NCBI GenBank assembly: GCA_003164035.1
Contig: PLRS01000045.1
Location: 62,001-126,000, forward strand
DNA: 64,000 bases
Direction of reading: 5' to 3'
Source: Bryobacterales bacterium
Lineage (GTDB): Bacteria; Acidobacteriota; Terriglobia; Bryobacterales; Bryobacteraceae
Positions 1 through 64,000 of this stretch are shown piece by piece; the first letter of the stretch is position 1; each line of letters opens with the position of its first letter. A model generated the notes under the pieces. It was not told the DNA's origin, made no database searches, and was given only the letters and a program-made list of their open reading frames with translations. Both the position numbers and the translations under genes were made by a program.

Positions 1-1
1 A

Positions 2-100
2 TTGGGGCTCGACACTGCCGGCAACGTCATGAAGGAGTTCTGGCCCGATCTGAACCGCAAACTCAGCCGCAAGCATCGTGAGGCGGCATTACCCAAGTAG
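2..100 (+). CDS. C-terminal end of an unidentified protein (cut by window edge)
   Basis: An open frame runs in from the left edge and ends with TAG at 98-100. It encodes about 32 residues, rich in Lys/Arg near the end, with the local motif KEFWPDLNRKL. The start and most of the gene lie outside the window. I do not recognise the family. Only the open frame and its basic tail support the call. Confidence 0.4.
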   Translation: MGLDTAGNVMKEFWPDLNRKLSRKHREAALPK

Positions 101-134
101 ACCGCGACGGCATCCCGGGGCGGGTGGCGGTGCT

Positions 135-590
135 CTATTTGCGCTGGAAGACGAGAGTGATTGGTTTCGAATCCGGCCCGGCAACGCGGACCGTCATGGT
201 GCCATCCGAGGCAAGGGCGTAGCTTTCTAGCGTAATCGCACCGGATCGTGTGGTCGTCACTTTCAGGACATTGTGGTCCCACCTGGTCTTGCTCTTGATG
301 TCTTTGCCGGTGTGAATGGTGGCGTTGTTCTCGGCGTCGGTGAGGTCGCGATAGAAGAAGGTATCGGTGGCACCTTCATACACGAAGTTGCGCGAGACGA
401 TGATGACGCCCTCTTTATCGTCGATGGTCACGGTGCCGGTTTGAACGACGGATTGGCCGGCAAAATCGCTCCTGGCGGGCACCAATGTCCAAGTGCCGTT
501 CAGGGCGCTGTGGTCGCGCGCGACGGCGTAAAACGCGAAGAGCAGGGTCGTCAAGACGGCTCCGGCGATTATAGTTGAATATGTCCTCAT
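135..590 (-). CDS. Small exported protein of unknown function
   Basis: About 151 residues. I place the start at the ATG at 588-590 because GGAAGG lies just upstream of it; a longer frame to 623 has no such site. The N-terminus (MRTYSTIIAG, then a hydrophobic stretch ending near FYAVARD) looks like a signal peptide. The mature part begins LNGTWTLVPARSDF and alternates short beta-prone segments, as in small lipocalin-like or other exported acidobacterial proteins. No catalytic motif is visible. It has no good sigma-54 match upstream, unlike many neighbours; a large inverted repeat sits there instead. Function unknown. Confidence 0.6.
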   Translation of the reverse strand: MRTYSTIIAGAVLTTLLFAFYAVARDHSALNGTWTLVPARSDFAGQSVVQTGTVTIDDKEGVIIVSRNFVYEGATDTFFYRDLTDAENNATIHTGKDIKSKTRWDHNVLKVTTTRSGAITLESYALASDGTMTVRVAGPDSKPITLVFQRK

Positions 591-640
591 GATTTCCTTC
601 CAGTGACCAACCTGCTTTTGCAATTACAGACTCATATCCG

Positions 641-710
641 GCAACCGCTCCCTGACGGTCGCGGCTCGGTTTCGCGCGTTTCCGAGCCGCGACCGTGAGG
701 GAGCGGTTGC
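641..710. repeat. Large inverted repeat (29-bp arms)
   Basis: Arms at 641-669 and 682-710 are complementary with one mismatch around a 12-nt spacer. The sequence would fold into a very stable GC-rich hairpin. It lies upstream of the minus-strand gene at 135-590 and downstream of the minus-strand gene at 752-1552, so it could end transcription of the latter or be a REP/MITE-like dispersed palindrome. A piece of one arm (GGGAGCGGTTGCAC) recurs at 28722-28735, which favours a dispersed element. Confidence 0.8.
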
Positions 711-751
711 ACACAAATAGGGTAGCGAACTGCCAAAAGCAGTGTACCGAG

Positions 752-1552
752 TTAAACGCCGCTGATGGAATAAGCAGCTCTGTGTTGCTCTTCCTGGAGC
801 CAATATGGAGGCCGGCCGTAATGAAAGTAGAGCCGGTTTTCATACTCTCGAGTGATCGGTGAAGACTCGACGTACTCCGGGGCGCCCTGAATGGCTTCCC
901 GGGAGAGGCCGACGTAGACCTTGGAATCCGTCCAACTCACCCGTTCGATCCATGCCGGGGAGACCAGCACCTTCCTGCCCGGCCACCAATTCCGCGTAGC
1001 GACTTCGATATAGCGGATCGCCCAGGCTTCATCGTCAACCACAAACCCATCCACATGGCCGATTTCACCATCAGCCGACTCAATGCGATAACCAGTGACG
1101 GCCTCGCTGCTGCGCAGATGGGAATCCGGGGACTCTCTGAGAATCCTCTCCGCCCTCGCTTCCGCCGAGGCACTGGTTGTATTCGCCAAGCCGGCCGGGT
1201 AGAACGCCGGTCCCCAAAGATAAGGACCACCCCAATAATAGGGATAACCGTAATAGCCGAGGTATGCGACCTCGTGCTGCCGGGACACGGGCTGGTGCGT
1301 GTCGATATCAGGACTGCGCTCAACCTGCTTTTTCGTAAGTGCCACATCCAGTCGTCCGGCCAGCAGGTCCGCCTGAATGACGGAGAATGGCGAGATGAGC
1401 ACGCGGCGGCCGGAAAGCCACCCGCCAGTGTCTACCAAGAGATAGCGGATGGCCCATGTATCGTCGTCGAAATAAAACTGTTCTACAGTTCCAAGCTCGC
1501 CATCCGTCGCTCGGATCGCTAGACCTTTCAGATGCGATGCGTTCGTTAACAT
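752..1552 (-). CDS. Two-PRC-barrel domain protein
   Basis: 266 residues. The start at ATG 1550-1552 follows GGGAGGG. The frame extends upstream to 1819 but only with low-complexity Arg/Ala sequence. Two PRC-barrel-like domains are visible. The first is at about residues 1-70 (HLKG near the start, then DGELG, DDDTWAIRY and the SGRRVLISP turn). The second is at about 150-230 (DGEIGHVDGF, DDEAWAIRY, PGRKVLVSP). They are joined by a Tyr/Pro/Gly-rich linker. PRC-barrels are small beta domains used in RNA processing and photosynthetic reaction centres and are common in stress-associated bacterial proteins. No signal peptide is seen, so it is probably cytoplasmic. A sigma-54-like promoter lies 34 bp upstream. 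Confidence 0.8.
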   Translation of the reverse strand: MLTNASHLKGLAIRATDGELGTVEQFYFDDDTWAIRYLLVDTGGWLSGRRVLISPFSVIQADLLAGRLDVALTKKQVERSPDIDTHQPVSRQHEVAYLGYYGYPYYWGGPYLWGPAFYPAGLANTTSASAEARAERILRESPDSHLRSSEAVTGYRIESADGEIGHVDGFVVDDEAWAIRYIEVATRNWWPGRKVLVSPAWIERVSWTDSKVYVGLSREAIQGAPEYVESSPITREYENRLYFHYGRPPYWLQEEQHRAAYSISGV

Positions 1553-1585
1553 TATCTTCGCCCTCCCAGGCAATCGATTGTCGAG

Positions 1586-1601
1586 TGCATTTTCGCTGCC
1601 A
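1586..1601 (-). promoter_or_regulatory. Candidate sigma-54 promoter for the PRC-barrel gene
   Basis: On the minus strand the sequence reads TGGCAGCGAAAATGCA, with GG and GC exactly 12 nt apart as in the -24/-12 consensus TGGCAYG-N4-TTGCW. It ends 34 bp before the start at 1552. Confidence 0.6.
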
Positions 1602-1772
1602 CCGGCCCACACACAGGGGCGCCAACTCACGCGCACAATCAGGCCGCGTCCACTCGGGCTACGCCCGCTGCGGCGCTCAAGGCACGCTCGAAATCGCGGC
1701 ACAGCAAGCAGTGCACGCGCAGCGCCAACCGCCAGGCGGGAAGGACGCCGTGGTGCCGCCGGTTCAACAGAT

Positions 1773-1804
1773 GCAGAATCTGCCGTGGCGAGTGCAAAGT
1801 CCGC
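1773..1804. promoter_or_regulatory. Candidate upstream activator sites (pair of dyads)
   Basis: A perfect dyad GCAGAATCTGC (1773-1783) is followed by the related GCAAAGTCCGC (1794-1804), centre to centre 21 bp, about two helical turns. The pair sits roughly midway between the divergent sigma-54-like promoters at 1586-1601 and 1961-1976. The spacing and position suit binding of a dimeric enhancer-binding protein; the regulator is inferred. Confidence 0.55.
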
Positions 1805-1960
1805 ACCAGGGAGCCTCATCGTTAGAGCCGCATGCGAGAATCCCAGCCGGTATTGACGTGGGGCTTTGTCGCCTTAAATCGGCCGTCGGATTGCGTACTC
1901 GTCAAGATATTCCGGCGTTCCAGTCCCTTTTCGGGGATATTTCCGACTTCCGAAAGAGAT

Positions 1961-1976
1961 TGGTCTGCCTCGTGCA
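1961..1976 (+). promoter_or_regulatory. Candidate sigma-54 promoter for the 2018-4779 gene run
   Basis: TGGTCTGCCTCGTGCA has the GG-N10-GC spacing of sigma-54 promoters and lies 42 bp before the ATG at 2018. The -24 half departs from TGGCAC, so it is a moderate match. Confidence 0.5.
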
Positions 1977-2017
1977 TGTAAGACGAAGAGTAGCCTACGC
2001 TTCCCACAGGAGGAATC

Positions 2018-2218
2018 ATGACGCACGAGGAACACCGGAGAGCCGCCGAGCAGCACGAGCTGGCGGCAAAGGCCCATCGTACTGCCGCGGAACATAACGA
2101 AAAAGGAGATTACACAGCGGCAATCTGGCATTCGGAACGAGCGCTGGAGTACTCGGATCACGCTTATCATCTGGCGAAGGAAGCTCACAACAAGTCAGGG
2201 CAGGTAGGGAGGCTTTAG
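2018..2218 (+). CDS. Small His/Ala/Glu-rich helical protein
   Basis: 66 residues; the start follows the strong site AGGAGG. It is rich in Ala, His, Glu and Lys, with heptad-like AAEQHELAAKAH repeats that predict one or two amphipathic helices. The next gene (2219) starts immediately after the stop and shares the same style (HRAAELH-type repeats), so the two are probably paralogues translated as a pair. No enzymatic motif is visible. The setting among stress genes suggests a general stress role, but that is inference. Confidence 0.7.
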   Translation: MTHEEHRRAAEQHELAAKAHRTAAEHNEKGDYTAAIWHSERALEYSDHAYHLAKEAHNKSGQVGRL

Positions 2219-2581
2219 ATGTCTACACGCTATAACCACGGGTCACGTTACGAAAATCATCAGCGCGCCGCCGAGTTGCACGATAGCGCCGCCCATGCTC
2301 ATCTCAGTGCGGCGGAAGCCCATGAGAAACAAGATCATCAAACCGGGCAAGAGCTTTCCCGGCGGGCTCTCGAACATTCCCAACAGGCTCATCAGCATAC
2401 GGAACAGGCGCACCGGGACGCCGTAACGGAACACGCCATCGGAAACTTTGGCCACGAGGACATCGCAGCGCTGGCGCATTCCCTGTGGCAAGCCAGAGGT
2501 TGTCCGGAGGGATCGCCCGAGGAAGACTGGTCCCATGCCGTGCAGGAACTGCGCGCACGCAGAGAAGGTCTCCGGCAGTGA
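2219..2581 (+). CDS. His-rich helical protein with C-terminal DUF2934-like segment
   Basis: 120 residues, starting directly after the previous stop (translational coupling likely). Residues 1-75 repeat the Ala/His/Glu helical pattern of the gene before it. Residues about 80-115 (IAALAHSLWQARGCPEGS followed by DW and AVQEL) match the DUF2934 pattern known from acidobacterial and proteobacterial proteins. DUF2934 has no defined biochemical role. It forms an operon with the DUF3300 gene downstream (27-bp gap). Confidence 0.75.
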   Translation: MSTRYNHGSRYENHQRAAELHDSAAHAHLSAAEAHEKQDHQTGQELSRRALEHSQQAHQHTEQAHRDAVTEHAIGNFGHEDIAALAHSLWQARGCPEGSPEEDWSHAVQELRARREGLRQ

Positions 2582-2607
2582 TCGCGCGCCCGAGAGGATC
2601 GGAATCC

Positions 2608-3810
2608 ATGAAACGCAGTTATTTATCGTTGACGCTAATGCGAGCCGTTTTTTGTGCCGCGCTACTGCTTGCACCGGGAGGTGAGTTGCTGGCTGCCCAA
2701 CAGCCGCCGCAACTTCCGCCTCCCGGCCAGGCACTGACACCAGATCAACTCGACGATTTGACAGCGCCGATAGCGCTGTACCCCGATCCGCTGGTAAGCC
2801 AGATCCTGGTGGCGGCAACCTATCCGCTCGAACTCGTCCAAGCCTTCCAGTGGCTCCAGAGGAACCCGGGCTTGACTGGCGCTGCCCTGACCCAGGCGGC
2901 ACAGCAGCAGAACTGGGATCCAAGCATACAGGCCTTAGTGGTATTTCCGGACCTTGTCAAACGGTTGAACCAAGACATCACCTGGACCACAAATCTTGGG
3001 AACGCGTTTCTGAGTCAGCAAGGCGACGTGATGGACGCCATACAGAGAATGCGGGCCAAGGCGCGGCAGGCAGGGAAATTGTCCTCGACAAGCCAGCAAA
3101 CCGTGACTACCACGAACGACTCGGGGCAACCCGTCATCGCGATTCAGCCCGCCGACCCGCAAATGATGTATCTGCCCTACTACGATCCCGCATTTATCTG
3201 GGGACCTTCTCTGTATTATCCATATGCAAGTTGGTATTACCCCGGCGCTTACTTCGGTTTTGGCATCGGCATCCCGATGGGTTTATATTTTGGCGGCGGG
3301 TGGGGAGGCTGGGGCGGGTGGGGTTGGCAACCCGGCTGGGGCGGCCGCAATATCATTGTGAATAACAACTTCATCCACCGGTACAATTTCAATTCCGGCG
3401 GTATCGGTAGCCTAAGTGGAAGAAGCGCATGGGCCCACGATGCCTCGCATCGCGAGGGCGTGCCGTATTCCAACGCCGCCCTGGCCAACCGTTATCGCGG
3501 CAACGTGCGCCAGAACCTGCAATCGCGCGGGGCGGCCGGACAGGAGCGGGCCCGAGGCTCAGCCTCCCAATCCGGAGCCGAGCGAATGGGTAATCGGCAG
3601 ATTCCCGCGAGCGCGCCCAGCAAGAATCGTAGCGCTTTCGGCGGCGTTCGGGAAGGCAGAGCGGCGCGCACACAGAGCGACCATGGATATTCGAGTCTCG
3701 GCCCGGCCCGGAGCGGCGGCTTTTCGGGCGGCGGGGGCGGCATGCGTGGCGGCGGAGGCGGCATGCGTGGTGGCGGGGGCGGCCACGGTGGCGGAGGCGG
3801 GCATCACTAG
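2608..3810 (+). CDS. DUF3300 family exported protein
   Basis: 400 residues. The ATG at 2608 is chosen because a signal peptide follows at once (FCAALLLAPGG then LLAAQQ) and GAGAGG lies upstream; the frame itself opens earlier. The DUF3300 core is at about residues 45-200 (TAPIALYPDPLVSQIL, AFQWLQRNPGL, LVVFPDLVKRLNQ, then YLPYYDPAFIWG). The C-terminus becomes Gly-rich with long GGG runs and a histidine-rich end. The family is exported and usually encoded next to DUF2950, as here. Function is unknown; an envelope role is likely. Confidence 0.85.
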   Translation: MKRSYLSLTLMRAVFCAALLLAPGGELLAAQQPPQLPPPGQALTPDQLDDLTAPIALYPDPLVSQILVAATYPLELVQAFQWLQRNPGLTGAALTQAAQQQNWDPSIQALVVFPDLVKRLNQDITWTTNLGNAFLSQQGDVMDAIQRMRAKARQAGKLSSTSQQTVTTTNDSGQPVIAIQPADPQMMYLPYYDPAFIWGPSLYYPYASWYYPGAYFGFGIGIPMGLYFGGGWGGWGGWGWQPGWGGRNIIVNNNFIHRYNFNSGGIGSLSGRSAWAHDASHREGVPYSNAALANRYRGNVRQNLQSRGAAGQERARGSASQSGAERMGNRQIPASAPSKNRSAFGGVREGRAARTQSDHGYSSLGPARSGGFSGGGGGMRGGGGGMRGGGGGHGGGGGHH

Positions 3811-3825
3811 GAGCGAGAGGAAATC

Positions 3826-4779
3826 ATGGCGAAAATCAATTCTATTGACGTGAAAGACAGCCCGCGGCGGCTCACCCATTTTCTGGCCGCCGGCCTGGTG
3901 CTTGGGGCAACTCTACTCCAAGCCGGTCCGAAGGACAGCCAGCAGACATTTGCCACGCCACAGGAGGCTGTGCAGGCGACCATCGATGCAGCCGAGCGCA
4001 ATGACACCGCGGCCCTTCTCCAGCTTTTCGGACCAGGGGGCAAGGACATCGTCGAATCCGGCGATCCGGTACAAGATAAGGATTCTCGCGCCGAGTTTGC
4101 GCGTTCGGCTCACGAAAAGCTCCAGATCGATGCAGACTCTTTAACGCCGGACAGGGCGACCTTCACGGTGGGCGAGCAGGAGTGGCCGTTTCCGGTGCCC
4201 GTGATTCGCAGGAACGGAAGATGGCAACTGGATTCCTCCAGCGGGCGTCTAGAGATTCTCGCGCGCAGGATTGGCCGGAACGAATTGAATGCCATGGAGG
4301 TTTGCCGGGGCTACGCAGAGGCACAAATGGATTACGCCTCGGAGCCGCACGACGGCGATGCTGTCTTGAAATATGCACAGAGGATCTCGGCCACACCCGG
4401 CAAGCAGGATGGGCTGTATTCGGATGGCGTTCCCGAAAGTCTGGTTTCGCGAGCTTTCGCCGAGGCCGCAGCCGCGAATCAGGCCGCGGCGGGCAAGACG
4501 CTGGAACCTTTCCATGGATACTATTTCCGGGTGCTGAAATCTCAGGGGCCGGACGCGACCGGGGGCGCCTTCGACTACGTAGTGAACGGTAGGATGATCG
4601 GCGGCTTCGCTCTGGTCGCCTGGCCCGCCGAGTATGGCGTGTCCGGAGTCAGGACTCTTATCATCAATCACGATGGAGCGGTTTACGAGAAGGACCTCGG
4701 GGCGGGAACGGCCGTCGAAGCCCGACAGATGACGCGATTCAATCCCGACAGATCCTGGCGGCCGGTGGTCCTGGAGTAG
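3826..4779 (+). CDS. DUF2950 family exported protein
   Basis: 317 residues. The ATG follows GAGAGGAAATC. A basic start and hydrophobic segment (LTHFLAAGLVLGATLL) indicate export. The rest matches DUF2950: TFATPQEAVQATIDAAERND, RNELNAMEVCRGYAEAQ, EPFHGYYFRVLKSQGP, GGFALVAWPAEYG and a final NPDRSW. It lies 15 bp after the DUF3300 gene, the usual pairing of these families, so they probably act in the same envelope process. No catalytic residues are known for the family. Confidence 0.85.
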   Translation: MAKINSIDVKDSPRRLTHFLAAGLVLGATLLQAGPKDSQQTFATPQEAVQATIDAAERNDTAALLQLFGPGGKDIVESGDPVQDKDSRAEFARSAHEKLQIDADSLTPDRATFTVGEQEWPFPVPVIRRNGRWQLDSSSGRLEILARRIGRNELNAMEVCRGYAEAQMDYASEPHDGDAVLKYAQRISATPGKQDGLYSDGVPESLVSRAFAEAAAANQAAAGKTLEPFHGYYFRVLKSQGPDATGGAFDYVVNGRMIGGFALVAWPAEYGVSGVRTLIINHDGAVYEKDLGAGTAVEARQMTRFNPDRSWRPVVLE

Positions 4780-4843
4780 CAACGAGCGCGATTCGAAGAC
4801 ACCTTTCGACTCGTCGTACCGGCCAATTAAGAATAGGTCCGTC

Positions 4844-5719
4844 ATGCTGAGCATTCAGAGGATTCTTGTTCCTGTTGTGTTCGCGGACACTTCCCGGCAC
4901 GTCGTGAACCAGGCCGCGTGGCTGGCGCGCCGCTTTCACGCGGAAATGATCCTGCTGCATGTGGTAACGCCTCTTAGTTATCCCGCCGGCCTACTGGAGA
5001 GCGGGCACGAGATCACGGCGCGGGATTTGCACGCGCGCATCGTCGAGCGCGCCCGGGAAGATCTGGATCGGGCGTTGCGGCCAGAGCTCGATGGGATTGC
5101 CGTCACACGTATGCTGCTGAGGGGCGACCCGGCTCACGAAATCGTTACGACCGCTCGCGACCAGAACGTGGACCTGATCGCAATGTCGACCCGCGGCGAA
5201 GGGGCATTCTACCGCTTTCTGCTGGGCTCAGTGACGGCGAAGGTACTGCACGAGAGCCATTGCCCGGTGTGGACAGGCGCTCACCTGGAGGACGCGCCGG
5301 CGCGCGAGTTCTCCATCCGCCACGTCCTCTGTTCGGTGGATTTGAGCCCTCACAGCCCGCGCACCGTGTCGATGGCAGCCGACATGGCCGCGGCCCTCAA
5401 TGCAACCCTTACGCTCGTGCACATCACGACCGGGGTGGAGGTTTGGGGCCCCGGCGGATCCCATGTCGACCCCAAGTGGAAGGAGATGATCGTCGGCATC
5501 GCCACCGCCGAGATCGCCAAACTTCAGCGGGACGTGGGCACTAAGGCCGAGGTCATCATCGATAGCGGCGATGTTCCGCAACTGTTAAACCGGGCGGCGG
5601 AGCGAACGAAGGCTGACGTCCTGGTAATCGGACACAACCCCGGGCGAAGCCATCTGGGGGACAACGGCGAAGGCTATGGAATCATTCGGGAGTCGCCCAT
5701 CCCGGTCCTGGCTCTATGA
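4844..5719 (+). CDS. Tandem universal stress protein (two Usp domains)
   Basis: 291 residues with two UspA-like alpha/beta domains. The first (about 1-150) begins IQRILVPVVFADTS and contains the nucleotide-binding pattern G-x2-G-x9-G at MSTRGEGAFYRFLLGS followed by HCPV. The second (about 155-291) begins IRHVLCSVDLSPHS and ends with a looser GHNPGRSHLGD and PIPVLAL. Tandem Usp proteins are cytoplasmic and often bind ATP under stress or growth arrest. The gene follows the DUF2950 gene by 64 bp and could share its transcript; no sigma-54 match is seen directly upstream. Confidence 0.9.
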   Translation: MLSIQRILVPVVFADTSRHVVNQAAWLARRFHAEMILLHVVTPLSYPAGLLESGHEITARDLHARIVERAREDLDRALRPELDGIAVTRMLLRGDPAHEIVTTARDQNVDLIAMSTRGEGAFYRFLLGSVTAKVLHESHCPVWTGAHLEDAPAREFSIRHVLCSVDLSPHSPRTVSMAADMAAALNATLTLVHITTGVEVWGPGGSHVDPKWKEMIVGIATAEIAKLQRDVGTKAEVIIDSGDVPQLLNRAAERTKADVLVIGHNPGRSHLGDNGEGYGIIRESPIPVLAL

Positions 5720-5995
5720 GCCGGGATTTCCAGTTTAGTGTTCCGGTCTGGCTCAGTGTACACCGAATCGCCATTTTTGATTTTCCAAGGTGCAGTTTTC
5801 ACCTCGGCATGGGCCAAATGGTTGTGAAAATGCACACCTCCCGCTCGCTACTTCGGCGCACCTACGGGCGTCGATTTTACCGGCCGTCGGCAAATTTAGC
5901 ACTTCAAGTGCGGTCTTTGCATCGAAACTCCGGCGAATTTGCCGCCGGCTCGCTGTATCTGCGGTCTCGGCCTTTCAAATGGAAAGGCTCTAATA
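5720..5995. other. Intergenic region with imperfect hairpin and activator sites
   Basis: No convincing gene is seen. An imperfect inverted repeat at about 5789-5838 (GGTGCAGTTTTCAC against GTGAAAATGCACACC) may end the Usp transcript or be regulatory. The rest holds the activator-site triplet described separately. Confidence 0.5.
5890..5942. promoter_or_regulatory. Candidate activator sites (three in phase)
   Basis: GCAAATTTAGC (5890-5900), GCGGTCTTTGC (5910-5920) and GGCGAATTTGC (5932-5942) are spaced 20-22 bp centre to centre. A strikingly similar triplet lies at 22151-22205. Both precede a sigma-54-like promoter by 50-100 bp. Confidence 0.5.
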
Positions 5996-6011
5996 TGGAC
6001 CGTCTCGTGCA
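5996..6011 (+). promoter_or_regulatory. Candidate sigma-54 promoter for the glycosyltransferase
   Basis: TGGACCGTCTCGTGCA, GG and GC 12 nt apart, 84 bp before the ATG at 6096 and just downstream of the site triplet at 5890-5942. Confidence 0.55.
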
Positions 6012-6095
6012 AGAGACGATACTCGGCTCGCCGCCGCGGATGATCACCGTTGATGAACCGCCCCCTATATTGCGGCTGCAAAGAGCGGGAGAAGG

Positions 6096-7439
6096 ATGGG
6101 TTCAGTCGTGAAAACGGAGACCGGTATTCGAAGCATTGCGTTTCTCGGCGACTACTTGCCGCGCAAGTGCGGCATCGCAACATTTACATCCGACTTGCTT
6201 GAGGCCGTAGCGGCGAGGCATCCCAAAGGGTCATGCTTCGCGGTGCCGGTCACCGACATCGATGGGCGATATCGATATCCAGACGCAGTTCGCTTCGAAA
6301 TCGCGGAGCGGGACCTGGCGTCATACCGCCGCGCAGCCAACTTCCTGAACTCCACCCACGTGGACATTGTCTCGCTGCAGCACGAGTTCGGAATTTTCGG
6401 CGGCCCGGCGGGCAGCTATTTATTGGAATTGCTGCGCGGACTATCGGCGCCGGTCGTCACCACGCTCCACACGGTTCTCCTCAGGCCGAACGCCGACCAG
6501 CATCGCGTGATGCGGGAGTTGATCGCGCACTCAGCCCGCCTGGTGGTCATGGCGGAGCGGGGACGGACGATTTTGGAGGACGTGTACGGAGTACCCCCGG
6601 CGAAGATCGATCTGATTCCGCATGGCATTCCCGATGTGCGTTTCGTCGACCCGGATTGCTACAAGGGTCAGTTTGGCGTGGCCGGGAAAAAAGTATTGCT
6701 GACGTTCGGCCTGCTTTCTCCGAACAAAGGGATTGAACATGTACTCAATGCTCTCCCCGAGGTGGTGGCGGAGTTTCCGGACGTCGTCTACATCGTGTTG
6801 GGAGCCACGCATCCAAACGAATTCCGGGCGCGAGGCGAAACCTACCGCCTCAGTCTCGAGGCCATGGCGAGGAAGAACAGAGTCGAGAAGAGCGTCATCT
6901 TCCACAATCGCTTTGTCGACTTGAAGGAACTGACCGAGTTTATCGGAGCGGCGGACCTTTACATTACTCCGTATCTGGACGAAGCCCAGAGCACGTCGGG
7001 AACACTCGCTTATGCGTTCGGCGCGGGCAAAGCCGTGATCTCGACGCCGTATTGGCACGCCGCGGAACTGCTGAGTAACCAGCGTGGCGTCCTGGTGCCA
7101 TTCGCGGATGCGAAGGCGATTGCGCGCGAGGTGCGTGGGCTGTTGCGCGACCGAACGCGCCGGCTCACTATGAGCGATCGCGCCTACAAGCTGGGCCGCG
7201 CCATGGTGTGGAGCAACACCGCGCGTCTTTACCTGCGCGCCTTTGAACTCGCGCGCCGGCAGAAGGCGGCGGCCGCCCACGAACCGGTTTCGGTGAACGG
7301 GTTCGGCCCTTGGACATATGAATCGCCTGAGTTGAATCCGGATCGTGTTTACCGCATGCCAGACAGAACTACATCGTTTGGATTACGATCGCGCAGTGAC
7401 GTCGCGCCCGATGCCTCTACGGGCCCCCCCTCTCGATAG
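6096..7439 (+). CDS. GT4-type glycosyltransferase
   Basis: 447 residues, GT-B fold. The N-terminal half has the acceptor-side signature GDYLPRKCGIATFT and SLQHEFGIFGG. The nucleotide-sugar half begins near residue 195 (KKVLLTFGLLSPNKGIEHVL), followed by IVLGATHPNE and the donor-binding loop DEAQSTSGTLAYAFGAGKAV near 290-310. This pattern matches family 4 transferases seen in acidobacterial stress islands; the substrate cannot be told. A GTG at 6108 is an alternative start, but GGAGAAGG lies closer to 6096. Placement under a sigma-54-like promoter among stress genes suggests glycan or compatible-solute synthesis under stress; this is inference. Confidence 0.85.
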   Translation: MGSVVKTETGIRSIAFLGDYLPRKCGIATFTSDLLEAVAARHPKGSCFAVPVTDIDGRYRYPDAVRFEIAERDLASYRRAANFLNSTHVDIVSLQHEFGIFGGPAGSYLLELLRGLSAPVVTTLHTVLLRPNADQHRVMRELIAHSARLVVMAERGRTILEDVYGVPPAKIDLIPHGIPDVRFVDPDCYKGQFGVAGKKVLLTFGLLSPNKGIEHVLNALPEVVAEFPDVVYIVLGATHPNEFRARGETYRLSLEAMARKNRVEKSVIFHNRFVDLKELTEFIGAADLYITPYLDEAQSTSGTLAYAFGAGKAVISTPYWHAAELLSNQRGVLVPFADAKAIAREVRGLLRDRTRRLTMSDRAYKLGRAMVWSNTARLYLRAFELARRQKAAAAHEPVSVNGFGPWTYESPELNPDRVYRMPDRTTSFGLRSRSDVAPDASTGPPSR

Positions 7440-7442
7440 AAG

Positions 7443-7458
7443 TGGACCAAAACGTGCC
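7443..7458 (+). promoter_or_regulatory. Candidate sigma-54 promoter for the 7510 gene
   Basis: TGGACCAAAACGTGCC with GG-N10-GC spacing, 52 bp before the TTG start at 7510; it begins four bases after the preceding stop. Confidence 0.5.
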
Positions 7459-7509
7459 CTGTATCTTCCGTCCGAGCATGTTCGGAAAAAAATTCTCAAG
7501 GGGGACATT

Positions 7510-7884
7510 TTGACTAATATAAGAACCTTAACGGAAAAGGCGTCGGAGCTTGGCACCGGGGCCAAAGAGTCGATGAACGAGTTGGGCCGGTCGGCCGGCA
7601 GGAAACTGGATGAGGCCCGAGAGGATACGGGGGATGCGCTGCATTCGGCTGCGTCCTCGGTTCGCGCAACGGGCGATGCGATCGACAACTTCACCACCGG
7701 CGCTGCGGATCGGCTGGATGCTACCGCATCATACGTCGAAGATCATGATCTGAAAGGTGTATTCGCCGACTTGCGGAAGTTTGGCCGCCGCCATATGACG
7801 GGCTCTCTGGTAGCCGCGGCCGTGATCGGCTTTTTTGTCGGATCCGCCTTCCGCGGAGCGCCACACTCTCGCAAAAGAACATGA
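7510..7884 (+). CDS. YqjD/DUF883-like membrane-anchored protein (TTG start)
   Basis: About 124 residues. The frame is open from 7345, but that part overlaps the previous gene and the promoter. AAGGGGG lies a few bases before TTG at 7510-7512, so I choose TTG. The protein has a long polar, Ala/Asp/Glu-rich helical N-terminal part (KASELGTGAKESMNEL) and one C-terminal hydrophobic segment with a glycine motif (GSLVAAAVIGFFVGSAFRG), ending in basic residues. This is the layout of YqjD/ElaB/DUF883 proteins, which are inner-membrane anchored and induced in stationary phase. The TTG start may keep expression low. Confidence 0.7.
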   Translation: MTNIRTLTEKASELGTGAKESMNELGRSAGRKLDEAREDTGDALHSAASSVRATGDAIDNFTTGAADRLDATASYVEDHDLKGVFADLRKFGRRHMTGSLVAAAVIGFFVGSAFRGAPHSRKRT

Positions 7885-7887
7885 GGA

Positions 7888-9294
7888 TCACGGGCCGGGA
7901 GACACCGCGCTCGTTTCTTCGCGCAGCGCGGCGATACGGTTCTGCAGCGTCCGCAAGCTGATCCCCAACATCCCGGCCGCGAGCTTGCGATTGCCGTGTA
8001 CGTGCTGGAGGGTGAGTTTGATGTAGGCGTCCTCGAGCTTCATCAAAGGCTGACCAGGCTCAAGCACGATCGCATCGTGATCGCCGTGAGACGGCCGGGC
8101 ATACGGGCCGGGGCTTAGACCCAGCGCGGGGGAAGGAAGGTCGGTCAGCTCGATCGACCCGTCGCCGGCCACGATGGCGGCGTGCTCCAGAATATTGCGC
8201 AGTTCCCGCACGTTACCCGGCCAATCATACCGATGAAACAAGGCCAGCACGCCGGCATCGACGCCGGTCACCCGCGTGCCGTGTTTCTTGTTCAGATTCT
8301 CCAGCATGACATCGGCGATCTGCGGAATATCCTCTTTATGTTCCCGTAGCGGCGGAATTACGATCTGGAATACACTCAGCCGATAGTAAAGTTCTTCGCG
8401 CAAGTGCGTTCCGAGTTCCTGGCTGGTAGCGGCAAGTACCCGAGCGTCCACTGCGATTTCGTGCTTACCGCCAAGCCGCCGTACCCGCAAATCCTCGAGA
8501 ACACGCAGCAGCTTCGGTTGCGTAGACGACGGCATCTCGCCGATCTCGTCGAGAAACAAAGTGCCCCCGTGAGCCTGCTCAAAGCAACCGGCTGAACGTT
8601 CCATCGCCCCCGTAAACGCGCCTTTTTCATGCCCGAACAACTCGCTCTCCACCAGAGTCTCGGGTAAGGCGGCTGCATTGATCGCGACAAAAGGCCCGTC
8701 ACCGCGGGGGCTGCATTTATGGATCTCCCGCGCCACCAACTCCTTGCCCGTGCCGCTCTCGCCACGGATCAATACCGGTGCGGAAGTGGGCGCCACCTGT
8801 CGGATGAGCGAGAATATCTGCTGCATCGCCGGAGAGGTTCCGACCATGTCCCCGAGTACGCCGCGAAAACTCAGATCGCGCTTGAGCTGGGCGGTTTTCT
8901 GCAGGCTTCGCTTGTGGCGAACTGCGCGTTCGAGGAGAATCTTGAAGGCGCGCGGCTCCACCGGCTTTTCCAGGAACCAGAACGCGTTGAGATCGTGAAC
9001 TGCGGAAAGCGCCTTTTCCATGCTGCCGAAACCGGTAAGCGCAATCGCCGGAGTGAGGTCGCCCTGTTCCTTCAGGTGCCGGAGCAGTTCGAAGCCGTCC
9101 ATGCGCGGCATGACCAGGTCCGCAACGATGACGTCCGGGCTGAAGCACGCAAGCCGTTCCAGAGCTTCCTGCCCGTCGGCCGCAACCTGCGTATCGAAGT
9201 CACAATCCGAAAGCATGGCGGCCAAGGCGCTACGCTGGCGCTCATCGTCGTCGACGATGAGAATCCGGCCCGAAACTGCAGACAGTCGGGGCAT
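7888..9294 (-). CDS. NtrC-family sigma-54-dependent response regulator
   Basis: 468 residues, full length for the family. The receiver domain is at about 8-125, with acidic pocket VDDDE, phospho-acceptor Asp in [13 protein letters not shown] and Lys in FLEKPV. The AAA+ domain is at about 150-385, with Walker A GESGTGKE, the sigma-54 contact loop GAFTGA, Walker [13 protein letters not shown] and the [10 protein letters not shown] motif. The C-terminal Fis-type helix-turn-helix ends [21 protein letters not shown]. Such proteins open sigma-54 promoters after phosphorylation by a histidine kinase. The island carries at least fifteen sigma-54-like promoters and repeated dyads, making this the best local candidate activator. 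The histidine kinases at 17523 and 21202 are possible partners; neither is adjacent. Its own upstream region shows no sigma-54 match. Confidence 0.95.
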
Positions 9295-9459
9295 CGCCTC
9301 CTATTTTAGCAAGCCGCGACGGTCGGGACACCATGAAGCGGATTCAGGTCGAGAATGACGATGCCTTCTTTTCTGCTGTTCGATGTGCAGGCTCATGGAC
9401 GACTGTTCCGGAAGTGAGATTGGCGGCGAAACCGAACGCGCCGCCGCCATGTCACTGGC

Positions 9460-9651
9460 TCATTGCATGAACCTGTAGCTGGTTACACGTCCCCACATTC
9501 CGACCGCTTGCAGGACCCAAACGGCGACGGCAACGACAACGACGACGTTCAGAATCGTCTTGATACTGCCGGCCATCGGGATAAAGTTATTGATTAGCCA
9601 CAAAGCCACGCCGACCACGATCAGCGCGATGACGATGTTTATCAGAGGCAT
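9460..9651 (-). CDS. Thivi_2564-type small membrane protein
   Basis: 63 residues with two transmembrane helices: INIVIALIVVGVALWLI at the N-terminus and ILNVVVVVAVAVWVLQAV in the second half, joined by NNFIPMAGSIKT. The order and loop match the Thivi_2564 family of tiny membrane proteins, found next to stress genes. GGAGAG precedes the ATG at 9651. A strong sigma-54-like promoter lies 29 bp upstream. Function unknown. Confidence 0.8.
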   Translation of the reverse strand: MPLINIVIALIVVGVALWLINNFIPMAGSIKTILNVVVVVAVAVWVLQAVGMWGRVTSYRFMQ

Positions 9652-9679
9652 GTTTTTTTACTCTCCTGCAACTTCAAGG

Positions 9680-9695
9680 AGCAATCCGCTGCCCA
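9680..9695 (-). promoter_or_regulatory. Candidate sigma-54 promoter for the Thivi_2564-type gene
   Basis: Minus strand TGGGCAGCGGATTGCT: correct spacing and a perfect -12 TTGCT; ends 29 bp before the start at 9651. Confidence 0.65.
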
Positions 9696-9732
9696 AACGC
9701 CGATGTGGTGCGTATTCGATGTGGCCCGTGAG

Positions 9733-9882
9733 CTAGATGACTCTGCGCCCCTGAACCAGGCGGATTACCAGTACTACCAGCGCAACCACCAACAGGATAT
9801 GAATCAGCCCGCCGGCGGTGTAGGAAGTAGCCAGTCCCAAGGCCCACAAGACCAGCAGAATGACGCAGATTGTCCAGAGCAT
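9733..9882 (-). CDS. lmo0937-type small membrane protein
   Basis: 49 residues, too short for most gene finders. The ATG at 9880-9882 follows AAGGAG. Translation starts MLWTICVILLVLWALGL, followed by TAGGLIHILLVVALVVLVI and a short basic tail: two transmembrane helices with the central GGLIH motif typical of the lmo0937 family. A second copy of the family is at 27867-28016. A strong sigma-54-like promoter lies 27 bp upstream. It probably works in the envelope under stress; the biochemical role is unknown. Confidence 0.85.
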   Translation of the reverse strand: MLWTICVILLVLWALGLATSYTAGGLIHILLVVALVVLVIRLVQGRRVI

Positions 9883-9908
9883 CTTTTTTCTCCTTCGCGA
9901 CGTATACG

Positions 9909-9924
9909 TGCAAGCGCGGTTCCA
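9909..9924 (-). promoter_or_regulatory. Candidate sigma-54 promoter for the lmo0937-type gene
   Basis: Minus strand TGGAACCGCGCTTGCA: GG-N10-GC spacing with perfect -12 TTGCA, 27 bp before the start at 9882. Confidence 0.65.
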
Positions 9925-9973
9925 AAAGCGCGAGTGGACTACGTCGCGGCAGGCGAGTTTGCTGGAGCGAGGT

Positions 9974-10014
9974 GCAGTATCCGCACTGAACCCGGCAGTT
10001 GCTGCAGATTCTTC
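9974..10014. promoter_or_regulatory. Candidate activator sites upstream of the small membrane genes
   Basis: GCAGTATCCGC (9974-9984) and GCAGATTCTTC (10004-10014) are one or two changes from the dyad GCAGANTCTGC and lie 50-105 bp upstream of the minus-strand promoter at 9909-9924. Their centres are 30 bp apart, close to three helical turns. Confidence 0.45.
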
Positions 10015-10052
10015 CGGGCTGCCTGGGGGTGTGTAAGGCGTGCTCGCGATCC

Positions 10053-10757
10053 TCAGGTTCCGGTTGTGAGGGTTCCGAACAGCGCCCCTACACCCGCGGT
10101 CACCGCCATCGCGAGGGCACCCCAGAACGTGACGCGTATGGCGCCGAGTGTCACGCCCGCCCCCCCGGCACGTGCGGCCAAACCGCCCAGAAGCGCCAGG
10201 AACAGCAGTGAAGTTCCGGCGACAAAGGGGATCAGACCTGCCTGCGGGGCTACGGCCGTGACCACGAGAGGCAGGGCCGCTCCGATGACGAAGCTGCCGG
10301 CCGACGCCAAACCCGCCTGAATAGGACGCGCACTGAAAGCCACGGAGATGCCGAGTTCATCGCGAGCATGCGCGCCTAAGGCGTCATGCGCCATCAGTTG
10401 CTCGGCAACCTGTTTGGCGAGCGTACGGTCCAGCCCGCGGGCGACGTAGATCTCCATCAGCTCCTTGCGTTCGCCCTGGTCGTCCGTCTTCAGTTCCGTA
10501 CGTTCCAGCTCGAGGTCGGCCTCTTCGGTATCCGCCTGCGAGTGCACGGACACGTATTCACCCGCCGCCATCGACATCGCCCCGGCAACCAGGCCGGCGA
10601 CCCCCGCGACCACTACGCTGGTGTGAGTCGCGTGCGCGGCCGCGACGCCGAGCACCAGGCTCGCAGTCGAGAGGATCCCGTCGTTCGCACCCAGGACCGC
10701 CGCGCGCAGCCAGCCGACGCGTCCGGTGCGATGCCGTTCTATTTGGCGTGCCGACAT
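10053..10757 (-). CDS. VIT1/CCC1-family membrane protein
   Basis: 234 residues. Start region RTGRVGWLRAAVLGANDG is the hallmark of the VIT1/CCC1 (DUF125) family, followed by a first helix and VAGAMSMAAGEYVSVHSQ. A charged central part (EEADLELERTEL onward) links to three more hydrophobic segments near the C-terminus. Family members move Fe2+/Mn2+ across membranes in eukaryotes; in bacteria the role is mostly unproven. The gene starts 8 bp after the Gln-rich gene upstream, so they form an operon. Together with the Dps-like protein at 25537 it hints at iron handling. Confidence 0.9.
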   Translation of the reverse strand: MSARQIERHRTGRVGWLRAAVLGANDGILSTASLVLGVAAAHATHTSVVVAGVAGLVAGAMSMAAGEYVSVHSQADTEEADLELERTELKTDDQGERKELMEIYVARGLDRTLAKQVAEQLMAHDALGAHARDELGISVAFSARPIQAGLASAGSFVIGAALPLVVTAVAPQAGLIPFVAGTSLLFLALLGGLAARAGGAGVTLGAIRVTFWGALAMAVTAGVGALFGTLTTGT

Positions 10758-10764
10758 CGGTCAG

Positions 10765-11640
10765 CTACAGTGCGACGGTGACCGCAAGCCCGACGCCCGG
10801 ATACCTGCGGTCGTATAGGTAGTAGCCGTTGTCATAAGCGATGTAAACGTCATCGGTCGCATACCAGTTTTCGGCCCAGTATTCCGGCCAGGGATCCACC
10901 AGCATGAACGAAAAACCGCCGTACGCGAAACGGGGATACCCCATGTAGATCGTCGGGCTGGGCATCCGGAACCAATGTTGACTCCCGAAATAAAGGCCGA
11001 AGCGGTCCTGAGGAATGTAGTAACCGCCGTAACCTCCGCGTTGCGCCCACGTGCGATGATCGCTGGCCCAGTGTTGAGCCCGATCCTGCTGAAACGTGCT
11101 ATGCCCCTGCCAGGCGCCATGCTGTGCCCATCCCCGTTGCTGTTGCCACGCCGCAGCCTGCTGCTGGGTGCGTTGCGGCTGCTGTTGTTGACGGGCCTGC
11201 TGGGGACGTTGTGCCTGCGGCTGTTGTGCCCGCTGCTGCTGCGGCTGTGGCTGTTGCTGCCGCGGTTGCTCCGTCCGCTGCTGCCGCGGTTGGGCCGGTT
11301 GCGCGTGCTGTTGTTGTTGAGGCTGTTGGGCGCGCTGCGGCTGTGGCTGTTGCTGCCGCGGTTGTTCCGCCCGCTGCTGCTGCGGTTGGGCCGGCTGCGC
11401 GCGCTGTTGTTGTTGAGGCTGTTGGGCGCGCTGCTGTTGTGGCTGTTGCTGCCGCGGTTGTTCCGCCCGCTGCTGCGGTTGGGCCGGTTGCGCGTGCTGT
11501 TGTTGAGGCTGTTGGGCGCGCTGCTGCTGCTGCGGTTGCTGCCGCTCTTCCTGTCCGCGCGCCTGTTGCGCGTACGCAGGGACAATCGTCCCGAGAAGCA
11601 AGAACAAGGCGGCGATGCTCGTTGCTCGATCGAATTGCAT
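10765..11640 (-). CDS. Exported Gln-rich low-complexity protein
   Basis: 291 residues. A signal peptide (SIAALFLLLGTIVPAYAQQ) leads into about 140 residues of QPQQQ/RAQQPQ/AQPAQP repeats, then a folded-looking C-terminal part from about residue 180 rich in Trp, Tyr and Gly (DRFGLYFGSQHWF, YAYDNGYYLYDRRYPG). The tail recalls YXWGXW/RcnB-like exported proteins but I cannot name the family. GGAGAA precedes the ATG. The opposite strand carries long Leu-rich frames that are only shadows of the CAG/CTG composition. It is the first gene of an operon with the VIT-type gene. Confidence 0.75.
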   Translation of the reverse strand: MQFDRATSIAALFLLLGTIVPAYAQQARGQEERQQPQQQQRAQQPQQQHAQPAQPQQRAEQPRQQQPQQQRAQQPQQQQRAQPAQPQQQRAEQPRQQQPQPQRAQQPQQQQHAQPAQPRQQRTEQPRQQQPQPQQQRAQQPQAQRPQQARQQQQPQRTQQQAAAWQQQRGWAQHGAWQGHSTFQQDRAQHWASDHRTWAQRGGYGGYYIPQDRFGLYFGSQHWFRMPSPTIYMGYPRFAYGGFSFMLVDPWPEYWAENWYATDDVYIAYDNGYYLYDRRYPGVGLAVTVAL

Positions 11641-11674
11641 AGCGATGGTTCTCCCTTAAGATCGCCGTTGAGTG

Positions 11675-11690
11675 TGCACGCGGACGACCA
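11675..11690 (-). promoter_or_regulatory. Candidate sigma-54 promoter for the Gln-rich/VIT operon
   Basis: Minus strand TGGTCGTCCGCGTGCA, spacing correct, 35 bp before the start at 11640. Confidence 0.55.
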
Positions 11691-11697
11691 GCGCGGT

Positions 11698-12087
11698 TTA
11701 CCTGTGTGCCAGCGCCTCCGCTTCCTCCGCATCGGCCTTGGTCTGTTGGACCGTCCCGTCCGGGTGGTTGGGCGGAGAGTAGAGCGTGGACAGCTTTAAC
11801 GCCTTCGTCTTCGAGCTGTTGATCACGTTATGGTACGTGCCTGCCGGCACCACCACCACATCTCCATCCCCCACCCGGTGCTCTTGCCCCTCGTTGAAGA
11901 CGAATGTGGCTTCGCCCTGTTCGATGCGGAAGTACTGGTCGACGCCCTGATGCACTTCGTCACCGATTTCTTCTCCCGGTCCCAGGCACATCACCACAAC
12001 CTGGATGTGCTTCCCGGTGAATAGCACCCGGCGAAAGCAGGTGTTCTCCAGAGTCTGTTTCTGCATGTGTCCAACGTATGCAATCAT
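11698..12087 (-). CDS. Small cupin-domain protein
   Basis: 129 residues. GGAGG precedes ATG 12087. The single cupin fold shows motif 1 around GEEIGDEVHQGVDQYFRIEQGE and motif 2 around VVVPAGTYHNVIN, including His and Glu residues usable as metal ligands. Small cupins of this type include isomerases, dioxygenases and sensors; the substrate cannot be deduced. It overlaps the end of the upstream minus-strand gene by 4 nt and probably shares the promoter at 12469-12484. Confidence 0.85.
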   Translation of the reverse strand: MIAYVGHMQKQTLENTCFRRVLFTGKHIQVVVMCLGPGEEIGDEVHQGVDQYFRIEQGEATFVFNEGQEHRVGDGDVVVVPAGTYHNVINSSKTKALKLSTLYSPPNHPDGTVQQTKADAEEAEALAHR

Positions 12088-12428
12088 TTTCTTAGCCTCC
12101 TATTTCCTGGTTTCTTGAGCAACGGATTCCGCGGTTTGCCGCGCAGGCGGTTCATCGCGATTCGTGGCCGCTCCGGAATGGTGGAGGTTTGAGTGGAAGC
12201 GAACCAGGCCAACGCGGCGCCGCCCACTCCACCCGCTGCCGCTCCGATCGCGGCACCCTGCCGCGCCCTGGTATGTTTTTCGTGCGCGAAATCCTTTGAC
12301 CCTTGGTTGTCGGACGCTAGAACCGAGACGTCCGTCGTTCGATACCCCGTCTTGTGCAGGACTTTGATGGCATCCGAAACGGTTGTCCGATCCGGATAGA
12401 TTCCCATCACCGATGTCTGCCGTGCCAT
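12084..12428 (-). CDS. Truncated general-stress (17M/YflT-like) membrane protein
   Basis: 114 residues. AAAGGAGGAACG precedes ATG 12428. The N-terminal 60 residues match the stress-protein pattern: GIYPDRTTVSDAIKVLHKTGY, then VLASDNQGSKDFAHEKHT, then a glycine-rich GAAIGAAAGGVGGAALAW helix start. In intact relatives the helix continues and a second glycine zipper follows over about 60 more residues. Here it turns into a basic, proline-rich tail (IPERPRIAMNR). The gene is probably truncated or degenerate at the 3' end, although its start region and promoter look well kept. Confidence 0.6.
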   Translation of the reverse strand: MARQTSVMGIYPDRTTVSDAIKVLHKTGYRTTDVSVLASDNQGSKDFAHEKHTRARQGAAIGAAAGGVGGAALAWFASTQTSTIPERPRIAMNRLRGKPRNPLLKKPGNRRLRK

Positions 12429-12468
12429 TTACCGTTCCTCCTTTATTGGAAGTGTGCATTTTGGTATG

Positions 12469-12484
12469 TGCACGAACCGGGCCA
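12469..12484 (-). promoter_or_regulatory. Candidate sigma-54 promoter for the 17M-like/cupin genes
   Basis: Minus strand TGGCCCGGTTCGTGCA, spacing correct, 41 bp before the start at 12428. Confidence 0.6.
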
Positions 12485-12538
12485 AGCGCTGAAAACCGTC
12501 GCTACGCGGGCATTCAGCCCAGGACAGCACGCGTTGGT

Positions 12539-12570
12539 GCAGAATCTACCTTGGGAAATGCAGATTCTGC
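12539..12570. promoter_or_regulatory. Candidate activator sites between divergent stress genes
   Basis: GCAGAATCTAC (12539-12549) and the perfect dyad GCAGATTCTGC (12560-12570) have centres 21 bp apart. They lie between the promoters at 12469-12484 (minus) and 12634-12649 (plus). Confidence 0.6.
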
Positions 12571-12633
12571 CGCGCCACGAGACCGCGTGGGCCGCTTGCC
12601 GTAACTTCGGCTTAAAGGCGCCATCAAGGGAAA

Positions 12634-12649
12634 CGGAGGCAAACGTGCC
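12634..12649 (+). promoter_or_regulatory. Candidate sigma-54 promoter for the CsbD operon
   Basis: CGGAGGCAAACGTGCC keeps GG-N10-GC but has C instead of T at the first position; 44 bp before the ATG at 12694. A weaker match than most in the set. Confidence 0.4.
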
Positions 12650-12693
12650 ACAGGCGAATTGCGCCAGGACACCGGCGGAAGCAGGAGAAGAAC

Positions 12694-12930
12694 ATGAATT
12701 GGGATCAAATCGAAGGCAAATGGCAGCAGTTCACTGGCTCTGCCCGCGAGCACTGGGGGAAACTTACCAATAATGACTGGGAGACGATCGCGGGCAAGAA
12801 AGATCAGTTAGTCGGGCGAATTCAGGAGCGGTACGGAGTGGTGAAAGCGGAGGCCGAAAGGCAAGCCGACGAATGGTCGCTGGCGCTGCGGCATTCCGGG
12901 CGCGAAGACAATCCTGCCACCCGCCTATAA
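12694..12930 (+). CDS. CsbD-family stress protein
   Basis: 78 residues. CAGGAGAAG precedes the ATG. The start MNWDQIEGKWQQFTGSAREHWGKLT and the later GKKDQLVGRIQERYG are the CsbD signature. CsbD proteins are small, soluble, helical and controlled by general stress regulons. A second CsbD protein of the other subtype is at 28481. Two further small genes follow in the same direction. Confidence 0.9.
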   Translation: MNWDQIEGKWQQFTGSAREHWGKLTNNDWETIAGKKDQLVGRIQERYGVVKAEAERQADEWSLALRHSGREDNPATRL

Positions 12931-12963
12931 GCTAAACCGCGTCCCGACAAGGAATGGGAATCG

Positions 12964-13203
12964 ATGAAACCAGCCCATGCGCGAATCGGGGATTTCTGGT
13001 GCCAACTGATGCACCGAAAGCCAATGTGGCCGTCTCACGGCCAGTACGAGTGCCGGACGTGCGGACGGCGGCATCCGGTCTGCTGGGAACAGCCTTCGCC
13101 GGCCACGCTGCGCGGGATGACGCTGCCGCGCGAAACGCACCGGCAAAGCGCCTTGTTACAGCAACCGGTTCGAGCAACTCATGTTCGCAACAAGGCAATA
13201 TAA
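12964..13203 (+). CDS. Small zinc-ribbon-like protein
   Basis: 79 residues. AAGGAATGGG precedes the ATG. The first half has a compact Cys/His pattern: FWCQLMHRKPMW, then YECRTCGRRHPVCW, where the two CxxC-type cysteines and nearby His/Cys could bind zinc. Similar short YxCRTCGR proteins are common beside acidobacterial stress genes. The stop TAA overlaps the next ATG (TAATG), so the two are translationally coupled. Function unknown. Confidence 0.65.
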   Translation: MKPAHARIGDFWCQLMHRKPMWPSHGQYECRTCGRRHPVCWEQPSPATLRGMTLPRETHRQSALLQQPVRATHVRNKAI

Positions 13204-13550
13204 TGCAATTTGACAAACATGCCAGCATAGCGGTTGTAGTCAGACGAGCGTGGGTAAACCTGCATGGCGTAAAGATGTTTCTTCGTCAACAGGAAAGCCC
13301 GCAGACGGAGATTCGTGGGGTTGACGAGAGTCACGTGATATTCGCCACGGTTCTCGATTCCGACGACGCCAGAGGAGTATGGATAGAAATGGCCGCGAAC
13401 GGGCACAAGCAGGATACCGCCGCGGAGCGATTCAGCATCCTGGTTCCATGGAGCCAGGTCTTGACCATCGTGGTTGCGGAGCAGTTTTCCCCGGCGATCC
13501 GTCAGGAGGCCCGAAAGATCGGATTTACCGGCGAAACGGAGCGGGAATGA
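13203..13550 (+). CDS. Hypothetical protein coupled to the zinc-ribbon gene
   Basis: 115 residues from the ATG that overlaps the upstream stop. It is predicted mixed alpha/beta (SIAVVVRRAWVNLHG, SHVIFATVLDSDDARGVWIEM, FSILVPWSQVLTIVV), with no signal peptide and no recognised motif. The frame is open further upstream to 12954, but that part overlaps the zinc-ribbon gene in another frame and has atypical composition. It may be a small beta-barrel regulatory domain; this is a guess from the strand pattern. Confidence 0.6.
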   Translation: MQFDKHASIAVVVRRAWVNLHGVKMFLRQQESPQTEIRGVDESHVIFATVLDSDDARGVWIEMAANGHKQDTAAERFSILVPWSQVLTIVVAEQFSPAIRQEARKIGFTGETERE

Positions 13551-14165
13551 GTCCGGCGAGCAGCCTCCGCCAAAGGCTATCTAATGCCATTGCACCGCGG
13601 CGATTGGATTGCTGAGCGTTAGTTGAATTGGCGAAGTAAACTTTCAAGCCTGCCCTCTGCTGCAACCGGCGGGGGAAACAAGAGTGGGCTGTAGCAACAG
13701 CGTGCTTGCGGGAGCCGCTGTTCGATTGATCGCCGCTCACTGGACCTTCCCTTATTGGTTGCGGCAGAGGTTATTTATGGAATGTCTTCATGATGGTCTT
13801 TCCGGGGATTACGATTGCGGTACCTGTGTGGCGTACCTGGCGAAGGAATAAATAGGACGCGGCCGGAAGCCAGGATACTTCAGACGGCCCGACGCCGGAT
13901 CCCAGCCCGAACCCGGGCAAGCCGCATCGGCAGCAGCTCTCGCTGGTCTATGAGCTGCGCCGGTGCGGTTTTTCTTTGGAATGCTTATCGGTCGCGCAAT
14001 TCCTGCATTCTCTGCGGCAATAACTGCCGCGAGCCGTGGCGGCACGATCAGACCGGCCTTGAAAGTTGGCCCCGGGAACCGGCGCCGCGCCGGGTGTTCA
14101 ACCCCAAGCAAGAATGGCTCTAAAACCAAATGACCACCGCGTTGTTTGTGCCGAGAGTGCGCCGA
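13551..14165. other. Non-coding stretch, no convincing gene
   Basis: Overlapping frames on both strands here are Arg-rich and lack ribosome-binding sites. A 24-codon frame at 13777-13851 with two cysteines (DYDCGTC) could be a tiny gene or a remnant. Two overlapping dyad-like sequences lie at 13996-14015 (GCAATTCCTGC and GCATTCTCTGC), possible activator sites for the promoter at 14166. Confidence 0.4.
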
Positions 14166-14181
14166 TGGACCTTGGAGTGCT
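14166..14181 (+). promoter_or_regulatory. Candidate sigma-54 promoter for the sortase operon
   Basis: TGGACCTTGGAGTGCT with GG-N10-GC spacing, 105 bp before the ATG at 14287. Confidence 0.5.
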
Positions 14182-14286
14182 TCTTCTTTGGTTCGTGTAC
14201 GGCCGGACAGCCGACGTCTTGCGGCAAGGTGCCCGACAGAGCGAAGAGCCGGCAGTACGGACTTCAGACAAAAGGAGCACGATCAG

Positions 14287-15042
14287 ATGAGCATTTTGAA
14301 AACAGCAACAACCAGCGCGTTTTGCTTGACGTTAATGGGAGCGGTATTCGCATCGGCCGCAAAGGCAGACGACTGGAACAACAAGACCGTAATGACTTTC
14401 AGCGCACCCGTGGAGATTCCCGGAGTCCACCTCAAGGGGTGGGGAGTCTTGCCGGCCGGCACCTATGTATTCAAACTTCTGGACTCGTCGGCCGACCGCC
14501 ACATCGTCCAGATCTTCAACGCGGATGAAACCACTTGCTACGCCACCATTCTGGCTATCCCCGACTATCGTTTCAGGGCGACAGGCAAGACCGTAGTGAC
14601 TTTCCGGGAGCGGCCGGCGGGTGAGCCGGAAGCGCTCCGAGCCTGGTTCTATCCCGGTAAGAACTGGGGCGACGAGTTCGTTTATCCGAAAGCCAGAGCG
14701 GCGGTATTAGCAAAAGAAACCAACACCCCCATTCCCTTCTTGGCGACCGAAGTCCCGGTGGAAGTCGCCGAACCGATCCAGTCGGCGGATGCCCCGGAGG
14801 TGGTGCAAATGAGACAGGCGCCCATCTTGGCCGTCAAACCGACCGGAGAAGAGGTGCAACTTGCCGAGGTGGTCACTCCGCCGCCGGCAGTGGCGGAAAC
14901 AGCGGCGGCTCCAGTAGCGCCCGCGGCCGTGCCAGAGACGCTTCCAGCGACGGCGAGTAACTTGCCCCTGATAGGTTTGTTCGGATTGCTTGCTTTGGGC
15001 GGCGCCTGGACCATCCGGCTGGCGCAAAAGCGCGTTCGGTAA
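14287..15042 (+). CDS. Exported protein with LPxTA-like sorting signal
   Basis: 251 residues. AAAGGAG precedes ATG 14287; the frame opens earlier without a site. A signal peptide (TSAFCLTLMGAVFASAAKA) is followed by a beta-rich domain (VEIPGVHLKGWGVLPAGTYVF). A Pro/Ala/Val-rich spacer comes next. The end carries LPATAS, then a hydrophobic helix (LPLIGLFGLLALGGAW) and the basic tail RLAQKRVR. LPxT, helix, positive tail is the classic sortase substrate layout. A sortase gene lies two genes downstream, so this is probably its substrate. In a diderm host the anchor acceptor is unknown. Confidence 0.8.
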   Translation: MSILKTATTSAFCLTLMGAVFASAAKADDWNNKTVMTFSAPVEIPGVHLKGWGVLPAGTYVFKLLDSSADRHIVQIFNADETTCYATILAIPDYRFRATGKTVVTFRERPAGEPEALRAWFYPGKNWGDEFVYPKARAAVLAKETNTPIPFLATEVPVEVAEPIQSADAPEVVQMRQAPILAVKPTGEEVQLAEVVTPPPAVAETAAAPVAPAAVPETLPATASNLPLIGLFGLLALGGAWTIRLAQKRVR

Positions 15043-15159
15043 ACAGGCTTGGCCGGCGATTCGGCGCGTCTTTGTTCCGGCGCGCCCGCGGCCAATGGCG
15101 GGAAGGTCTGGGGCCGGGAGACTCCAAGGGGGAACCTGGCAAACTTGAGCGGAGAGCAC

Positions 15160-16158
15160 ATGATAGCGATGAGCGTGGGGCGGGCGCGGGCCGGAGAGCG
15201 GGGAGTGAAAAAGGTCTCTCTGCCCGCCCTTCTCCTAATCGTCGCTGCCGGCTGCGCCGGAGCCCAGGCTCCAGGGACGGCGGCCAATCGGGACCCCGCA
15301 TCTTTCTCAATCTCCGTGGACGTTGACTTCATGGTGTTACACGCTACCGTCACCGACCGGCAAGGTGGCTTCGTCTCCGATCTGGGCCAGGAAAATTTTG
15401 CGGTCTATGAGAACGGCGTGTTGCAACACATCCGGCTTTTCACAAATGAAGATATTCCAGTCACCGTGGGACTCGTCGTCGACCACAGCACAACCATGCG
15501 GCCGAAAATTGCGGAGGTGACCGCTGCCGCCAGCGGCTTCGTACACTCCAGCAACCGGGACGACGAAATGTTCGTCGTCAACTTCAACGAGAAGGTCTGG
15601 CTGGGCCTGCCCCCCGGGATTCGGTTCACGGACAGCACCGCGGCACTCGAAAGAGCGATTGCGACACTCACCTTTGGCCAAACCGCTCTTTACGACGCGA
15701 TCGCCAAGGCCTTAGAGCAATTGCAGGCAGGCACGAGGGATAAAAAAGTGCTCCTCGTGGTCAGCGACGGTGGTGACAACGTCAGCGCCCGCAGTCTGGC
15801 GCAGGTCATTAAACTGGCCGAGCAATCCAGCGCCGTCATCTATACCGTGGGCCTGTTCGACGAGGACGATAAGGACCAGAATCCGGGTGTGCTCAAACGC
15901 CTCGCACAGGTTACGGGCGGCGAAGCCTTCCTTCCCAGCCAACTCAACGACGCGGTAGCTATCTGCGAGCGCATCGCCCGGGATATTCGCCATCAATACA
16001 CCATCGGATACGTTCCCATCAACCGGAATCGTGACGGTGTGTATCGCGCCATTCGGGTCCTCGCCAAGGCGAAGGGCCACGACAGACTGTCCGTGCGCAC
16101 GCGCACCGGCTACGTGGCCGGCGGCGAACCCGCGCTTGATGAGAAGAGCGCCAAATGA
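15160..16158 (+). CDS. VWFA-related exported protein
   Basis: About 332 residues from ATG 15160 (GGAGAG upstream); ATG 15169 or the open frame from 15049 are alternatives. After a signal peptide (LPALLLIVAAGCAGAQ) comes a short beta domain typical of the acidobacterial VWFA-related family (VDFMVLHATVTDRQGGFV then NFAVYENGV). Then comes a von Willebrand A domain with a MIDAS-like site (VDHSTTM, later TALYDAI and VVSDGGDN). It ends IRHQYTIGYVP and a basic/beta tail typical of the family. The cysteine in the signal region could be lipidated. It sits between the sortase substrate and the sortase and may bind surface ligands with a metal ion. Confidence 0.85.
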   Translation: MIAMSVGRARAGERGVKKVSLPALLLIVAAGCAGAQAPGTAANRDPASFSISVDVDFMVLHATVTDRQGGFVSDLGQENFAVYENGVLQHIRLFTNEDIPVTVGLVVDHSTTMRPKIAEVTAAASGFVHSSNRDDEMFVVNFNEKVWLGLPPGIRFTDSTAALERAIATLTFGQTALYDAIAKALEQLQAGTRDKKVLLVVSDGGDNVSARSLAQVIKLAEQSSAVIYTVGLFDEDDKDQNPGVLKRLAQVTGGEAFLPSQLNDAVAICERIARDIRHQYTIGYVPINRNRDGVYRAIRVLAKAKGHDRLSVRTRTGYVAGGEPALDEKSAK

Positions 16159-16814
16159 AGCTTGTCGCCACAAATCGCATCCTCCGGACCCTGAAGTGGG
16201 CCCAGCGCGCGCTGTTTGCCTGCGCGGTTCTGCTGCTGGGCTATTGCGGATTCGCCCTGGCGGATACCTGGATTTTCCAAAGGCGCGAGGCCATGGATCT
16301 CGACCGCATGCTAAGTGAGCCGCGCTCGCCCGCTGGGAACACGGCTCAACCGGAGTTCCACACTCGCCAAAAGGGCGTGCCCGCCGCCGCGATGCATGGT
16401 CTGATCGGACGCATTGAGATCCCACGTCTCCGATTTTCCGCCGTCGTCGTCGAAGGGATCGACAGTACCAATCTCCGGCACGCCGTCGGACATATTCCCG
16501 GCACGGCGCTGCCGGGCGAGCCTGGTAACGTGGGCCTGGCCGGGCACCGGGACACATTCTTTCGCACCCTCAAAAACCTGGGAACCGGTGACGAAATTCA
16601 ATTCTCAACGCCAGGCGGTAGTATCAAATACGTGGTCGAATCGCTCATCATTGTCGAGCCGGACAATGTCGGAGTACTCGCTCCCTCGTCCGAAAACCTG
16701 CTGACACTGGTGACTTGCTATCCCTTCTCCTATATCGGGGCCGCGCCCAGACGGTGGATCGTAAGGGCCCGGCAGGTGTCACCGCCATCGGTGCCGCCAT
16801 CGGGTGTGGAATGA
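16155..16814 (+). CDS. Sortase (class D-like)
   Basis: 219 residues, overlapping the upstream stop by 4 nt. An N-terminal membrane anchor (LFACAVLLLGYCGFAL) is followed by the sortase beta-barrel. Catalytic residues are visible: His in LAGHRDTFF, Cys in LVTCYPF and Arg in the later PRRWIVRAR. GRIEIPRL and AVGHIPGT are further family motifs. Sortases cut LPxT-type signals and join the protein to an amine acceptor outside the membrane. The likely substrate is the LPATAS protein at 14287. It is in an operon with the VWFA gene before and the response regulator after (ATGA overlap). Confidence 0.9.
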   Translation: MKLVATNRILRTLKWAQRALFACAVLLLGYCGFALADTWIFQRREAMDLDRMLSEPRSPAGNTAQPEFHTRQKGVPAAAMHGLIGRIEIPRLRFSAVVVEGIDSTNLRHAVGHIPGTALPGEPGNVGLAGHRDTFFRTLKNLGTGDEIQFSTPGGSIKYVVESLIIVEPDNVGVLAPSSENLLTLVTCYPFSYIGAAPRRWIVRARQVSPPSVPPSGVE

Positions 16815-17311
16815 TGAAGACGGTCGGCGACGTTGGGTCGCTGGAGGTGAGCTTGGAACACGCTACCGCTGTTCGCGCTGCCCGAATCCTTGTCATTGAA
16901 GACAACGGTTCGGATGTCTTCCTGCTCGAGCGGGCGCTGAACAAGCAGGATTTCCGATTTGAACTGATTCACCTGCTGGATGGCGGCCAGGCCCTGGCAT
17001 TTATTCGCCGGCAGGGGGCCTACGCGACTGCGGCCATTCCAAACCTGATCCTGCTCGACTTGAACCTTTCCAAATATACCGGCGAAGACATCTTGCGCGA
17101 GATCCGAATCGCCAGACATCTCAACGGCGTTCCAGTATGTGTGTGGAGCTCTTCCCGGTCCGGGCGAGACGAGGCGCTGCTGAAGGAACTTGGAGTCTCC
17201 CGATTCATCACCAAGCCTTCCGGGCTGGATCGATTCATGGAAATCGGCAGGATCCTCAAGGACGTGCTCGCAGGTCCCAAATCCGGTTGCGGCACGCTAG
17301 ACCCAGTGTAA
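16811..17311 (+). CDS. Single-domain response regulator (Rcp1/CheY-like)
   Basis: 166 residues from ATG 16811, which overlaps the sortase stop (ATGA). It is a receiver domain only: acidic pocket IEDNGSD, phospho-acceptor Asp in LILLDLNLSKYTG, Ser region VCVWSSS and Lys in FITKPSG. This Rcp-type layout is typical of regulators paired with phytochrome-like or CheB/CheR-type kinases. The kinase genes at 17523 and 21202 follow, so it is a likely phosphotransfer partner. With no output domain it must act by protein contact. Confidence 0.85.
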   Translation: MMKTVGDVGSLEVSLEHATAVRAARILVIEDNGSDVFLLERALNKQDFRFELIHLLDGGQALAFIRRQGAYATAAIPNLILLDLNLSKYTGEDILREIRIARHLNGVPVCVWSSSRSGRDEALLKELGVSRFITKPSGLDRFMEIGRILKDVLAGPKSGCGTLDPV

Positions 17312-17467
17312 TCAACACGTTACCGGGCCGCAACCAAAGGCCGGCCACGCATTCACGGTTCATTGTGACTGTTTTTTATTGAAAACAAGCCACTTACCGA
17401 AACTTCCCCATCCTCCGTTTTATTCTGGTGAACGGTACGGTAGCGTCCGATGCGAGGTTGAAGAAAG

Positions 17468-17483
17468 TGGCACGATGCGTGCT
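17468..17483 (+). promoter_or_regulatory. Strong candidate sigma-54 promoter for the CheB-CheR-kinase gene
   Basis: TGGCACGATGCGTGCT matches the full -24 element TGGCACG and the GC at -12, with exact spacing; 40 bp before the ATG at 17523. The rest of the gap 17312-17522 shows nothing else clear. Confidence 0.7.
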
Positions 17484-17522
17484 CAGTGATGACGCCATCG
17501 TTACAGCGAGAAAGGTAATAGG

Positions 17523-20500
17523 ATGCGTGCGGCAAGAGTAATCGCCCCTCGTCGGACGGGCAAGATCGCGCGTTCTCCACGTGTGCCTGACCCGCCCCTC
17601 TTAAACCGCCGAACCACGCCCACGGTGAAAACCCCTGGCGACCGCGCCGTACCCGCTTTTCCCGCCATTGTTGGCGTAGGCGCCTCCGCCGGCGGACTGG
17701 AAGCATTCACCGAACTGCTCAACCATCTGCCGGACGATACCGGCATGGCATTCGTGCTGATTCAGCACCTCGATCCCAAGCACGAGAGCCATTTGGCCGA
17801 GTTGCTTTCCAGAACATGCAAAATGCCTGTCTCTGAAGTGAAAGGCGAAACTCGCGCCGATGCCAACCATGTTTACGTGATACCGCCGCGGTGCAATTTA
17901 GGCATCTCCGATGGAGTCCTCGATACCTCGCCACGGCCGGACAGTGGCCCCAACATGCCGATCGACTCTTTTCTCCGCGCCCTGGCGGCAGATCGCGGCC
18001 GCAAGGCCCTCGGTGTCATTCTGTCGGGGACCGCATCGGATGGAACGTTGGGCCTCCAGGCGATCAAGGCCGCAGGCGGCATCACCTTCGCTCAGGAAAT
18101 GCAAACCGCAAAGTACGACGGCATGCCGAAAAGCGCCATCGCCCGCGGCGTGGTGGATCTTGTCCTGCCGCCGGCCGGAATCGCGCGGCAGTTGGTGGCC
18201 CTCGCCCGAAGTTCCCATCTCCCTGTCGAGCCTGGGGCGCCGATTGCGCCGCCATGCGATCCGAAACTGGCCAAGATACTCCGGCTGTTGCGGAGCGCTA
18301 CCGGCGTGGATTTCACCCACTACAAGCACAGCACCCTCACACGCCGCATCAAGCGCCGCATGGCGCTCCGCGGATTCGAGACGCTGGACGCCTACGGCCG
18401 CGGCCTCGAGCGCAACGGCGAGGAAGCCAAAGCCCTGTGCGAGACGTGTCTCATCACCGTCACGCAGTTCTTTAGGGAACCGGGGATCTTCGAGGAACTG
18501 AAGAAGAGAGTGTTCCCCGCCTTGGTCGAGAACAGAACGTCCGAGGATCCGATCCGGATCTGGGTACCCGGCTGCGCCACCGGTGAGGAGGCGTATTCGA
18601 TCGCCATTTGCTTGATGCAATTCCTGGACGGCGCGAACGTGAACGTTCCGTTCGAGATTTTCGCCACCGATATCAGCGAAACGGCAATCGAAAAAGCCCG
18701 CGCCGGCATCTACACCGGCGCCACCTTGGCCCATGTCTCGCCGCAGGAATTGGCCCGGTTCTTCACCCCATCGGAACGCGGCTACCAGATCGCTAAAATC
18801 ATCCGTGACGTGTGCGTTTTCGCCAGGCATAACCTGGCCCAGGATCCACCTTTCTCCAGGCTCGACCTTATCAGTTGCTGCAATGTACTGATCTACCTTG
18901 GCGGCGTATTGCAGCGCAAAGTCTGGTCGACCCTGCACTACGCCCTCAAGCCATCGGGCTTCCTGGTGCTCGGTCCATCGGAAAGCATCGGCACCCTTAC
19001 CGAGTCGTTTCATCAAGTCGGCAAGATCCACAAGATCTATTGCGTGCGGCCCGCCGCGGCTACGCCCGCGCCGGCTCTAAGTGAAGCACGCCCGGACGAC
19101 GGCCGGGTGGATCTTCGGGACAAAATTTCCGACGGCCGCGCCGGGCTGGACGTGCAGAGAGAAGCCGACCGGTTGATGCTGGCCGAACATGCCCCCCCAG
19201 GCGCCATCATCGACCATGCTATGAATATCGTTCAGGTCCGGGGTCACACCGCTCCCTATCTCGAGATCTCGCCCGGCGAGCCGACCCATAACCTCTTGAA
19301 AATGGCGCGCGAAGGCCTGGTTGCGAGCCTGACTAAGGCGATCCGAACCGCCAGGAAAAGCAACGCCGTAGCCAAAGAAGTCGGTTTTGTGGTGGAAGAT
19401 AGTGGCCGGTTAAGAGACGTCGCCATCAAGGTAACCCCGTTGAGGGGTTCACCTTCGTCCAAGGAGCGCTATTTTCTGGTCCTGTTCGAGGACGTCGCAA
19501 CGAAAGATGGCGGCAGGCCGATACACAAGCCCCGGATCGAGCATAACGGCGGAAGCGCCCGCCTCCGGCGCGAGCTCGCGGCAACCAAAGAGTATCTGCA
19601 ATCCATCGTCGAGGACAACGCCACCACCCTGGAAGAGCTTCGGGCCGCGAATGAGGAGGCGCAGGCGGGCAACGAGGAACTGGAAACCGCCCAGGAAGAG
19701 CTGGAATCGGCCAACGAAGAGCTGAATACTCTGAACGAAGAGCTGAAAATCAGCAACGTGGAATTCAGCAAGGTCAACCGCGATCTTACCAATCTTCTCG
19801 AGAGCATCAGCATACCCCTCATCATGGTTGGGCGGGATTTGCGCATTCGCCGCTTTACCCGCGCCATTGAACCGATGTTGAATCTGATCGCCTCCGATGT
19901 CGGACGGTCCATCACCGATCTTCAGCCTCAAATGGAACTGCCCGACCTGAGGCGGTTGCTCCTGGATGCGATGGAGGGCGGCAATCGGAAACCCCGCGAT
20001 ATCCGCGACGCACACGGCCGCTGGTATTCGCTTCGCATCCTCCCGTCCGTGGGACCCGATGGCAAAATCGACGGCGCCGTGATGATGTTGATCGATATCG
20101 ATGCCGCCAAGCGCGGCCTTGACTTCGCCGAAGCCATTGTCGAAACGGTGCGCGAGCCCCTTGTGATCCTGAACCAGAACCTCCAGGTCATGAAAGCCAA
20201 CAAGACGTTCTACCAAACGTTCCAGGCAGCCCGGGATAAGACCGAGGGGCGTCTGATCTACGACCTCGGGACCGGACAATGGAATATCCCAAAACTGCGC
20301 GAGTTGCTGGAGAACATTCTCCCCGCGCACGCGAAGTTCCGGGACTTTGAGGTGACACACGACTTTGAGCATGTCGGACGGAAAGTGATGCTCCTCAACG
20401 CGAGCGAGATTTTCAATCCGAATGCGCAAGCGCGGACGATCCTTCTGGCAATTGAGGATGTAACCGACCGCAAGCAGGCCGAGGAAGCGCTCCGCGCAAC

Positions 20501-21215
20501 CAATGTCGAGCTACAGGATTTTGCCTATGCGCTCACTCACGACTTGCAGGAGCCTCTACGCATGGTCGTGAACTTTACCGAGCTCCTGGGGCAGGAGTAT
20601 CGCGGAAAGCTGGGCCCGGAGGCGGACACATTCATTTCCTATTCCGTGGAGGGGGCTTTGCGGATAGAGGCTTTGCTGAAGGCCCTGCTTGCCTATTGGG
20701 AAGTGAACGGGCGGGAACAGGACAGCTTCGCCCCGATCGACTGCGGCGCCGTCCTGGCCAAAGCACTGCTGAACCTCCAGGCAGCCATCGCGCAAAGTGG
20801 CGCCATCGTGACCTCCGACCCCCTGCCAACCGTGATGGCCGAAGAGATCATGCTGACGCAACTTTTCCAGAACCTCATTTCCAATTCGATCAAGTACCGA
20901 GGCGACGAGACACCGAGAATCCATGTCTCCGCGGAGAAAAACGCGGAAGGGTGGCTGTTTGCGGTGCGGGACAACGGAATCGGTATCGATCCGCAAGACG
21001 CCGGCCGGGTGTTCGGCATCTTCAAACGCTTGCATGGACAAGAGATTCCCGGTACTGGCATCGGTCTTGCCCTTTGTAAGAAAATTGTCGAGCGCAAGGG
21101 TGGACGAATCTGGGTAGAATCGGAAACGGGGCGGGGCGCTACGTTCAAGTTCACAATTCCTCCCGCCCCGCGCGGATCTGCCCCGGGCACGCCGACTGAA
21201 GATGGAAAGCTCTGA
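17523..21215 (+). CDS. CheB-CheR-PAS-histidine kinase fusion
   Basis: 1230 residues. Domains in order: CheB methylesterase at about 45-225 (GVGASAGGLEAF, IQHLDPKHES, LSGTASDGT, with Ser, His and Asp of the triad); CheR methyltransferase at about 240-500 (TQFFREPGIFEEL, WVPGCATGEEAYSI, NVLIYL); a PAS-like linker. A Glu-rich coiled coil follows at about 690-760 (EELRAANEEAQAGNEELE), then PAS domains at about 765-985. The phospho-acceptor helix has His in THDLQEPLR near 1010, and the ATPase domain runs to about 1225 (QNLISNSIKYRG, DNGIGID, GTGIGLALC). Such hybrids sense through PAS and do not act on classical chemoreceptors. ATPase and H boxes look intact. The next kinase overlaps its 3' end by 14 nt. 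Confidence 0.95.
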   Translation: MRAARVIAPRRTGKIARSPRVPDPPLLNRRTTPTVKTPGDRAVPAFPAIVGVGASAGGLEAFTELLNHLPDDTGMAFVLIQHLDPKHESHLAELLSRTCKMPVSEVKGETRADANHVYVIPPRCNLGISDGVLDTSPRPDSGPNMPIDSFLRALAADRGRKALGVILSGTASDGTLGLQAIKAAGGITFAQEMQTAKYDGMPKSAIARGVVDLVLPPAGIARQLVALARSSHLPVEPGAPIAPPCDPKLAKILRLLRSATGVDFTHYKHSTLTRRIKRRMALRGFETLDAYGRGLERNGEEAKALCETCLITVTQFFREPGIFEELKKRVFPALVENRTSEDPIRIWVPGCATGEEAYSIAICLMQFLDGANVNVPFEIFATDISETAIEKARAGIYTGATLAHVSPQELARFFTPSERGYQIAKIIRDVCVFARHNLAQDPPFSRLDLISCCNVLIYLGGVLQRKVWSTLHYALKPSGFLVLGPSESIGTLTESFHQVGKIHKIYCVRPAAATPAPALSEARPDDGRVDLRDKISDGRAGLDVQREADRLMLAEHAPPGAIIDHAMNIVQVRGHTAPYLEISPGEPTHNLLKMAREGLVASLTKAIRTARKSNAVAKEVGFVVEDSGRLRDVAIKVTPLRGSPSSKERYFLVLFEDVATKDGGRPIHKPRIEHNGGSARLRRELAATKEYLQSIVEDNATTLEELRAANEEAQAGNEELETAQEELESANEELNTLNEELKISNVEFSKVNRDLTNLLESISIPLIMVGRDLRIRRFTRAIEPMLNLIASDVGRSITDLQPQMELPDLRRLLLDAMEGGNRKPRDIRDAHGRWYSLRILPSVGPDGKIDGAVMMLIDIDAAKRGLDFAEAIVETVREPLVILNQNLQVMKANKTFYQTFQAARDKTEGRLIYDLGTGQWNIPKLRELLENILPAHAKFRDFEVTHDFEHVGRKVMLLNASEIFNPNAQARTILLAIEDVTDRKQAEEALRATNVELQDFAYALTHDLQEPLRMVVNFTELLGQEYRGKLGPEADTFISYSVEGALRIEALLKALLAYWEVNGREQDSFAPIDCGAVLAKALLNLQAAIAQSGAIVTSDPLPTVMAEEIMLTQLFQNLISNSIKYRGDETPRIHVSAEKNAEGWLFAVRDNGIGIDPQDAGRVFGIFKRLHGQEIPGTGIGLALCKKIVERKGGRIWVESETGRGATFKFTIPPAPRGSAPGTPTEDGKL

Positions 21216-21981
21216 ACAAAACCCCGTGGAAGAAGAAATCGAAAGCTCTCGTCATGCGCTCGATGCCGAAACTCGGGCGTGTCTCGATGTCCAGAGACAG
21301 TTGGACCGGGCGAACGCGGAATTTGAGGAGTTTGTTTCCATGGCGGCTCACAACCTGCGCGAGTCTCTTCGGGATGTGGCTTCGTTCAGTCAACTGTTAG
21401 GCGAAACCTATGCCGGTTGCCTCGATTCCGATGGCGTCGTTTTCCTCACCCACATCCAGGACGGGGCGGCAAGAATGCAGTCGCTGCTCGCCGACATGGT
21501 GGACTACTGTGCCACTGGCGCCAGCGACCGGCAGCCCGCCCGAACGGACATGGAAGCGGTCCTGCGCCAGGCGCTCCTCTCGACGGACAAACAGATAACG
21601 GCACGGAGCGCAATCGTCACCCACGACCCTTTGCCGTCGGTGTGGGGAGACTTCGATATACTAGCCAAAGTCCTGCACCACCTGATAAACAACGCCATCG
21701 AATATTGCGGCAACCTCTCTCCGCGCGTTCACATTTCATCCAAACGGGTGGAACCGGAATGGGTATTTTCGGTCCAAGACAATGGTCCTGGTATAGACCC
21801 GGCATTCCAAAGCCGGATATTCGGCGTCTTCAAGCGCCTGCACGGGAAAGAACACCCCGGGAGTGGCCTTGGGCTTGCATTCTGCAAGAGGGCCATTGAA
21901 TGGGATGGCGGCCGAATGTGGGTCGAGTCGACAACTGGGACGGGATCGACGTTCTATTTCACGGTGCCTCCGGCCGATTAA
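21202..21981 (+). CDS. Companion sensor histidine kinase without input domain
   Basis: 259 residues. A coiled-coil start (about 1-40) leads to a dimerisation/phospho-acceptor helix with His in MAAHNLRESLRD. Asn follows the His where Asp or Glu is usual and Ser replaces Pro, so phosphatase or kinase balance may differ. The ATPase domain shows N box HHLINNAIEYCG, G1 DNGPGID and G2 GSGLGLAFC. No sensor domain is present. The gene starts inside the end of the upstream kinase, so it is co-translated. Its C-terminal half is similar to the C-terminus of that larger kinase (both contain GVFKRLHG or GIFKRLHG), suggesting duplication. Confidence 0.9.
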   Translation: MESSEQNPVEEEIESSRHALDAETRACLDVQRQLDRANAEFEEFVSMAAHNLRESLRDVASFSQLLGETYAGCLDSDGVVFLTHIQDGAARMQSLLADMVDYCATGASDRQPARTDMEAVLRQALLSTDKQITARSAIVTHDPLPSVWGDFDILAKVLHHLINNAIEYCGNLSPRVHISSKRVEPEWVFSVQDNGPGIDPAFQSRIFGVFKRLHGKEHPGSGLGLAFCKRAIEWDGGRMWVESTTGTGSTFYFTVPPAD

Positions 21982-22257
21982 CATTCGGACCTCACTCCCA
22001 GCCGCCGTCTCCGCCCGTACTCAATGGCCGCGTTGGCATCGGGTCCGGAGCGTCTCCTAGGACTGCATTTTCGGGGCGCTTGCAACGGCGCTTCGTTCTG
22101 GCGTCCGGACGTTTCTGAACCGCTGTCGGGTCCGGGGCGCTGGCAGACCGGCAAATTTCGCACGCCGAGGTGCAGTCTTTGCATCGCGCTGCGGAAAATC
22201 TCCGCTAACTCCCGCTGGCTCAATGGCTTCAACCTTCAAATCCAGGAAATTCGGTTC
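21982..22257. other. Regulatory intergenic region
   Basis: No gene is supported. It holds the three-site activator array at 22151-22205; the rest shows only GC-rich sequence with TGCA-containing segments around 22070-22090. Confidence 0.4.
22151..22205. promoter_or_regulatory. Candidate activator sites (three in phase)
   Basis: GCAAATTTCGC (22151-22161), GCAGTCTTTGC (22172-22182) and AAAATCTCCGC (22195-22205) have centres 21-23 bp apart. The array strongly resembles 5890-5942, including a shared CTTTGCATCG segment after the second site. Confidence 0.5.
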
Positions 22258-22273
22258 TGGGCCATCACGTGCT
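22258..22273 (+). promoter_or_regulatory. Candidate sigma-54 promoter for the 22399-23015 genes
   Basis: TGGGCCATCACGTGCT, GG-N10-GC spacing, 126 bp before the ATG at 22399. Confidence 0.5.
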
Positions 22274-22398
22274 AAACGGTCCCAGGAGATCCTCGAACGA
22301 ACGAAAGACCGGCCGCCCCGGGGCGGGGTAGCGAATCGAGAAATCCCCACAGGGAAGGGACAAGGTCGGCAAATTTTTTCCAGCTAGGACACATCGCC

Positions 22399-22587
22399 AT
22401 GGATTTGAAAACGGTACTGGCTCAATTGCGCGAAGAACGTAACAAACTCGACGCTGCCATCTCTAACTTGGAGCATCTGGAGCGCGAACACGCGGGCCGC
22501 CTGCCCACTCTTGTGACGGAGAGTCCTACTAACGGCATACACCGCGGCTACATATTTCCAAGCCCGGAGCACGAGGACGGGCAGTGA
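22399..22587 (+). CDS. Small coiled-coil protein
   Basis: 62 residues. Residues 1-35 form a predicted coiled coil (LKTVLAQLREERNKLDAAI, then SNLEHLERE), followed by a short polar tail. The ribosome-binding site is weak (AGGACA). Short MDLKxxLxQLRxER proteins are frequent in Acidobacteriota, with no known role. It probably forms an operon with the DksA-like gene 41 bp downstream, under the promoter at 22258. Confidence 0.6.
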   Translation: MDLKTVLAQLREERNKLDAAISNLEHLEREHAGRLPTLVTESPTNGIHRGYIFPSPEHEDGQ

Positions 22588-22628
22588 ATCTAAGGGAATT
22601 GACCGGCCCATAGGGGCGGAGGAATAGT

Positions 22629-23015
22629 ATGAAGCTAGCACTTACCGAAATGGACGGGTTTCAGGAACTCCTCGATCGAAAAGCGGCCGAGTTGACTCGG
22701 ATTTTGCAAAAACGGGACGGCATTGCCATCGAGAAGAGCGCCGATCAAATGGATGAAATTCAGTATGCGTCGGAAAGGGATCTGGCGATTCGAAACGTGG
22801 ACCGCGAATCCGCCATGCTGCGTCACGTGAAAGCTGCGTTGGCAAGGATTCACGACGGAAGCTTTGGAACCTGCATGGAGTGCGAATCGCCGATCAGCCC
22901 AAAACGCCTCACGGCCCTGCCATGGGCGCCGCGTTGTATCAAGTGCCAGGAGGACGCCGATAATAACGGGGAGGCAAGCGAACCTTTCGGTGACGTTGCC
23001 GTCAAAGCCGCGTAA
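22629..23015 (+). CDS. DksA/TraR-family zinc-finger protein
   Basis: 128 residues. GGGGCGGAGG precedes the ATG. A long helical N-terminal part is followed by the C4 zinc finger CMECESPI ... CIKCQED at about residues 80-105, with the family spacer GSFGTCMECE and RLTALPWAPRCIKC. DksA/TraR proteins enter the RNA polymerase secondary channel and adjust transcription during starvation. The DKSA-type acidic pair at the coiled-coil tip is not clear, so it may belong to the wider TraR group. It is a plausible regulator of the stress set. Confidence 0.85.
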   Translation: MKLALTEMDGFQELLDRKAAELTRILQKRDGIAIEKSADQMDEIQYASERDLAIRNVDRESAMLRHVKAALARIHDGSFGTCMECESPISPKRLTALPWAPRCIKCQEDADNNGEASEPFGDVAVKAA

Positions 23016-23043
23016 GGTTCCGGCGCCTTCACAAGCAATACCT

Positions 23044-23074
23044 GCACTTTTCCAGCATAACTTGCATTTGCCGC
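23044..23074. promoter_or_regulatory. Weak candidate activator sites upstream of the OmpA-like gene
   Basis: GCACTTTTCCA (23044-23054) and GCATTTGCCGC (23064-23074), centres 20 bp apart, are loose matches to the GCARANTYTGC dyad. They lie about 115-145 bp before the promoter at 23189. Confidence 0.3.
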
Positions 23075-23188
23075 GGTCTAATGGAATCCCTGGTCGGATA
23101 CGCCAGCCCTGGCGCAATGCCGGAAACTCCTCGCAATCCCCTTTGTCTGCATGGCCGCGCCGTCGCCCTGTGTCCGTGAAGCCGGGGA

Positions 23189-23204
23189 TGGCGCCAACCG
23201 TGCA
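23189..23204 (+). promoter_or_regulatory. Candidate sigma-54 promoter for the OmpA-like gene
   Basis: TGGCGCCAACCGTGCA, GG-N10-GC spacing, 39 bp before the ATG at 23243. Confidence 0.6.
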
Positions 23205-23242
23205 CTGTTATAGCGGTCGAAAGAGAACAGAAAGGTCAAAAC

Positions 23243-25111
23243 ATGAAGTTCGTCGGAGCGTTCCTGACGGTATGTGGACTTGTGGCGGCCCAGTCGCCGC
23301 AAGCTCCCAACCCAGTCCAGCAGTCAACCGAAAATGCGACTAGAATGGCCGCGGGCGCGATGCCCATTTATCGTATCACCGTGGTCGAGCGGACCACAAA
23401 AGCAATCAACTACAACCACCGCAGCGGATCGACAAAGATCGGTTTTCGAGGAACGCCGCTCTTGGTAGAGGCTCGCGGCGAAGCCAGTGTCGAGAGTAAG
23501 CAAGGCGTCACCAAGATCGACGCGCGCATGGAGAAACTGCAGCCGGCTACCATGTTCGGCCCCGAGTACCTGACCTATGTGATGTGGGCCGTCACTCCTG
23601 AGGGTCGCGCCACCAACGTTGGCGAGGTGATCCTGAACGGAGACAGAAGCAAGCTGGATGCCACCACGGAGTTGCAGTCGTTTGGCTTGATTGTAACCGC
23701 GGAACCCTATTTCGCTGTAACTCGACCCAGTGACGTCGTGGTCATGGAAAATTTCGTCCGGCACGATACCACCGGAACCATCGAGGAGGTCGACGCCAAG
23801 TTCGAGCTCTTACAGCGGGGCCAATACACTTTGAATGTGAACCCAGCCGAGGTTCGCCCCGAGGAACTGAATTCGAAGGTGCCGCTCGATCTCTACGAGG
23901 CGCGTAATGCCGTCCGGATTGCACGCTGGACCGGCGCCGACAGGTACGCCCCTGAGACCTTCCAAAAGGCCGTCCAGGGCCTGGAGAACGCCGAAGGCTA
24001 CCTGACAGGTAAAGCGGGAGTGAAACCAATTGACACGGTAGCCCGCGAAGCCGTACAGATGGCCGAAGACGCCCGCATCATTACGGTTAAGAAGATCGAT
24101 GAGGAGACGCTGGCCAACGAGCGCCAGACAGCGGCGGATCGTCAGTCACGCGCCGAAAACGAACGCGTTGTGGCACAAGCCGACGCCGCGCGTACTACCC
24201 GGGACGCGGAAGCGGCGCAGGTTGCCGCACAGTCTGAAGCCGACCGCGTGAAACGCGAAAACGATGCCAAGATGCTTGCCGCCCAGACCGAAGCCGATCG
24301 CGCCAAGAGTGACAACGCAGCGCAGGTGGCCGCTTCGCAGGACGAAGCCAATCGCCTTAAGCGCGAAAACGACGCCAAAATGGAGACGGCTCAGAACGAA
24401 ATGGATCGTGCCAAGCGCGACAACGCAGCCCAGGCGACTGCCGCGGCCAACGAAGCCGATCGGTTGAAACTCGCGAACGACGCTGCGACGGCCGCCGCCC
24501 AGACGGAAGCCGACCGGTTGAAACGGCAGAACGACGCTACGACCGCTGCCGCCCAGACCGAGGCGGACCGACTGAAACGCGAGAACGATGCGCAGCGGGC
24601 CAGTGCCCAGGCCGACCTCGACCGCGCGGCAAAGGACAAGGCGCAGGCGGAGACGGACAAATCGGATCTGCGGGCTCAACTGCTGACCCAGTTCAACGCC
24701 GTTCTACAGACTCGCGACACTGCGCGCGGCCTGATCGTCAACATGTCGGACGTTCTTTTCGACACAGCCAAGTTTTCGCTGCGGCCCCTGGCGCGCGAAA
24801 AATTGGCGAAGGTGGCTGGCATCGTCGAAGGGCACCCCGGCTTGAGCCTTGAGGTCGACGGCTACACGGACAGCGTTGGCGGCGATGAGTACAACCAGAA
24901 GTTATCCGAGCAGCGGGGCGGGGCCGTCCGCGACTACCTCACACAGGAAGGTATGGCGGCAGGTTCGGTCACGTCAAAGGGTTTCGGAAAAACCCAGCCG
25001 GTGGCTTCCAACGAAACCGCGGCAGGACGGCAACAGAATCGGCGGGTGGAAATTGTGATCTCCGGCGACGTAATTGGCACGGAGACCGGCGCGCCGGTCG
25101 GGAACCAGTAA
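23243..25111 (+). CDS. OmpA-like envelope protein with long repeat coiled coil
   Basis: 622 residues. AGAAAGGTC precedes the ATG. A signal peptide (FVGAFLTVCGLVAAQ) is followed by a beta-rich domain to about residue 215 and a helical part. Then come eight consecutive 18-residue repeats at about residues 331-475 of the type AAQTEADRLKRENDA, giving a long charged coiled coil. The C-terminal OmpA/Pal-like domain (about 495-610) shows VLFDTAKFSLRPLAREKL, VDGYTDSVGGDEYN and GKTQPVASNETAAGRQQNRRVEI, which bind peptidoglycan in relatives. The coiled coil may span the periplasm. A sigma-54-like promoter lies just upstream. Confidence 0.9.
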   Translation: MKFVGAFLTVCGLVAAQSPQAPNPVQQSTENATRMAAGAMPIYRITVVERTTKAINYNHRSGSTKIGFRGTPLLVEARGEASVESKQGVTKIDARMEKLQPATMFGPEYLTYVMWAVTPEGRATNVGEVILNGDRSKLDATTELQSFGLIVTAEPYFAVTRPSDVVVMENFVRHDTTGTIEEVDAKFELLQRGQYTLNVNPAEVRPEELNSKVPLDLYEARNAVRIARWTGADRYAPETFQKAVQGLENAEGYLTGKAGVKPIDTVAREAVQMAEDARIITVKKIDEETLANERQTAADRQSRAENERVVAQADAARTTRDAEAAQVAAQSEADRVKRENDAKMLAAQTEADRAKSDNAAQVAASQDEANRLKRENDAKMETAQNEMDRAKRDNAAQATAAANEADRLKLANDAATAAAQTEADRLKRQNDATTAAAQTEADRLKRENDAQRASAQADLDRAAKDKAQAETDKSDLRAQLLTQFNAVLQTRDTARGLIVNMSDVLFDTAKFSLRPLAREKLAKVAGIVEGHPGLSLEVDGYTDSVGGDEYNQKLSEQRGGAVRDYLTQEGMAAGSVTSKGFGKTQPVASNETAAGRQQNRRVEIVISGDVIGTETGAPVGNQ

Positions 25112-25130
25112 TCGGAGGGTCACGCGATAT

Positions 25131-25157
25131 GGGGGCCGGCGCGCTTGCCCGGCCCCC
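25131..25157. terminator. Bidirectional hairpin between convergent genes
   Basis: GGGGGCCGG (25131-25139) pairs perfectly with CCGGCCCCC (25149-25157) around a 9-nt loop. It lies between the plus gene ending at 25111 and the minus gene ending at 25164. No clear T tract follows. Confidence 0.65.
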
Positions 25158-25163
25158 CGCGGG

Positions 25164-25448
25164 CTAATCTCTATCCTGGTATTCGGAGGGCACGTCGTCC
25201 TCCGGGAATTGCCGCGTGTGAACTTCAGCCACGTCTGAATCGGGTGCGTCCTCCACGCCGCCGATCGCTTCGGCCTCGTACGATTGGCCCTCCTCAAGCA
25301 GTTCTTCGACGCTCTCAGCGCCAGACTCCGCCACGTCCGACAACCCCTGAGTGTCCCCAGACTGGCCACCGGACCCTTCACCAGCCCTCCTTTCTCCAAC
25401 CGAAACGGTACTGTATGTTTGGGTTCCTTTATCGCCTTGTTTCTTCAT
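25164..25448 (-). CDS. Acidic hypothetical protein
   Basis: 94 residues. The C-terminal 50 residues form a very acidic, well-ordered pattern (ESVEELLEEGQSYEAEAI, GVEDAPDSDVAEV, PEDDVPSEYQDRD) that I have seen in short conserved hypothetical proteins of soil bacteria. The N-terminus is Gly/Ser-rich. The start is uncertain: no good ribosome-binding site precedes 25448. Function unknown. Confidence 0.55.
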   Translation of the reverse strand: MKKQGDKGTQTYSTVSVGERRAGEGSGGQSGDTQGLSDVAESGAESVEELLEEGQSYEAEAIGGVEDAPDSDVAEVHTRQFPEDDVPSEYQDRD

Positions 25449-25536
25449 GCGCTTGCTTTCGCACGTGACTTGCCAATGCTCGCGCTCGGCGGTGAACGTC
25501 CGGACGGCCCTCGGCGTGCTTTAGGCGAGAGCGATT

Positions 25537-26118
25537 ATGAAACCCAATCTCTCAAAAACCGAAATCCAAGAATATGGAACTGTGGTAAACCGTCCCTTAT
25601 CGCTCGATCACAAGGTTCGCTTGACCAGCGTCGACGGCCTCAATCAACTTCTCGCCGATACGATGACCTTACGCGATATGTACAAAAAGCACCATTGGCA
25701 GGTCTCTGGCCCCACGTTTTACCAACTCCATCTCCTTTACGACAAACACTTCGGCGAACAGGCCGGGATTGTCGACGCGCTGGCCGAGCGCATTCAGACG
25801 CTGGGCGGAGTTGCCATCGCCATGGCTCACGACGTTGCCGAGACAACGCGCATTGCCCGCCCGCCGCGGGGCCGTGAAGATGTTACCGTGCAGTTGTTCC
25901 GTTTGGTGCAGGCTCACGAACTGATCATCGGTGCAACCCGCGAGGCGGCTCGTACCGCGGCGGCCGGTGGCGACGATGGGACTAATGACTTGCTGGTTAG
26001 CGATGTTCTTCGCGTGAACGAGCTTCAAGTCTGGTTCGTATCCGAACACCTTGTAGGTGCAGGAATCGCCGACAAAGACGAAGAAGCTGCGCATTCGGTC
26101 GCCAAGGCTCACGCCTAA
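25537..26118 (+). CDS. dps: Dps/ferritin-like DNA-protection protein
   Basis: 193 residues. GGCGAGAG precedes the ATG. The ferritin-like four-helix core shows the Dps signature HHWQVSGPTFYQLHLLYDKHFGEQ, with His and later Asp/Glu residues usable for the inter-subunit ferroxidase centre, followed by VDALAERIQTLGG. Dps proteins form 12-mers that store iron, quench peroxide and coat DNA in stationary phase. A GG-N10-GC sequence at 25505-25520 is too close to the start to be a normal promoter. It probably shares a transcript with the hydrolase gene downstream. Confidence 0.9.
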   Translation: MKPNLSKTEIQEYGTVVNRPLSLDHKVRLTSVDGLNQLLADTMTLRDMYKKHHWQVSGPTFYQLHLLYDKHFGEQAGIVDALAERIQTLGGVAIAMAHDVAETTRIARPPRGREDVTVQLFRLVQAHELIIGATREAARTAAAGGDDGTNDLLVSDVLRVNELQVWFVSEHLVGAGIADKDEEAAHSVAKAHA

Positions 26119-26194
26119 GGCCACCGAATAGAGTCCAGCTATTGCCGGGCGCGCTACGGCAGATCGACGCGCATTGCTATCCAGGAAGGTCTCA

Positions 26195-27076
26195 ATGCCA
26201 TACATTACCGTCGGGAAGGAAAACTCCGGAAACATCGATCTCTACTATGAGGACCATGGCTCGGGTAAGCCGATTGTCCTTATTCACGGATATCCGCTGA
26301 GCGGAGCTTCCTGGGAGAAACAGATCCCGGTGCTTCTGGCTGGGGGTCACCGTGTCATCACCTATGACCGCAGAGGATTCGGCAAATCGAGCCAGCCAGG
26401 CACCGGCTACAATTACGACACCTTCGCCGGGGATCTACACCGGCTCGTGACGCACCTCGAACTTCGCGATTACGCGCTGGCCGGTTTCTCCATGGGCGGC
26501 GGCGAAGTGGCGCGCTACCTTGGGAAATATGGTTCGAAGGGCGTCAGCAAGGCCGTATTCATTTCGGGGGTTCCACCCTTCCTGCTGAAGACGCCGGAAA
26601 ACCCGGAGGGCGTGGACGGCAGTGTCTTCGAGGGAATCCAGAAGGCCGTGGCCGCCGACCGCTATGCCTTCTTTACCGACTTTTTCAAGAATTTCTACAA
26701 CACGGACCTCCTGTTGGGCAGCCGTGTCAGCGAACAGGCGGTTCAGGCTAGCTGGAACGTCGCCGCCAGCGCTTCCCCTACAGCCTGTCTCGCTTCGGTG
26801 CCAGCCTGGCATGAGGACTTCCGCAAGGACCTGACCCGTGTCGATGTGCCAACCCTGGTCATTCAGGGCGACGCGGACCGAATCTTACCTATCAGTGCCA
26901 CGGGACTTCGGACCGCCACGCTGATCAAAGGAGCCCGGCTATCGGTGGTGAAAGACGGGCCCCACTGCATAACCTGGACCCACGCGGAGGAAGTGAACCG
27001 CGAGTTAGTGAACTTCCTAGGGGAAGGGACCGGAAAGCGCGCAAGTTCAGCGTTTCAAAACGAAGCAAGCGCCTGA
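26195..27076 (+). CDS. Alpha/beta hydrolase (non-haem haloperoxidase-like)
   Basis: 293 residues from ATG 26195, preceded by AGGAAGG; the frame opens at 26174 without a site. Oxyanion region LIHGYPLSGASW, nucleophile Ser in GFSMGGGEV, acid Asp in GDADRILP and His in DGPHCITWTH are all present. The closest group is the cofactor-free chloroperoxidase/esterase family, which makes peracids or hydrolyses esters; the substrate is unknown. Placement beside the Dps-like gene agrees with an oxidative-stress setting. Confidence 0.85.
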   Translation: MPYITVGKENSGNIDLYYEDHGSGKPIVLIHGYPLSGASWEKQIPVLLAGGHRVITYDRRGFGKSSQPGTGYNYDTFAGDLHRLVTHLELRDYALAGFSMGGGEVARYLGKYGSKGVSKAVFISGVPPFLLKTPENPEGVDGSVFEGIQKAVAADRYAFFTDFFKNFYNTDLLLGSRVSEQAVQASWNVAASASPTACLASVPAWHEDFRKDLTRVDVPTLVIQGDADRILPISATGLRTATLIKGARLSVVKDGPHCITWTHAEEVNRELVNFLGEGTGKRASSAFQNEASA

Positions 27077-27109
27077 CGAACGCTTCTGCCGGTTCAGTTT
27101 CATGGGGGG

Positions 27110-27133
27110 GGGTGCCGTCTCGGAGCGGCACCC
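27110..27133. terminator. Hairpin between convergent genes
   Basis: GGGTGCCG (27110-27117) pairs with CGGCACCC (27126-27133) around an 8-nt loop, between the plus-strand hydrolase gene and the minus-strand remnant. No T run on the plus side. Confidence 0.6.
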
Positions 27134-27137
27134 AAAC

Positions 27138-27760
27138 TTACGCACAACCATGGTTTGGAAACCGCTCCCGGATCTGCTTGCACATGGCCCGCGCCGGTGC
27201 GAACGCGTGAGGAGGCAACGTTGAAATGCAGACTACGTCGCTTCGTCTGGCTTCAATCAATGCGAGCCATTCAAGCCATTCATTGGGAGAAGGCCCGACC
27301 GTGGGAAAGGAAAGAGCCGCGAGCCCCTTTTGCTCCAGGAGTTGAGCCAGCATGGCGGCCGCGATCTCATCGGCCCGATCATGGGCTGGAAGACAGAGTA
27401 TCCTGGCGCTAAGGTGTTCCGCGGTGTCCGGTATCGGAACGGAGTCTTCCCCGGATGAGCTGTCCGTCAGTTGATACTCGGAAAGCTCGGCGATCATTTC
27501 GTTGATGCTGAGGGGAACTCTTCCCTGGCTGCGTCAATTGCTCCTTTGTGCCGGTTTTGTTCGGCCATGCTCAAAGCCGGGACCAGCACCGAGTCGTACA
27601 ACTCAACCAGGGGCCTTCCCTTAAGAAACTGCCCGACAACGGACTGTGCCTCCAGTTGGTCCATCGCGAGTAACCGCTGGTAGATCTCAGGGTTAGCTGG
27701 TTGGTGCTCCAATCCAAGAGTTCGCCGGACTGCCCCGTGCCACGCCTGACGCTGCTCTTC
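27138..27760 (-). pseudogene. Frameshifted C-terminal remnant, AI-2E transporter-like
   Basis: Two overlapping minus frames carry parts of one protein. The upstream part reads NPEIYQRLLAMDQLEAQSVV and LVELYDSVLVPALSMAEQ. The downstream part (from 27497) reads MIAELSEYQ, RILCLPAHDRADEIAAAMLA and DVVCISTLPPHAFAPARAM. The expected join EEF-x-LSINEMIAELSEY is broken at a CCCC run near 27518, where one base is missing or two are added. The tail stops early at FPNHGCA. From memory this matches the cytoplasmic B12-binding-like C-terminal domain of acidobacterial AI-2E-family transporters. The membrane part is absent; a small intact gene lies where it should be. Confidence 0.45.
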
Positions 27761-27866
27761 TTCGGTGCGGCCAAGGATGTTCCAGAAGCAGCAAAAATGG
27801 TCACCGCCGGGGGCAGCCCGACTCCATCCCAAACATGCAAACCAACGGCCAAACGTGGCCCTGCGT

Positions 27867-28016
27867 TCAAGCCATGCTTCGGCCTCTGAAAAGGTGCACC
27901 ACCAAAGCAACCACCGCTACGATGAGCAAAAGATGAATCAGCCCACCGGCAACGTGGAACGCGAAAAACCCCAGCATCCACAGCACAAGCAAAACAAAAA
28001 ACAGCGTTAGAAACAT
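27867..28016 (-). CDS. Second lmo0937-type small membrane protein
   Basis: 49 residues. GGAAGGAG precedes ATG 28014-28016. Translation MFLTLFFVLLVLWMLGFF, then HVAGGLIHLLLIVAVVALVV and a short basic tail: two helices around GGLIH as in the copy at 9733-9882. It overlaps the 5' part of the neighbouring remnant in another frame but has its own ribosome-binding site and a sigma-54-like promoter 30 bp upstream. Confidence 0.8.
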   Translation of the reverse strand: MFLTLFFVLLVLWMLGFFAFHVAGGLIHLLLIVAVVALVVHLFRGRSMA

Positions 28017-28045
28017 TCTGAATCTCCTTCCCGGGATACTCCTAC

Positions 28046-28061
28046 AGCACGATACGCGCCA
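28046..28061 (-). promoter_or_regulatory. Candidate sigma-54 promoter for the second lmo0937-type gene
   Basis: Minus strand TGGCGCGTATCGTGCT, GG-N10-GC spacing, 30 bp before the start at 28016. Confidence 0.6.
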
Positions 28062-28211
28062 ATGTCGTCGTCGGTTCCGGACAGCCCGCGCCTGCCAAGT
28101 TGGTCGGTGTGTACAGCATCGTCGTGGCCTCTGCGCAATGGTAACGGACGTTGATGCAATCCGCTCCTGGGGTCAAAACCGACCATCTTACGAATTCCTT
28201 GGGCCACACAT

Positions 28212-28243
28212 GCAGCAAAACTGCTGGAACATGCAAGTATTGC
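28212..28243. promoter_or_regulatory. Candidate activator sites between divergent stress genes
   Basis: A GCAGCAAAACTGC dyad (28212-28224) and GCAAGTATTGC (28233-28243) start 21 bp apart. They lie about 150 bp from the minus promoter at 28046 and 110 bp from the plus promoter at 28354. Confidence 0.5.
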
Positions 28244-28353
28244 CGGCTGATCGGATCGAAAACAATTCAAGAATGAAAATCCGAAGCACTCGGTCGGCCG
28301 CGAAACGAGCCAATTCCGGATGGATCTCCAGAGAAGCCCATCTCGCCACGGTT

Positions 28354-28369
28354 TGGGTGCTGAATTGCA
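28354..28369 (+). promoter_or_regulatory. Candidate sigma-54 promoter for the second CsbD gene
   Basis: TGGGTGCTGAATTGCA with perfect -12 TTGCA and correct spacing, 112 bp before the ATG at 28481. Confidence 0.55.
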
Positions 28370-28480
28370 TAACTTTCAGGCGTAAAAGGCCGTCACAACC
28401 GCCGTTGTCGCGGGTGCTGGACGGACGCGGCATCGAATGTGTAGGTCGATTTCTAGTTGAGAGGTCAATGGAGAAAACAG

Positions 28481-28660
28481 ATGGCACCGAGCACGAAGGA
28501 TCAAATCAAAGGCAAGGTTCATGAAGTGAAGGGTAACATCAAGGAGAAGGCGGGGCAGGTCACGAATAACCCCAACCTGGTGGCTGAAGGCCAAGACGAG
28601 GCACTCGCCGGCAAAGTCCAAAAGAAAGTCGGCCAGGTTGAAAAGGTGTTCGAGAAATAG
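28481..28660 (+). CDS. CsbD-family stress protein (short type)
   Basis: 59 residues from ATG 28481 (GGAG upstream). STKDQIKGKVHEVKGNIKEKAGQ and the ending KVQKKVGQVEKVFEK are the short CsbD type. It differs clearly from the CsbD at 12694, so both subtypes are present. Soluble, helical, probably stress-induced. Confidence 0.9.
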   Translation: MAPSTKDQIKGKVHEVKGNIKEKAGQVTNNPNLVAEGQDEALAGKVQKKVGQVEKVFEK

Positions 28661-28782
28661 AACCGCTCTTTGGCGCGGGCGTAACGTAAAGACTATGTTC
28701 CGCCGATGCCGCGCGAGCTAGGGGAGCGGTTGCACGGTTGTTACGAACCGCGCCCTGACGTTTAGCAAAAAGGAAGACTACG

Positions 28783-28935
28783 ATGTTGATACTACTTATA
28801 GTTTTGTTGCTGATTCTAGGTGGCAGTGGGGGGTATTACGGCCACCGCCGCTGGGGTTATGGTGGCAGCGCCGGCATCGGCTTAGGCACCATACTGCTGA
28901 TTGTCCTCCTAGCCTATTTGCTAGGCGCCTACTGA
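28783..28935 (+). CDS. DUF3309-type small membrane protein
   Basis: 50 residues. AAGGAAGA precedes the ATG. Translation MLILLIVLLLILGGSGG, then HRRWGYGGSAGIGLGTILLIVLLAYLLG: two hydrophobic helices flanking a WGYG turn, the DUF3309 layout. The region upstream (28722-28735) contains a fragment of the palindrome at 641-710. Function unknown. Confidence 0.8.
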   Translation: MLILLIVLLLILGGSGGYYGHRRWGYGGSAGIGLGTILLIVLLAYLLGAY

Positions 28936-29160
28936 ACGTCGCAGTTCGTCTATTGAGTTCGCCGGGCCGGCGGAGCGGAGTGTCATCGCCGCGTCGCGTG
29001 CCGCCCCAACGCGGGAGATTCGGGTTGCGGAGGGTCAGTCGCTCGAAACCCTGAGGCCCTTTGACGCGAAGGATGAAACCGGGGAGAATGAGCTTGCCGG
29101 CCTGGAGTTGGCTGCATCCAGGCTAGTGTTCGCCCACTCAGTTTTCCCGTGGAGATTTTC

Positions 29161-30489
29161 ATGGAATCCCGTTTTTCGCGAAGAAGAATGACGCAAGGGG
29201 TTGGAAGCATTGCCTTAGCGGGATTTATCCCGACTGCGGCCGGCGCGCCCGCACCGCGAAAGTGGTCGATTGAAGAAGGTCCGGGCACGCCCAAGATCTG
29301 CCTGGCGCCCGGGGACGGTGGCGGGCCTTTGCCGGCCGGCCCGCAGCTTCCGGCCGCGCCCCAGGCGGGCCCGGGGCGCGGCGGCTCTCAGAATCCGAAA
29401 CCGGGCAGCGGCGGCTTCGACCTCAATCCTCCGGCTGCCTATCGGCGCGTTCGGCAGATTGGTGTGACTCACCTTATCGGCGTACCGGTGGGAAACTGGA
29501 CGGAAGAGAGTATTCGCTGCGCGGTCCAGACCGCCAAGGACGCCGGCCTGGTGGCTTATAACTCGATGATCAACCTCCCGGCCAGCGTCATTTATGGCAG
29601 AGACAGCCGGGCCAAGGACATGGAGCCGTTCATCGCCTCCATTGAGGCCGCCGGCAAGGCCGGTCTGCCTGTGGTCGAATACAATTTCTTCGCGCACCGA
29701 GCGATCGAGGGCTATTACGAGACAGTCGGCAGGGCCGGCGCGGGCTACACGGGCTTCGACTATGAGCTCGAATTACTTATCGGCGATGACGGCCGCGTGG
29801 TGCAGCCCATCTACCGCGACGCCGGCGGCCAGATCACTCCCGAGACTTTGGCGGCTTTTCCCAACGCCAGAAAAGTGAAGTTCAAGGACCTGCCGCCGCT
29901 GGCCGATGAAGGCGCCCATAACCTGCAGGAAATGTGGGCTAACATCACTTACTTTCTGAAGGCTGTGATTCCAGTGGCCGAGAAGGCGGGAGTGCGCATG
30001 GCGCTCCATCCCAACGATCCCCCGGCACCCATCAGCCGCGGGTCCCAGCAGATCATGGGAACCGTGGCCGGCTGGAAGCATCTTATTGAAATCGTCAACA
30101 GCCCCGCCAACGGCATCACCTTCGATTGCGGCGTCACTCGTGAGATGGGTGAGGACCCGGTGCAGGTGGCCGATTACTTCGCCAGCCGCAAGCGCATCAA
30201 CCATTGCCACTACCGCAACGTGCTGGTAGTCAAGCCCTATGAGAAATACCAGGAAGTGTTCATCGACGCGGGCATGGCCAATATGTTCGGCGTGATGAAG
30301 GCTCTGGTGCGGAACAAGTACACCGGGACGATTTACCCCGAGCATCCGCGCGCGCTCGACACCGACCGGGACCGCATCGCGCCCGGCGGCCAACTCGGCT
30401 ACTACCCCGGCGGCGGGGGCCCCACCGGAATTACGTACAGCGTGGCGTACACGAGGGCCATGTTGCAGGCGGCTCTGGAGCTTCAGTAA
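29161..30489 (+). CDS. Tat-exported mannonate-dehydratase-like TIM-barrel protein
   Basis: 442 residues from ATG 29161 (GGAG six bases upstream). A twin-arginine signal (SRFSRRRMTQGVGSIALAGF) indicates folded export. A Gly/Pro-rich linker leads to a TIM barrel whose motifs recall D-mannonate dehydratase: MALHPNDPP, GITFDCGVTREMG and HCHYRNVLVVKPYEKYQEV. The UxuA enzyme removes water from mannonate in the hexuronate pathway and normally is cytoplasmic, so this exported version may act on another sugar acid. The 3' end overlaps the convergent DUF885 gene by 7 nt. Confidence 0.7.
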   Translation: MESRFSRRRMTQGVGSIALAGFIPTAAGAPAPRKWSIEEGPGTPKICLAPGDGGGPLPAGPQLPAAPQAGPGRGGSQNPKPGSGGFDLNPPAAYRRVRQIGVTHLIGVPVGNWTEESIRCAVQTAKDAGLVAYNSMINLPASVIYGRDSRAKDMEPFIASIEAAGKAGLPVVEYNFFAHRAIEGYYETVGRAGAGYTGFDYELELLIGDDGRVVQPIYRDAGGQITPETLAAFPNARKVKFKDLPPLADEGAHNLQEMWANITYFLKAVIPVAEKAGVRMALHPNDPPAPISRGSQQIMGTVAGWKHLIEIVNSPANGITFDCGVTREMGEDPVQVADYFASRKRINHCHYRNVLVVKPYEKYQEVFIDAGMANMFGVMKALVRNKYTGTIYPEHPRALDTDRDRIAPGGQLGYYPGGGGPTGITYSVAYTRAMLQAALELQ

Positions 30490-32306
30490 GCGGCATTGGC
30501 GCGAACCTCAACGAGCGGCTTCGCAAGATCCGCGAGCAGTTCGGGGCCCATAACGGAGATAGGGGTCGACCCGTAGCAGAGGAGCCGATCGTGGAAGTCG
30601 CGCAGCGAGGCGCCAGAGCCCGCCTTAGCGCGGTACTCTGCCAGCAGTTCTTCTATCTGGGCGCGACCCGCCGTATAGGCAATAAAATAACCCGGTCCAA
30701 GGGCAATTGCGGCGATGGCCGCTTTCGCCTGCTCCACCGAGAAGCCGGTCTCGTGCGCGAAGAATTGAACCGCTTGATCTACGCTCCAAGCCCCGCTTGC
30801 CAGTTCTGGATCGACAATGGCTCGGGCCCCACGCACGCGTTCCCACTGCGCCGTAAAGTAACGCCCATCGAGATCGTCGCGATAGAGACCGAGTTGCACG
30901 AAGAGTTCTTCGCCATAGAACGCCCAGCCTTCCATGAATTCACCGCTTGCCTGGATTTTGCGGACGAAGTCCGGGTGGCGACGCGCGATCGACAACTGCA
31001 AAAAGTGGCCCGGTATCGCTTCGTGCGCCCCCGTCGAGAGGATGCGATCGCTGTCGAAGTCCTGATTGGCATCCAGTTTCTTTGCCGCCTCCGCAAGCGA
31101 CGTCGGAGGTGTTATGAAATAGAAGCCGGCTGTGCCTTTGCTGAACAACAGCGGCGGATTCATGGAAGCGCCCGGCGACACCGGCTGCAGAAACTTCGGC
31201 GTCTCGATGATGGCCATCTCCCCGAGCCACTCCGGCACGTCGACTACGTGATGCTGCGAGACGAACTCCCGCAGTTGCGTGATACGCGCGCGATAGTAGT
31301 CGATGAGCGCGGCACCCCCGGGCGCGAGGCCACCGCCGCTCCCCGGCCCGATCGGCGTACCACGCTCGGCGGCGAGTCCTTCCACCCACATCTGTACGGC
31401 CCATCCGTGGGCAAGTTCGTCGCGCGCCATGCGCTCAATGTCGTCGGAGCGGAACGGCAGTAGCTGCTCGTCGCGGAGCATCGCATCATAAGCGTCGCGT
31501 CCAATCGCGTAGTTCTCGGGCCACGATGCCGCATGCTCGTCGATGTACTTCTTCGTCTGTGCCATCGCAGCCAGCGCCGTGTCCCGCGCCTTGACGAATG
31601 CCGCGAAGCGATCGGCCGGTAATTGCTCCCTCGCGGCGTCCGTCAACGGGCCGCCAAGCAAGCCCGGCGCCCCCGCAAGCTGCTCCGCTCCCGTGACGCC
31701 ATAAAGGTGGCCTGGGCGGGTGACCAGCGCGTTGCCCGCCGCGATGTACGCGGCCGCGCCGGCGAGACGTTCCGTGATCTTCCGCCACGCGGTGCCGACG
31801 TCGGCTTTGGTGGCACCCGCGGTGCCTGCGATTGGCAGGTGGAGGAACTGCGTGTAGATCGCGCCCATGATTGCCAGCGAGGGCCCGGATGGGTCCTTTT
31901 CGTAGGTCCTGTAGACAAGGTACTGTCGCTCATAGCCAACGAGCAGTGCACGGAGCAGTTTGGCGTCGTCCACATCCGTGAGCGAAGCGCCATCGAGCGG
32001 TATTGACGTGAGCTCGTTCTCCCAGCCGCGGATCATCGCGAGATCGCGAGCATTCTCGGCTTCAGACGGGGTGTCGAGCTGGCCGTCTTCGTCGCTCAGG
32101 CCAAGAGATGTCGCCACGAGCGGGTGCGATTTTGCCCAGCCGAACGTAATCGATTGCGCAAGGGTTTGGAGCCGCTCCGTTGTCGTCGGCGGTACCGCGG
32201 CAAGCGCGCACGGCGCGAGCAACACAAACAGGAGCATGCGCCGAGCAGCGCGGGAGCGATCGGCCGCCAGAGTCGGCAGTGCCGCCACAGAGGGTCTAAA
32301 TCCCAT
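30483..32306 (-). CDS. DUF885 exported hydrolase-like protein
   Basis: 607 residues. The signal peptide is MLLFVLLAPCALAAV, at residue 24 of the frame; a start at 32237 is equally possible as neither ATG has a clear site. The body matches DUF885: LGLSDEDGQLD, then TGAHEAIPGHFLQLSIARRHPDFV, where His-Glu and the later His resemble a zinc-peptidase active site, then EGWAFYGEELFVQLG. Close relatives are thought to be metallopeptidases. Periplasmic or lipid-anchored location is inferred from the signal sequence. Confidence 0.85.
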   Translation of the reverse strand: MGFRPSVAALPTLAADRSRAARRMLLFVLLAPCALAAVPPTTTERLQTLAQSITFGWAKSHPLVATSLGLSDEDGQLDTPSEAENARDLAMIRGWENELTSIPLDGASLTDVDDAKLLRALLVGYERQYLVYRTYEKDPSGPSLAIMGAIYTQFLHLPIAGTAGATKADVGTAWRKITERLAGAAAYIAAGNALVTRPGHLYGVTGAEQLAGAPGLLGGPLTDAAREQLPADRFAAFVKARDTALAAMAQTKKYIDEHAASWPENYAIGRDAYDAMLRDEQLLPFRSDDIERMARDELAHGWAVQMWVEGLAAERGTPIGPGSGGGLAPGGAALIDYYRARITQLREFVSQHHVVDVPEWLGEMAIIETPKFLQPVSPGASMNPPLLFSKGTAGFYFITPPTSLAEAAKKLDANQDFDSDRILSTGAHEAIPGHFLQLSIARRHPDFVRKIQASGEFMEGWAFYGEELFVQLGLYRDDLDGRYFTAQWERVRGARAIVDPELASGAWSVDQAVQFFAHETGFSVEQAKAAIAAIALGPGYFIAYTAGRAQIEELLAEYRAKAGSGASLRDFHDRLLCYGSTPISVMGPELLADLAKPLVEVRANAAY

Positions 32307-32430
32307 AATTCAAGAGGCTATCAAATAACGCAGAACGGGGGGCGGGTGCGGATCTCGCACTTGCGATAACGTATTAAGTTAGGATCGGAATGCGACCGGA
32401 AGCCGCGCACTCACGCCCAGGAGTCACTCG

Positions 32431-33570
32431 ATGACCCAGCCCGCATACCCGGCGGCGAGGGCCGTCGCTGCCCGAATCCGTGCACATTTCGCACGACACC
32501 TCGTCGCGTCTTCGCCTCACCGGGGCATGAAAACGGCGCCGTCTCCCGACATCGCGGCGATCGAGGCAATCATCGATGCGGCTTTCTGGGCCAGCCTCCG
32601 GCGCGAGGAGGGCTATATGCCGCGCATCTCGCTCGCCCTCGTTGCGCCGGAAACTGTGAAAGGGGCCCTCATGTTCGAGCGGCGGCTACCGCTCGCGGCG
32701 CAGCCCCTCACGCGGCTTGCGCCCGCAGTGGAGCGCCCTGGCATTCACCTCGGCGTCTGGCGGAACGGTGAGCAGTTCTTCGTTTGGGGCGCCACTCGTA
32801 ACCTGCCTGCCTCTTGCCTCGTGCTGGAGGTGGTCGCGCCCGGTCTGCTGGTTGTCAAGACGAGCCGCGCCGACGAATCCGAAAAGTTCGTGAATGTGGC
32901 CGTATTGCAAGGCGACGAGATCAAAATAATCGACGAAGAGTCTGCGCACCTGCCGGACTGCCCCGACCTCCTGACCTCGCTGCTTGGGTTCGATACCCAG
33001 CACGCATCCAGCGGATCTGTGAGCGCGCTTATCCATCTTGCGGTTTCGATGCGTGCCCACGGCCGCGGCGGCTCGCTACTTGTCGTGCCCTCGAAAACGG
33101 AGTTGTGGCGGGAATCGGTGGTGCAGCCAGTCCTGTACGCAGTGGCGCCACCGTTCTCCGCGCTTGCCGAGGTGATGAAGAACCGCGTTGGCGAGAATCC
33201 GGACGGCCGCTGGTTGGATGCGCTCCGGCGCGCCGTTGACGGTGTCGCCGGTTTGACTGCGGTGGATGGCGCGACCGTGATCACCGACCAGTATGAGGTG
33301 CTCGCATTCGGTACTAAGATCGTGCGTCGCGACGGGTCGTCGCAGGTGGCTGAGGTGATCGTGACGGAGCCGATCGAAGGTGCCCGTGCCGAGGTGGTCG
33401 AGCCGGCACAACTCGGAGGCACGCGTCACCTTTCGGCGGCACAGTTTGTACGCGACCAGCGCGACGCGGTGGCGCTGGTTGCCTCTCAGGATGGTCGGTT
33501 CACGGTCTTCGCCTGGTCACCCTGCGAAAACATGGTCCACGCGCACCGTATCGAGACTCTCCTTCTGTAG
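32431..33570 (+). CDS. DisA-like (DACNV-type) putative nucleotide cyclase or sensor
   Basis: 379 residues, cytoplasmic. The C-terminal third carries the two DisA_N signature sites in order: DGA at about residue 278 (VDGATVITDQYEVLAFGTKI) and GTRH near 329 (GGTRHLSAAQFV), followed by RDAVALVASQDGRFTVF. In diadenylate cyclases DGA and RHR bind ATP and make c-di-AMP. Here RHR is reduced to GTRHLS, so activity is uncertain and a sensor role is possible. The N-terminal part (about 30-230) is unlike standard cyclases. No obvious operon partner. Confidence 0.65.
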   Translation: MTQPAYPAARAVAARIRAHFARHLVASSPHRGMKTAPSPDIAAIEAIIDAAFWASLRREEGYMPRISLALVAPETVKGALMFERRLPLAAQPLTRLAPAVERPGIHLGVWRNGEQFFVWGATRNLPASCLVLEVVAPGLLVVKTSRADESEKFVNVAVLQGDEIKIIDEESAHLPDCPDLLTSLLGFDTQHASSGSVSALIHLAVSMRAHGRGGSLLVVPSKTELWRESVVQPVLYAVAPPFSALAEVMKNRVGENPDGRWLDALRRAVDGVAGLTAVDGATVITDQYEVLAFGTKIVRRDGSSQVAEVIVTEPIEGARAEVVEPAQLGGTRHLSAAQFVRDQRDAVALVASQDGRFTVFAWSPCENMVHAHRIETLLL

Positions 33571-33639
33571 CACAGGCGGGGCTGCCGATATTAGGCGATA
33601 TCGTTGCGCGGCGTTGGCCCCGTTCGCCAATCCAGCATA

Positions 33640-33950
33640 CTAAAACAGGACATGACGGTCATTCGTCAGAGGCACCGCCCTTGTCGTATGCCGAATGCGG
33701 GGCGACAGCCCGTCTCTGATGATGCTGTCGAACCGTAAAATCTCTCGGTCTGTGTCTCCAATCCGCACTCCAGGTACGCCTGTCGGCACGCCGGCGCTTT
33801 CAGTCATGCCGAAAACCAGATCTCCGCCTGCGGTGTTAGCAAATGATGAAACGTCTGCTAGCAGCTTCCTTTTCCCGGCGTCACTAAACTCTGGGAGTTG
33901 CTGTTTGTAGTCGAGGGTTTTCGCTCTGCGACCGAAGCGTTCATCAGGGC
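33640..33950 (-). pseudogene. Remnant of an AlbA_2 (Schlafen-type) protein
   Basis: The minus strand encodes TLDYKQQLPEFSDAGKRK, SSFANTAGGDLVFGMTE, VPTGVPGV and IIRDGLSPRI before a stop at 33640-33642. These are the AlbA_2 domain motifs found at the N-terminus of many putative ATP-dependent regulators. There is no start codon with a site: the 5' end abuts the insertion-sequence fragment at 33962, and the rest of the protein is missing. Confidence 0.55.
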
Positions 33951-33961
33951 ACCGAGATCTG

Positions 33962-34158
33962 TCCTCGACGAGATATTCCCGGAGGCCGGAGCGTTTTACG
34001 TCATGGACAGGGCTACATCGATTTCGAGCGTCTTTACAGGTTCACGCTCAGTTCCGCCTTCTTCGTCGTGCGCACGAAATCCAACGTCCTGCTGCAGCGT
34101 CGCTACTCCCATGCCGTGGACAAGGCCACGGGCGTTCGCTCCGATCGCACCGTCATTC
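33962..34158 (+). pseudogene. Fragment of an IS4-type transposase
   Basis: This 197-bp piece is nearly identical to the minus strand of 45510-45710 inside the element at 45047-46374. It encodes ILDEIFPEAGAFYVMDR, then loses frame because one G is missing in GACAGGGCTAC (the larger copy has GACAGGGGCTAC). In contrast it keeps the intact FFVVRTKSNV junction that is broken in the larger copy. No inverted repeats are seen. Confidence 0.75.
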
Positions 34159-34235
34159 AGGCGCATACTTGGGGCTAGTCCATCAGCTCGCCAAAGCCGC
34201 GACCCGCCTGATAACATTGACCTGAGGATCTGCAG

Positions 34236-35069
34236 ATGTCAGACCGAAACGCTGAACAGTTGCCGACTACTCCACCAATGTCCGGTCCGGGCTTCTACGA
34301 TGAGCGCCTGCTCCGAACGCACCTCGAGCAGGCGGCGGCAAAACTGCCCGGCTCGGACTACTACGTTGTACTGCGCTGGATCCATGAAATTCTTCAGCCG
34401 AAAACCTACATCGAAATCGGAGTCCGCAACGGCGTATCGTTGCGCCAGGCACTCCCCGTTACGCTCCGACTCGGTATCGATCCCGCCCCCGCGCTGATCG
34501 GCGGCGCGCGCTCGAACGAGCGAATCTTCCCCATGACCAGCGACGAATTCTTCGAGTGCCACGACTTGCGCCAGACGCTCGGCGTCCCAGCATTCGGTCT
34601 CGCTTTCATCGACGGATTGCACTTGTGGGAACAAGCGCTCCAGGACTTCATCCATCTCGAGCGGATCGCTGGGCCAGAGTCGGCGATTCTCATTCACGAC
34701 TGCCTGCCGCTCGATGCCCTCACATCTCAAAGGCAACGCACCACCGATTTCTACAGCGGCGATGTCTGGAAACTAGCGGTCTGCCTCAAAGAGCAGCGCC
34801 CGGATCTCAGAATGGTCACGGTGCGCACTGGCCCCACGGGACTCTGCATCGTAAACCAGTTGGATCGCACGTCCACGATCCTGGCGAGCCGTCGCAACGA
34901 GTATGTCGAGCGGTATACCCGCCTCGACTACACCGATTTCGTGACACGCCCCGAGCGGTTGCCGAAGACCATCGGGAACGTCCGAGACGAGATTGTTTCC
35001 TGGTTTGCTGGACCACTCGAAACGGGTCACGGCCACGATCCCACTACCCGTATATCGACCACCAGTTGA
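34236..35069 (+). CDS. Class I SAM-dependent methyltransferase-like protein
   Basis: 277 residues. The glycine motif YIEIGVRNGVSLRQAL and acidic IDPAPAL form a SAM-binding start as in Methyltransf_24 and cephalosporin-hydroxylase-like enzymes. FIDGLHLWEQALQDF and ILIHDCLPLD are further family features (metal or acceptor site). It is probably an O-methyltransferase for sugar or glycan residues, given the glycosyltransferases around it. It overlaps the convergent gene by 26 nt. Confidence 0.75.
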   Translation: MSDRNAEQLPTTPPMSGPGFYDERLLRTHLEQAAAKLPGSDYYVVLRWIHEILQPKTYIEIGVRNGVSLRQALPVTLRLGIDPAPALIGGARSNERIFPMTSDEFFECHDLRQTLGVPAFGLAFIDGLHLWEQALQDFIHLERIAGPESAILIHDCLPLDALTSQRQRTTDFYSGDVWKLAVCLKEQRPDLRMVTVRTGPTGLCIVNQLDRTSTILASRRNEYVERYTRLDYTDFVTRPERLPKTIGNVRDEIVSWFAGPLETGHGHDPTTRISTTS

Positions 35070-35835
35070 AAATCGGTTCGGGGTTCAGCTCCGACCGGCC
35101 GTCGTCAAAATGCAACTGATCGGCGCCGACCTCGATCCGATCGAGACGGCCCCTCATGTTGTCGTAATGGAAGTTTTGTGAACCGCGACGCAGCCCAGCG
35201 CGGTCCCGCAGAATCCGCCTGCGCATCTGCGCCGCCGAACGCATCGGGTAGTGCCGCAAGTTGAACCGAACTGGGGACGGATTCCCAAGCGGCGGATTAT
35301 GGTTGAAGAGGCGGATATTGGTTGACGCCGCCCGCCAGCACCGGATGCGGGGGGCGCAATCCGGGAACAGACAGTAGTGGCGCACACGTTCCACCGCGGC
35401 CCCGCAATTCGGGGCGTCCGCACTGGTGAACCAGTAGTTGAAATTATTGAACTGGGCCCAATCGTACGGCGATTCGTGTAGCTCTTCCAGCCACCGCCAA
35501 TACGGCATGCTGCGGGACGGCCCCTCGAGGAACTCGTCCTGGTCGGGCCACGAGATCCAGTCATAGGCCCGCGTCCAGCCCTCCATAAGGTGGCGCGACA
35601 TAGCCGGATAGAGCTCGTAGAAATCGAACTCTCTCGGGATGTAGCGAGTCTCCAGCAGATCGCTCCGGAAGCGTTGGATTACCGCCGCGGTCTGATCCGT
35701 GGAGCCGTGGTCCCAGACGATCAGATCGTGATGTTGGCCGAGAAGGTAGGTGATGGAATCCTCCAGCAGATCGCCATCGTTGTAACAAAGCAATACTCCA
35801 AGAAACCGCAAATGGCTCACGGTACCTTCCTCCAC
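35044..35835 (-). CDS. GT2-like glycosyltransferase
   Basis: 263 residues. The N-terminal CYNDGDLLEDSITYLLGQ and VWDHGSTDQT form the nucleotide-binding start of GT2/GT-A enzymes. WISWPDQDEFL supplies a DxD-like metal site. The C-terminus has basic helices (RRRILRDRAGLRRG). The family resembles the Glyco_tranf_2_4 group. It is probably involved in surface glycan assembly. It begins 68 bp after the stop of the next minus-strand GT4 gene and may follow it in one transcript. Confidence 0.75.
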   Translation of the reverse strand: MEEGTVSHLRFLGVLLCYNDGDLLEDSITYLLGQHHDLIVWDHGSTDQTAAVIQRFRSDLLETRYIPREFDFYELYPAMSRHLMEGWTRAYDWISWPDQDEFLEGPSRSMPYWRWLEELHESPYDWAQFNNFNYWFTSADAPNCGAAVERVRHYCLFPDCAPRIRCWRAASTNIRLFNHNPPLGNPSPVRFNLRHYPMRSAAQMRRRILRDRAGLRRGSQNFHYDNMRGRLDRIEVGADQLHFDDGRSELNPEPIFNWWSIYG

Positions 35836-35903
35836 GGATTGCGCTTCCTCCCCTGTAAACTCATGGTGAATGGAGAGGATCTGTCAGCTGGCATAACAGG
35901 CGA

Positions 35904-37277
35904 TTAAGCATCGAGCTTTCGAATTTCTTCAACCAATTGTGCGCAACGTGCCATCCAGCTTTCCTGGCGTGCAACATCGCGACGGCGGCTCCGCAGCGCG
36001 GGATCGTCCTCTTGCAGCGCTTTCTCGATTTGAACCAAAAACTCATCTGGATTATCCGCAAGATAAACCAAACCCGGAAACTGGTCCATTTCCGGGAGGC
36101 GGGTGCTGACGACTGGCAGACCGCACGCAAAATACTCGTATAGCTTGATCGGATTCGTCGCCAGCGTCAACGGACAGCTTAGGAACGGGATGATCGCGAC
36201 ATCCATCTTGGAGAGGTGCGACGCTACCTCCCTATACGGTACCTGTCCCAGGAACAGAATGTTCGGAATACTGCGAAGGACGTCCAGCTTCCGCGAAGCC
36301 ACTGGCCCGACCAATACGAAGCGCAATTCAGGGTGTGCCAGGGCCGCCAGTCTCACCGATTCTGTGTCAAACCAAGAGTTCAAGGCGCCCACATAGCCAA
36401 TCACCTTCTGTGCGCCCCGGGCATTGCTCCCATCACGAGAAACGCATGCCGGGAAATCGGCCAAGTCAACCGCGTTGCGCATGAGCACGGCTTTACCCCG
36501 GAGTCCCGGGTGCTGGCCCAGGATGGATTCCATAAGCTGTCTTGCCGAGAAGACGATCAAGTCGCAATCGGTGAAGAGCCGCTGTTCCGCTTCAAGAAGG
36601 TCTTCCGAGATATCCTCGAAGCCAGCCATGAGATCATGGCAATCATAGATCACTTTGCAGCCCAGTCGCTCGCGGAGTTGAAATGCGACGTCCTGCCAGA
36701 CGGGAAAACTGACGATCAGGGCTGGGCGGGCCGAGGAGGCGGTACCCAGAACGGTCTCGATCGCATTGGTAATGATGGCAGTCTCGTTCGATCGCAATCG
36801 CCGACAATGAAAAACAGGTTCGAGAAGGAGGTGAATATGCAGCTCCAGCAGTCGCTGCCCGAGCGTGGAAACGAGGACGCTCGGGCTATTGAAATAGGTC
36901 TGTGGAAACTCCCTCCCTAGATGTGGATTCACATAGAAGCAGCGGTAGCCCATTGAGGCTAGCGATGTGGCGAAATGCTGCGACCGCTGCGTATACAAGT
37001 GCCAATCAGCCATCGGCAGGAATACAAGATCGCGGCGATTACCTTGCTCCGATTCGGATCTTTCCAGGAAAGCGGCGATTCCCGTGGTGGGGTATTCCCA
37101 ACACTTTTTGAAAGATCGTGGGTAATTCTCTTTCTTCCAACGAAAGTATAGCCACTTCAGATAGTACGGGCGTACCAACTCCTTGAGTGGAGCCAAACCG
37201 CTGAATACGCGGGATCCTAGGGCAGTCCTGCCCTCAAAACGCATTTCTGCCCTCCCTACGTTCCAACGGTTGAACAC
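35904..37277 (-). CDS. GT4-like glycosyltransferase
   Basis: 457 residues, GT-B fold. The N-terminal domain contains FLPMADWHLYTQRSQHFA and VIYDCHDLMAGFED. The C-terminal domain contains VIGYVGALNSWFDTE, FVLVGPV and the donor loop TNPIKLYEYFACGLPVVST. The central GT4 module of the fusion protein at 37560 shows the same arrangement, including DCMDDW and DPVKLYEYLSQGKPVV, so the two are related. Acceptor unknown; a cell-envelope polysaccharide is likely. Confidence 0.8.
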   Translation of the reverse strand: MFNRWNVGRAEMRFEGRTALGSRVFSGLAPLKELVRPYYLKWLYFRWKKENYPRSFKKCWEYPTTGIAAFLERSESEQGNRRDLVFLPMADWHLYTQRSQHFATSLASMGYRCFYVNPHLGREFPQTYFNSPSVLVSTLGQRLLELHIHLLLEPVFHCRRLRSNETAIITNAIETVLGTASSARPALIVSFPVWQDVAFQLRERLGCKVIYDCHDLMAGFEDISEDLLEAEQRLFTDCDLIVFSARQLMESILGQHPGLRGKAVLMRNAVDLADFPACVSRDGSNARGAQKVIGYVGALNSWFDTESVRLAALAHPELRFVLVGPVASRKLDVLRSIPNILFLGQVPYREVASHLSKMDVAIIPFLSCPLTLATNPIKLYEYFACGLPVVSTRLPEMDQFPGLVYLADNPDEFLVQIEKALQEDDPALRSRRRDVARQESWMARCAQLVEEIRKLDA

Positions 37278-37559
37278 CAGAATCCTGAGCCGCTATCGCA
37301 CGACAAAAATGACGTCTGCCTGGAGAATTGGGGCACGCGCCGGCGGCGGACCTCATTAGAGCAAAAGACCAGACTACCATTTTACGATGCCTATTTCCAC
37401 GCTCGGTCATTGTCATTGCTGGATCCGCACCAAGTTTAAGGCTGCCCGGGTTTTCTCGCGCAATACCAGGACCGGCTTTCCCAGCGAAGGGGCTTCCTCC
37501 TGGATTCCTATTCCCGTCTGTCGAGGCAACCTGCCGGAAGCTATAATGATACGTCAAGA

Positions 37560-40500
37560 ATGGAATATTCGTACGATCCTGGCACTTTTGCGCCGAAGGC
37601 GGAATTATGGAAAGAACAAGCGTGTTCCCGCGATCCGGTGAGCGGTGTCTATCTCCCGCTTGGCACTCGCCGCGATATACCCTATTCGGATGGCGATGAA
37701 GTCGAATCGCGGTTACTAGATGTCCTGCGCGGGGCCTTCGATCGGGCGGTGGGGTCGCTCGAACTCGCACATGCCATTACCGATTTTCCTTCTCGCTACC
37801 ATCTAAGTTCGCAGCGGGCGAACCTCTTGCGGCCACTCACCGGCCTTTTGCATGGCCGCGTTCTCGTCGTCGGCGCCGGATGCGGCGCTGAGGCTCGTTT
37901 TATCGGCGAACTCGGAGCGGAAGTTTGGGCGGTGGAAGGCAGCAGGCGCCGAGCGGAGATTTGTGCCGAGCGCTGCCGCGATCTTCCCAACGTCTCTGTT
38001 TTCTGCACACCAATCGAAGAGTTTCGCCCTCCGGTTCCGTTCGATGTCGCTACGCTCGTTGGTGTCCTGGAGTACAGTACGCGCCTGCTGCAAAGCAGCG
38101 AGGCTCGGTTGCGTTTGCTGCGAATCTGCCGCGATTTCCTCCTCCCCAATGGTGCGCTGATCCTCGCAATCGAGAATCTTCTGGGACTGAAGTACTTCGC
38201 TGGCGCTCCCGAAGATCACATCGGCGTGCCATTTGCCAATATGAACGGCGCTCGTGGATCGGAGGGTCCCATGACGCTCGGCCGGGCTGAACTTACCCAG
38301 CTTCTCCGCGACGCCGGTTTCCCATATTGCGACTTTCTCTATCCGTTTCCAGACTACAAATTCCCGAGGGTTATCGTGCACCCGCGGGCAATTCGCGAAT
38401 TGGGCGAGAATCTTGCCGAAATCGTTTGGACCGCCGCGGTAGCGGAGGGCAGCCTGCGTTACGAAAGGCTGTTTTCCGAGGAAATGTGCTGGCCCGCCAT
38501 CATCCGAAACGGGTTGCTCGAGGAAATGGCCAATTCGTTCCTGGTCACCGCCCGGCCGTCGCCCGCGGAAGTCTTGAATCACGACCGACTGGTGTATTTC
38601 TATGCGGACGTGAGACGGCGAGAGTATGCGAAAGAGAGCATCGTCGAGAGGTCCAGCGATGGAATTCTGGTTCGCCGCCGAAAGCTCTTTGCTGCCGCAG
38701 CACCGCCGGGCGAACCTTATTCACAATTGCTCCTCGATGAGCAATTGATACACGGGCGCCTCTTGCTGTCTGGGTTCCTTGAGGTTGTCAATCGCCCGGG
38801 ATGGAAAGAAAGGGATATTGCGGACTGGGGCCGTCCTTGGCTGGACTTCCTCAAGTCGCAGGCGTTGCCTGGCGGATCGGCCAGCGCGTGGGAAGCGCTG
38901 CTTCCGCCGGGACTGGTGGATTGCACGCCGTCAAACCTCGTGCTGCTTCCAAGCGGGCAGTTACAGCCGTTTGATCAGGAGTGGATCGCAGCCGGGCCGC
39001 TCGCCTTGCCGTTTGTCGTGTTTCGAGGGTTGTTCGGTCTTTTCATCCAGGTTCATAGCATCGCGGCTCCCGCCGATATCCCGCAACGCGGAATTGCCCT
39101 TGTCTGCCAGCGGGTGATGCTGCAATGGGACCTCCCGGTGACCTCCCAATCCCTGGAAGATCTTATCCGGCAGGAATGTTCATTTCAGGAGTCAGTCGGT
39201 GGCATCCGTACCAGTCCCGAAACATACCTGGGCGCCACGCTGCCGCCGATCCGATGCCACAACTACAGCGACATAGATACGATGACTTTTCCATCGGCGG
39301 AGTGCTTTGATAACGGCACGCCGATTGTTCCGATCCTCAAGGAGTGTTACCGCTCGGCGGACCCTCAACTGCGAATGAAATGGTTTCGCGCCCTAACATC
39401 GACCGGCTTCGGGTCCTTTTTCTCCTGGCTCAATGCCCCTGCCGAGATTTCGGCGGTGGAACACTACACGGAACTTCCGATTACGCATCTTGCCGCCTTT
39501 CTGCATCTGCAGAGAGCGGATCTCAGAGCCGCTTTTCCCGATCCGGGCTCGCAGGACCGAGTCCGATTCATCGAATGGTTCCTGAATCATGGCCGTGCCG
39601 AATATGACCTCGATCCGGTTTTTCTGGAAGGAACTTCGCTGGCGTGGCGGCGCTGGTCGAGCGCCCAGGCGCTGGCCAAGAGCCTGGCCGAGGCGGAGGG
39701 GCGCATCGCTGCGGTGTATACTGCCGCTGAACGATACTCTGAAGTGTTCGACTGCACCTTGGACGTCTATCGCGGGCAGAGGGCCTGGAAACTGATGCTT
39801 GCTGTTCGCCGGGCCTACGCGATGGTTGTCCGTTACGGTTGGAAGGGCCGCATTCGATTGCTATTGGGTCCTCGCCCGCCGATCGGCAATTATGAGTTGT
39901 CGTTTCCGTCGCTGAAAAACTACCTGCCGCCGCGGCCGGAGAGCGGGCCATCGGAAGGAATCTCGACGCTGTCGACCAATCAGCCGCCGCCCAGCCGCTA
40001 TGACGTGATCGTCCTGGCGATCATCGATTTTGGTTTCCGGTTCCAGCGTCCCCAACAGATCGCCTCGGAATTCGCGCGCAGAGGCCATCGGGTCTTCTGG
40101 GTAACCGCCACCGAAGTGTTGCCTCCGAATTCTCCGAAGCCCTATCGCGTTGTCCCACTGCGCGAGGGAATCTGGGAGGTCCGCGTACGGGCCCCACAGT
40201 GCGACCCGTATCTGGCCATTCTAACCGACGCCACGGTTCGCGAATTCCAGGCGGGCTTGGACCTCCTGTATCGCGACTGGGCCATCGCCGAAACTGCCAT
40301 CGTGGTCCAGTTACCGTTCTGGCGGCGGCTGGCCTTGAGTTTGCGTCGCGAGGCATCCAGCGTAATCGTTTACGATTGCATGGATGACTGGGACACCTTC
40401 GAAAACCTCGGCGACTTTAATCGCACGGAGGAGGCGCAACTAGCCGCCGAGTGCGACGTCCTCGTCGTTACAGCGGGGAAACTGAAACAGAAGTTCGCCG

Positions 40501-41954
40501 ATCGAGGGCTGGCGCCCGTGCTGGTGCGCAATGGCGCCGATTTTGAGTTCTTCAGGTCCGCCGAACCTTTGCCTGAACTGTCAGGCCGCCGCCGGCCGGT
40601 AATCGGCTACTTCGGAGCAATCGCGGACTGGATCGATCTGGATCTGGTGTACGACGTAGCCAAATCCCGCCCCGACTATTCATTCATTTTAGTAGGACAG
40701 GTATTTGGCAGAGATACGTCCGCTCTCGAATCGCTGCGCAATGTATGGCTCCTCGGGTCCCGCCCCTACGAGCAGATGGCCCAGTTGCTGGCCGGCTTCG
40801 ATGTCTGTATCATACCCTTCCTCCTGAACCAGGTTACACACGCAACCGATCCGGTGAAGCTCTATGAGTACCTCTCGCAGGGCAAGCCGGTGGTAGCCAC
40901 GGACATGGGTGAACTTCGCGCCTGTGCGGATCTGCTCTATCTCGCCCGCGGCAGCGAGCAATTCGCCGCCAAGCTGGACGCCGCGGTCGCCGAATCTGAC
41001 GCGGCCCTCCGCGAGAGACGAATCGACTTCGCCCGAACGAATAGCTGGCCGACTCGCGTGTCAGTCCTAGACATGGCCATACGGGAGTGCTTTCCAAAGG
41101 TCTCGGTTCTGATTGTCACCCATAACAGCGCCGAGTTCCTCGGCCCGTGCCTTCGCGCGCTTTCTGTCGATACTTCCTATCCCGCCATGGAGGTGATCGT
41201 CATCGACAATGCCTCCACAGACGAAAGCGCAGGTATTGCTGAGCAATTCAAAGCTGAAGATGATCGTATTTCGGTCGTAAGGATGGCCTCCAATACGGGC
41301 TTTGCCGGGGGGAACAACGCCGCCGCAAGGTTCGCCAGCGGTGAGTTTTTGGTTTTCCTCAACGCCGATGCGATGGTGACCCCCGGTTGGCTGGCTTATC
41401 TCCTGCGTCATCTGGACTTGGATCCATCAATCGGCCTGATCTGTCCGGTAACCAACTTCGCGGGCAATGAAGCGAAGATCAATGTGGAGTATACCGACGA
41501 GCGGAGCATGCGCAGTTTCGCCCTGCGGATTGCCAGCGAGAACCGCGGCTCAGTAATCGATATGCGCGTCGCGCCGTTGTTCTGTGCTTTAATACGGCGG
41601 GATCTGTTCCAGGATCTCGGCGGACTGGATGAAGGCTACCGGATTGGCATGTTTGAAGATGACGATCTGGCCGAGGCCGTTCGGAAGCGCGGATTCCGCG
41701 TCTGCGCCGCTGACGACTGCTTCGTGCATCATTTCGGCCAGGGCTCTTTTTCGAAGCTCGCTCAAGAAGAATATGACCGAATTTTCGAGGCGAACCGCAG
41801 GCACTTTGAGCAGAAGTGGAATACGACATGGATTCGCCACCAGACACGGCCCAATGTCCGGCCAGCGTACGAGGAGGCCCGCTTCACGCCGGCGAAGTTT
41901 TGCGAGGCGCCTTTGAAGAACACCCCAACAGCGCGGCAGCCCCCATCTTGGTGA
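37560..41954 (+). CDS. Methyltransferase-GT4-GT2 fusion protein
   Basis: 1464 residues in one uninterrupted frame. The class I methyltransferase spans about residues 75-260 (RVLVVGAGCGAEARF, then LVGVLEYSTRL). A long middle part of about 500 residues has no clear match. The GT4 domain is at about 812-1160 (DVIVLAIIDFGFRFQRPQQ, YDCMDDWDTFEN, DPVKLYEYLSQGKPVV). The GT2 domain is at about 1177-1400 (VSVLIVTHNSAEFL, VIDNASTDES, FLNADAMVTPGW, FEDDDL). Several glycan-building steps, methyl capping plus two sugar transfers, could happen on one chain. No membrane segments. Neighbouring stand-alone methyltransferases and transferases point to the same surface polymer. Confidence 0.85.
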   Translation: MEYSYDPGTFAPKAELWKEQACSRDPVSGVYLPLGTRRDIPYSDGDEVESRLLDVLRGAFDRAVGSLELAHAITDFPSRYHLSSQRANLLRPLTGLLHGRVLVVGAGCGAEARFIGELGAEVWAVEGSRRRAEICAERCRDLPNVSVFCTPIEEFRPPVPFDVATLVGVLEYSTRLLQSSEARLRLLRICRDFLLPNGALILAIENLLGLKYFAGAPEDHIGVPFANMNGARGSEGPMTLGRAELTQLLRDAGFPYCDFLYPFPDYKFPRVIVHPRAIRELGENLAEIVWTAAVAEGSLRYERLFSEEMCWPAIIRNGLLEEMANSFLVTARPSPAEVLNHDRLVYFYADVRRREYAKESIVERSSDGILVRRRKLFAAAAPPGEPYSQLLLDEQLIHGRLLLSGFLEVVNRPGWKERDIADWGRPWLDFLKSQALPGGSASAWEALLPPGLVDCTPSNLVLLPSGQLQPFDQEWIAAGPLALPFVVFRGLFGLFIQVHSIAAPADIPQRGIALVCQRVMLQWDLPVTSQSLEDLIRQECSFQESVGGIRTSPETYLGATLPPIRCHNYSDIDTMTFPSAECFDNGTPIVPILKECYRSADPQLRMKWFRALTSTGFGSFFSWLNAPAEISAVEHYTELPITHLAAFLHLQRADLRAAFPDPGSQDRVRFIEWFLNHGRAEYDLDPVFLEGTSLAWRRWSSAQALAKSLAEAEGRIAAVYTAAERYSEVFDCTLDVYRGQRAWKLMLAVRRAYAMVVRYGWKGRIRLLLGPRPPIGNYELSFPSLKNYLPPRPESGPSEGISTLSTNQPPPSRYDVIVLAIIDFGFRFQRPQQIASEFARRGHRVFWVTATEVLPPNSPKPYRVVPLREGIWEVRVRAPQCDPYLAILTDATVREFQAGLDLLYRDWAIAETAIVVQLPFWRRLALSLRREASSVIVYDCMDDWDTFENLGDFNRTEEAQLAAECDVLVVTAGKLKQKFADRGLAPVLVRNGADFEFFRSAEPLPELSGRRRPVIGYFGAIADWIDLDLVYDVAKSRPDYSFILVGQVFGRDTSALESLRNVWLLGSRPYEQMAQLLAGFDVCIIPFLLNQVTHATDPVKLYEYLSQGKPVVATDMGELRACADLLYLARGSEQFAAKLDAAVAESDAALRERRIDFARTNSWPTRVSVLDMAIRECFPKVSVLIVTHNSAEFLGPCLRALSVDTSYPAMEVIVIDNASTDESAGIAEQFKAEDDRISVVRMASNTGFAGGNNAAARFASGEFLVFLNADAMVTPGWLAYLLRHLDLDPSIGLICPVTNFAGNEAKINVEYTDERSMRSFALRIASENRGSVIDMRVAPLFCALIRRDLFQDLGGLDEGYRIGMFEDDDLAEAVRKRGFRVCAADDCFVHHFGQGSFSKLAQEEYDRIFEANRRHFEQKWNTTWIRHQTRPNVRPAYEEARFTPAKFCEAPLKNTPTARQPPSW

Positions 41955-42029
41955 GCGACACACCGCGGCGCTCTACAGCCCCCGTCCCGGAATGTCGGCA
42001 TGGAGGGCACGAAACGATCGATCCCCCAT

Positions 42030-42129
42030 TCAGAGGATCGAGCGACGTCAGACCACAGTCACGGCAACGGCAGTACCAATACGGAACTTTCTTGAAGAGG
42101 CCTCGCTGCTGTCCTCCACAGGCAGACAA
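42030..42129 (-). pseudogene. N-terminal scrap of a zinc-ribbon methyltransferase
   Basis: The minus-strand frame from 42129 reads MSACGGQQRGLFKKV, then CRCRDCGLTSLDPL, the usual zinc-ribbon start of sugar-type class I methyltransferases. After LDPL the similarity stops and the frame continues in unrelated sequence. Likely a remnant left by recombination. Confidence 0.4.
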
Positions 42130-42154
42130 GCGCGATACGGACGCAAGTTCGAAT

Positions 42155-43078
42155 TCACCGAATCGATTTCCCCTGTCCGATTAGAAGCGCAAAATCGCTC
42201 GGCAGCAAACCCGCCGCGATGAGCGAGGTCTCGATGCCATCGATACAGTCGACCAGGCGATCCACTTCCGGATCGTCATCCGCCAGGTTCTGGACGATCC
42301 CCGAGTAGAGAAGATGCTGAATTGTCCCGCCGAGATTTTGGCGACGTACGACCTCGAAATGTTGGTAGAACGCAGTCACGATATCCGCCGAGCGAATCGC
42401 CTCGCTGGGACAGACCTCGATAACCTGTTCGGGAGTGCTGCGGCCTTCCGAGCGTTTTTCGACGCCGTTTGCATACCGCCGCAGATCTTTGGACATCAGT
42501 CCAAGTAACCGCTCCACCCAACTCAGTTGGAGATCCGTCCATTGAAAGCGGCTGGGGCCCACGAACTCGTCGAGAACGAAGAAGCCGCGATCGGTGAGTC
42601 CCGCGCTCACCTGTTCCATGATATGTTCCAAAGCCTCGAAATGATGGAAGCTCTGGCGCGCGTAAATCAAGTCGTATTTTCGGCGTTCCAGCTTGATCGT
42701 ATTGACGTCGCTTGCCCTCAACTCGACGTTCCCCTTGGCCGTAAATCGCGAAACGTCCAGGTCGATGCCGACGCCCTTGCGTGCCAATCCTCGTTGCAAG
42801 TTCTCCGCCAGGGCCGCCCCGTTTCCGCACCCCAGTTCCAAGGCGATCTCCGCCGGTCCGGACAATTTGCCAATGATCCAATCCTGCCATTCCAGTCCTT
42901 CGATCAGTGCCTTGCCGTGGTAGTGGTACGCCACCCGTGGGTGATTCAGCCAGAAGAGACGCTCGCCGCCGGCCGCGCGGCGCTCGACATCGTTCCAGTG
43001 CGACACCTCCGCCGCTCGGTTGTCGCGGCGATCTGTGACCTCCTCCCGCTTCCGCCAACCTTGGAGAAATGACATCAC
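42155..43078 (-). CDS. Class I SAM-dependent methyltransferase
   Basis: 307 residues. Motif I is LELGCGNGAALAEN, followed by GIDLDVSRF; YDLIYARQSFHHFEALEHIM is motif IV/post-IV with the usual HHF. DRGFFVLDEFVGPSRFQW follows. The N-terminus (NDVERRAAGGERLFWLNHPRVAYHY) suggests a small-molecule or sugar substrate. It lies at the end of the glycan cluster and is convergent with the fusion gene. Confidence 0.85.
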   Translation of the reverse strand: MMSFLQGWRKREEVTDRRDNRAAEVSHWNDVERRAAGGERLFWLNHPRVAYHYHGKALIEGLEWQDWIIGKLSGPAEIALELGCGNGAALAENLQRGLARKGVGIDLDVSRFTAKGNVELRASDVNTIKLERRKYDLIYARQSFHHFEALEHIMEQVSAGLTDRGFFVLDEFVGPSRFQWTDLQLSWVERLLGLMSKDLRRYANGVEKRSEGRSTPEQVIEVCPSEAIRSADIVTAFYQHFEVVRRQNLGGTIQHLLYSGIVQNLADDDPEVDRLVDCIDGIETSLIAAGLLPSDFALLIGQGKSIR

Positions 43079-44080
43079 AATTAGTGTCTCACTATCTTTC
43101 CGTCCTCGCCATTCAAGCTGGCGGTGCGGCTAAACCATCTGGTTCGTGCGATAACCGACGATTGTGAATAGGCGCGATCATACGGCGGTCAAGGAGCAAA
43201 TTCTCACCTCGTCGGACGTTCTGCTGGCAAGTCAGCTCTTTTATGACGTCCAAGCGCAGGAATACGACGCCACGAACCACGTTATCAATGGGCTTGTTGA
43301 AGGATGCCGGAATCCCGCTGCCGCTTAATTTTGGTCCCGGATTGGTGCTTGCGCTTGTCCGGCCGGCTCAGCCTATCGTTCTCGTTAACGGGCGTGAGGA
43401 GCGAGTGCTCTGACGGGGGTAGGACCAAGGTCAATGAAACCTGAGGATCCGCGGCGGCCGTCAGGCCAAATGCTTCCACAGTCAGTCGAGACCAACGGTT
43501 ATTTCACGCGGCTTCGCGACTCGCAGGAATGGCGCGCCATTGGCCTCGTGCTGCGCCGTTCCACGGAACGGCCTCAGGTTTACGAGGTGGGCGCGAGTAT
43601 AAATCCGATCCCTCCGGCCGCGGCGTTGACCCGGCGATTCCGGTCCTGAAGCTGGAATCGCTCTCCGGTGCGGCTTGGGAGAATCCCTTCGGCGATGGAC
43701 GCTCGTCGGAGCGTATCGCGGACGACCTTTTGCAGCGTATGCGCACCGGCGGCTTCGCGAGACACCGTCGCGAAGACTACCACCTTGACGTCGACTACTC
43801 CTATCGCGGCGACGGGCAATATTGAAGCGCGCATCGTCCGATGAGTGCATGAGGTCGAAAAAAGAGTATCGATCCTTCCCCGACCACGCTGGTGCCCGTC
43901 TGCTGCGAGTCTCCGGGTAGCTGTCGCGCTGCACTTTATGATCGGAAACGTGACTGCTTAATTTCAATGGGTTCCGGCTTTTCAGTACAACGAGCATTGC
44001 AGTTAAACGTCGGAATACTGTGTCCTTTCGGTGAGGCTGCGTAGGATCGCTGCGGACGCGATTTTCTTTGGGGAAAATGG
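43079..44080. other. Degenerate region, no clear gene
   Basis: About 1 kb separates the methyltransferase from the mobile-element remnants. Frames on both strands are Arg/Ser-rich and unsupported. One 54-codon plus-strand frame, GTG 43164 to TAA 43328 (includes LLASQLFYDVQAQEYDATNHV), has protein-like composition and may be a remnant. A segment at about 43690-43800 (IADDLLQRMRTGGFARHRREDY) may be another. Confidence 0.35.
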
Positions 44081-45046
44081 TCAGCCCAAAATGCGGCGCA
44101 CCGGGGTGCGGCCGATCTGCAAGCGGCGGGCGATCTCCGACTTGCTGGCGCCGCCCCGATGCAGTTTCCGGATTTCCGCAGCGTGGAGAACTGCGGTTGC
44201 CGGCCGGCCGAGACGTCGGCCGTTCTGACGAGCGTGGGCCAAGCCAGCACGCGTTCGGGAACTGGAGCATCTCGGAGTGGGCTTCGTGTCGTCGTTGTGC
44301 ATCACGCTGCCCTGCGCCGCTTGCCGGATCAACTCTTCCAGCACGGGGCGGAGCAGTTTCGCGGCGGCTTCCATCAGTTCCCACTGTGTGGTTGCCGGTA
44401 AGGGCATTCCTAGTTGGCCTTGCAGTCTTTCCAGCCCCTTAAATGGCATTCCGGTACCGTACTTCAACAGGGCGATCATCGCCACGGCTGTCTCCTCGTA
44501 CTTGGCCGAACCCGCCGCCGGTTCGTCGGCGGTGAAGACCTCTAACGTATCTTCCTCAAGGCCACCGCCGTCGCAGCGCGCGAACGCTTCCACGCCCACT
44601 CGGCTGGGTGGCTTACTGCCGGTTTGACAGGAGGTCACCAATGACGCCGCGTTTGCCGACTGCAACGCCAACTGCCGTTTTTTCAGAGCTTCATCAATGC
44701 GAAGTTGGTTGCCTTCAAAGTCGTCGATGCGCAACGCGAGAGCCTCACCCGGACGCAAGCCACATACAGCAAAGAATTCGCAGCACGAGATGCTCCCGCG
44801 GCGAAGCCGCCGTAAGGAGGGCTTGCACCTCCTCGACTGTGAGAAACCTTTCGCAAGGCTTTTTGTGGATGTTTGGCAGTGCGAGTTTCCGCGCGGGGTT
44901 CTTGGGAATCAGGTCTTCGTCAATCGCATATTCGAAATAAGCTTTCAAGTACCTGCGAATATGTTTGACCGCGGATTTCGAGTACCTATCCTCCGCCATC
45001 TTGTTCACCAGCAACTGAAGGGGAGTCAGCGTGATCTTGCGTGGAG
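44081..45046 (-). pseudogene. Chimeric remnant: tyrosine integrase, IS66 transposase and resolvase pieces
   Basis: Reading the minus strand: the frame 45014-44745 is the core-binding part of a tyrosine integrase (KHIRRYLKAYFEYAIDEDLI). A frameshift leads into the next frame (44758), which starts with the integrase Arg motif RPGEALALR. Within that same 225-codon frame the sequence switches to IS66 transposase (KYEETAVAMIALLKYGTG, QAAQGSVMHNDDT). It then switches to a serine-resolvase helix-turn-helix tail (RLGRPATAVL, SKSEIARRLQIGR). The 5' end of the integrase is cut off exactly at the IS4-type element border (45047). None of the three can be functional. Confidence 0.75.
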
Positions 45047-46374
45047 AATCACTAGTGTCCGGCTATAAGTCGAACAAACTCAATTGGTTGGCGGAGGCGC
45101 CCAGATCGTTCGCGAAGTCGGACGCCTGAAGTGCCCGTAAGATGGGCGTTTTCTCGAAAAGCGGCACGCTCAAAATCTGTAAAATCTGGTAGAGGCTCGC
45201 CTCCAGCCCCAGGCGCTTGCGAACGATGGCTACCAGGACATAGACTGACACTGCGATCCAGATCTGGGTCTTTACCGCGTTCTCACTGGTACCGTAGAAG
45301 GCCTTGATGCGCAGGTGCTGCTTGATCCACTTGAAGAATAATTCCACCTGCCAACGGCACTTGTAGATCTGCGCGATGATCAGTGCCGGTAGAGTGAAGT
45401 TGTTGGTGAGAAGCTTGAATCGCTTCCTGGTTTCCACATCGAGGTAGCTCACGCGGCGCAACGCCTCCGGGTACGCTTTCGCCGAATCGATGGCGGTCAG
45501 AATGGCGGTGTGATTGGAGCGAACGCCGGTGGCCTTGTCCACGGCATGGGAGTAGCGACGCTGCAGCAGGACGTTGGATTTCGTGCGCACGACGAAGCGA
45601 AGAAGGCGGAACTGAGCGCGAACCTGTAAAGACGCTCGAAATCGACGTAGCCCCTGTCCATGACGTAAAACGCCCCAGCCTCCGGAAATATCTCGTCGAG
45701 GATATTGACGTCATGCACCTTGCCGTCCGTGATGCGGATAAACGTGGGGATGTTGCCGTGCAGGTCCAGAAGAGTGTGCATCTTGACGGCGGCTTTGTGC
45801 CGGCGGAACTTGGCCCACGGGAACAACGCCAGGCACAGATCGATGGTGGTCGAGTCCAGCGCGTACAAACTCTGGTCCAGATCCACGCCGATGGGATCGG
45901 CGGCATACAGCGGTCGCGCCATGCGGATGAGCACCTGTGCGAAGTCGGCGTAGATGCGCCAGTCGTGGGCGTCATTGGCGTCGGCCAATGTGGAGCGTGA
46001 CACTCGGCCGTGGAAGCCCATGTGATAGAGCTTGCCTCCCAGAGAGCGCAAGCATGCTTCTATGTCGCGAAGACCATCCCGATAAGTGAGTTGGGCAAAG
46101 GCCATCGACAGATACTGATCCCAGCAAGAGAAGCCTCGCGGTCGCACATCGCCGCCGTAACGCGCCACGCAACGGCGAAACTCGCGGTCCGGCAGGAAGC
46201 CCAGCAGTTGAGAGAATACGGTTCGACCTTGGTTCACGCACCATTGTGGCCCGCTCAGGAGCCCGCTTTGGGGCTGTCGCCGTTCAAATCGCGGCAATGC
46301 AAAATCTCGCGCAACTCTCAGAACCAGAGGGGCTTGCCGTCGGGCAGGCGGGTGTTAGCCGGACAGTAGTGATT
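45047..46374 (-). mobile_element. IS4-type insertion sequence
   Basis: The element is about 1.33 kb. Its ends are inverted repeats: AATCACTAGTGTCCGGCTA (45047-45065) at the left and the complement of 46356-46374 (AATCACTACTGTCCGGCTA) at the right, one mismatch. It carries a frameshifted transposase. It interrupts the integrase remnant on its left and ends 20 bp before the partial tRNA on its right. No clean target duplication is visible. Confidence 0.75.
45063..46297 (-). pseudogene. IS4-type transposase with N-terminal DUF4372-like domain, frameshifted
   Basis: The 5' frame (46297 to about 45610) has the DUF4372-like start VFSQLLGFLPDREFRRCVARYGGD, then FSCWDQYLSMAFAQLTYR and the DDE region YALDSTTIDLCLALFPWAKFR and FYVMDRGYVDFERL. 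The 3' frame (45590-45063) has FTLPALIIAQIYKCRWQVELFFKWIKQ with the catalytic Glu. The two are joined by a 5-base insertion: TTCTTCGCTTCGTCG here, TTCTTCGTCG in the fragment at 33962. Removing it restores FFVVRTKSNV. Programmed frameshifting is unlikely because a 5-base insertion is needed. Confidence 0.8.
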
Positions 46375-46393
46375 TGAAATGTAAAAGGACATT

Positions 46394-46443
46394 TGGTCGG
46401 GGCGAGTGGATTCGAACCACCGACCTCCTGGTCCCGAACCAGG
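46394..46443 (-). other. Partial tRNA-Pro(CGG) 3' half, likely att scar
   Basis: The minus strand reads the anticodon arm CCTGG-TTCGGGA-CCAGG (anticodon CGG), variable loop, T arm GGTGGTTCGAATCCACT and 3' acceptor strand ending CGCCCCGACCA. The D arm and 5' acceptor strand are absent: sequence 5' of the anticodon stem is unrelated. Such 3' tRNA halves are left when an element integrates at a tRNA gene. In the usual geometry, the minus orientation places the element on the right of this site and the intact tRNA at its far end, outside the window. Confidence 0.85.
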
Positions 46444-46628
46444 AGACAGCCATTTTGCCTGGTTTTGCGCCGGTATGCTGATCTTCCATATAGTCCCAGT
46501 TCAGCTTGTGTCTTCAAAGAGTTGCGCGCCGCTGGCTTTGCATGCGTATGCGCTCAGTTGCAGACTTTGGTTGCACGAAAAGGGCAAGAAAAGGGCAAGG
46601 TTTGCGGGGCAGCGAAACTCGTTCCAGG

Positions 46629-47204
46629 TCATCGCTCCGATCCTCCTGGTCTCTGCAGGCCTATCGTCTTGAAAAAACTGACGAAGCCGGGTGCGTTGAT
46701 ACTCAACCTATCGAGCACGTACTCCACAGTTTGGTTGATCGACGTAGCTTGCCGCTCAAGCGTCTCCACAACAAACTTGGGGTCGAGGTCATACAGGTTG
46801 CGGAGGAACGTACTAGGCCCCATTACCGCGATCGAATAGGGCTCCAGCGCTGTTCTGGGGAAATCCTTCAGGTTATGGGTGACGATGACTTCCGCATTGC
46901 ACCGGGCGGCGGCGGCCAGGACATGCCGATCCTTGGGATGGTTTGTCATGACCGGAATGAGATCCTCGTGGCCTTCCACCCACGCTTCCGGGAAGTGGCG
47001 CCGGATTTCACTCTCTCTGTAGGCGACTTGCTCATCCGTCAACCCGAAGTTCTCCGCGAGGCTCCGGTTCACTTCGCTCATGATTTGATCGGTCCACTTT
47101 GGCAGGTACAGTTTTCGCGCTCCGGCAAGACGCAGCAGAGTATCCGCCAAAGGCATCGGGATAAGGACGCAGGCGTCCAGAACGACCTTGACGCCTGCTC
47201 TCAC
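46629..47204 (-). CDS. PIN-domain protein (probable toxin)
   Basis: 191 residues; GTG start at 47204 with AGGG upstream. The PIN-like core shows the first acidic residue in VVLDACVLIP, acidic residues in the middle (Asp/Glu in FPEAWVEGHEDL) and PKDRHVLAAAARCNAEVIVTHNLKDFP near 90-115, which carries later conserved Asp residues. PIN toxins are Mg-dependent RNases. It follows the helix-turn-helix gene by 9 bp, the order antitoxin then toxin. The C-terminal 70 residues are an extra helical part seen in the PIN_3-type group. Confidence 0.8.
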   Translation of the reverse strand: MRAGVKVVLDACVLIPMPLADTLLRLAGARKLYLPKWTDQIMSEVNRSLAENFGLTDEQVAYRESEIRRHFPEAWVEGHEDLIPVMTNHPKDRHVLAAAARCNAEVIVTHNLKDFPRTALEPYSIAVMGPSTFLRNLYDLDPKFVVETLERQATSINQTVEYVLDRLSINAPGFVSFFKTIGLQRPGGSER

Positions 47205-47213
47205 CCGACCCTC

Positions 47214-47678
47214 TCACTCATCACTGCCGCCTTCCGGCATTACGTTGCGGTCGTACAGCCCAGCTTCAAAAGCTTGACGGGAGAGACCGTCGAGAGCCGC
47301 CTGACGTTCCTCGTCGCGCTTGCGGGCGAATTCAAGAACGTCTCGTAGATAAACGCGACGCTGATTCCCAACCCTGTGGTGGGCCATTGCGCCGGTCTCG
47401 AGCAACTTGATAAAGAACGGCCGGGACATGCCTAACAGGTCCGCCGCACGCTGTGTGGTAACAAGTTTATTGTCCGGCAGCAGCGTCACTGACTTGCCTT
47501 CTGCCATGAGTCCGACGACCTTCCTGAGAACTTCGTATACCGTCGGAGGGACGACGAGCCGTTCTCCGGACGCACTGACCAACGCTGGAGGACCCAGGTC
47601 GAGCATCCTTTCAAGATCGCGAACCTGCACCTGCTCAGTTGCTGGCAGGGTAATCGGCTCTCGGGCTGCTATCCTCAT
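47214..47678 (-). CDS. Helix-turn-helix antitoxin (excisionase-type) for the PIN protein
   Basis: 154 residues from ATG 47676-47678; the frame opens to 47738 but that part only translates the 9-bp repeat. A MerR/excisionase-type DNA-binding segment sits at about 70-115 (LVTTQRAADLLGMSRPFFIKLLE, then HHRVGNQRRVYLRDVLEF). The N-terminal 65 residues (ERMLDLGPPALV, VYEVLRKVVGLMAEGK) are typical of PIN partners. It probably represses the pair and binds the toxin. It starts 4 bp after the methyltransferase stop, so it may be read through from the defence operon. Confidence 0.8.
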   Translation of the reverse strand: MRIAAREPITLPATEQVQVRDLERMLDLGPPALVSASGERLVVPPTVYEVLRKVVGLMAEGKSVTLLPDNKLVTTQRAADLLGMSRPFFIKLLETGAMAHHRVGNQRRVYLRDVLEFARKRDEERQAALDGLSRQAFEAGLYDRNVMPEGGSDE

Positions 47679-47695
47679 GACATCAGAATACCACA

Positions 47696-47731
47696 TACTC
47701 GCAATACTCGCAATACTCGCAATAGTCGAAA
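47696..47731. repeat. 9-bp tandem repeat at the methyltransferase 3' end
   Basis: TACTCGCAA occurs three times perfectly (47696-47722), followed by the degenerate unit TAGTCGAAA. On the minus strand it encodes the YCE repeats near the C-terminus of the methyltransferase and lies just upstream of the antitoxin ATG. Unit number changes would keep the reading frame. Confidence 0.85.
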
Positions 47732-50493
47732 TTCTCAATCGTTGGCAAGCTCAACGCTGCAGGGTCCATCTTCTCGGCGTCAGAAAGAGGCGGTAGGGCG
47801 ATCGGCAAATGCTCCCGAACACTTTCAAACGTGCCCGGGCGGTGATCAAATGCGTGCACCATCTTCGCTTCGTAAAGGGGATAGTACACTGGTCCGCCTG
47901 CTTTCACGAATCGGTTGCCAGAAAGCCTATATCCTTCGGCCTCCAACGGCTCGCGCGTCCTGAAGAGATGGGAGTCGGTGGACATATTGAACAGGCCCTG
48001 CTTAAAAGTGATTCCCCAAGTGTTGCCCGAGTCTGACTCCTCCATCAGGACCGGAAACGTCCGGTAGATTCTCAGCGCAAGTTGGGCGTCTGCGAGTGTC
48101 CGGAACACCGGACACGTGCGGGTATTGGGGTTGACCTGCTGCAAATCACCTGCGGTGAGGCTGAACCTTCTCCGAGTATCAGACAGTTGGTCATAGTGCC
48201 GGGCAAAAAACATGAACTCTGGAGAGATACCGACCGCAGGTGATCCGGAAAGGGTAAGCAAGCAGAACCTGAAGGCGTGATGCACCGCCGGAAATATGAA
48301 CGCTTCATTCTCAAACCCAATCAACGAAACCAGACGGTGATCAGCTACGATCCACTCAAAGAAGCGCTTATTGCTGTCGTCGGTAGCTATTCCCGTGGGC
48401 AAAACCGCCCCAACCCGCCCACCTTTCCCGACCAGGCTTGTGAATGACTCGCCAAACAAGGATGAGGAATTACCGCGCCCCCCCGAGGTAAGGGGATAGC
48501 GACCAGCTTCACGCAGGTACTTCCTCAGGGCGTCCGTGTCGTGCATCACCTGCGTGTAATCACGCCAGAGAATAGGATTGGTCCGCGGGAGACTCTGGAT
48601 CATTCGCTTGCGCGCCGCTGCGTTGGGCGCATTGGCGATGGCAAGATCTTTGGCGGCAAAGAACTGCTGCTCCTCCAATTGGAGCATCTCCCAGGGCGGA
48701 TTGCACAAGAGTACATCAAAGCCTCCCCGGGCGAACACTTCGGGAAACTCCAGAGGCCAGTGAAAGAACCCGAGCCGGTCCGCTTCCACGTTTGCGGAAG
48801 CCAGCAGTTGCACGTCCGGTTGGCCGCCTTCCAACGCGGCTCGGACTGCCTCCGTCGTCGAGATGCCGTGTGCGACATTGGCCTCGGTGAGATCGCTGAA
48901 AAAGGCGTACGTCCAAAAATCGGCTGCACTTTTGTCCTTGCTATACCCGCTACCGGAGTGGAACTGATCAAACAATGCTCGCTTCTGGCGGATAACCTCG
49001 GGCGAATCGTCAGGGAGGTCTGTCAGATTCCGGCGGGCCGCGGCCATGGCGGCGACATCCGCCACCGGCGTGAACGCAAACGCCTGCTCCCGACTGAGAC
49101 GCTCCCGAGCCAGCTTGTTGTGCTTCTTCGCGTCCTTGGCCACTTCGCGATCGTCGCCGGTGACGGGTTTGAATGCATCATCCGGAATTCCCTTGTCCAG
49201 CGCTGCGAGGTCCAGCACGCCGACCAGGGAATCGCCACACAGAATTCGGTGATCGAGGAAACTTAGCGGTTTGCCGGCCGCATGGCTTTCCAGCCAGAGC
49301 GCCACACGGCACAGTTCCACTGCGAGCGGATTCTTATCCACCCCGTAAATGCAGTGAGCAATGGTGTCGCGTAGTGCCGTGCGGTACTGTGCGGGGCTGG
49401 GCTCGTCTTCCCCGCCACGGATTTTGGCCAGTTCCCGAGCGAGTCGTCGCGCCGCGGCGAGAAGGAAATGGCCGCTCCCGCATGCCGGATCACACACCGT
49501 GATCTCCAGCAGCTTGTGCGCCTTTTCTTCTGCGGTCCGGCCCTGCTTGAGGCGGTCCTCGAGAACTGGCACCAGTGCACTCTTCACCAGTTCGTCCACC
49601 AGTTCCGGGGGCGTGTAATAGGAGCCGGTCGTCTTCCGCTCGGTGCCGGCCACTAGTCGAAACGAAACCTTGCCATTCTCGCTTCCAAAGATCGGCTGCA
49701 GATCCAGCAGACTCTCGTAGACGCTGCCCAATTCCTCCACGTCCAGCGCCGCGTAGTTGATGTGACGGGGTGGCGAACTTGGTTGCTCGTGATAGGTGGA
49801 CAAGCACCAGAGAGCATCCAGAAAGGCACGATTGGTTATTACCGCGAAATTCAGATCGGCTGTCCGGTTGAGGTCAAACAGGTCCCCATTGAGGGGCGGC
49901 ACATCCAGCACTTGGCCATATTGCTCACTGTGGAACAGGCGGAAGGTAGATTGCAGACCCGTCCACAGGTCGGTGTGGTTGTTGCGGGCCAGCCTGCGCT
50001 CGCAGAGGGATCGTAGCCGGGCGATGCTGTAGTACTCCCGATACACCGAATTTGGCGAGAGCAGATTGCGCTCTTCGGTGACCATCAGGAACAGCAGTCG
50101 GTAGATGAGCCGCAGGATCTCCTGGTAAAGCCTATTGGCGGTGACGGTCCCGCTCTCCACACTCTGCAACAGGGGATCGTTTGCGGGACGGCTTAGCAAC
50201 GCGTTCCCCAGCAGGCCAATGGCGTTTTCCACTCCCTCGCGCAACTTGTCGCGGACGCGCCCGCCCTGCTCAATGGTGTGCTGATAGTATTGCTCCAGCA
50301 GGCAGGACTTGGAATCGGCATCCCCGTGCGGTAGGCGGCTTCTCTGGATCAGCCTGTAGAGGAGCGCGAAGTCGGCGAAACGCTCGCCAGCAAACATCGC
50401 CTTCAGGTCAAACTCCAGGAACGCCTGCCGCCGGAGAAGCTGCGAATCTCGCAACGCGCGCAGCACGTATCCGTTGGTGACGATGCCCCAACC

Positions 50494-51617
50494 TAGTGTT
50501 TAATTGCGTAAAGTGACGATTGTATTTTGAAGCTGGCTGCCTTTAACCTCACGCTTCCTCCCGCGGAACGGCTTGGCGTGCTCATTGTGTTTTTTGAAGA
50601 AAGCTTCAATGGCTTCACGCAACTGATCCTTCGTCTTGAAACTTCCTCCGTTTAACGTTTTGCGTTGCAGCAGGCTGAACACGATTTCGATCTGATTGAG
50701 CCAACTCGCCGAGGTGGGCGTGAAATGAAACTGGACCCGCCCCTCGAACTTCGCTAGCCAATCGTCGTTTCCTTTGTGAGGGGAGTAGTTATCAAGGATG
50801 ACGTGTATCTCCTTGCCCTGAGGCTGGTCTGCCAGCACGTCATCAAGGAAGCTGCGAAAATCCTCCCGCTTCTTATACTCCGTAAACTTCGTCTTCACCT
50901 GGCCAGTGCCAACTTCAAGGGCGGCAAACAGATTCAGCGTCCCATGGCGTTTGTATGTGCTCTTCAGCCCGCGCACTACTTTGCCGCTGTCGGTCTCCAC
51001 ATAACCCGAGGCCCGCTCGATTGCCTGTATGCTCGGTTTTTCGTCCACGCTCAGCACCAAGGCGTTCACCGGCGGGTTTAGATATAACCCCACCACGTCA
51101 GCGGCCTTGGGAGCAAACTCTTTGTCGGTACTCACGCACCAACTCCGCCGCCTTTGCAGGTAGATTCCTTCACGGCGCAAGACGCGCCAGACGGCGTGCA
51201 CGCTGGCGTCGAGTCTCTCCGCCACCGCCGGTCCGTCCCAGTGGGACATACCGGGCGGCGGTGGCTCCTCCAGCGTGGTCAGCACCCGCTTGCGAAACGC
51301 CGCATCATACGTGACCGGCTTACCCGGTCGCGGTTGATCACGTAATCCTCGCAATCCCCACAGGGCGAAGCGCTGGCGCCATTTGGAAACGGTGGCGAGC
51401 GAGACGCTCAGTTCCCGAGCGACCTGCTGAATCTCCTTGCCCTCCAGACAAGCCAGAATGATTCGTGCACGCTCCACAGTGTACGCCTTCTCTGTTCGGC
51501 TCTTTGCGAGGGTCACCAAACTTGCCTTGTCTTCGACGGAACATTCCAGTTCGGGCGCGTGTCTGGGCATCTCCCAAACATTTTAATACAAATATGTATT
51601 AACGCAATTAAGCACTA
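50494..51617 (-). mobile_element. IS630-family insertion in the methyltransferase gene
   Basis: The element (50496-51615, 1120 bp) has 14-bp ends GTGTTTAATTGCGT and, on the other strand at the right, GTGCTTAATTGCGT. It is flanked by TA on both sides (50494-50495 and 51616-51617) inside CTAG, the normal IS630 TA target duplication. The transposase is intact and the ends are well matched, so the insertion is probably recent. Confidence 0.9.
50500..51570 (-). CDS. IS630-family transposase, intact
   Basis: 356 residues. The N-terminal helix-turn-helix pair is IQQVARELSVSLATVSKWRQRF and GPAVAERLDASVHAVWRVLRREG. The DDE triad is in VLSVDEKPSIQ, VILDNYSPH and NQIEIVFSLLQRK. Full family length, no frameshift. 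It moves the element into TA sites by cut and paste. Transcribed in the same direction as the interrupted gene. Confidence 0.95.
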   Translation of the reverse strand: MPRHAPELECSVEDKASLVTLAKSRTEKAYTVERARIILACLEGKEIQQVARELSVSLATVSKWRQRFALWGLRGLRDQPRPGKPVTYDAAFRKRVLTTLEEPPPPGMSHWDGPAVAERLDASVHAVWRVLRREGIYLQRRRSWCVSTDKEFAPKAADVVGLYLNPPVNALVLSVDEKPSIQAIERASGYVETDSGKVVRGLKSTYKRHGTLNLFAALEVGTGQVKTKFTEYKKREDFRSFLDDVLADQPQGKEIHVILDNYSPHKGNDDWLAKFEGRVQFHFTPTSASWLNQIEIVFSLLQRKTLNGGSFKTKDQLREAIEAFFKKHNEHAKPFRGRKREVKGSQLQNTIVTLRN

Positions 51618-52088
51618 GCTCGGTCCGGTTGAGGAATTCCTGCAACAGCGAGTGCGGCGCCAGGCGGGGTCGGCCCGATTCTGCACGGCGGTCCAGGGAC
51701 TGCCCCACACCGACGACGTGTACTGGGGGCGCGTTCGAATGCCGGTCAGCGCGATGAGAGATTGCGTACTTGACGCCCGCCACCTCCTCACCGTGTTCCT
51801 GGTAGGCGAGATCATAGCCGAGCAGCCCGAATAGAGGGCACACCCATTGGTTCCGGGTGAATGTGGTGCCCAGGTCATCTTCCGTAAGCAGTTCCGCTTT
51901 CCGGTTGAAGCCGGTCCAGAAGCCGCGCGCGTCCGACCAGACGGCCGAGATCTGGTCCAGAAGCGTGGTTCTGTCAGGGAGACCGAAGTCCCGTGCCGAC
52001 TGGCCCACAGCGCTACCCTCGGCGATGGAGTCCACTAACTCGGAAGCGAGAAATCCGCCTTCCAGGCGGAGCGCCGGATACTTGGCGC

Positions 52089-54929
52089 TCATGCCTGCAC
52101 ACCCTTCGGCCTTGGAAGCAATATGAGAAAACCGAGCAGGTCGGGCGGATAGTGGCGGACAACGCTCATACCCCGGCGCGCCAGACGAATGCTGGCCCGC
52201 ACTCGGCGGTGCGCCGCTTCCAAGGTTTCCGCTCGTTTGATGACTAGCGGGTCCATGGCGGTACGGATGGACCCCCAATGGTTTAGAAGTTCTGTGGCGA
52301 CCTCAGTCCGTACAGCGGGCTGCACGTTCGCTTCTGGAGCTGCTGTGCGAAGCAGATGAAGCGCGACCGGAGTATCCAGCCATGAGGGCTCGGTGTCGGG
52401 CGAACCCGTGAATCCAAAGCACTGGACTTCTTCGGCCAACAGATCACGTTGCGCCGGCGTAACGATGGTGTATCGCAACCGGCACATCAGCAGGAACGTT
52501 CGGCGGTCCACAGCGGTTGTCCGGATCACGCCGCAGCGCGTGGCAGCGGCTTCCTGCTCGCCAGCCAACGCTTGTTCCATCAGATATTGTGCCGTGTTTT
52601 GCAGGAAGGGGTGGTTGCGGTCGATGTATTCGGCGCCGTCGGGCGGCATGCTATTGAGTGACACACGCCATTCGGGACTGGCCGGAGCGGTCAACTTGAG
52701 CGGTTCAGGGAGATGGTCAAAACCGGAGAGGATTAGCGTATCGTCTAGGCCCGTCCGCAGTTTCAACTGCAGACGCTGTGCCGCATTCTGCAGGAACCGC
52801 TGCGCCGATTCGGAGTCCGCCAACACGGTGTCAGTTTCTTGCAGCTCTCGCTCCACTTCCTCGGGATTGATCGCGTGCTGGGCGAAGCGCGTCCGCGAGA
52901 CCTTCTCGGCCTGGGCGGCACGGTCCCACTTCACATGAACGTCGTTGACCTCGTCAATCGCGAACAGGTTCATCTGGAGGTCTGGCTCGGCGAACAGGCG
53001 CTTGACCACGGCTTGAATGACGGTCTCGCTTTCTACCGGAACCGGCACGCGAACGCCAAGTGTCGTGAAGATCTGCCGTGCCTTGCGAAGGAGCACGTCT
53101 AGTACGGCGCCATCTACGGGGTTGTCGCGACCATAGAACAGCACGGCCTTCACGACCTTCGCCTTCTGGCCGGAACGGTCCACGCGGCCTTCTCGTTGCT
53201 CCAGGCGATTGGGATTCCAAGGAAGATCGTAGTGAATGACTGCGTCAAAGAGCGTTTGCAGGTTGATCCCCTCGCTCAGGCAGTCAGTGGCAACAAGGAC
53301 CCTGTACGGATGGCGGAGGGGATCAATGCTGTCAATCAACTCGCGGCGTTCATCCTCGGCCATAGCGCCAGTGATGGAAAGAATGCGCAGGTTCGGAAAC
53401 GAACCCCCAAGGCGTCGTTGCAGGTCGTCGCGCACGTAGTCGCTGGTAGCGATGTAACGGCACCAGATTATCGGCCGGTGGCCTTCGCTGAGCATCTGGC
53501 GGACAAGTTCGGCGCAATCGCGAGTCTTGGTGTCCTTATCTGTGGCGGCGAGCGCTGCGGCCTCCCGCGCAAATCCTCGAAGCCGCTGCCTGTCGGCATC
53601 GCCCATCTCAGACTCGCCCTCTTCCAGGACGTGTCGCGGCTGGACGTCTAAGGTGTCGTCATCGGTGGGTTCAAAGATGTATGGCGAGTAGTCGGCATCA
53701 TCCTGCTCGGCTTCCGCTACCCCGTGTTTCAATCTCTTGCCAATAGCTGCAACGGCGGCTGCCGGACTGGACATCACGCAGCGGAGTAGCGCGAGCGCCG
53801 TCCAGTACCGGATCCGTTGCTTCCATCCGGTCAGCGTCTCGCCGGACTGGACCAGTTCGCGGCTGAATTCGTACACGCCCTCAAACAGCCGTTTGTAGTC
53901 GGCGGAAAGCGAATAGTACCTTTCGTCAGGATCACGTTTCGGGAACGGGGTCGTCTCCCCGGCCCACCGGACTTCAACGTCGGCGCGTCGTCGCTGGACG
54001 AAGTGGCGGGCTAGGCCTTTCCGTTCGGTTTCATTCAAGCGGGACAGATCATAGTTGCGGAATCCCGGATCAAGCAGACCGAGCAGCGACTGGAATGGCG
54101 TTTCAACCCCGCTGTGCGGCGTCGCTGTGAGAAGAATCAAGTGGCGGTCCGGATTGACGGCGACGTCGCGCAACAATTCGTACCGTTGCTGCTGGTTGCG
54201 GCTACCAGTGGCCCGGGCCGTGGCTCCGTGGGCCTCGTCAACGATGACAAAACCGGGTGCGTGCTGGAGGAAGTTGGCCCGGTGCGCTTCACCCTTTGCG
54301 TAGTCGATGCTGACAATGATGTGCGGATAGTAGCCGAAAATGCTGTGGTCCGCGGAAGGCAGGTTTCGTTCCAACTGGCTGACTGTGCCAGAGCGAATGA
54401 CCGCGGCTTCCAGACGGAACTTGTCCCACAGTTCCTTCTGCCATTGCGAGCACAGGTACGGTGGGCACAGCACGCACAGGCGCGTAATCTCGCCTCGGTC
54501 CAACATCTCGCGAGCTATCAGGAGGCCCTCAACAGTCTTACCGATGCCGACATCATCCGCAATCAACATGCGAACCGGATCGAGGCGCAAGGCCATCAGC
54601 ATGGGAACAAACTGATATGGGCGGGGCCGGACACTGATGTGTCCCAGCGAGCGGAACGGACCGGCTCCGTCACGCAACGTGAGCCGCGCAGCGTTGAATA
54701 GCAACTCCGCGCTGACGTGATCACCGGACTGCGCGACCTCAGGCAGTGGGAAGGTCGCCGGCGTGATCCGATCCAGGTCGAGGGTATGGAGTCGGTGGTG
54801 GATGCCAATGCGCTCCTGGTCACTACCGGCCAGCGGTCTCAGCATGTACACGCTGTCATCGTCAGACGGAAGAACAACCCATTCCCTCCCTCGGCACTTA
54901 ACGATGGAGCCCACGGAAATCGCGCTCAT
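52089..54929 (-). CDS. SNF2-type helicase (DrmD-like)
   Basis: 946 residues, intact. A short N-terminal domain (SVGSIVKCRGREWVVLP) precedes the helicase core: Walker A in LIADDVGIGKTVEGLL, DEAH box VIVDEAHG, motif III LLTATPHSG, and the C-terminal lobe VLVATDCLSEGINLQ, YDLPWNPNRLEQREGRVDR. The last 350 residues are family-specific. The layout fits HepA/RapA-like helicases and DrmD of DISARM class 1. It begins 4 bp after the large helicase and overlaps the methyltransferase start by 4 nt, so all three were co-translated. It is the only large gene of the operon without a visible lesion. Confidence 0.85.
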   Translation of the reverse strand: MSAISVGSIVKCRGREWVVLPSDDDSVYMLRPLAGSDQERIGIHHRLHTLDLDRITPATFPLPEVAQSGDHVSAELLFNAARLTLRDGAGPFRSLGHISVRPRPYQFVPMLMALRLDPVRMLIADDVGIGKTVEGLLIAREMLDRGEITRLCVLCPPYLCSQWQKELWDKFRLEAAVIRSGTVSQLERNLPSADHSIFGYYPHIIVSIDYAKGEAHRANFLQHAPGFVIVDEAHGATARATGSRNQQQRYELLRDVAVNPDRHLILLTATPHSGVETPFQSLLGLLDPGFRNYDLSRLNETERKGLARHFVQRRRADVEVRWAGETTPFPKRDPDERYYSLSADYKRLFEGVYEFSRELVQSGETLTGWKQRIRYWTALALLRCVMSSPAAAVAAIGKRLKHGVAEAEQDDADYSPYIFEPTDDDTLDVQPRHVLEEGESEMGDADRQRLRGFAREAAALAATDKDTKTRDCAELVRQMLSEGHRPIIWCRYIATSDYVRDDLQRRLGGSFPNLRILSITGAMAEDERRELIDSIDPLRHPYRVLVATDCLSEGINLQTLFDAVIHYDLPWNPNRLEQREGRVDRSGQKAKVVKAVLFYGRDNPVDGAVLDVLLRKARQIFTTLGVRVPVPVESETVIQAVVKRLFAEPDLQMNLFAIDEVNDVHVKWDRAAQAEKVSRTRFAQHAINPEEVERELQETDTVLADSESAQRFLQNAAQRLQLKLRTGLDDTLILSGFDHLPEPLKLTAPASPEWRVSLNSMPPDGAEYIDRNHPFLQNTAQYLMEQALAGEQEAAATRCGVIRTTAVDRRTFLLMCRLRYTIVTPAQRDLLAEEVQCFGFTGSPDTEPSWLDTPVALHLLRTAAPEANVQPAVRTEVATELLNHWGSIRTAMDPLVIKRAETLEAAHRRVRASIRLARRGMSVVRHYPPDLLGFLILLPRPKGVQA

Positions 54930-54932
54930 ACT

Positions 54933-57900
54933 CTACTTCTTCCCCAACCCGAAAACTTCGGGATGGAGGGCGATCTGCTCGGCCAGGTTGCTGTCATATC
55001 GAATCACGATCGCGCGGTAACCTTTTTCTCGCAACTCCCGGCGGAGTACGTCGTCCTTGGCCTTCTGCTCGAGGGTGTCGTGAACGCTACCATCGCAGTA
55101 GATGCAGGCATGACTGCCGGAATAATAGAAGTCGGGCACCGTGGGCGCATCCACCAGTGCCCTTTGTGCAGCGTCGGGCAGGTCACGCCGGTCCCGGTAA
55201 AGGTGAGCGATAAATTTACGTTCCAACTCCGACCGCGAATCGGTAAGGTTCTTCAGGTATTCATAGTGCGCATCGTAGTCGCGACCACCATGCCGGCGTG
55301 TAGCGCTGGCTTCAGTGAGATCGCGCAACAAATCCGTAACCATGTGCCGATTGAGGATCCGGTGGTCGCCCTGGTTGCTGTACGAGAGCACGCACTCGTA
55401 GCAAGCGGCGTGGCACTTCTCGTTCTGGTCCTCGAGGGTGTCCGGATCAAAATGCAAACGCGCCAGAGCAGCGGTGGCCACCGCAGCAAACAGATCCTCT
55501 TCCTCCACCAACCGGCGGAGAACGCCGACACCGCCCTCGGCAGCCTCCCAATAGAGGATGGCACGGCGGTCAGCGTCCCCGATGCGCTCCGACGCCAGTT
55601 CGGACTCTTCCACCTGGAAGAACTGTTCCATCCCTCGTTGCAGTGCGAATTGTAGTGTGGCGGTGGCCCGTTCGTCCTGCTGCGTCTCCGGTGGCGGGTA
55701 CACGATCAGCAGATTCTCGGTGTCGCTAACGAATAGGTGAACGTTGGCCAAATTGGCGGGATCATCCGGTTTTTCCGGATTGATTTCACCGTTTACCATG
55801 TTCAGGCAATAGCCATCGTCGTTTCGGCCCTTCCACCCGTGGTTGATCTTGTACATAGTGGCGGACGGCGCAAATACAGTTCGGAGGAGCGGTTGGCTTG
55901 GGTCCTTGCCGATGGTGGCTTCTACCGTCCGTACCCGCCCGTCACTAGCTGTCGCATACCGGAAGTGCGTGCTGACCTTGTATCCGCGACGGATGCGTTC
56001 TTCCTCGTCGCAGGTGATGCGCTCCCGGCGGATGGTCTTGGCATTCGGCATCTCCAGCAGGTGAACGTATTCGCTGCTGCTTCCATCCAGAACGGAGCGG
56101 CAGCAGCCGCACCGATCGTCCGTGTCGGCGTTGAAGTACCCGCAGATTCGGCAAGTTTTCGCCTTGGACTTGCGAGACGCGAGTCCCCCAGGCGGCGTGA
56201 AAAAGCGCTTCACCTGGAACTTAGAGCCCTCGTGATAAATGAAATTCTCCGGACCGAACTCGGTTAGGGCGATGAAGCGAGCCCGGCTGAGGAATTCGCC
56301 GTCTTCCCGAGGGATGTAGACGCGGATCGGCAAGCGCGGGAAGTTGTAACCGGGCAGAAATCCTTCGCTGGCCAGGTACCGGTAGGGGTAGAAATCGGAC
56401 TCCTGTCGAGTCGTGCTGACGTTTACCAGGAGGTTGCGCTGGCGCTTGGCCTCCTCAATTCTCTGGCGGGCCTCTCTCTGCGTCTTGTCATCCAGGGCGG
56501 AGGCCTCAACTTTTTGTGCTTCCAACAACTGCAACGTGGCCGCACGGAATAACTGGCGCCACCGCTCAAATGCAAGGTCAAATCGATCCGCGGCTCGGCG
56601 GATCGTGTCGGCCGTCCAGTCCGGCCTGTACCAATCGGCTTCCTTCACCTCCGGGCCGGAGAGATCCAGAATGTGGTTGGCCTCGGCGATGCAATCAGCC
56701 AGGCTCTGCTCGGAGAGCCTCACCTGCGATTTGACGTTCTCCCTGAGAGGATGGGTGTCTTGCTGAAGGTCCAGCAGTTCCTCTACGCTGCGATGGATAT
56801 GCAAGTTGACCTTGGAAAACCAGACGGCCTGAAGGTGCGCCCGGACCATGTCCTCGTTGGAAAGGTCAATCCGCGGCGGCCTCACCGAGCCCGCTACCAT
56901 GTCTTTTCGGCGCTGAAAAAAGTACTGGTCGTGCCCGCTGGATGCGGAGCAGTACGTGACAATCAGCGCGGGTTCGCCGCTGCGCCCGGCGCGGCCACTT
57001 CGTTGCGCATAGCTTGCTGGCGAGGGCGGGACGTTCCGCATGTGAACCAGTTGGAGATCCCGGATGTCAATACCCAACTCCATAGTGGGGCTGCAAAACA
57101 GGACCTTGAGATCTCCATTGCGGAATCGCTCTTCGCGCTTCTCGCGGTTCTCGTAACGAATCTGCGCCGTGTGTTCCAGTCCCTCCACGTCGCGAAGCGA
57201 CCGGGCACGGTCGCGGTACAGCTCGGAAAAGAATCCGTTCGCCGTCAGCTGCACCTGGCTGAAGATTGGACTCGGTGCCCGGCGGGAGTAGATCGGATCG
57301 GGAGGTGGAGGATTGCCGTCGCCCTTCTGCCAGACCAGTGCGGCGGATTCCACCTGCACGTATCGGGTGCCCTTTTCTGTCTCGCTTCGCAAGAGCCCCT
57401 GTTGCGTGAGGATGGCCACGAGCTTCGTAATAAAGGTGTCGTAGTCGCCCATCGCCGGAACCGTGCGGCGAAAATACCGTGCGATCAAACTGCGTGACCC
57501 GAGGCTGATCCCGTTAAGGTTGCCCTTTTGACCCGGCAGAAGGAGGTGCTCTGCACTGCGTAGCCGCTCCTCCGAATCATCAAATTGCCACCGTTCGTTG
57601 ATGACCTGGTTAACCCGCTGCCGCAATTGCTGCTGGTAGGTCTCGCGGAGACACTCGGCGTGGATCGCCAGCTTCTTTCGTGCGAAGTCCAGAAACGGCA
57701 TCAGGACGGCGAGCCGCTCTTCGGCATTTAGCGCCGCCATCGGCAGGAGATTCTGCCAGAGTTCATCGCGAAGACAGGCGCCCGCGAGTCCTTCGTACGT
57801 GATCTTGAGCAGCCCACACTGTTCCAGGTTGGGATGCACGATGCGCCAGGCCCGCCGCAGATCTTGGTAGATCCGGTACTGGATCAGGTCGCGGAACTCG

Positions 57901-59984
57901 CGGCATACACGTTCCGCCTGAGCCGATGTTGGATCCAGGCTGGTGTTCGCGGCGAAGTCGTTGACGTCCAGCGCCAACGCCACAGTGACCTTCTCTGCCA
58001 TGTCGTAGTGGCGCAACTCGCAATGTGTCTCGAGCGCTTTGAAGATCGCCGCCCGCAATAGTGAAACCTGTACGAAGTCGTTAAAGTGGCCGGCCTGGAG
58101 GGACGCGTCATGGCGGTTGTCTGTGAAGCTGAGAAGTTTGCGCGAACTGCCGGTGATGTTGGCCTTCTCCGCGTGATCCAGTTCGCTGATACTGAGCGTG
58201 GTGGTGGCCGAACTTCGGCCTTCGTTGGAAAGTCCCGTGAGCTTTCGGAAATCACGGTCGCGGAGCGAGTAGTATTCACCGCAATTCTGGCAAATCAGGA
58301 ACGGGCTCGTCTGGTAGAACACCTGGACCGAGCGTTCTGTTGGGTGGCCCACAATGCAGCCGTCAGCTTCGACGTGGAGCTCACGCGGAACGAGTGGGCG
58401 GTAGTTCCGCTTGACCTTGCCGTTGGGCTCTATCCATTCCGGCGGCAGATCGTCAACGGACCAGTCGAACGGCTCGGTCGGAGGGATCAGGGCATAGCCG
58501 CGTAAAGCGTGATTTTCGGAATCATCGGAGGAGCCATCCCAGGGCGCGAACTGTTGGCCGGCTTCATCGTACAAAACCCGGTAGTATTCCTGGCCGCAGA
58601 CGCGACAGAAGACGACCGGAAACAAGAGCCGCTTCCTGTCGGGCGACTCGCCGGGCTTCGCGTAGTATTGGCCGTCAAGCGTCAATTCACGCTGTGCCCG
58701 CGCCTCCAGGGTTGAGTACACCGGCCGCCCTTGCGAGATGAATTGGTGGAGCTTGAAAGCAAGCGCCGCGCCACCGTCGGGACTGCTCAACCGGCTTCCG
58801 GCCAGAAACGTCTCCTGCAGTCGCGACACACATTCGGGCAGGGGCACGTTTGTAGCATCAGTGAGTTTGGACGCCACCTCCGCGAGCGTCTGTGGCACCC
58901 GCCGCCGATAGGCCCCTTCGACATCTTTCTAGAGCCCAACCGCAGACTCAATCCATGCAGTAAGTGGGCTTGCCAGCAATTCCGCGGCAGTCTGTGGGAC
59001 CGGCTGATTCAACGCCAGACTCAAATCGGAACGGGTCGGCGGTGGTTCGGTGGTCGTGATCGGCCGTAGGGTTTCCTCAATTATATTGCTCGGCGCGATG
59101 TCGGATCCAAACAGCCGCGTCGCGAAATCGGCCACGGCCCGGCGTCGCTCCGAAGCCGGCGCCGTACGGTCTGCAACCATGGTGGCACTGGTGCCGATGT
59201 GGCGGACGCGCGGATTCCCGCAGCGCTCCTTGAGGCGGCGAAGCAGCATGGCTACATCGGCGCCCTGGCGACCACGGTACATATGAAGCTCGTCCAGAAC
59301 TAGGAACTGGAGATTGGAGTGTTCCTTGTCGACGAATGCCGATTCCTGGGGACGAAGCAGCATCATTTCCAACATCATGAAGTTTGTCAGCAGAATATGC
59401 GGGCGAGCTTCCTGAATACGGATCTTGTCTTCCTCGTTCTCCTGGCCGGTGTACTTTTCGAATCGGATCGGCATGGACCGGCCGGTGCGATCCTCATAAC
59501 CTCTTTTGAGCGCGTTCAGGGCTTCATATTGGCTGTTTACCAGGGCATTCATCGGATAGATGACGATGGCTCAGACCCGCTTGTCAACGTGGTTACCCCG
59601 GAGGATCGTGTCGCAGATCGGGATGAAATACGTCAGGCTCTTGCCCGATCCGGTCCCGCTAGTGACGACGTACGATTGCTTGGTTGCGGCGATCTGCACC
59701 GCTTCCATTTGGTGCTGGTAAAGCCGATATGGCTTGCCTCCGCGGTCGCGGAAGATTTCCGCCGTTTTGGGCGTGACAAGTCCGGCGGCGGCGAGCGAGT
59801 CCATATCGTCGCCGGGCTGGTAGGCCGGGTTCAATTGCAGCAGAGCATCCGGCCAGAAAACGGCTTCGTCTACGAGTTGCTTTTCCACGTAGTCTCGAAT
59901 CCGGTCGTCCGAGATCGACAGGAAACTCTGGACGTACCGTTGGTAGTCCCGGACTACGTTCCGGTGCAGGTCAAAGATGCTCAT
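54933..59984 (-). pseudogene. DEAD-box helicase-DUF1998 protein with nuclease-like tail, two in-frame stops
   Basis: The frame covers 1684 codons, interrupted only by TGA at 59571-59573 (codon 138) and TAG at 58929-58931 (codon 352); there is no indel, and similarity continues on both sides (HVDKRV-stop-AIVIYPMNALVNSQ; AVGL-stop-KDVEGAYRRRVP). Segment 1 has Walker A TSGTGSGKSLTY. Segment 2 has LVLDELHMYRGRQGADV and GTSATM. Segment 3 has CSPTMELGIDIRDL and SGRAGRSGEP, a Cys4 ribbon (CRICGYF, CGCC), the DUF1998 box CYECVLSYSNQGDHRI, and a Vsr/DUF559-like end (FYYSGSHACIYCDG, AKDDVLRRELREKGYRAIVIRYD). Relatives are DrmA/DrmB, DruE and MrfA. Without readthrough it is dead. Confidence 0.85.
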
Positions 59985-60168
59985 TGCGAAGAGACAATTC
60001 TAACTGTTTACGCGACTGAACGCCTCGCTAGCCAAGAGGTTCCGATTCCCGGTCTGTTGATCGGCGAGGCAGCGCGAGAGGGACCCGCCAACAAGGCCGA
60101 TGCGCTGCGACCTGACCGGTCTCTAGAGTCCTGTGCTTGCCAGCGCGGCCCGGCGTGTCCGCCTTCCT

Positions 60169-60723
60169 TCACGGATACGCGCTGGGCGCGCTCGCCGACG
60201 GGTAGCAGTCGATGAAGTTCGCGAAGAAATCGGGTTGTTCGCTTTGCGGGATGCAGCAACTCGCGGTGAACCACATGAACGGCGTCCGCTCTGAGCACAA
60301 AGGCCCAACGGCGGTAGACCGTAGGCTCACGTCGATGACGCCGCACGCTGTCTCGAAATGGGCACGGGGGCGACGAAAAGCTGCTGGCATCGCTGATCGA
60401 AAATGCCTTCGCCACGGCCACCGCTGTTTGTCGCTGCCGCCCAGGGCAAGCGTCCCCCATGTGGCAATCGAGCGGGGATCTATTTGGAATTGGAGAGCCA
60501 TCTGTTGGAGAACGCCTCCGGCACTCCAAGGCGGCGCTGGATCGGCCTTTCTGGAATCCGCTGTTTGAGGGCTCTGTCCCGGCCACGACGCGACTTCGTA
60601 ACTATGTTCAAGACCGTAGATAACAGCGAGGAATTGCCGGGCTTGAGTTGCTGAAGATCTCCTGCTTGAGAATACAGGGTCGAGCCGTGCAGCCGTTTCT
60701 CGAAGCTGCAAATTGCCAGTCAC
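60169..60723 (-). CDS. Unknown protein of the defence operon
   Basis: 184 residues starting GTG at 60721-60723, which overlaps the upstream stop (GTGA), the main support for it. It reads FSSRRSSATQARQFLAVIYGLEHSYEV, shown here as two motifs FSSRRSSATQARQFL and YGLEHSYEV. Later parts are rich in Arg, Cys and Ser. I recognise no family; a phospholipase-D motif expected for DrmC is not seen. Other frames over the same stretch are open but less coupled. The 3' part may be degenerate. Confidence 0.4.
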   Translation of the reverse strand: MTGNLQLRETAARLDPVFSSRRSSATQARQFLAVIYGLEHSYEVASWPGQSPQTADSRKADPAPPWSAGGVLQQMALQFQIDPRSIATWGTLALGGSDKQRWPWRRHFRSAMPAAFRRPRAHFETACGVIDVSLRSTAVGPLCSERTPFMWFTASCCIPQSEQPDFFANFIDCYPSASAPSAYP

Positions 60724-61910
60724 TGGAGTTCAATCTCAAACAGCGAACCATCAGGCGAGATACTCCGCACCACGGCGCGATGATCGCCTCCTTCGGACTC
60801 AACGTGGAACCCCTCCCCCCGTCCGATACCAATTTCGCCCTGAGACTCCAGCGGTGCCGGCCTGGTCCCCTGCCGGATTTGTTCGTAGATCTTCCCATCA
60901 AGCCCCCGAAACATACGCAACAAACGGCCATCGGGCATCTCTGCCTGCCACTGGGAGCCGAGATAGGTGCCAAGGCGAGTTTCGCGTGGGATGAGGTGCC
61001 GCTCTTCGAATGAGAGCTCGTGCCCAGCCTCCAAGTGTTCTCGTACCAGTTTTGAAGCGGCAGCGCGGTCGCCGATGTACGTAAGCCGTTTGGCGTCTGC
61101 AAAGATTCCGATTTCTTCCGGCTCCCACCTGCTCAACTTGCGGACCTCAACCGGATTTTCTTCGTCTTCTTCGGGATCGACGATAAGAAGCGTAACGGCT
61201 TGCTGTAGCCATGCCGCAATAACGAGCCGCGTTACGCCCGGGGCTCCTGCAATATCGACCGCGAGAACCTGTTCGGTGCCGCGTTGAAGTTGGCTGACCG
61301 CTGTGGCCCTTGCACTCTGAGTTCCCTTGCACTCGACGATGTAGAACTGGCCCGGCTGTGGGCCTCTGAAGATATAGTCCGGCAAAGATCTGCGAGAATT
61401 TCCGCGTAGGCGCAATTGCCCGCCGCGTTTTGCCACAAAGACATCCACTGGATCGGTGGCCCTCGCACACACGGCCATGAAATAAGCAGCGAATCCGACA
61501 CCGAACTCGTCTGAGAGGAGCGTCTTCTGATGGAAATCGAGGTCCTTTACGGTCGAGTTCAGACGCAGGGACCGCAGGCGGCGGCCGTCGAAATTGGGCA
61601 AGAAGGCCCAAAGATACCGAATCTCGGCCCAGGTCGACGATAGATCGATTAATTCCGTGACAGGCGGCGTGGTGATGCGTCCCAGTGCGTGCAGCATGTC
61701 CACCGGGCGAACCATCATTGTTTCGGCTTGGCCGGCTGTGGGCCATGGGGTTGGCGGCTTGGCGCGCAGGGGCCGCTTCCCGGAGCGTCTCTTTTCGATA
61801 GCTCGCCGTTGCTGAACCGAACGGACGTCGGCGCAAAGGTCGGTTGAGGACTCAACACGTAGTTGATATTGGCGAGTTAGGGCTTGCTGCCATTGAGTGA
61901 CAGTGGGCAT
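60720..61910 (-). CDS. PD-(D/E)XK-like nuclease-family protein
   Basis: 396 residues, first gene of the minus-strand defence operon. The central part has the PD-(D/E)XK signature: Asp178 in SLPDYIF and Glu193-x-Lys195 in YIVECKGTQ, with an upstream helix LLSDEFGVGFAAYF. The rest is a helical N-terminal domain (LIDLSSTWAEIRYLWAFLPNF) and a C-terminal beta-rich domain. The fold suits DNA cleavage or anti-phage sensing. It overlaps the next gene by 3 nt, so translation is coupled. No Walker motif. A restriction role in concert with the helicases is inferred. Confidence 0.65.
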   Translation of the reverse strand: MPTVTQWQQALTRQYQLRVESSTDLCADVRSVQQRRAIEKRRSGKRPLRAKPPTPWPTAGQAETMMVRPVDMLHALGRITTPPVTELIDLSSTWAEIRYLWAFLPNFDGRRLRSLRLNSTVKDLDFHQKTLLSDEFGVGFAAYFMAVCARATDPVDVFVAKRGGQLRLRGNSRRSLPDYIFRGPQPGQFYIVECKGTQSARATAVSQLQRGTEQVLAVDIAGAPGVTRLVIAAWLQQAVTLLIVDPEEDEENPVEVRKLSRWEPEEIGIFADAKRLTYIGDRAAASKLVREHLEAGHELSFEERHLIPRETRLGTYLGSQWQAEMPDGRLLRMFRGLDGKIYEQIRQGTRPAPLESQGEIGIGRGEGFHVESEGGDHRAVVRSISPDGSLFEIELQ

Positions 61911-62283
61911 GGAAATGGCTCAGGTGCGTCGGTGAGGTAGCTTGGAGCAATGCGCTTCTACCGCTCAAGGTTCCACACTACCGCCGTGAGGATTGAGTCG
62001 CAACGTCTCGAATGCCCCAGCAAGGTGTTTTACCGTAACCCTAGTAACGTCGCGCAACGCCGCTTGGGCGACTGCCGAGGTCGATCGGTCGTGGTTGGTG
62101 GCTCTGGTGACGGGCGCACCGCGTCCGGCTGACGACGTTGACGCGGTGCTGGCATCCACGGCCAAACCTCCTCTTTTCTATCCTGGCAGCAGGGTGGCAA
62201 CAGGACTCAGGGTCTTGGTCAGATAGCTCTGCGCGTCCGTGCGATCAAATACGCGGTAAACTGTTCAATCTGCTGGAGAGCGA
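61911..62283. other. Intergenic region between divergent genes
   Basis: It separates the start of the defence operon (minus) from the Lys-rich gene (plus). Short frames on both strands are unsupported. It presumably holds both promoters, but no motif is convincing; no sigma-54 match was noticed. Confidence 0.4.
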
Positions 62284-62781
62284 ATGCCGATCAAACTCAC
62301 GAACGAAGTCATCATTGCTGCCATTGAAGGTTTCGAGGCGCAAAAGGCCCGAATTGATGCAAAACTTTCTGAACTTCGGGGCCTCTTGACCGGGAGCGCC
62401 ATCGAGGCCGCCACCACGCCGGCGATCATCGCGCCCAAGCGCAAGAGATTCTCGGCGGCGGCTCGAAAGCGGATGAGGGAAGCTCAGCAGCGTCGATGGG
62501 CCAACATCAAGAGTGATTCTGAACAGCTACCGCAAGCCACGCCTGAGTCCTCGAAGCCCAAGCGGAAGCTGTCAGCGGCTGGCAGAAAAGCAATCGTCGC
62601 TGCCACAAAGAAACGTTGGGCTCTCAAGCGAGCCGAAGCTGCGAAGGGGAGACCAATAGCAGCGAAGAAAGTGGCCTCAGCCCGGGAAAGTGCGGCTGTG
62701 AAGAAGGTGCCCACCAAGGTAGTGGTGAGAGCTGCAACCAAAAAAGGCGCAGTGGAGAAGTCGGCCGCACCTCTTACATAG
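62284..62781 (+). CDS. Lys/Ala-rich nucleic-acid-binding-like protein
   Basis: 165 residues. The first 40 form a helix (IEGFEAQKARIDAKLSELRG). Then come two repeats of a basic motif, FSAAARKRMREAQQRRWA and LSAAGRKAIVAATKKRWA, as in NUMOD3-like segments, followed by a Lys/Ala/Val tail resembling histone H1-like proteins. It probably binds DNA without sequence preference. Similar short proteins are common in Acidobacteriota. Ribosome-binding site GGAGAGCG precedes the ATG. The host promoter is not clear. Confidence 0.7.
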   Translation: MPIKLTNEVIIAAIEGFEAQKARIDAKLSELRGLLTGSAIEAATTPAIIAPKRKRFSAAARKRMREAQQRRWANIKSDSEQLPQATPESSKPKRKLSAAGRKAIVAATKKRWALKRAEAAKGRPIAAKKVASARESAAVKKVPTKVVVRAATKKGAVEKSAAPLT

Positions 62782-63490
62782 ACGGGCCGATCACGCGCCC
62801 GCCGCTGAATAGCGTGGGAACAGAATTCCTTCCAATGTCCAACCGGCAACGCTGCAACGTTGGGGGAGTCAGGTTGCGAACCGACACAATCCGAGGATAT
62901 AGATCCAGGGATATTTTTCGGGTTGCCTACGCGAGCGGTTACGTGTGCACAGGTTCCATAGATCGCCGCCGCGGACGCGCAGAAGACTGTCGATATAGTC
63001 CTAAAGGTCTTCATCCCGATTTCGCCTCAAGGCATGAGGCGGAGAGACTAGGATCGGCCAGAGGGGCGCCCGGCGATGAGATTTCTTCCGTCCCCACGTT
63101 GACAGCGTTGCGCAACCAGCGGAAGACAAGACGATAGCGTTTGAGCAGATAGGTCTAGGAACATTTTTCGGGTTGCATAGTTCACAAGGACAGACCTGTT
63201 AGTTTCTGCCGACCAACCGATGGCCGCCCTCCGTTAGGTCCACGGAGATTTTTCGGGATTCCGCCGATGCATCAGCGATCGCCGGGGGCAGGAGGGCCTG
63301 AGTACACATTCCGACCAACAGCCCGTCCATTGCAGATTTCTGAGAGGATGTGAAATTGCCCGCCGGCGAATCGATGAGGCACGGGTGGTGACATTCGGTC
63401 ACTACTGAAAACCTTGAAAGTCGATGTTCCCCTCAAGAGGTTTTTGAGGCCACCGTTCGCTACGCTCGACTTGCGGGGCTCCTTTGACGC
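62782..63490. other. Degenerate region with three copies of a 27-bp repeat
   Basis: No intact gene is supported. The stretch contains imperfect direct repeats at 62900-62926, 63150-63176 and 63235-63261 (shared core ATTTTTCGGG, listed separately). On the minus strand the three copies read in a common pattern (for example SRKISVDL and TRKISLDL), so they may be pieces of a decayed gene family or mobile element. Confidence 0.4.
62900..63261. repeat. 27-bp imperfect direct repeat, three copies
   Basis: Copies at 62900-62926, 63150-63176 and 63235-63261 all have the pattern TAGRTCYA followed by ATTTTTCGGG and end in TTGC or ATTC, without gaps. Spacing is irregular (223 and 58 bp between copies), so it is not a CRISPR array. 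The nature is unknown. Confidence 0.6.
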
Positions 63491-63937
63491 TCAGTCCGAT
63501 AACGGGGTTGATTCGCCGTTCCGAAGTTTGGGTTCGCCCCACTGGGGTAAAGGATCACACTGCGCCAGACGAAACAAGAACTCGCCGCCGGTGTTTTCGT
63601 CGAACAGCATGTGAATGAAGCGGTACGTTCGATCGACGACGTCAATCACCAGCCGCTTGATTTAGTCGTCGTACAGGCGCGACACCTCCGGACAGGGGAT
63701 CGGACCATACGGGCTGCTGACAGTAACGGCCGAATTATCTCCAGTCGCCGACGGGGGCGAGGTGCCGGCGTGAAAATCCTCAAGCGTCGAATGGCGGAAG
63801 CACTGCAGGACCAGATACTTCGCCAATCGCTGCTGCAGCACGGGATCCGTCATGAATGCGCGGATTTCCTCATCAGCGCTCAAATCCAGTCCTCCAAGAC
63901 CTCCCACTATCACACGAACCAGCAATTGGTGAAACAC
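63491..63937 (-). pseudogene. Conserved hypothetical gene interrupted by an in-frame TAA
   Basis: 148 sense and stop codons in one minus frame. The 5' part (to TAA at 63662-63664) reads FMTDPVLQQRLAKYLVLQ and LEDFHAGT; after the TAA it continues IKRLVIDVVDRTYRFIHMLFD and LAQCDPLPQWGEPKL. The parts fit one short protein, familiar from integrated elements in soil bacteria, where the position of the stop would be a polar codon. No frameshift. Function unknown. Confidence 0.6.
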
Positions 63938-64000
63938 CCGCCAAGCAGGCGATAGAGGGGATTTGGCAAGGAAGCGAAGATTAGGTCGGCACTGTTCCCC

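What the first reader, a model, noticed from the sequence alone, without database searches (positions are those of the whole stretch)
46394..46443. tRNA-Pro 3' half marks the edge of an integrated island
The 50-nt fragment from the anticodon stem to CCA, without the 5' half, is what site-specific integration into a tRNA gene leaves behind. Polarity places the island on the right, so it contains the toxin-antitoxin pair and the defence operon. The adjacent integrase is decayed, suggesting the island is now fixed.
Basis: partly seen in the sequence, partly recalled or inferred. Interest (0 to 1): 0.65.

Follow-up and report, generated by a model that had tools for sequence, protein, structure and literature searches.

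The report
Island inserted beside proline tRNA gene
A 17.7 kb piece of foreign DNA carrying a probable toxin-antitoxin pair and a broken anti-phage system was inserted at a proline tRNA gene of an Acidobacteria-type bacterium; this is a well-known kind of insertion, but here both integration sites survive while the enzyme that made the insertion is gone.

Summary
The fragment is real: window 46394-46443 is identical, 50 of 50 bases, to the 3' half of a complete minus-strand tRNA-Pro(CGG) just outside the window, at window-equivalent 64108-64185. (1) A double 11-bp repeat lies just inside both ends and nowhere else in the 8.0 Mb assembly at up to 2 mismatches; its distance from the core is conserved in four other left ends although the DNA between has diverged. 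It looks like integrase arm-type sites. (2) A relative in another genus has the same left end with an intact 422-aa tyrosine recombinase beside the HTH-PIN pair. In this island that gene is gone; no integrase match is found on the contig. The defence genes match the published ARMADA type I set and are themselves broken. Verdict: a tRNA-borne island reduced to a CIME-like remnant; a new member of a known kind.

The parts
46394..46443 (-). tRNA-Pro(CGG) 3' half, the displaced att core (left end of island). The complete gene at the right end lies outside the window at C17:126108-126185 (window-equivalent 64108-64185, minus strand)
   Evidence: 50/50 identity to the complete gene; complete gene by ARAGORN
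46572..46601 (+). left arm-type repeat (inferred role), contains AAAAGGGCAAG twice; 128 bp inside the core. Its partner at the right end lies just outside the window at C17:126014-126043 (window-equivalent 64014-64043)
   Evidence: 29 of 30 bases equal between the two copies; the 21-bp double unit, <=2 mismatches, occurs 2 times in the 8.0 Mb assembly; spacing conserved
46629..47204 (-). PIN-domain protein, 191 aa (probable toxin)
   Evidence: PF13470 25.7 bits, just under its cut-off 27; NF046100 98.1 bits, under its cut-off 170; 79-81% identical in two other genera
47214..47738 (-). excisionase-family HTH protein, 174 aa (probable antitoxin)
   Evidence: PF12728 31.3 bits; TIGR01764 38.5 bits, cut-off 28.8; 88-89% identical in two other genera
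47683..50466 (-). C-terminal part of PglX/DrmMI-like N6-adenine methyltransferase
   Evidence: PF07669 and DrmMI models; continuous with the N part in G063
50500..51570 (-). transposase (DDE_3; IS630 type by recall) inserted in the methyltransferase gene
   Evidence: PF13358 85.7 bits; inverted ends next to TA on both sides, read by eye
51583..52278 (-). ORF holding the N-terminal part of the methyltransferase
   Evidence: 54% identical over 235 columns to the N part of G063's methyltransferase; no Pfam or PADLOC match of its own
52089..54929 (-). SNF2/BrxHII-like helicase, 946 aa
   Evidence: PADLOC: DpdE 607.9, DrmD 284.2, BrxHI/HII 188.3 bits
54933..59984 (-). YprA/DruE-like helicase with MZB (DUF1998) domain, broken by two in-frame stops
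   Evidence: ORFs 54933-58898, 58929-59552, 59571-59984 in one frame; stops at codons 138 and 352 of 1684; no stops in the same stretch of five relatives
60720..61910 (-). 396-aa ORF without family match
   Evidence: no match in Pfam, PADLOC, NCBIfam

Best explanation
A tyrosine-recombinase element carrying its own copy of the tRNA-Pro 3' half integrated at the anticodon arm of the tRNA-Pro(CGG) gene. Its copy completed the tRNA on the right (window-equivalent 64108-64185) and displaced the original 3' half to the left (46394-46443). Shown: the tRNA/fragment pair in the right orientation, paired 11-bp repeats inside both ends, ends of homology with elements in another genus at the tRNA sequences, and an intact relative with integrase, excisionase-like HTH and HTH-PIN pair at the 3'-half end. 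Inferred: crossover in the anticodon loop, binding of the repeats by the integrase N-terminal domain, and that the island lost integrase and excisionase and is now immobile unless a related integrase acts in trans. The PIN/HTH pair probably selects for keeping the island (inferred from the families). The defence cargo (ARMADA type I gene set) is probably inactive, having two broken genes.
For: Complete gene on the right and 50/50 identity. Double repeat found 2 times in the own assembly, 0 in the reversed-pattern control. Of 12 places in the scan of 121 family genomes, 7 lie about 65 or about 128 bp from a tRNA-Pro 3' core (2 own, 4 in G099, 1 in G021). The first unit starts at base 185 from the core start in 4 of 5 left ends and at 186 in the fifth, with mean pairwise identity 0.95 at the repeat against 0.43-0.64 in the middle of the spacer. 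Own-to-G099 homology starts at 46394, the first base of the core, and runs to 47743 (86%); on the right it covers 64011-64186 (85%) and stops at the tRNA; flanks were in the query on both sides. G214:C141 has core, arm, PIN, HTH, 422-aa integrase and a 105-aa HTH_17 protein in a row. C17 holds none of the assembly's 16 PF00589 matches.
Against: No integrase in the island, so the enzyme is inferred from relatives. No empty site was found: none of the matches listed (61 genomes, capped list) other than the own locus spans both the tRNA and its DUF72 neighbour, and in 6 of 16 other loci tested the tRNA-Pro neighbour is a 442-aa gene that in this genome lies on another contig. GC content does not separate the island from the 46 kb to its left. 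Of the 12 repeat places, three have no tRNA-Pro core in the stretch fetched (G069, G081, G088), one is 3.1 kb from its tRNA-Pro (G110) and one has only a weak 31-base match beside it (G033); the reversed control pattern gave 4 matches in the same scan. The integrase of the intact relative is rare: 2 of 237 family genomes at E <= 1e-60, one of them the query itself.
Confidence: 0.9

Rival explanations
1. A variant of the best explanation: the 17.7 kb stretch comes from two elements inserted in tandem at the same tRNA-Pro and later fused by a deletion that removed the integrase; the left end belongs to one, the right end and cargo to another.
For: Homology with G099's left end stops at 47743, 5 bp above the start of the called HTH ORF; G099 has four such ends on four contigs; the left flank 0-46 kb is also low in GC.
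Against: No internal tRNA-Pro core above chance and no third double repeat between the two ends, though a fusing deletion could have removed them.
Confidence: 0.25
2. The fragment is a stray tRNA pseudogene or chance match, unrelated to integration.
For: Short tRNA-like fragments occur elsewhere in the genome.
Against: 50/50 identity, same orientation, boundary at the anticodon arm, double repeats at both ends only, and homology to foreign elements that starts at base 46394.
Confidence: 0.02
3. The foreign DNA bounded by the fragment lies on the left (0-46 kb), and the right-hand stretch is chromosomal.
For: The left 46 kb has the same GC as the island and carries glycosyltransferases and transposases.
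Against: A 3' half lies at the end of the island away from the complete gene, which is on the right; no other tRNA-Pro match in the assembly by BLAST of the 3' half and none above chance in window -12000 to 46000.
Confidence: 0.03

Closest known systems
tRNA-gene genomic islands of the Islander type (PMC4383910; passages read)
   Same: complete tRNA gene plus 3' fragment, right configuration and orientation, length within 2-200 kb, anticodon-centred site
   Different: no integrase gene; Islander's integrase filter would reject this candidate
CIME, cis-mobilizable element (PMC5704250; passages read)
   Same: attL and attR kept, integration genes lost
   Different: no conjugation genes were seen among the ORFs I scanned here or in G214, so an ICE/IME parent is not shown; mobilisation untested
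tRNA-borne mobile elements carrying ARMADA (PMC12458937, preprint; abstract and passages read)
   Same: ARMADA-type genes on an element at a tRNA gene
   Different: the predicted active ones described there encode integrases and excisionases; this one has no integrase match and its ARMADA genes are broken
ICEMlSym R7A attP (PMC11963761; passages read)
   Same: a 283-bp attP with repeated 10-bp integrase arm motifs around a core; the attP inferred here would be about 300 bp
   Different: five motifs there; here two tandem pairs of an 11-bp unit of another sequence, role inferred

Membership tests
tRNA-gene genomic island (Islander definition) | complete tRNA gene and cognate 3' fragment, same orientation, fragment downstream, 2-200 kb apart | tested here: met
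   window-equivalent 64108-64185 and 46394-46443, both minus strand, 17,714 bases core to core
tRNA-gene genomic island (Islander definition) | integrase gene in the interval | tested here: not met
   PF00589: 16 matches in the assembly, none on C17; no relic by tblastn better than E 0.27
CIME (cis-mobilizable element) | attL and attR kept | tested here: met
   cores and double repeats at both ends; function not tested
CIME (cis-mobilizable element) | integration genes lost | tested here: met
   present in G214, no match here
CIME (cis-mobilizable element) | derived from an ICE or IME; can be moved in cis | not testable with these tools
   no transfer genes among the ORFs scanned; no experiment possible
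ARMADA type I | YprA-like helicase, then BrxHII-like helicase, then PglX-like methyltransferase in one operon | tested here: met
   this order from 59984 down to 47683 on the minus strand; same order in 5 of 8 related loci fetched. Model names are DruE, DpdE/DrmD/BrxH, DrmMI; the match to ARMADA is by description
ARMADA type I | YprA homologue falls in the ARMADA I clade with BrxA-like insert | not tested
   no tree or fold was made
ARMADA type I | intact genes | tested here: not met
   two in-frame stops in the YprA-like gene and a transposase gene splitting the methyltransferase

The most novel reading that the evidence does not exclude
The excisionase-family HTH antitoxin also acts as the recombination directionality factor at these att sites, so that toxin control and excision are one switch; islands that lose integrase keep the pair and its DNA sites as an addiction lock.
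Probability: 0.08. Interest if true: 0.6.

Novelty: new member of a known kind. Interest (0 to 1): 0.3.

Why it matters
It gives exact ends, att architecture and an intact relative for a family of tRNA-Pro(CGG) elements found here in several genera of one Acidobacteria-type family, with different genes inside: ARMADA genes here, type I restriction-modification genes behind G099's tRNA, ferritin-like and weakly MerT-like genes in G214. It also shows that an island which lost its integrase, and which an integrase-based island finder would reject, can be recovered by its paired arm repeats.

Tried and rejected
Rfam search of the window: 0 matches. PF00589 across the own assembly: nothing on C17. 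Six-frame reading of 61901-64000 by eye for integrase motifs: none recognised. tblastn of the relative's integrase and HTH_17 protein on C17:50001-134000: nothing better than E 0.27. Empty site: not found. Older tRNA-Pro fragment in window -12000 to 46000: none above chance. Is the HTH-PIN pair generally an integrase partner? 94 of 237 family genomes (own included) have a PIN match at E <= 1e-20, but of the 30 loci returned only 2 (G099, G214) show a tyrosine-recombinase motif in flanks of at most 1.5 kb by my own regular expressions; this speaks against the novel case. A helper integrase of the G214 type: 2 of 237 family genomes at E <= 1e-60 (G214 itself and G031 at 43%), not the own genome.

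Full report
Observation. The window is G000:C17:62001-126000 of an 8.0 Mb assembly in 169 contigs. The 50 bases at 46394-46443 equal the 3' 50 bases of a complete tRNA-Pro(CGG) on the minus strand at L006:6108-6185, window-equivalent 64108-64185, which begins 108 bases past the window end. ARAGORN finds no tRNA in the window nor in C17:50001-66000. Core to core the distance is 17,714 bases.

Ends. A motif of 27 exact bases (29 of 30 over the longer alignment), holding two units AAAAGGGCAAG (the last base of the second unit differs on the right), lies at 46572-46601 and window-equivalent 64014-64043, in the same orientation, inside the two cores. The 21-base double unit, with up to 2 mismatches, occurs 2 times in the assembly, both here; the reversed control pattern 0 times. 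In 121 family genomes (own included) 8 have a match with up to 3 mismatches, 12 places in all; the reversed control pattern gives 4 matches, one each in 4 other genomes. Of the 12 places 7 lie about 65 or about 128 bp from a tRNA-Pro 3' core (own 2, G099 4, G021 1); G110's is 3.1 kb from its tRNA-Pro; G033's has only a weak 31-base match beside it; G069, G081 and G088 have none in the stretch fetched. So up to five of the twelve may be chance. G015 has a right-type end with one unit. In five left ends (own, two of G099, G214, G021) the first unit starts 185, 185, 185, 185 and 186 (G021) bases from the core start; mean pairwise identity is 0.95 there against 0.43-0.64 in the middle of the spacer. 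In four right ends (own, two of G099, G015) the unit nearest the core ends 64-66 bp before it, and the second unit is recognised in three of the four. I read these as integrase arm-type sites; that is inference.

Relatives. Own DNA matches G099:C65 (86%) from 46394 to 47743 and G099:C44 (85%) from 64011 to 64186, so homology starts and stops at the tRNA sequences. G214:C141 begins with a 47-base core, then arm, PIN, HTH, a 422-aa protein (PF00589 129.2 bits) and a 105-aa HTH_17 protein, all genes reading towards the core. G099:C65 keeps a C-terminal piece of that integrase (74% over 82 residues). The own island has neither: C17 has none of the assembly's 16 PF00589 matches and no relic by tblastn. 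G028:C40 has the core and the pair, but the pair is inverted. Genes inside differ: an MFS piece and type I restriction-modification genes behind G099's tRNA, ferritin-like and weakly MerT-like (21.2 bits, cut-off 32.9) genes in G214.

A repeated target. Eight relatives whose loci I fetched hold a 43-50-base tRNA-Pro 3' core match at 89-100% that ARAGORN does not call as a gene (G013, G015, G020, G021, G022, G028, G035, G060, chosen from the capped list).

Cargo here. The minus-strand operon encodes a YprA/DruE-like helicase with MZB domain, an SNF2 helicase (DpdE 607.9 bits, DrmD 284.2) and a DrmMI/PglX-like methyltransferase. A match to the SNF2 protein at E <= 1e-100 is found in 22 of 257 genomes of the order, own included. 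The same three genes in the same order occur in 5 of the 8 loci fetched; G104 shows two of them and G135 has pieces on two contigs; none of the 8 loci holds a tRNA gene. This is the gene set and order described as ARMADA type I (PMC12458937, preprint, abstract and passages); I made no tree. Here the YprA-like frame has stops at codons 138 and 352 of 1684, none in the same stretch of five relatives, and a transposase gene splits the methyltransferase, which is one open frame in G063. The system is probably inactive.

The 'decayed integrase'. Next to the fragment, 45063-45590 and 45497-46297 match the two halves of DDE_Tnp_1, with DUF4372, in different frames: a broken transposase (IS4 type by recall), outside the island.

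Limits. No empty site was found. The chromosomal setting of tRNA-Pro differs between genera: in G001, G020, G022, G036, G099 and G110 (6 of 16 other loci tested) it lies beside a 442-aa gene, with efp also seen in all but G036; here that gene is on contig C38, whose first 14 kb hold no tRNA, and the tRNA's neighbour is a DUF72 gene followed by two genes that are linked to it in G001 as well. GC does not separate island from left flank. A two-element origin cannot be excluded.

Known context. tRNA islands with the regenerated gene and displaced fragment marking the ends are well established; Islander counts 2083 islands with anticodon-centred and 1836 with T-stem-region sites, and its filter drops candidates without integrase (PMC4383910, passages). 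Elements that kept att sites but lost integration and transfer genes are called CIMEs (PMC5704250, passages). The likeness of the anticodon loop and stem to a tyrosine-recombinase core is described in PMC8371274 (passages). The listings of four searches on tRNA islands, CIMEs, Acidobacteria islands and arm-type sites (10-12 papers listed each) showed no title or abstract start on this element family, which is weak evidence of absence.

Noticed in passing
G000:C72:509-552 and 3322-3371 (L113): Two further tRNA 3'-end-like fragments (80-82% to tRNA-Pro) with a sub-cut-off integrase match at C72:1222-1389 between them: probably another tRNA-based island.
   Followed up: no
60720-61910 (-): 396-aa ORF near the head of the defence operon with no family match and no tblastn hit in 8 related loci.
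   Followed up: partly
62284-62781 (+): 165-aa lysine/alanine-rich ORF with no Pfam or NCBIfam match; looks histone H1-like by eye.
   Followed up: no
1-46000: The left flank is also low in GC, with glycosyltransferases, methyltransferases and broken transposases; possibly an older foreign region, but no tRNA-Pro fragment was found at its far end.
   Followed up: partly
62900-63260: A short motif like 'atttttcgggttgc' recurs about three times in a poorly coding stretch (seen by eye).
   Followed up: no
L066 (G099:C112) 8891-9031: A right-type end, arm plus 48-base core, without the tRNA 5' half: a possible secondary site or junction of another element.
   Followed up: no
G000:C38:9955-11274: The gene that flanks tRNA-Pro in several relatives lies here without a tRNA nearby, so the chromosome has been rearranged around tRNA-Pro.
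   Followed up: partly
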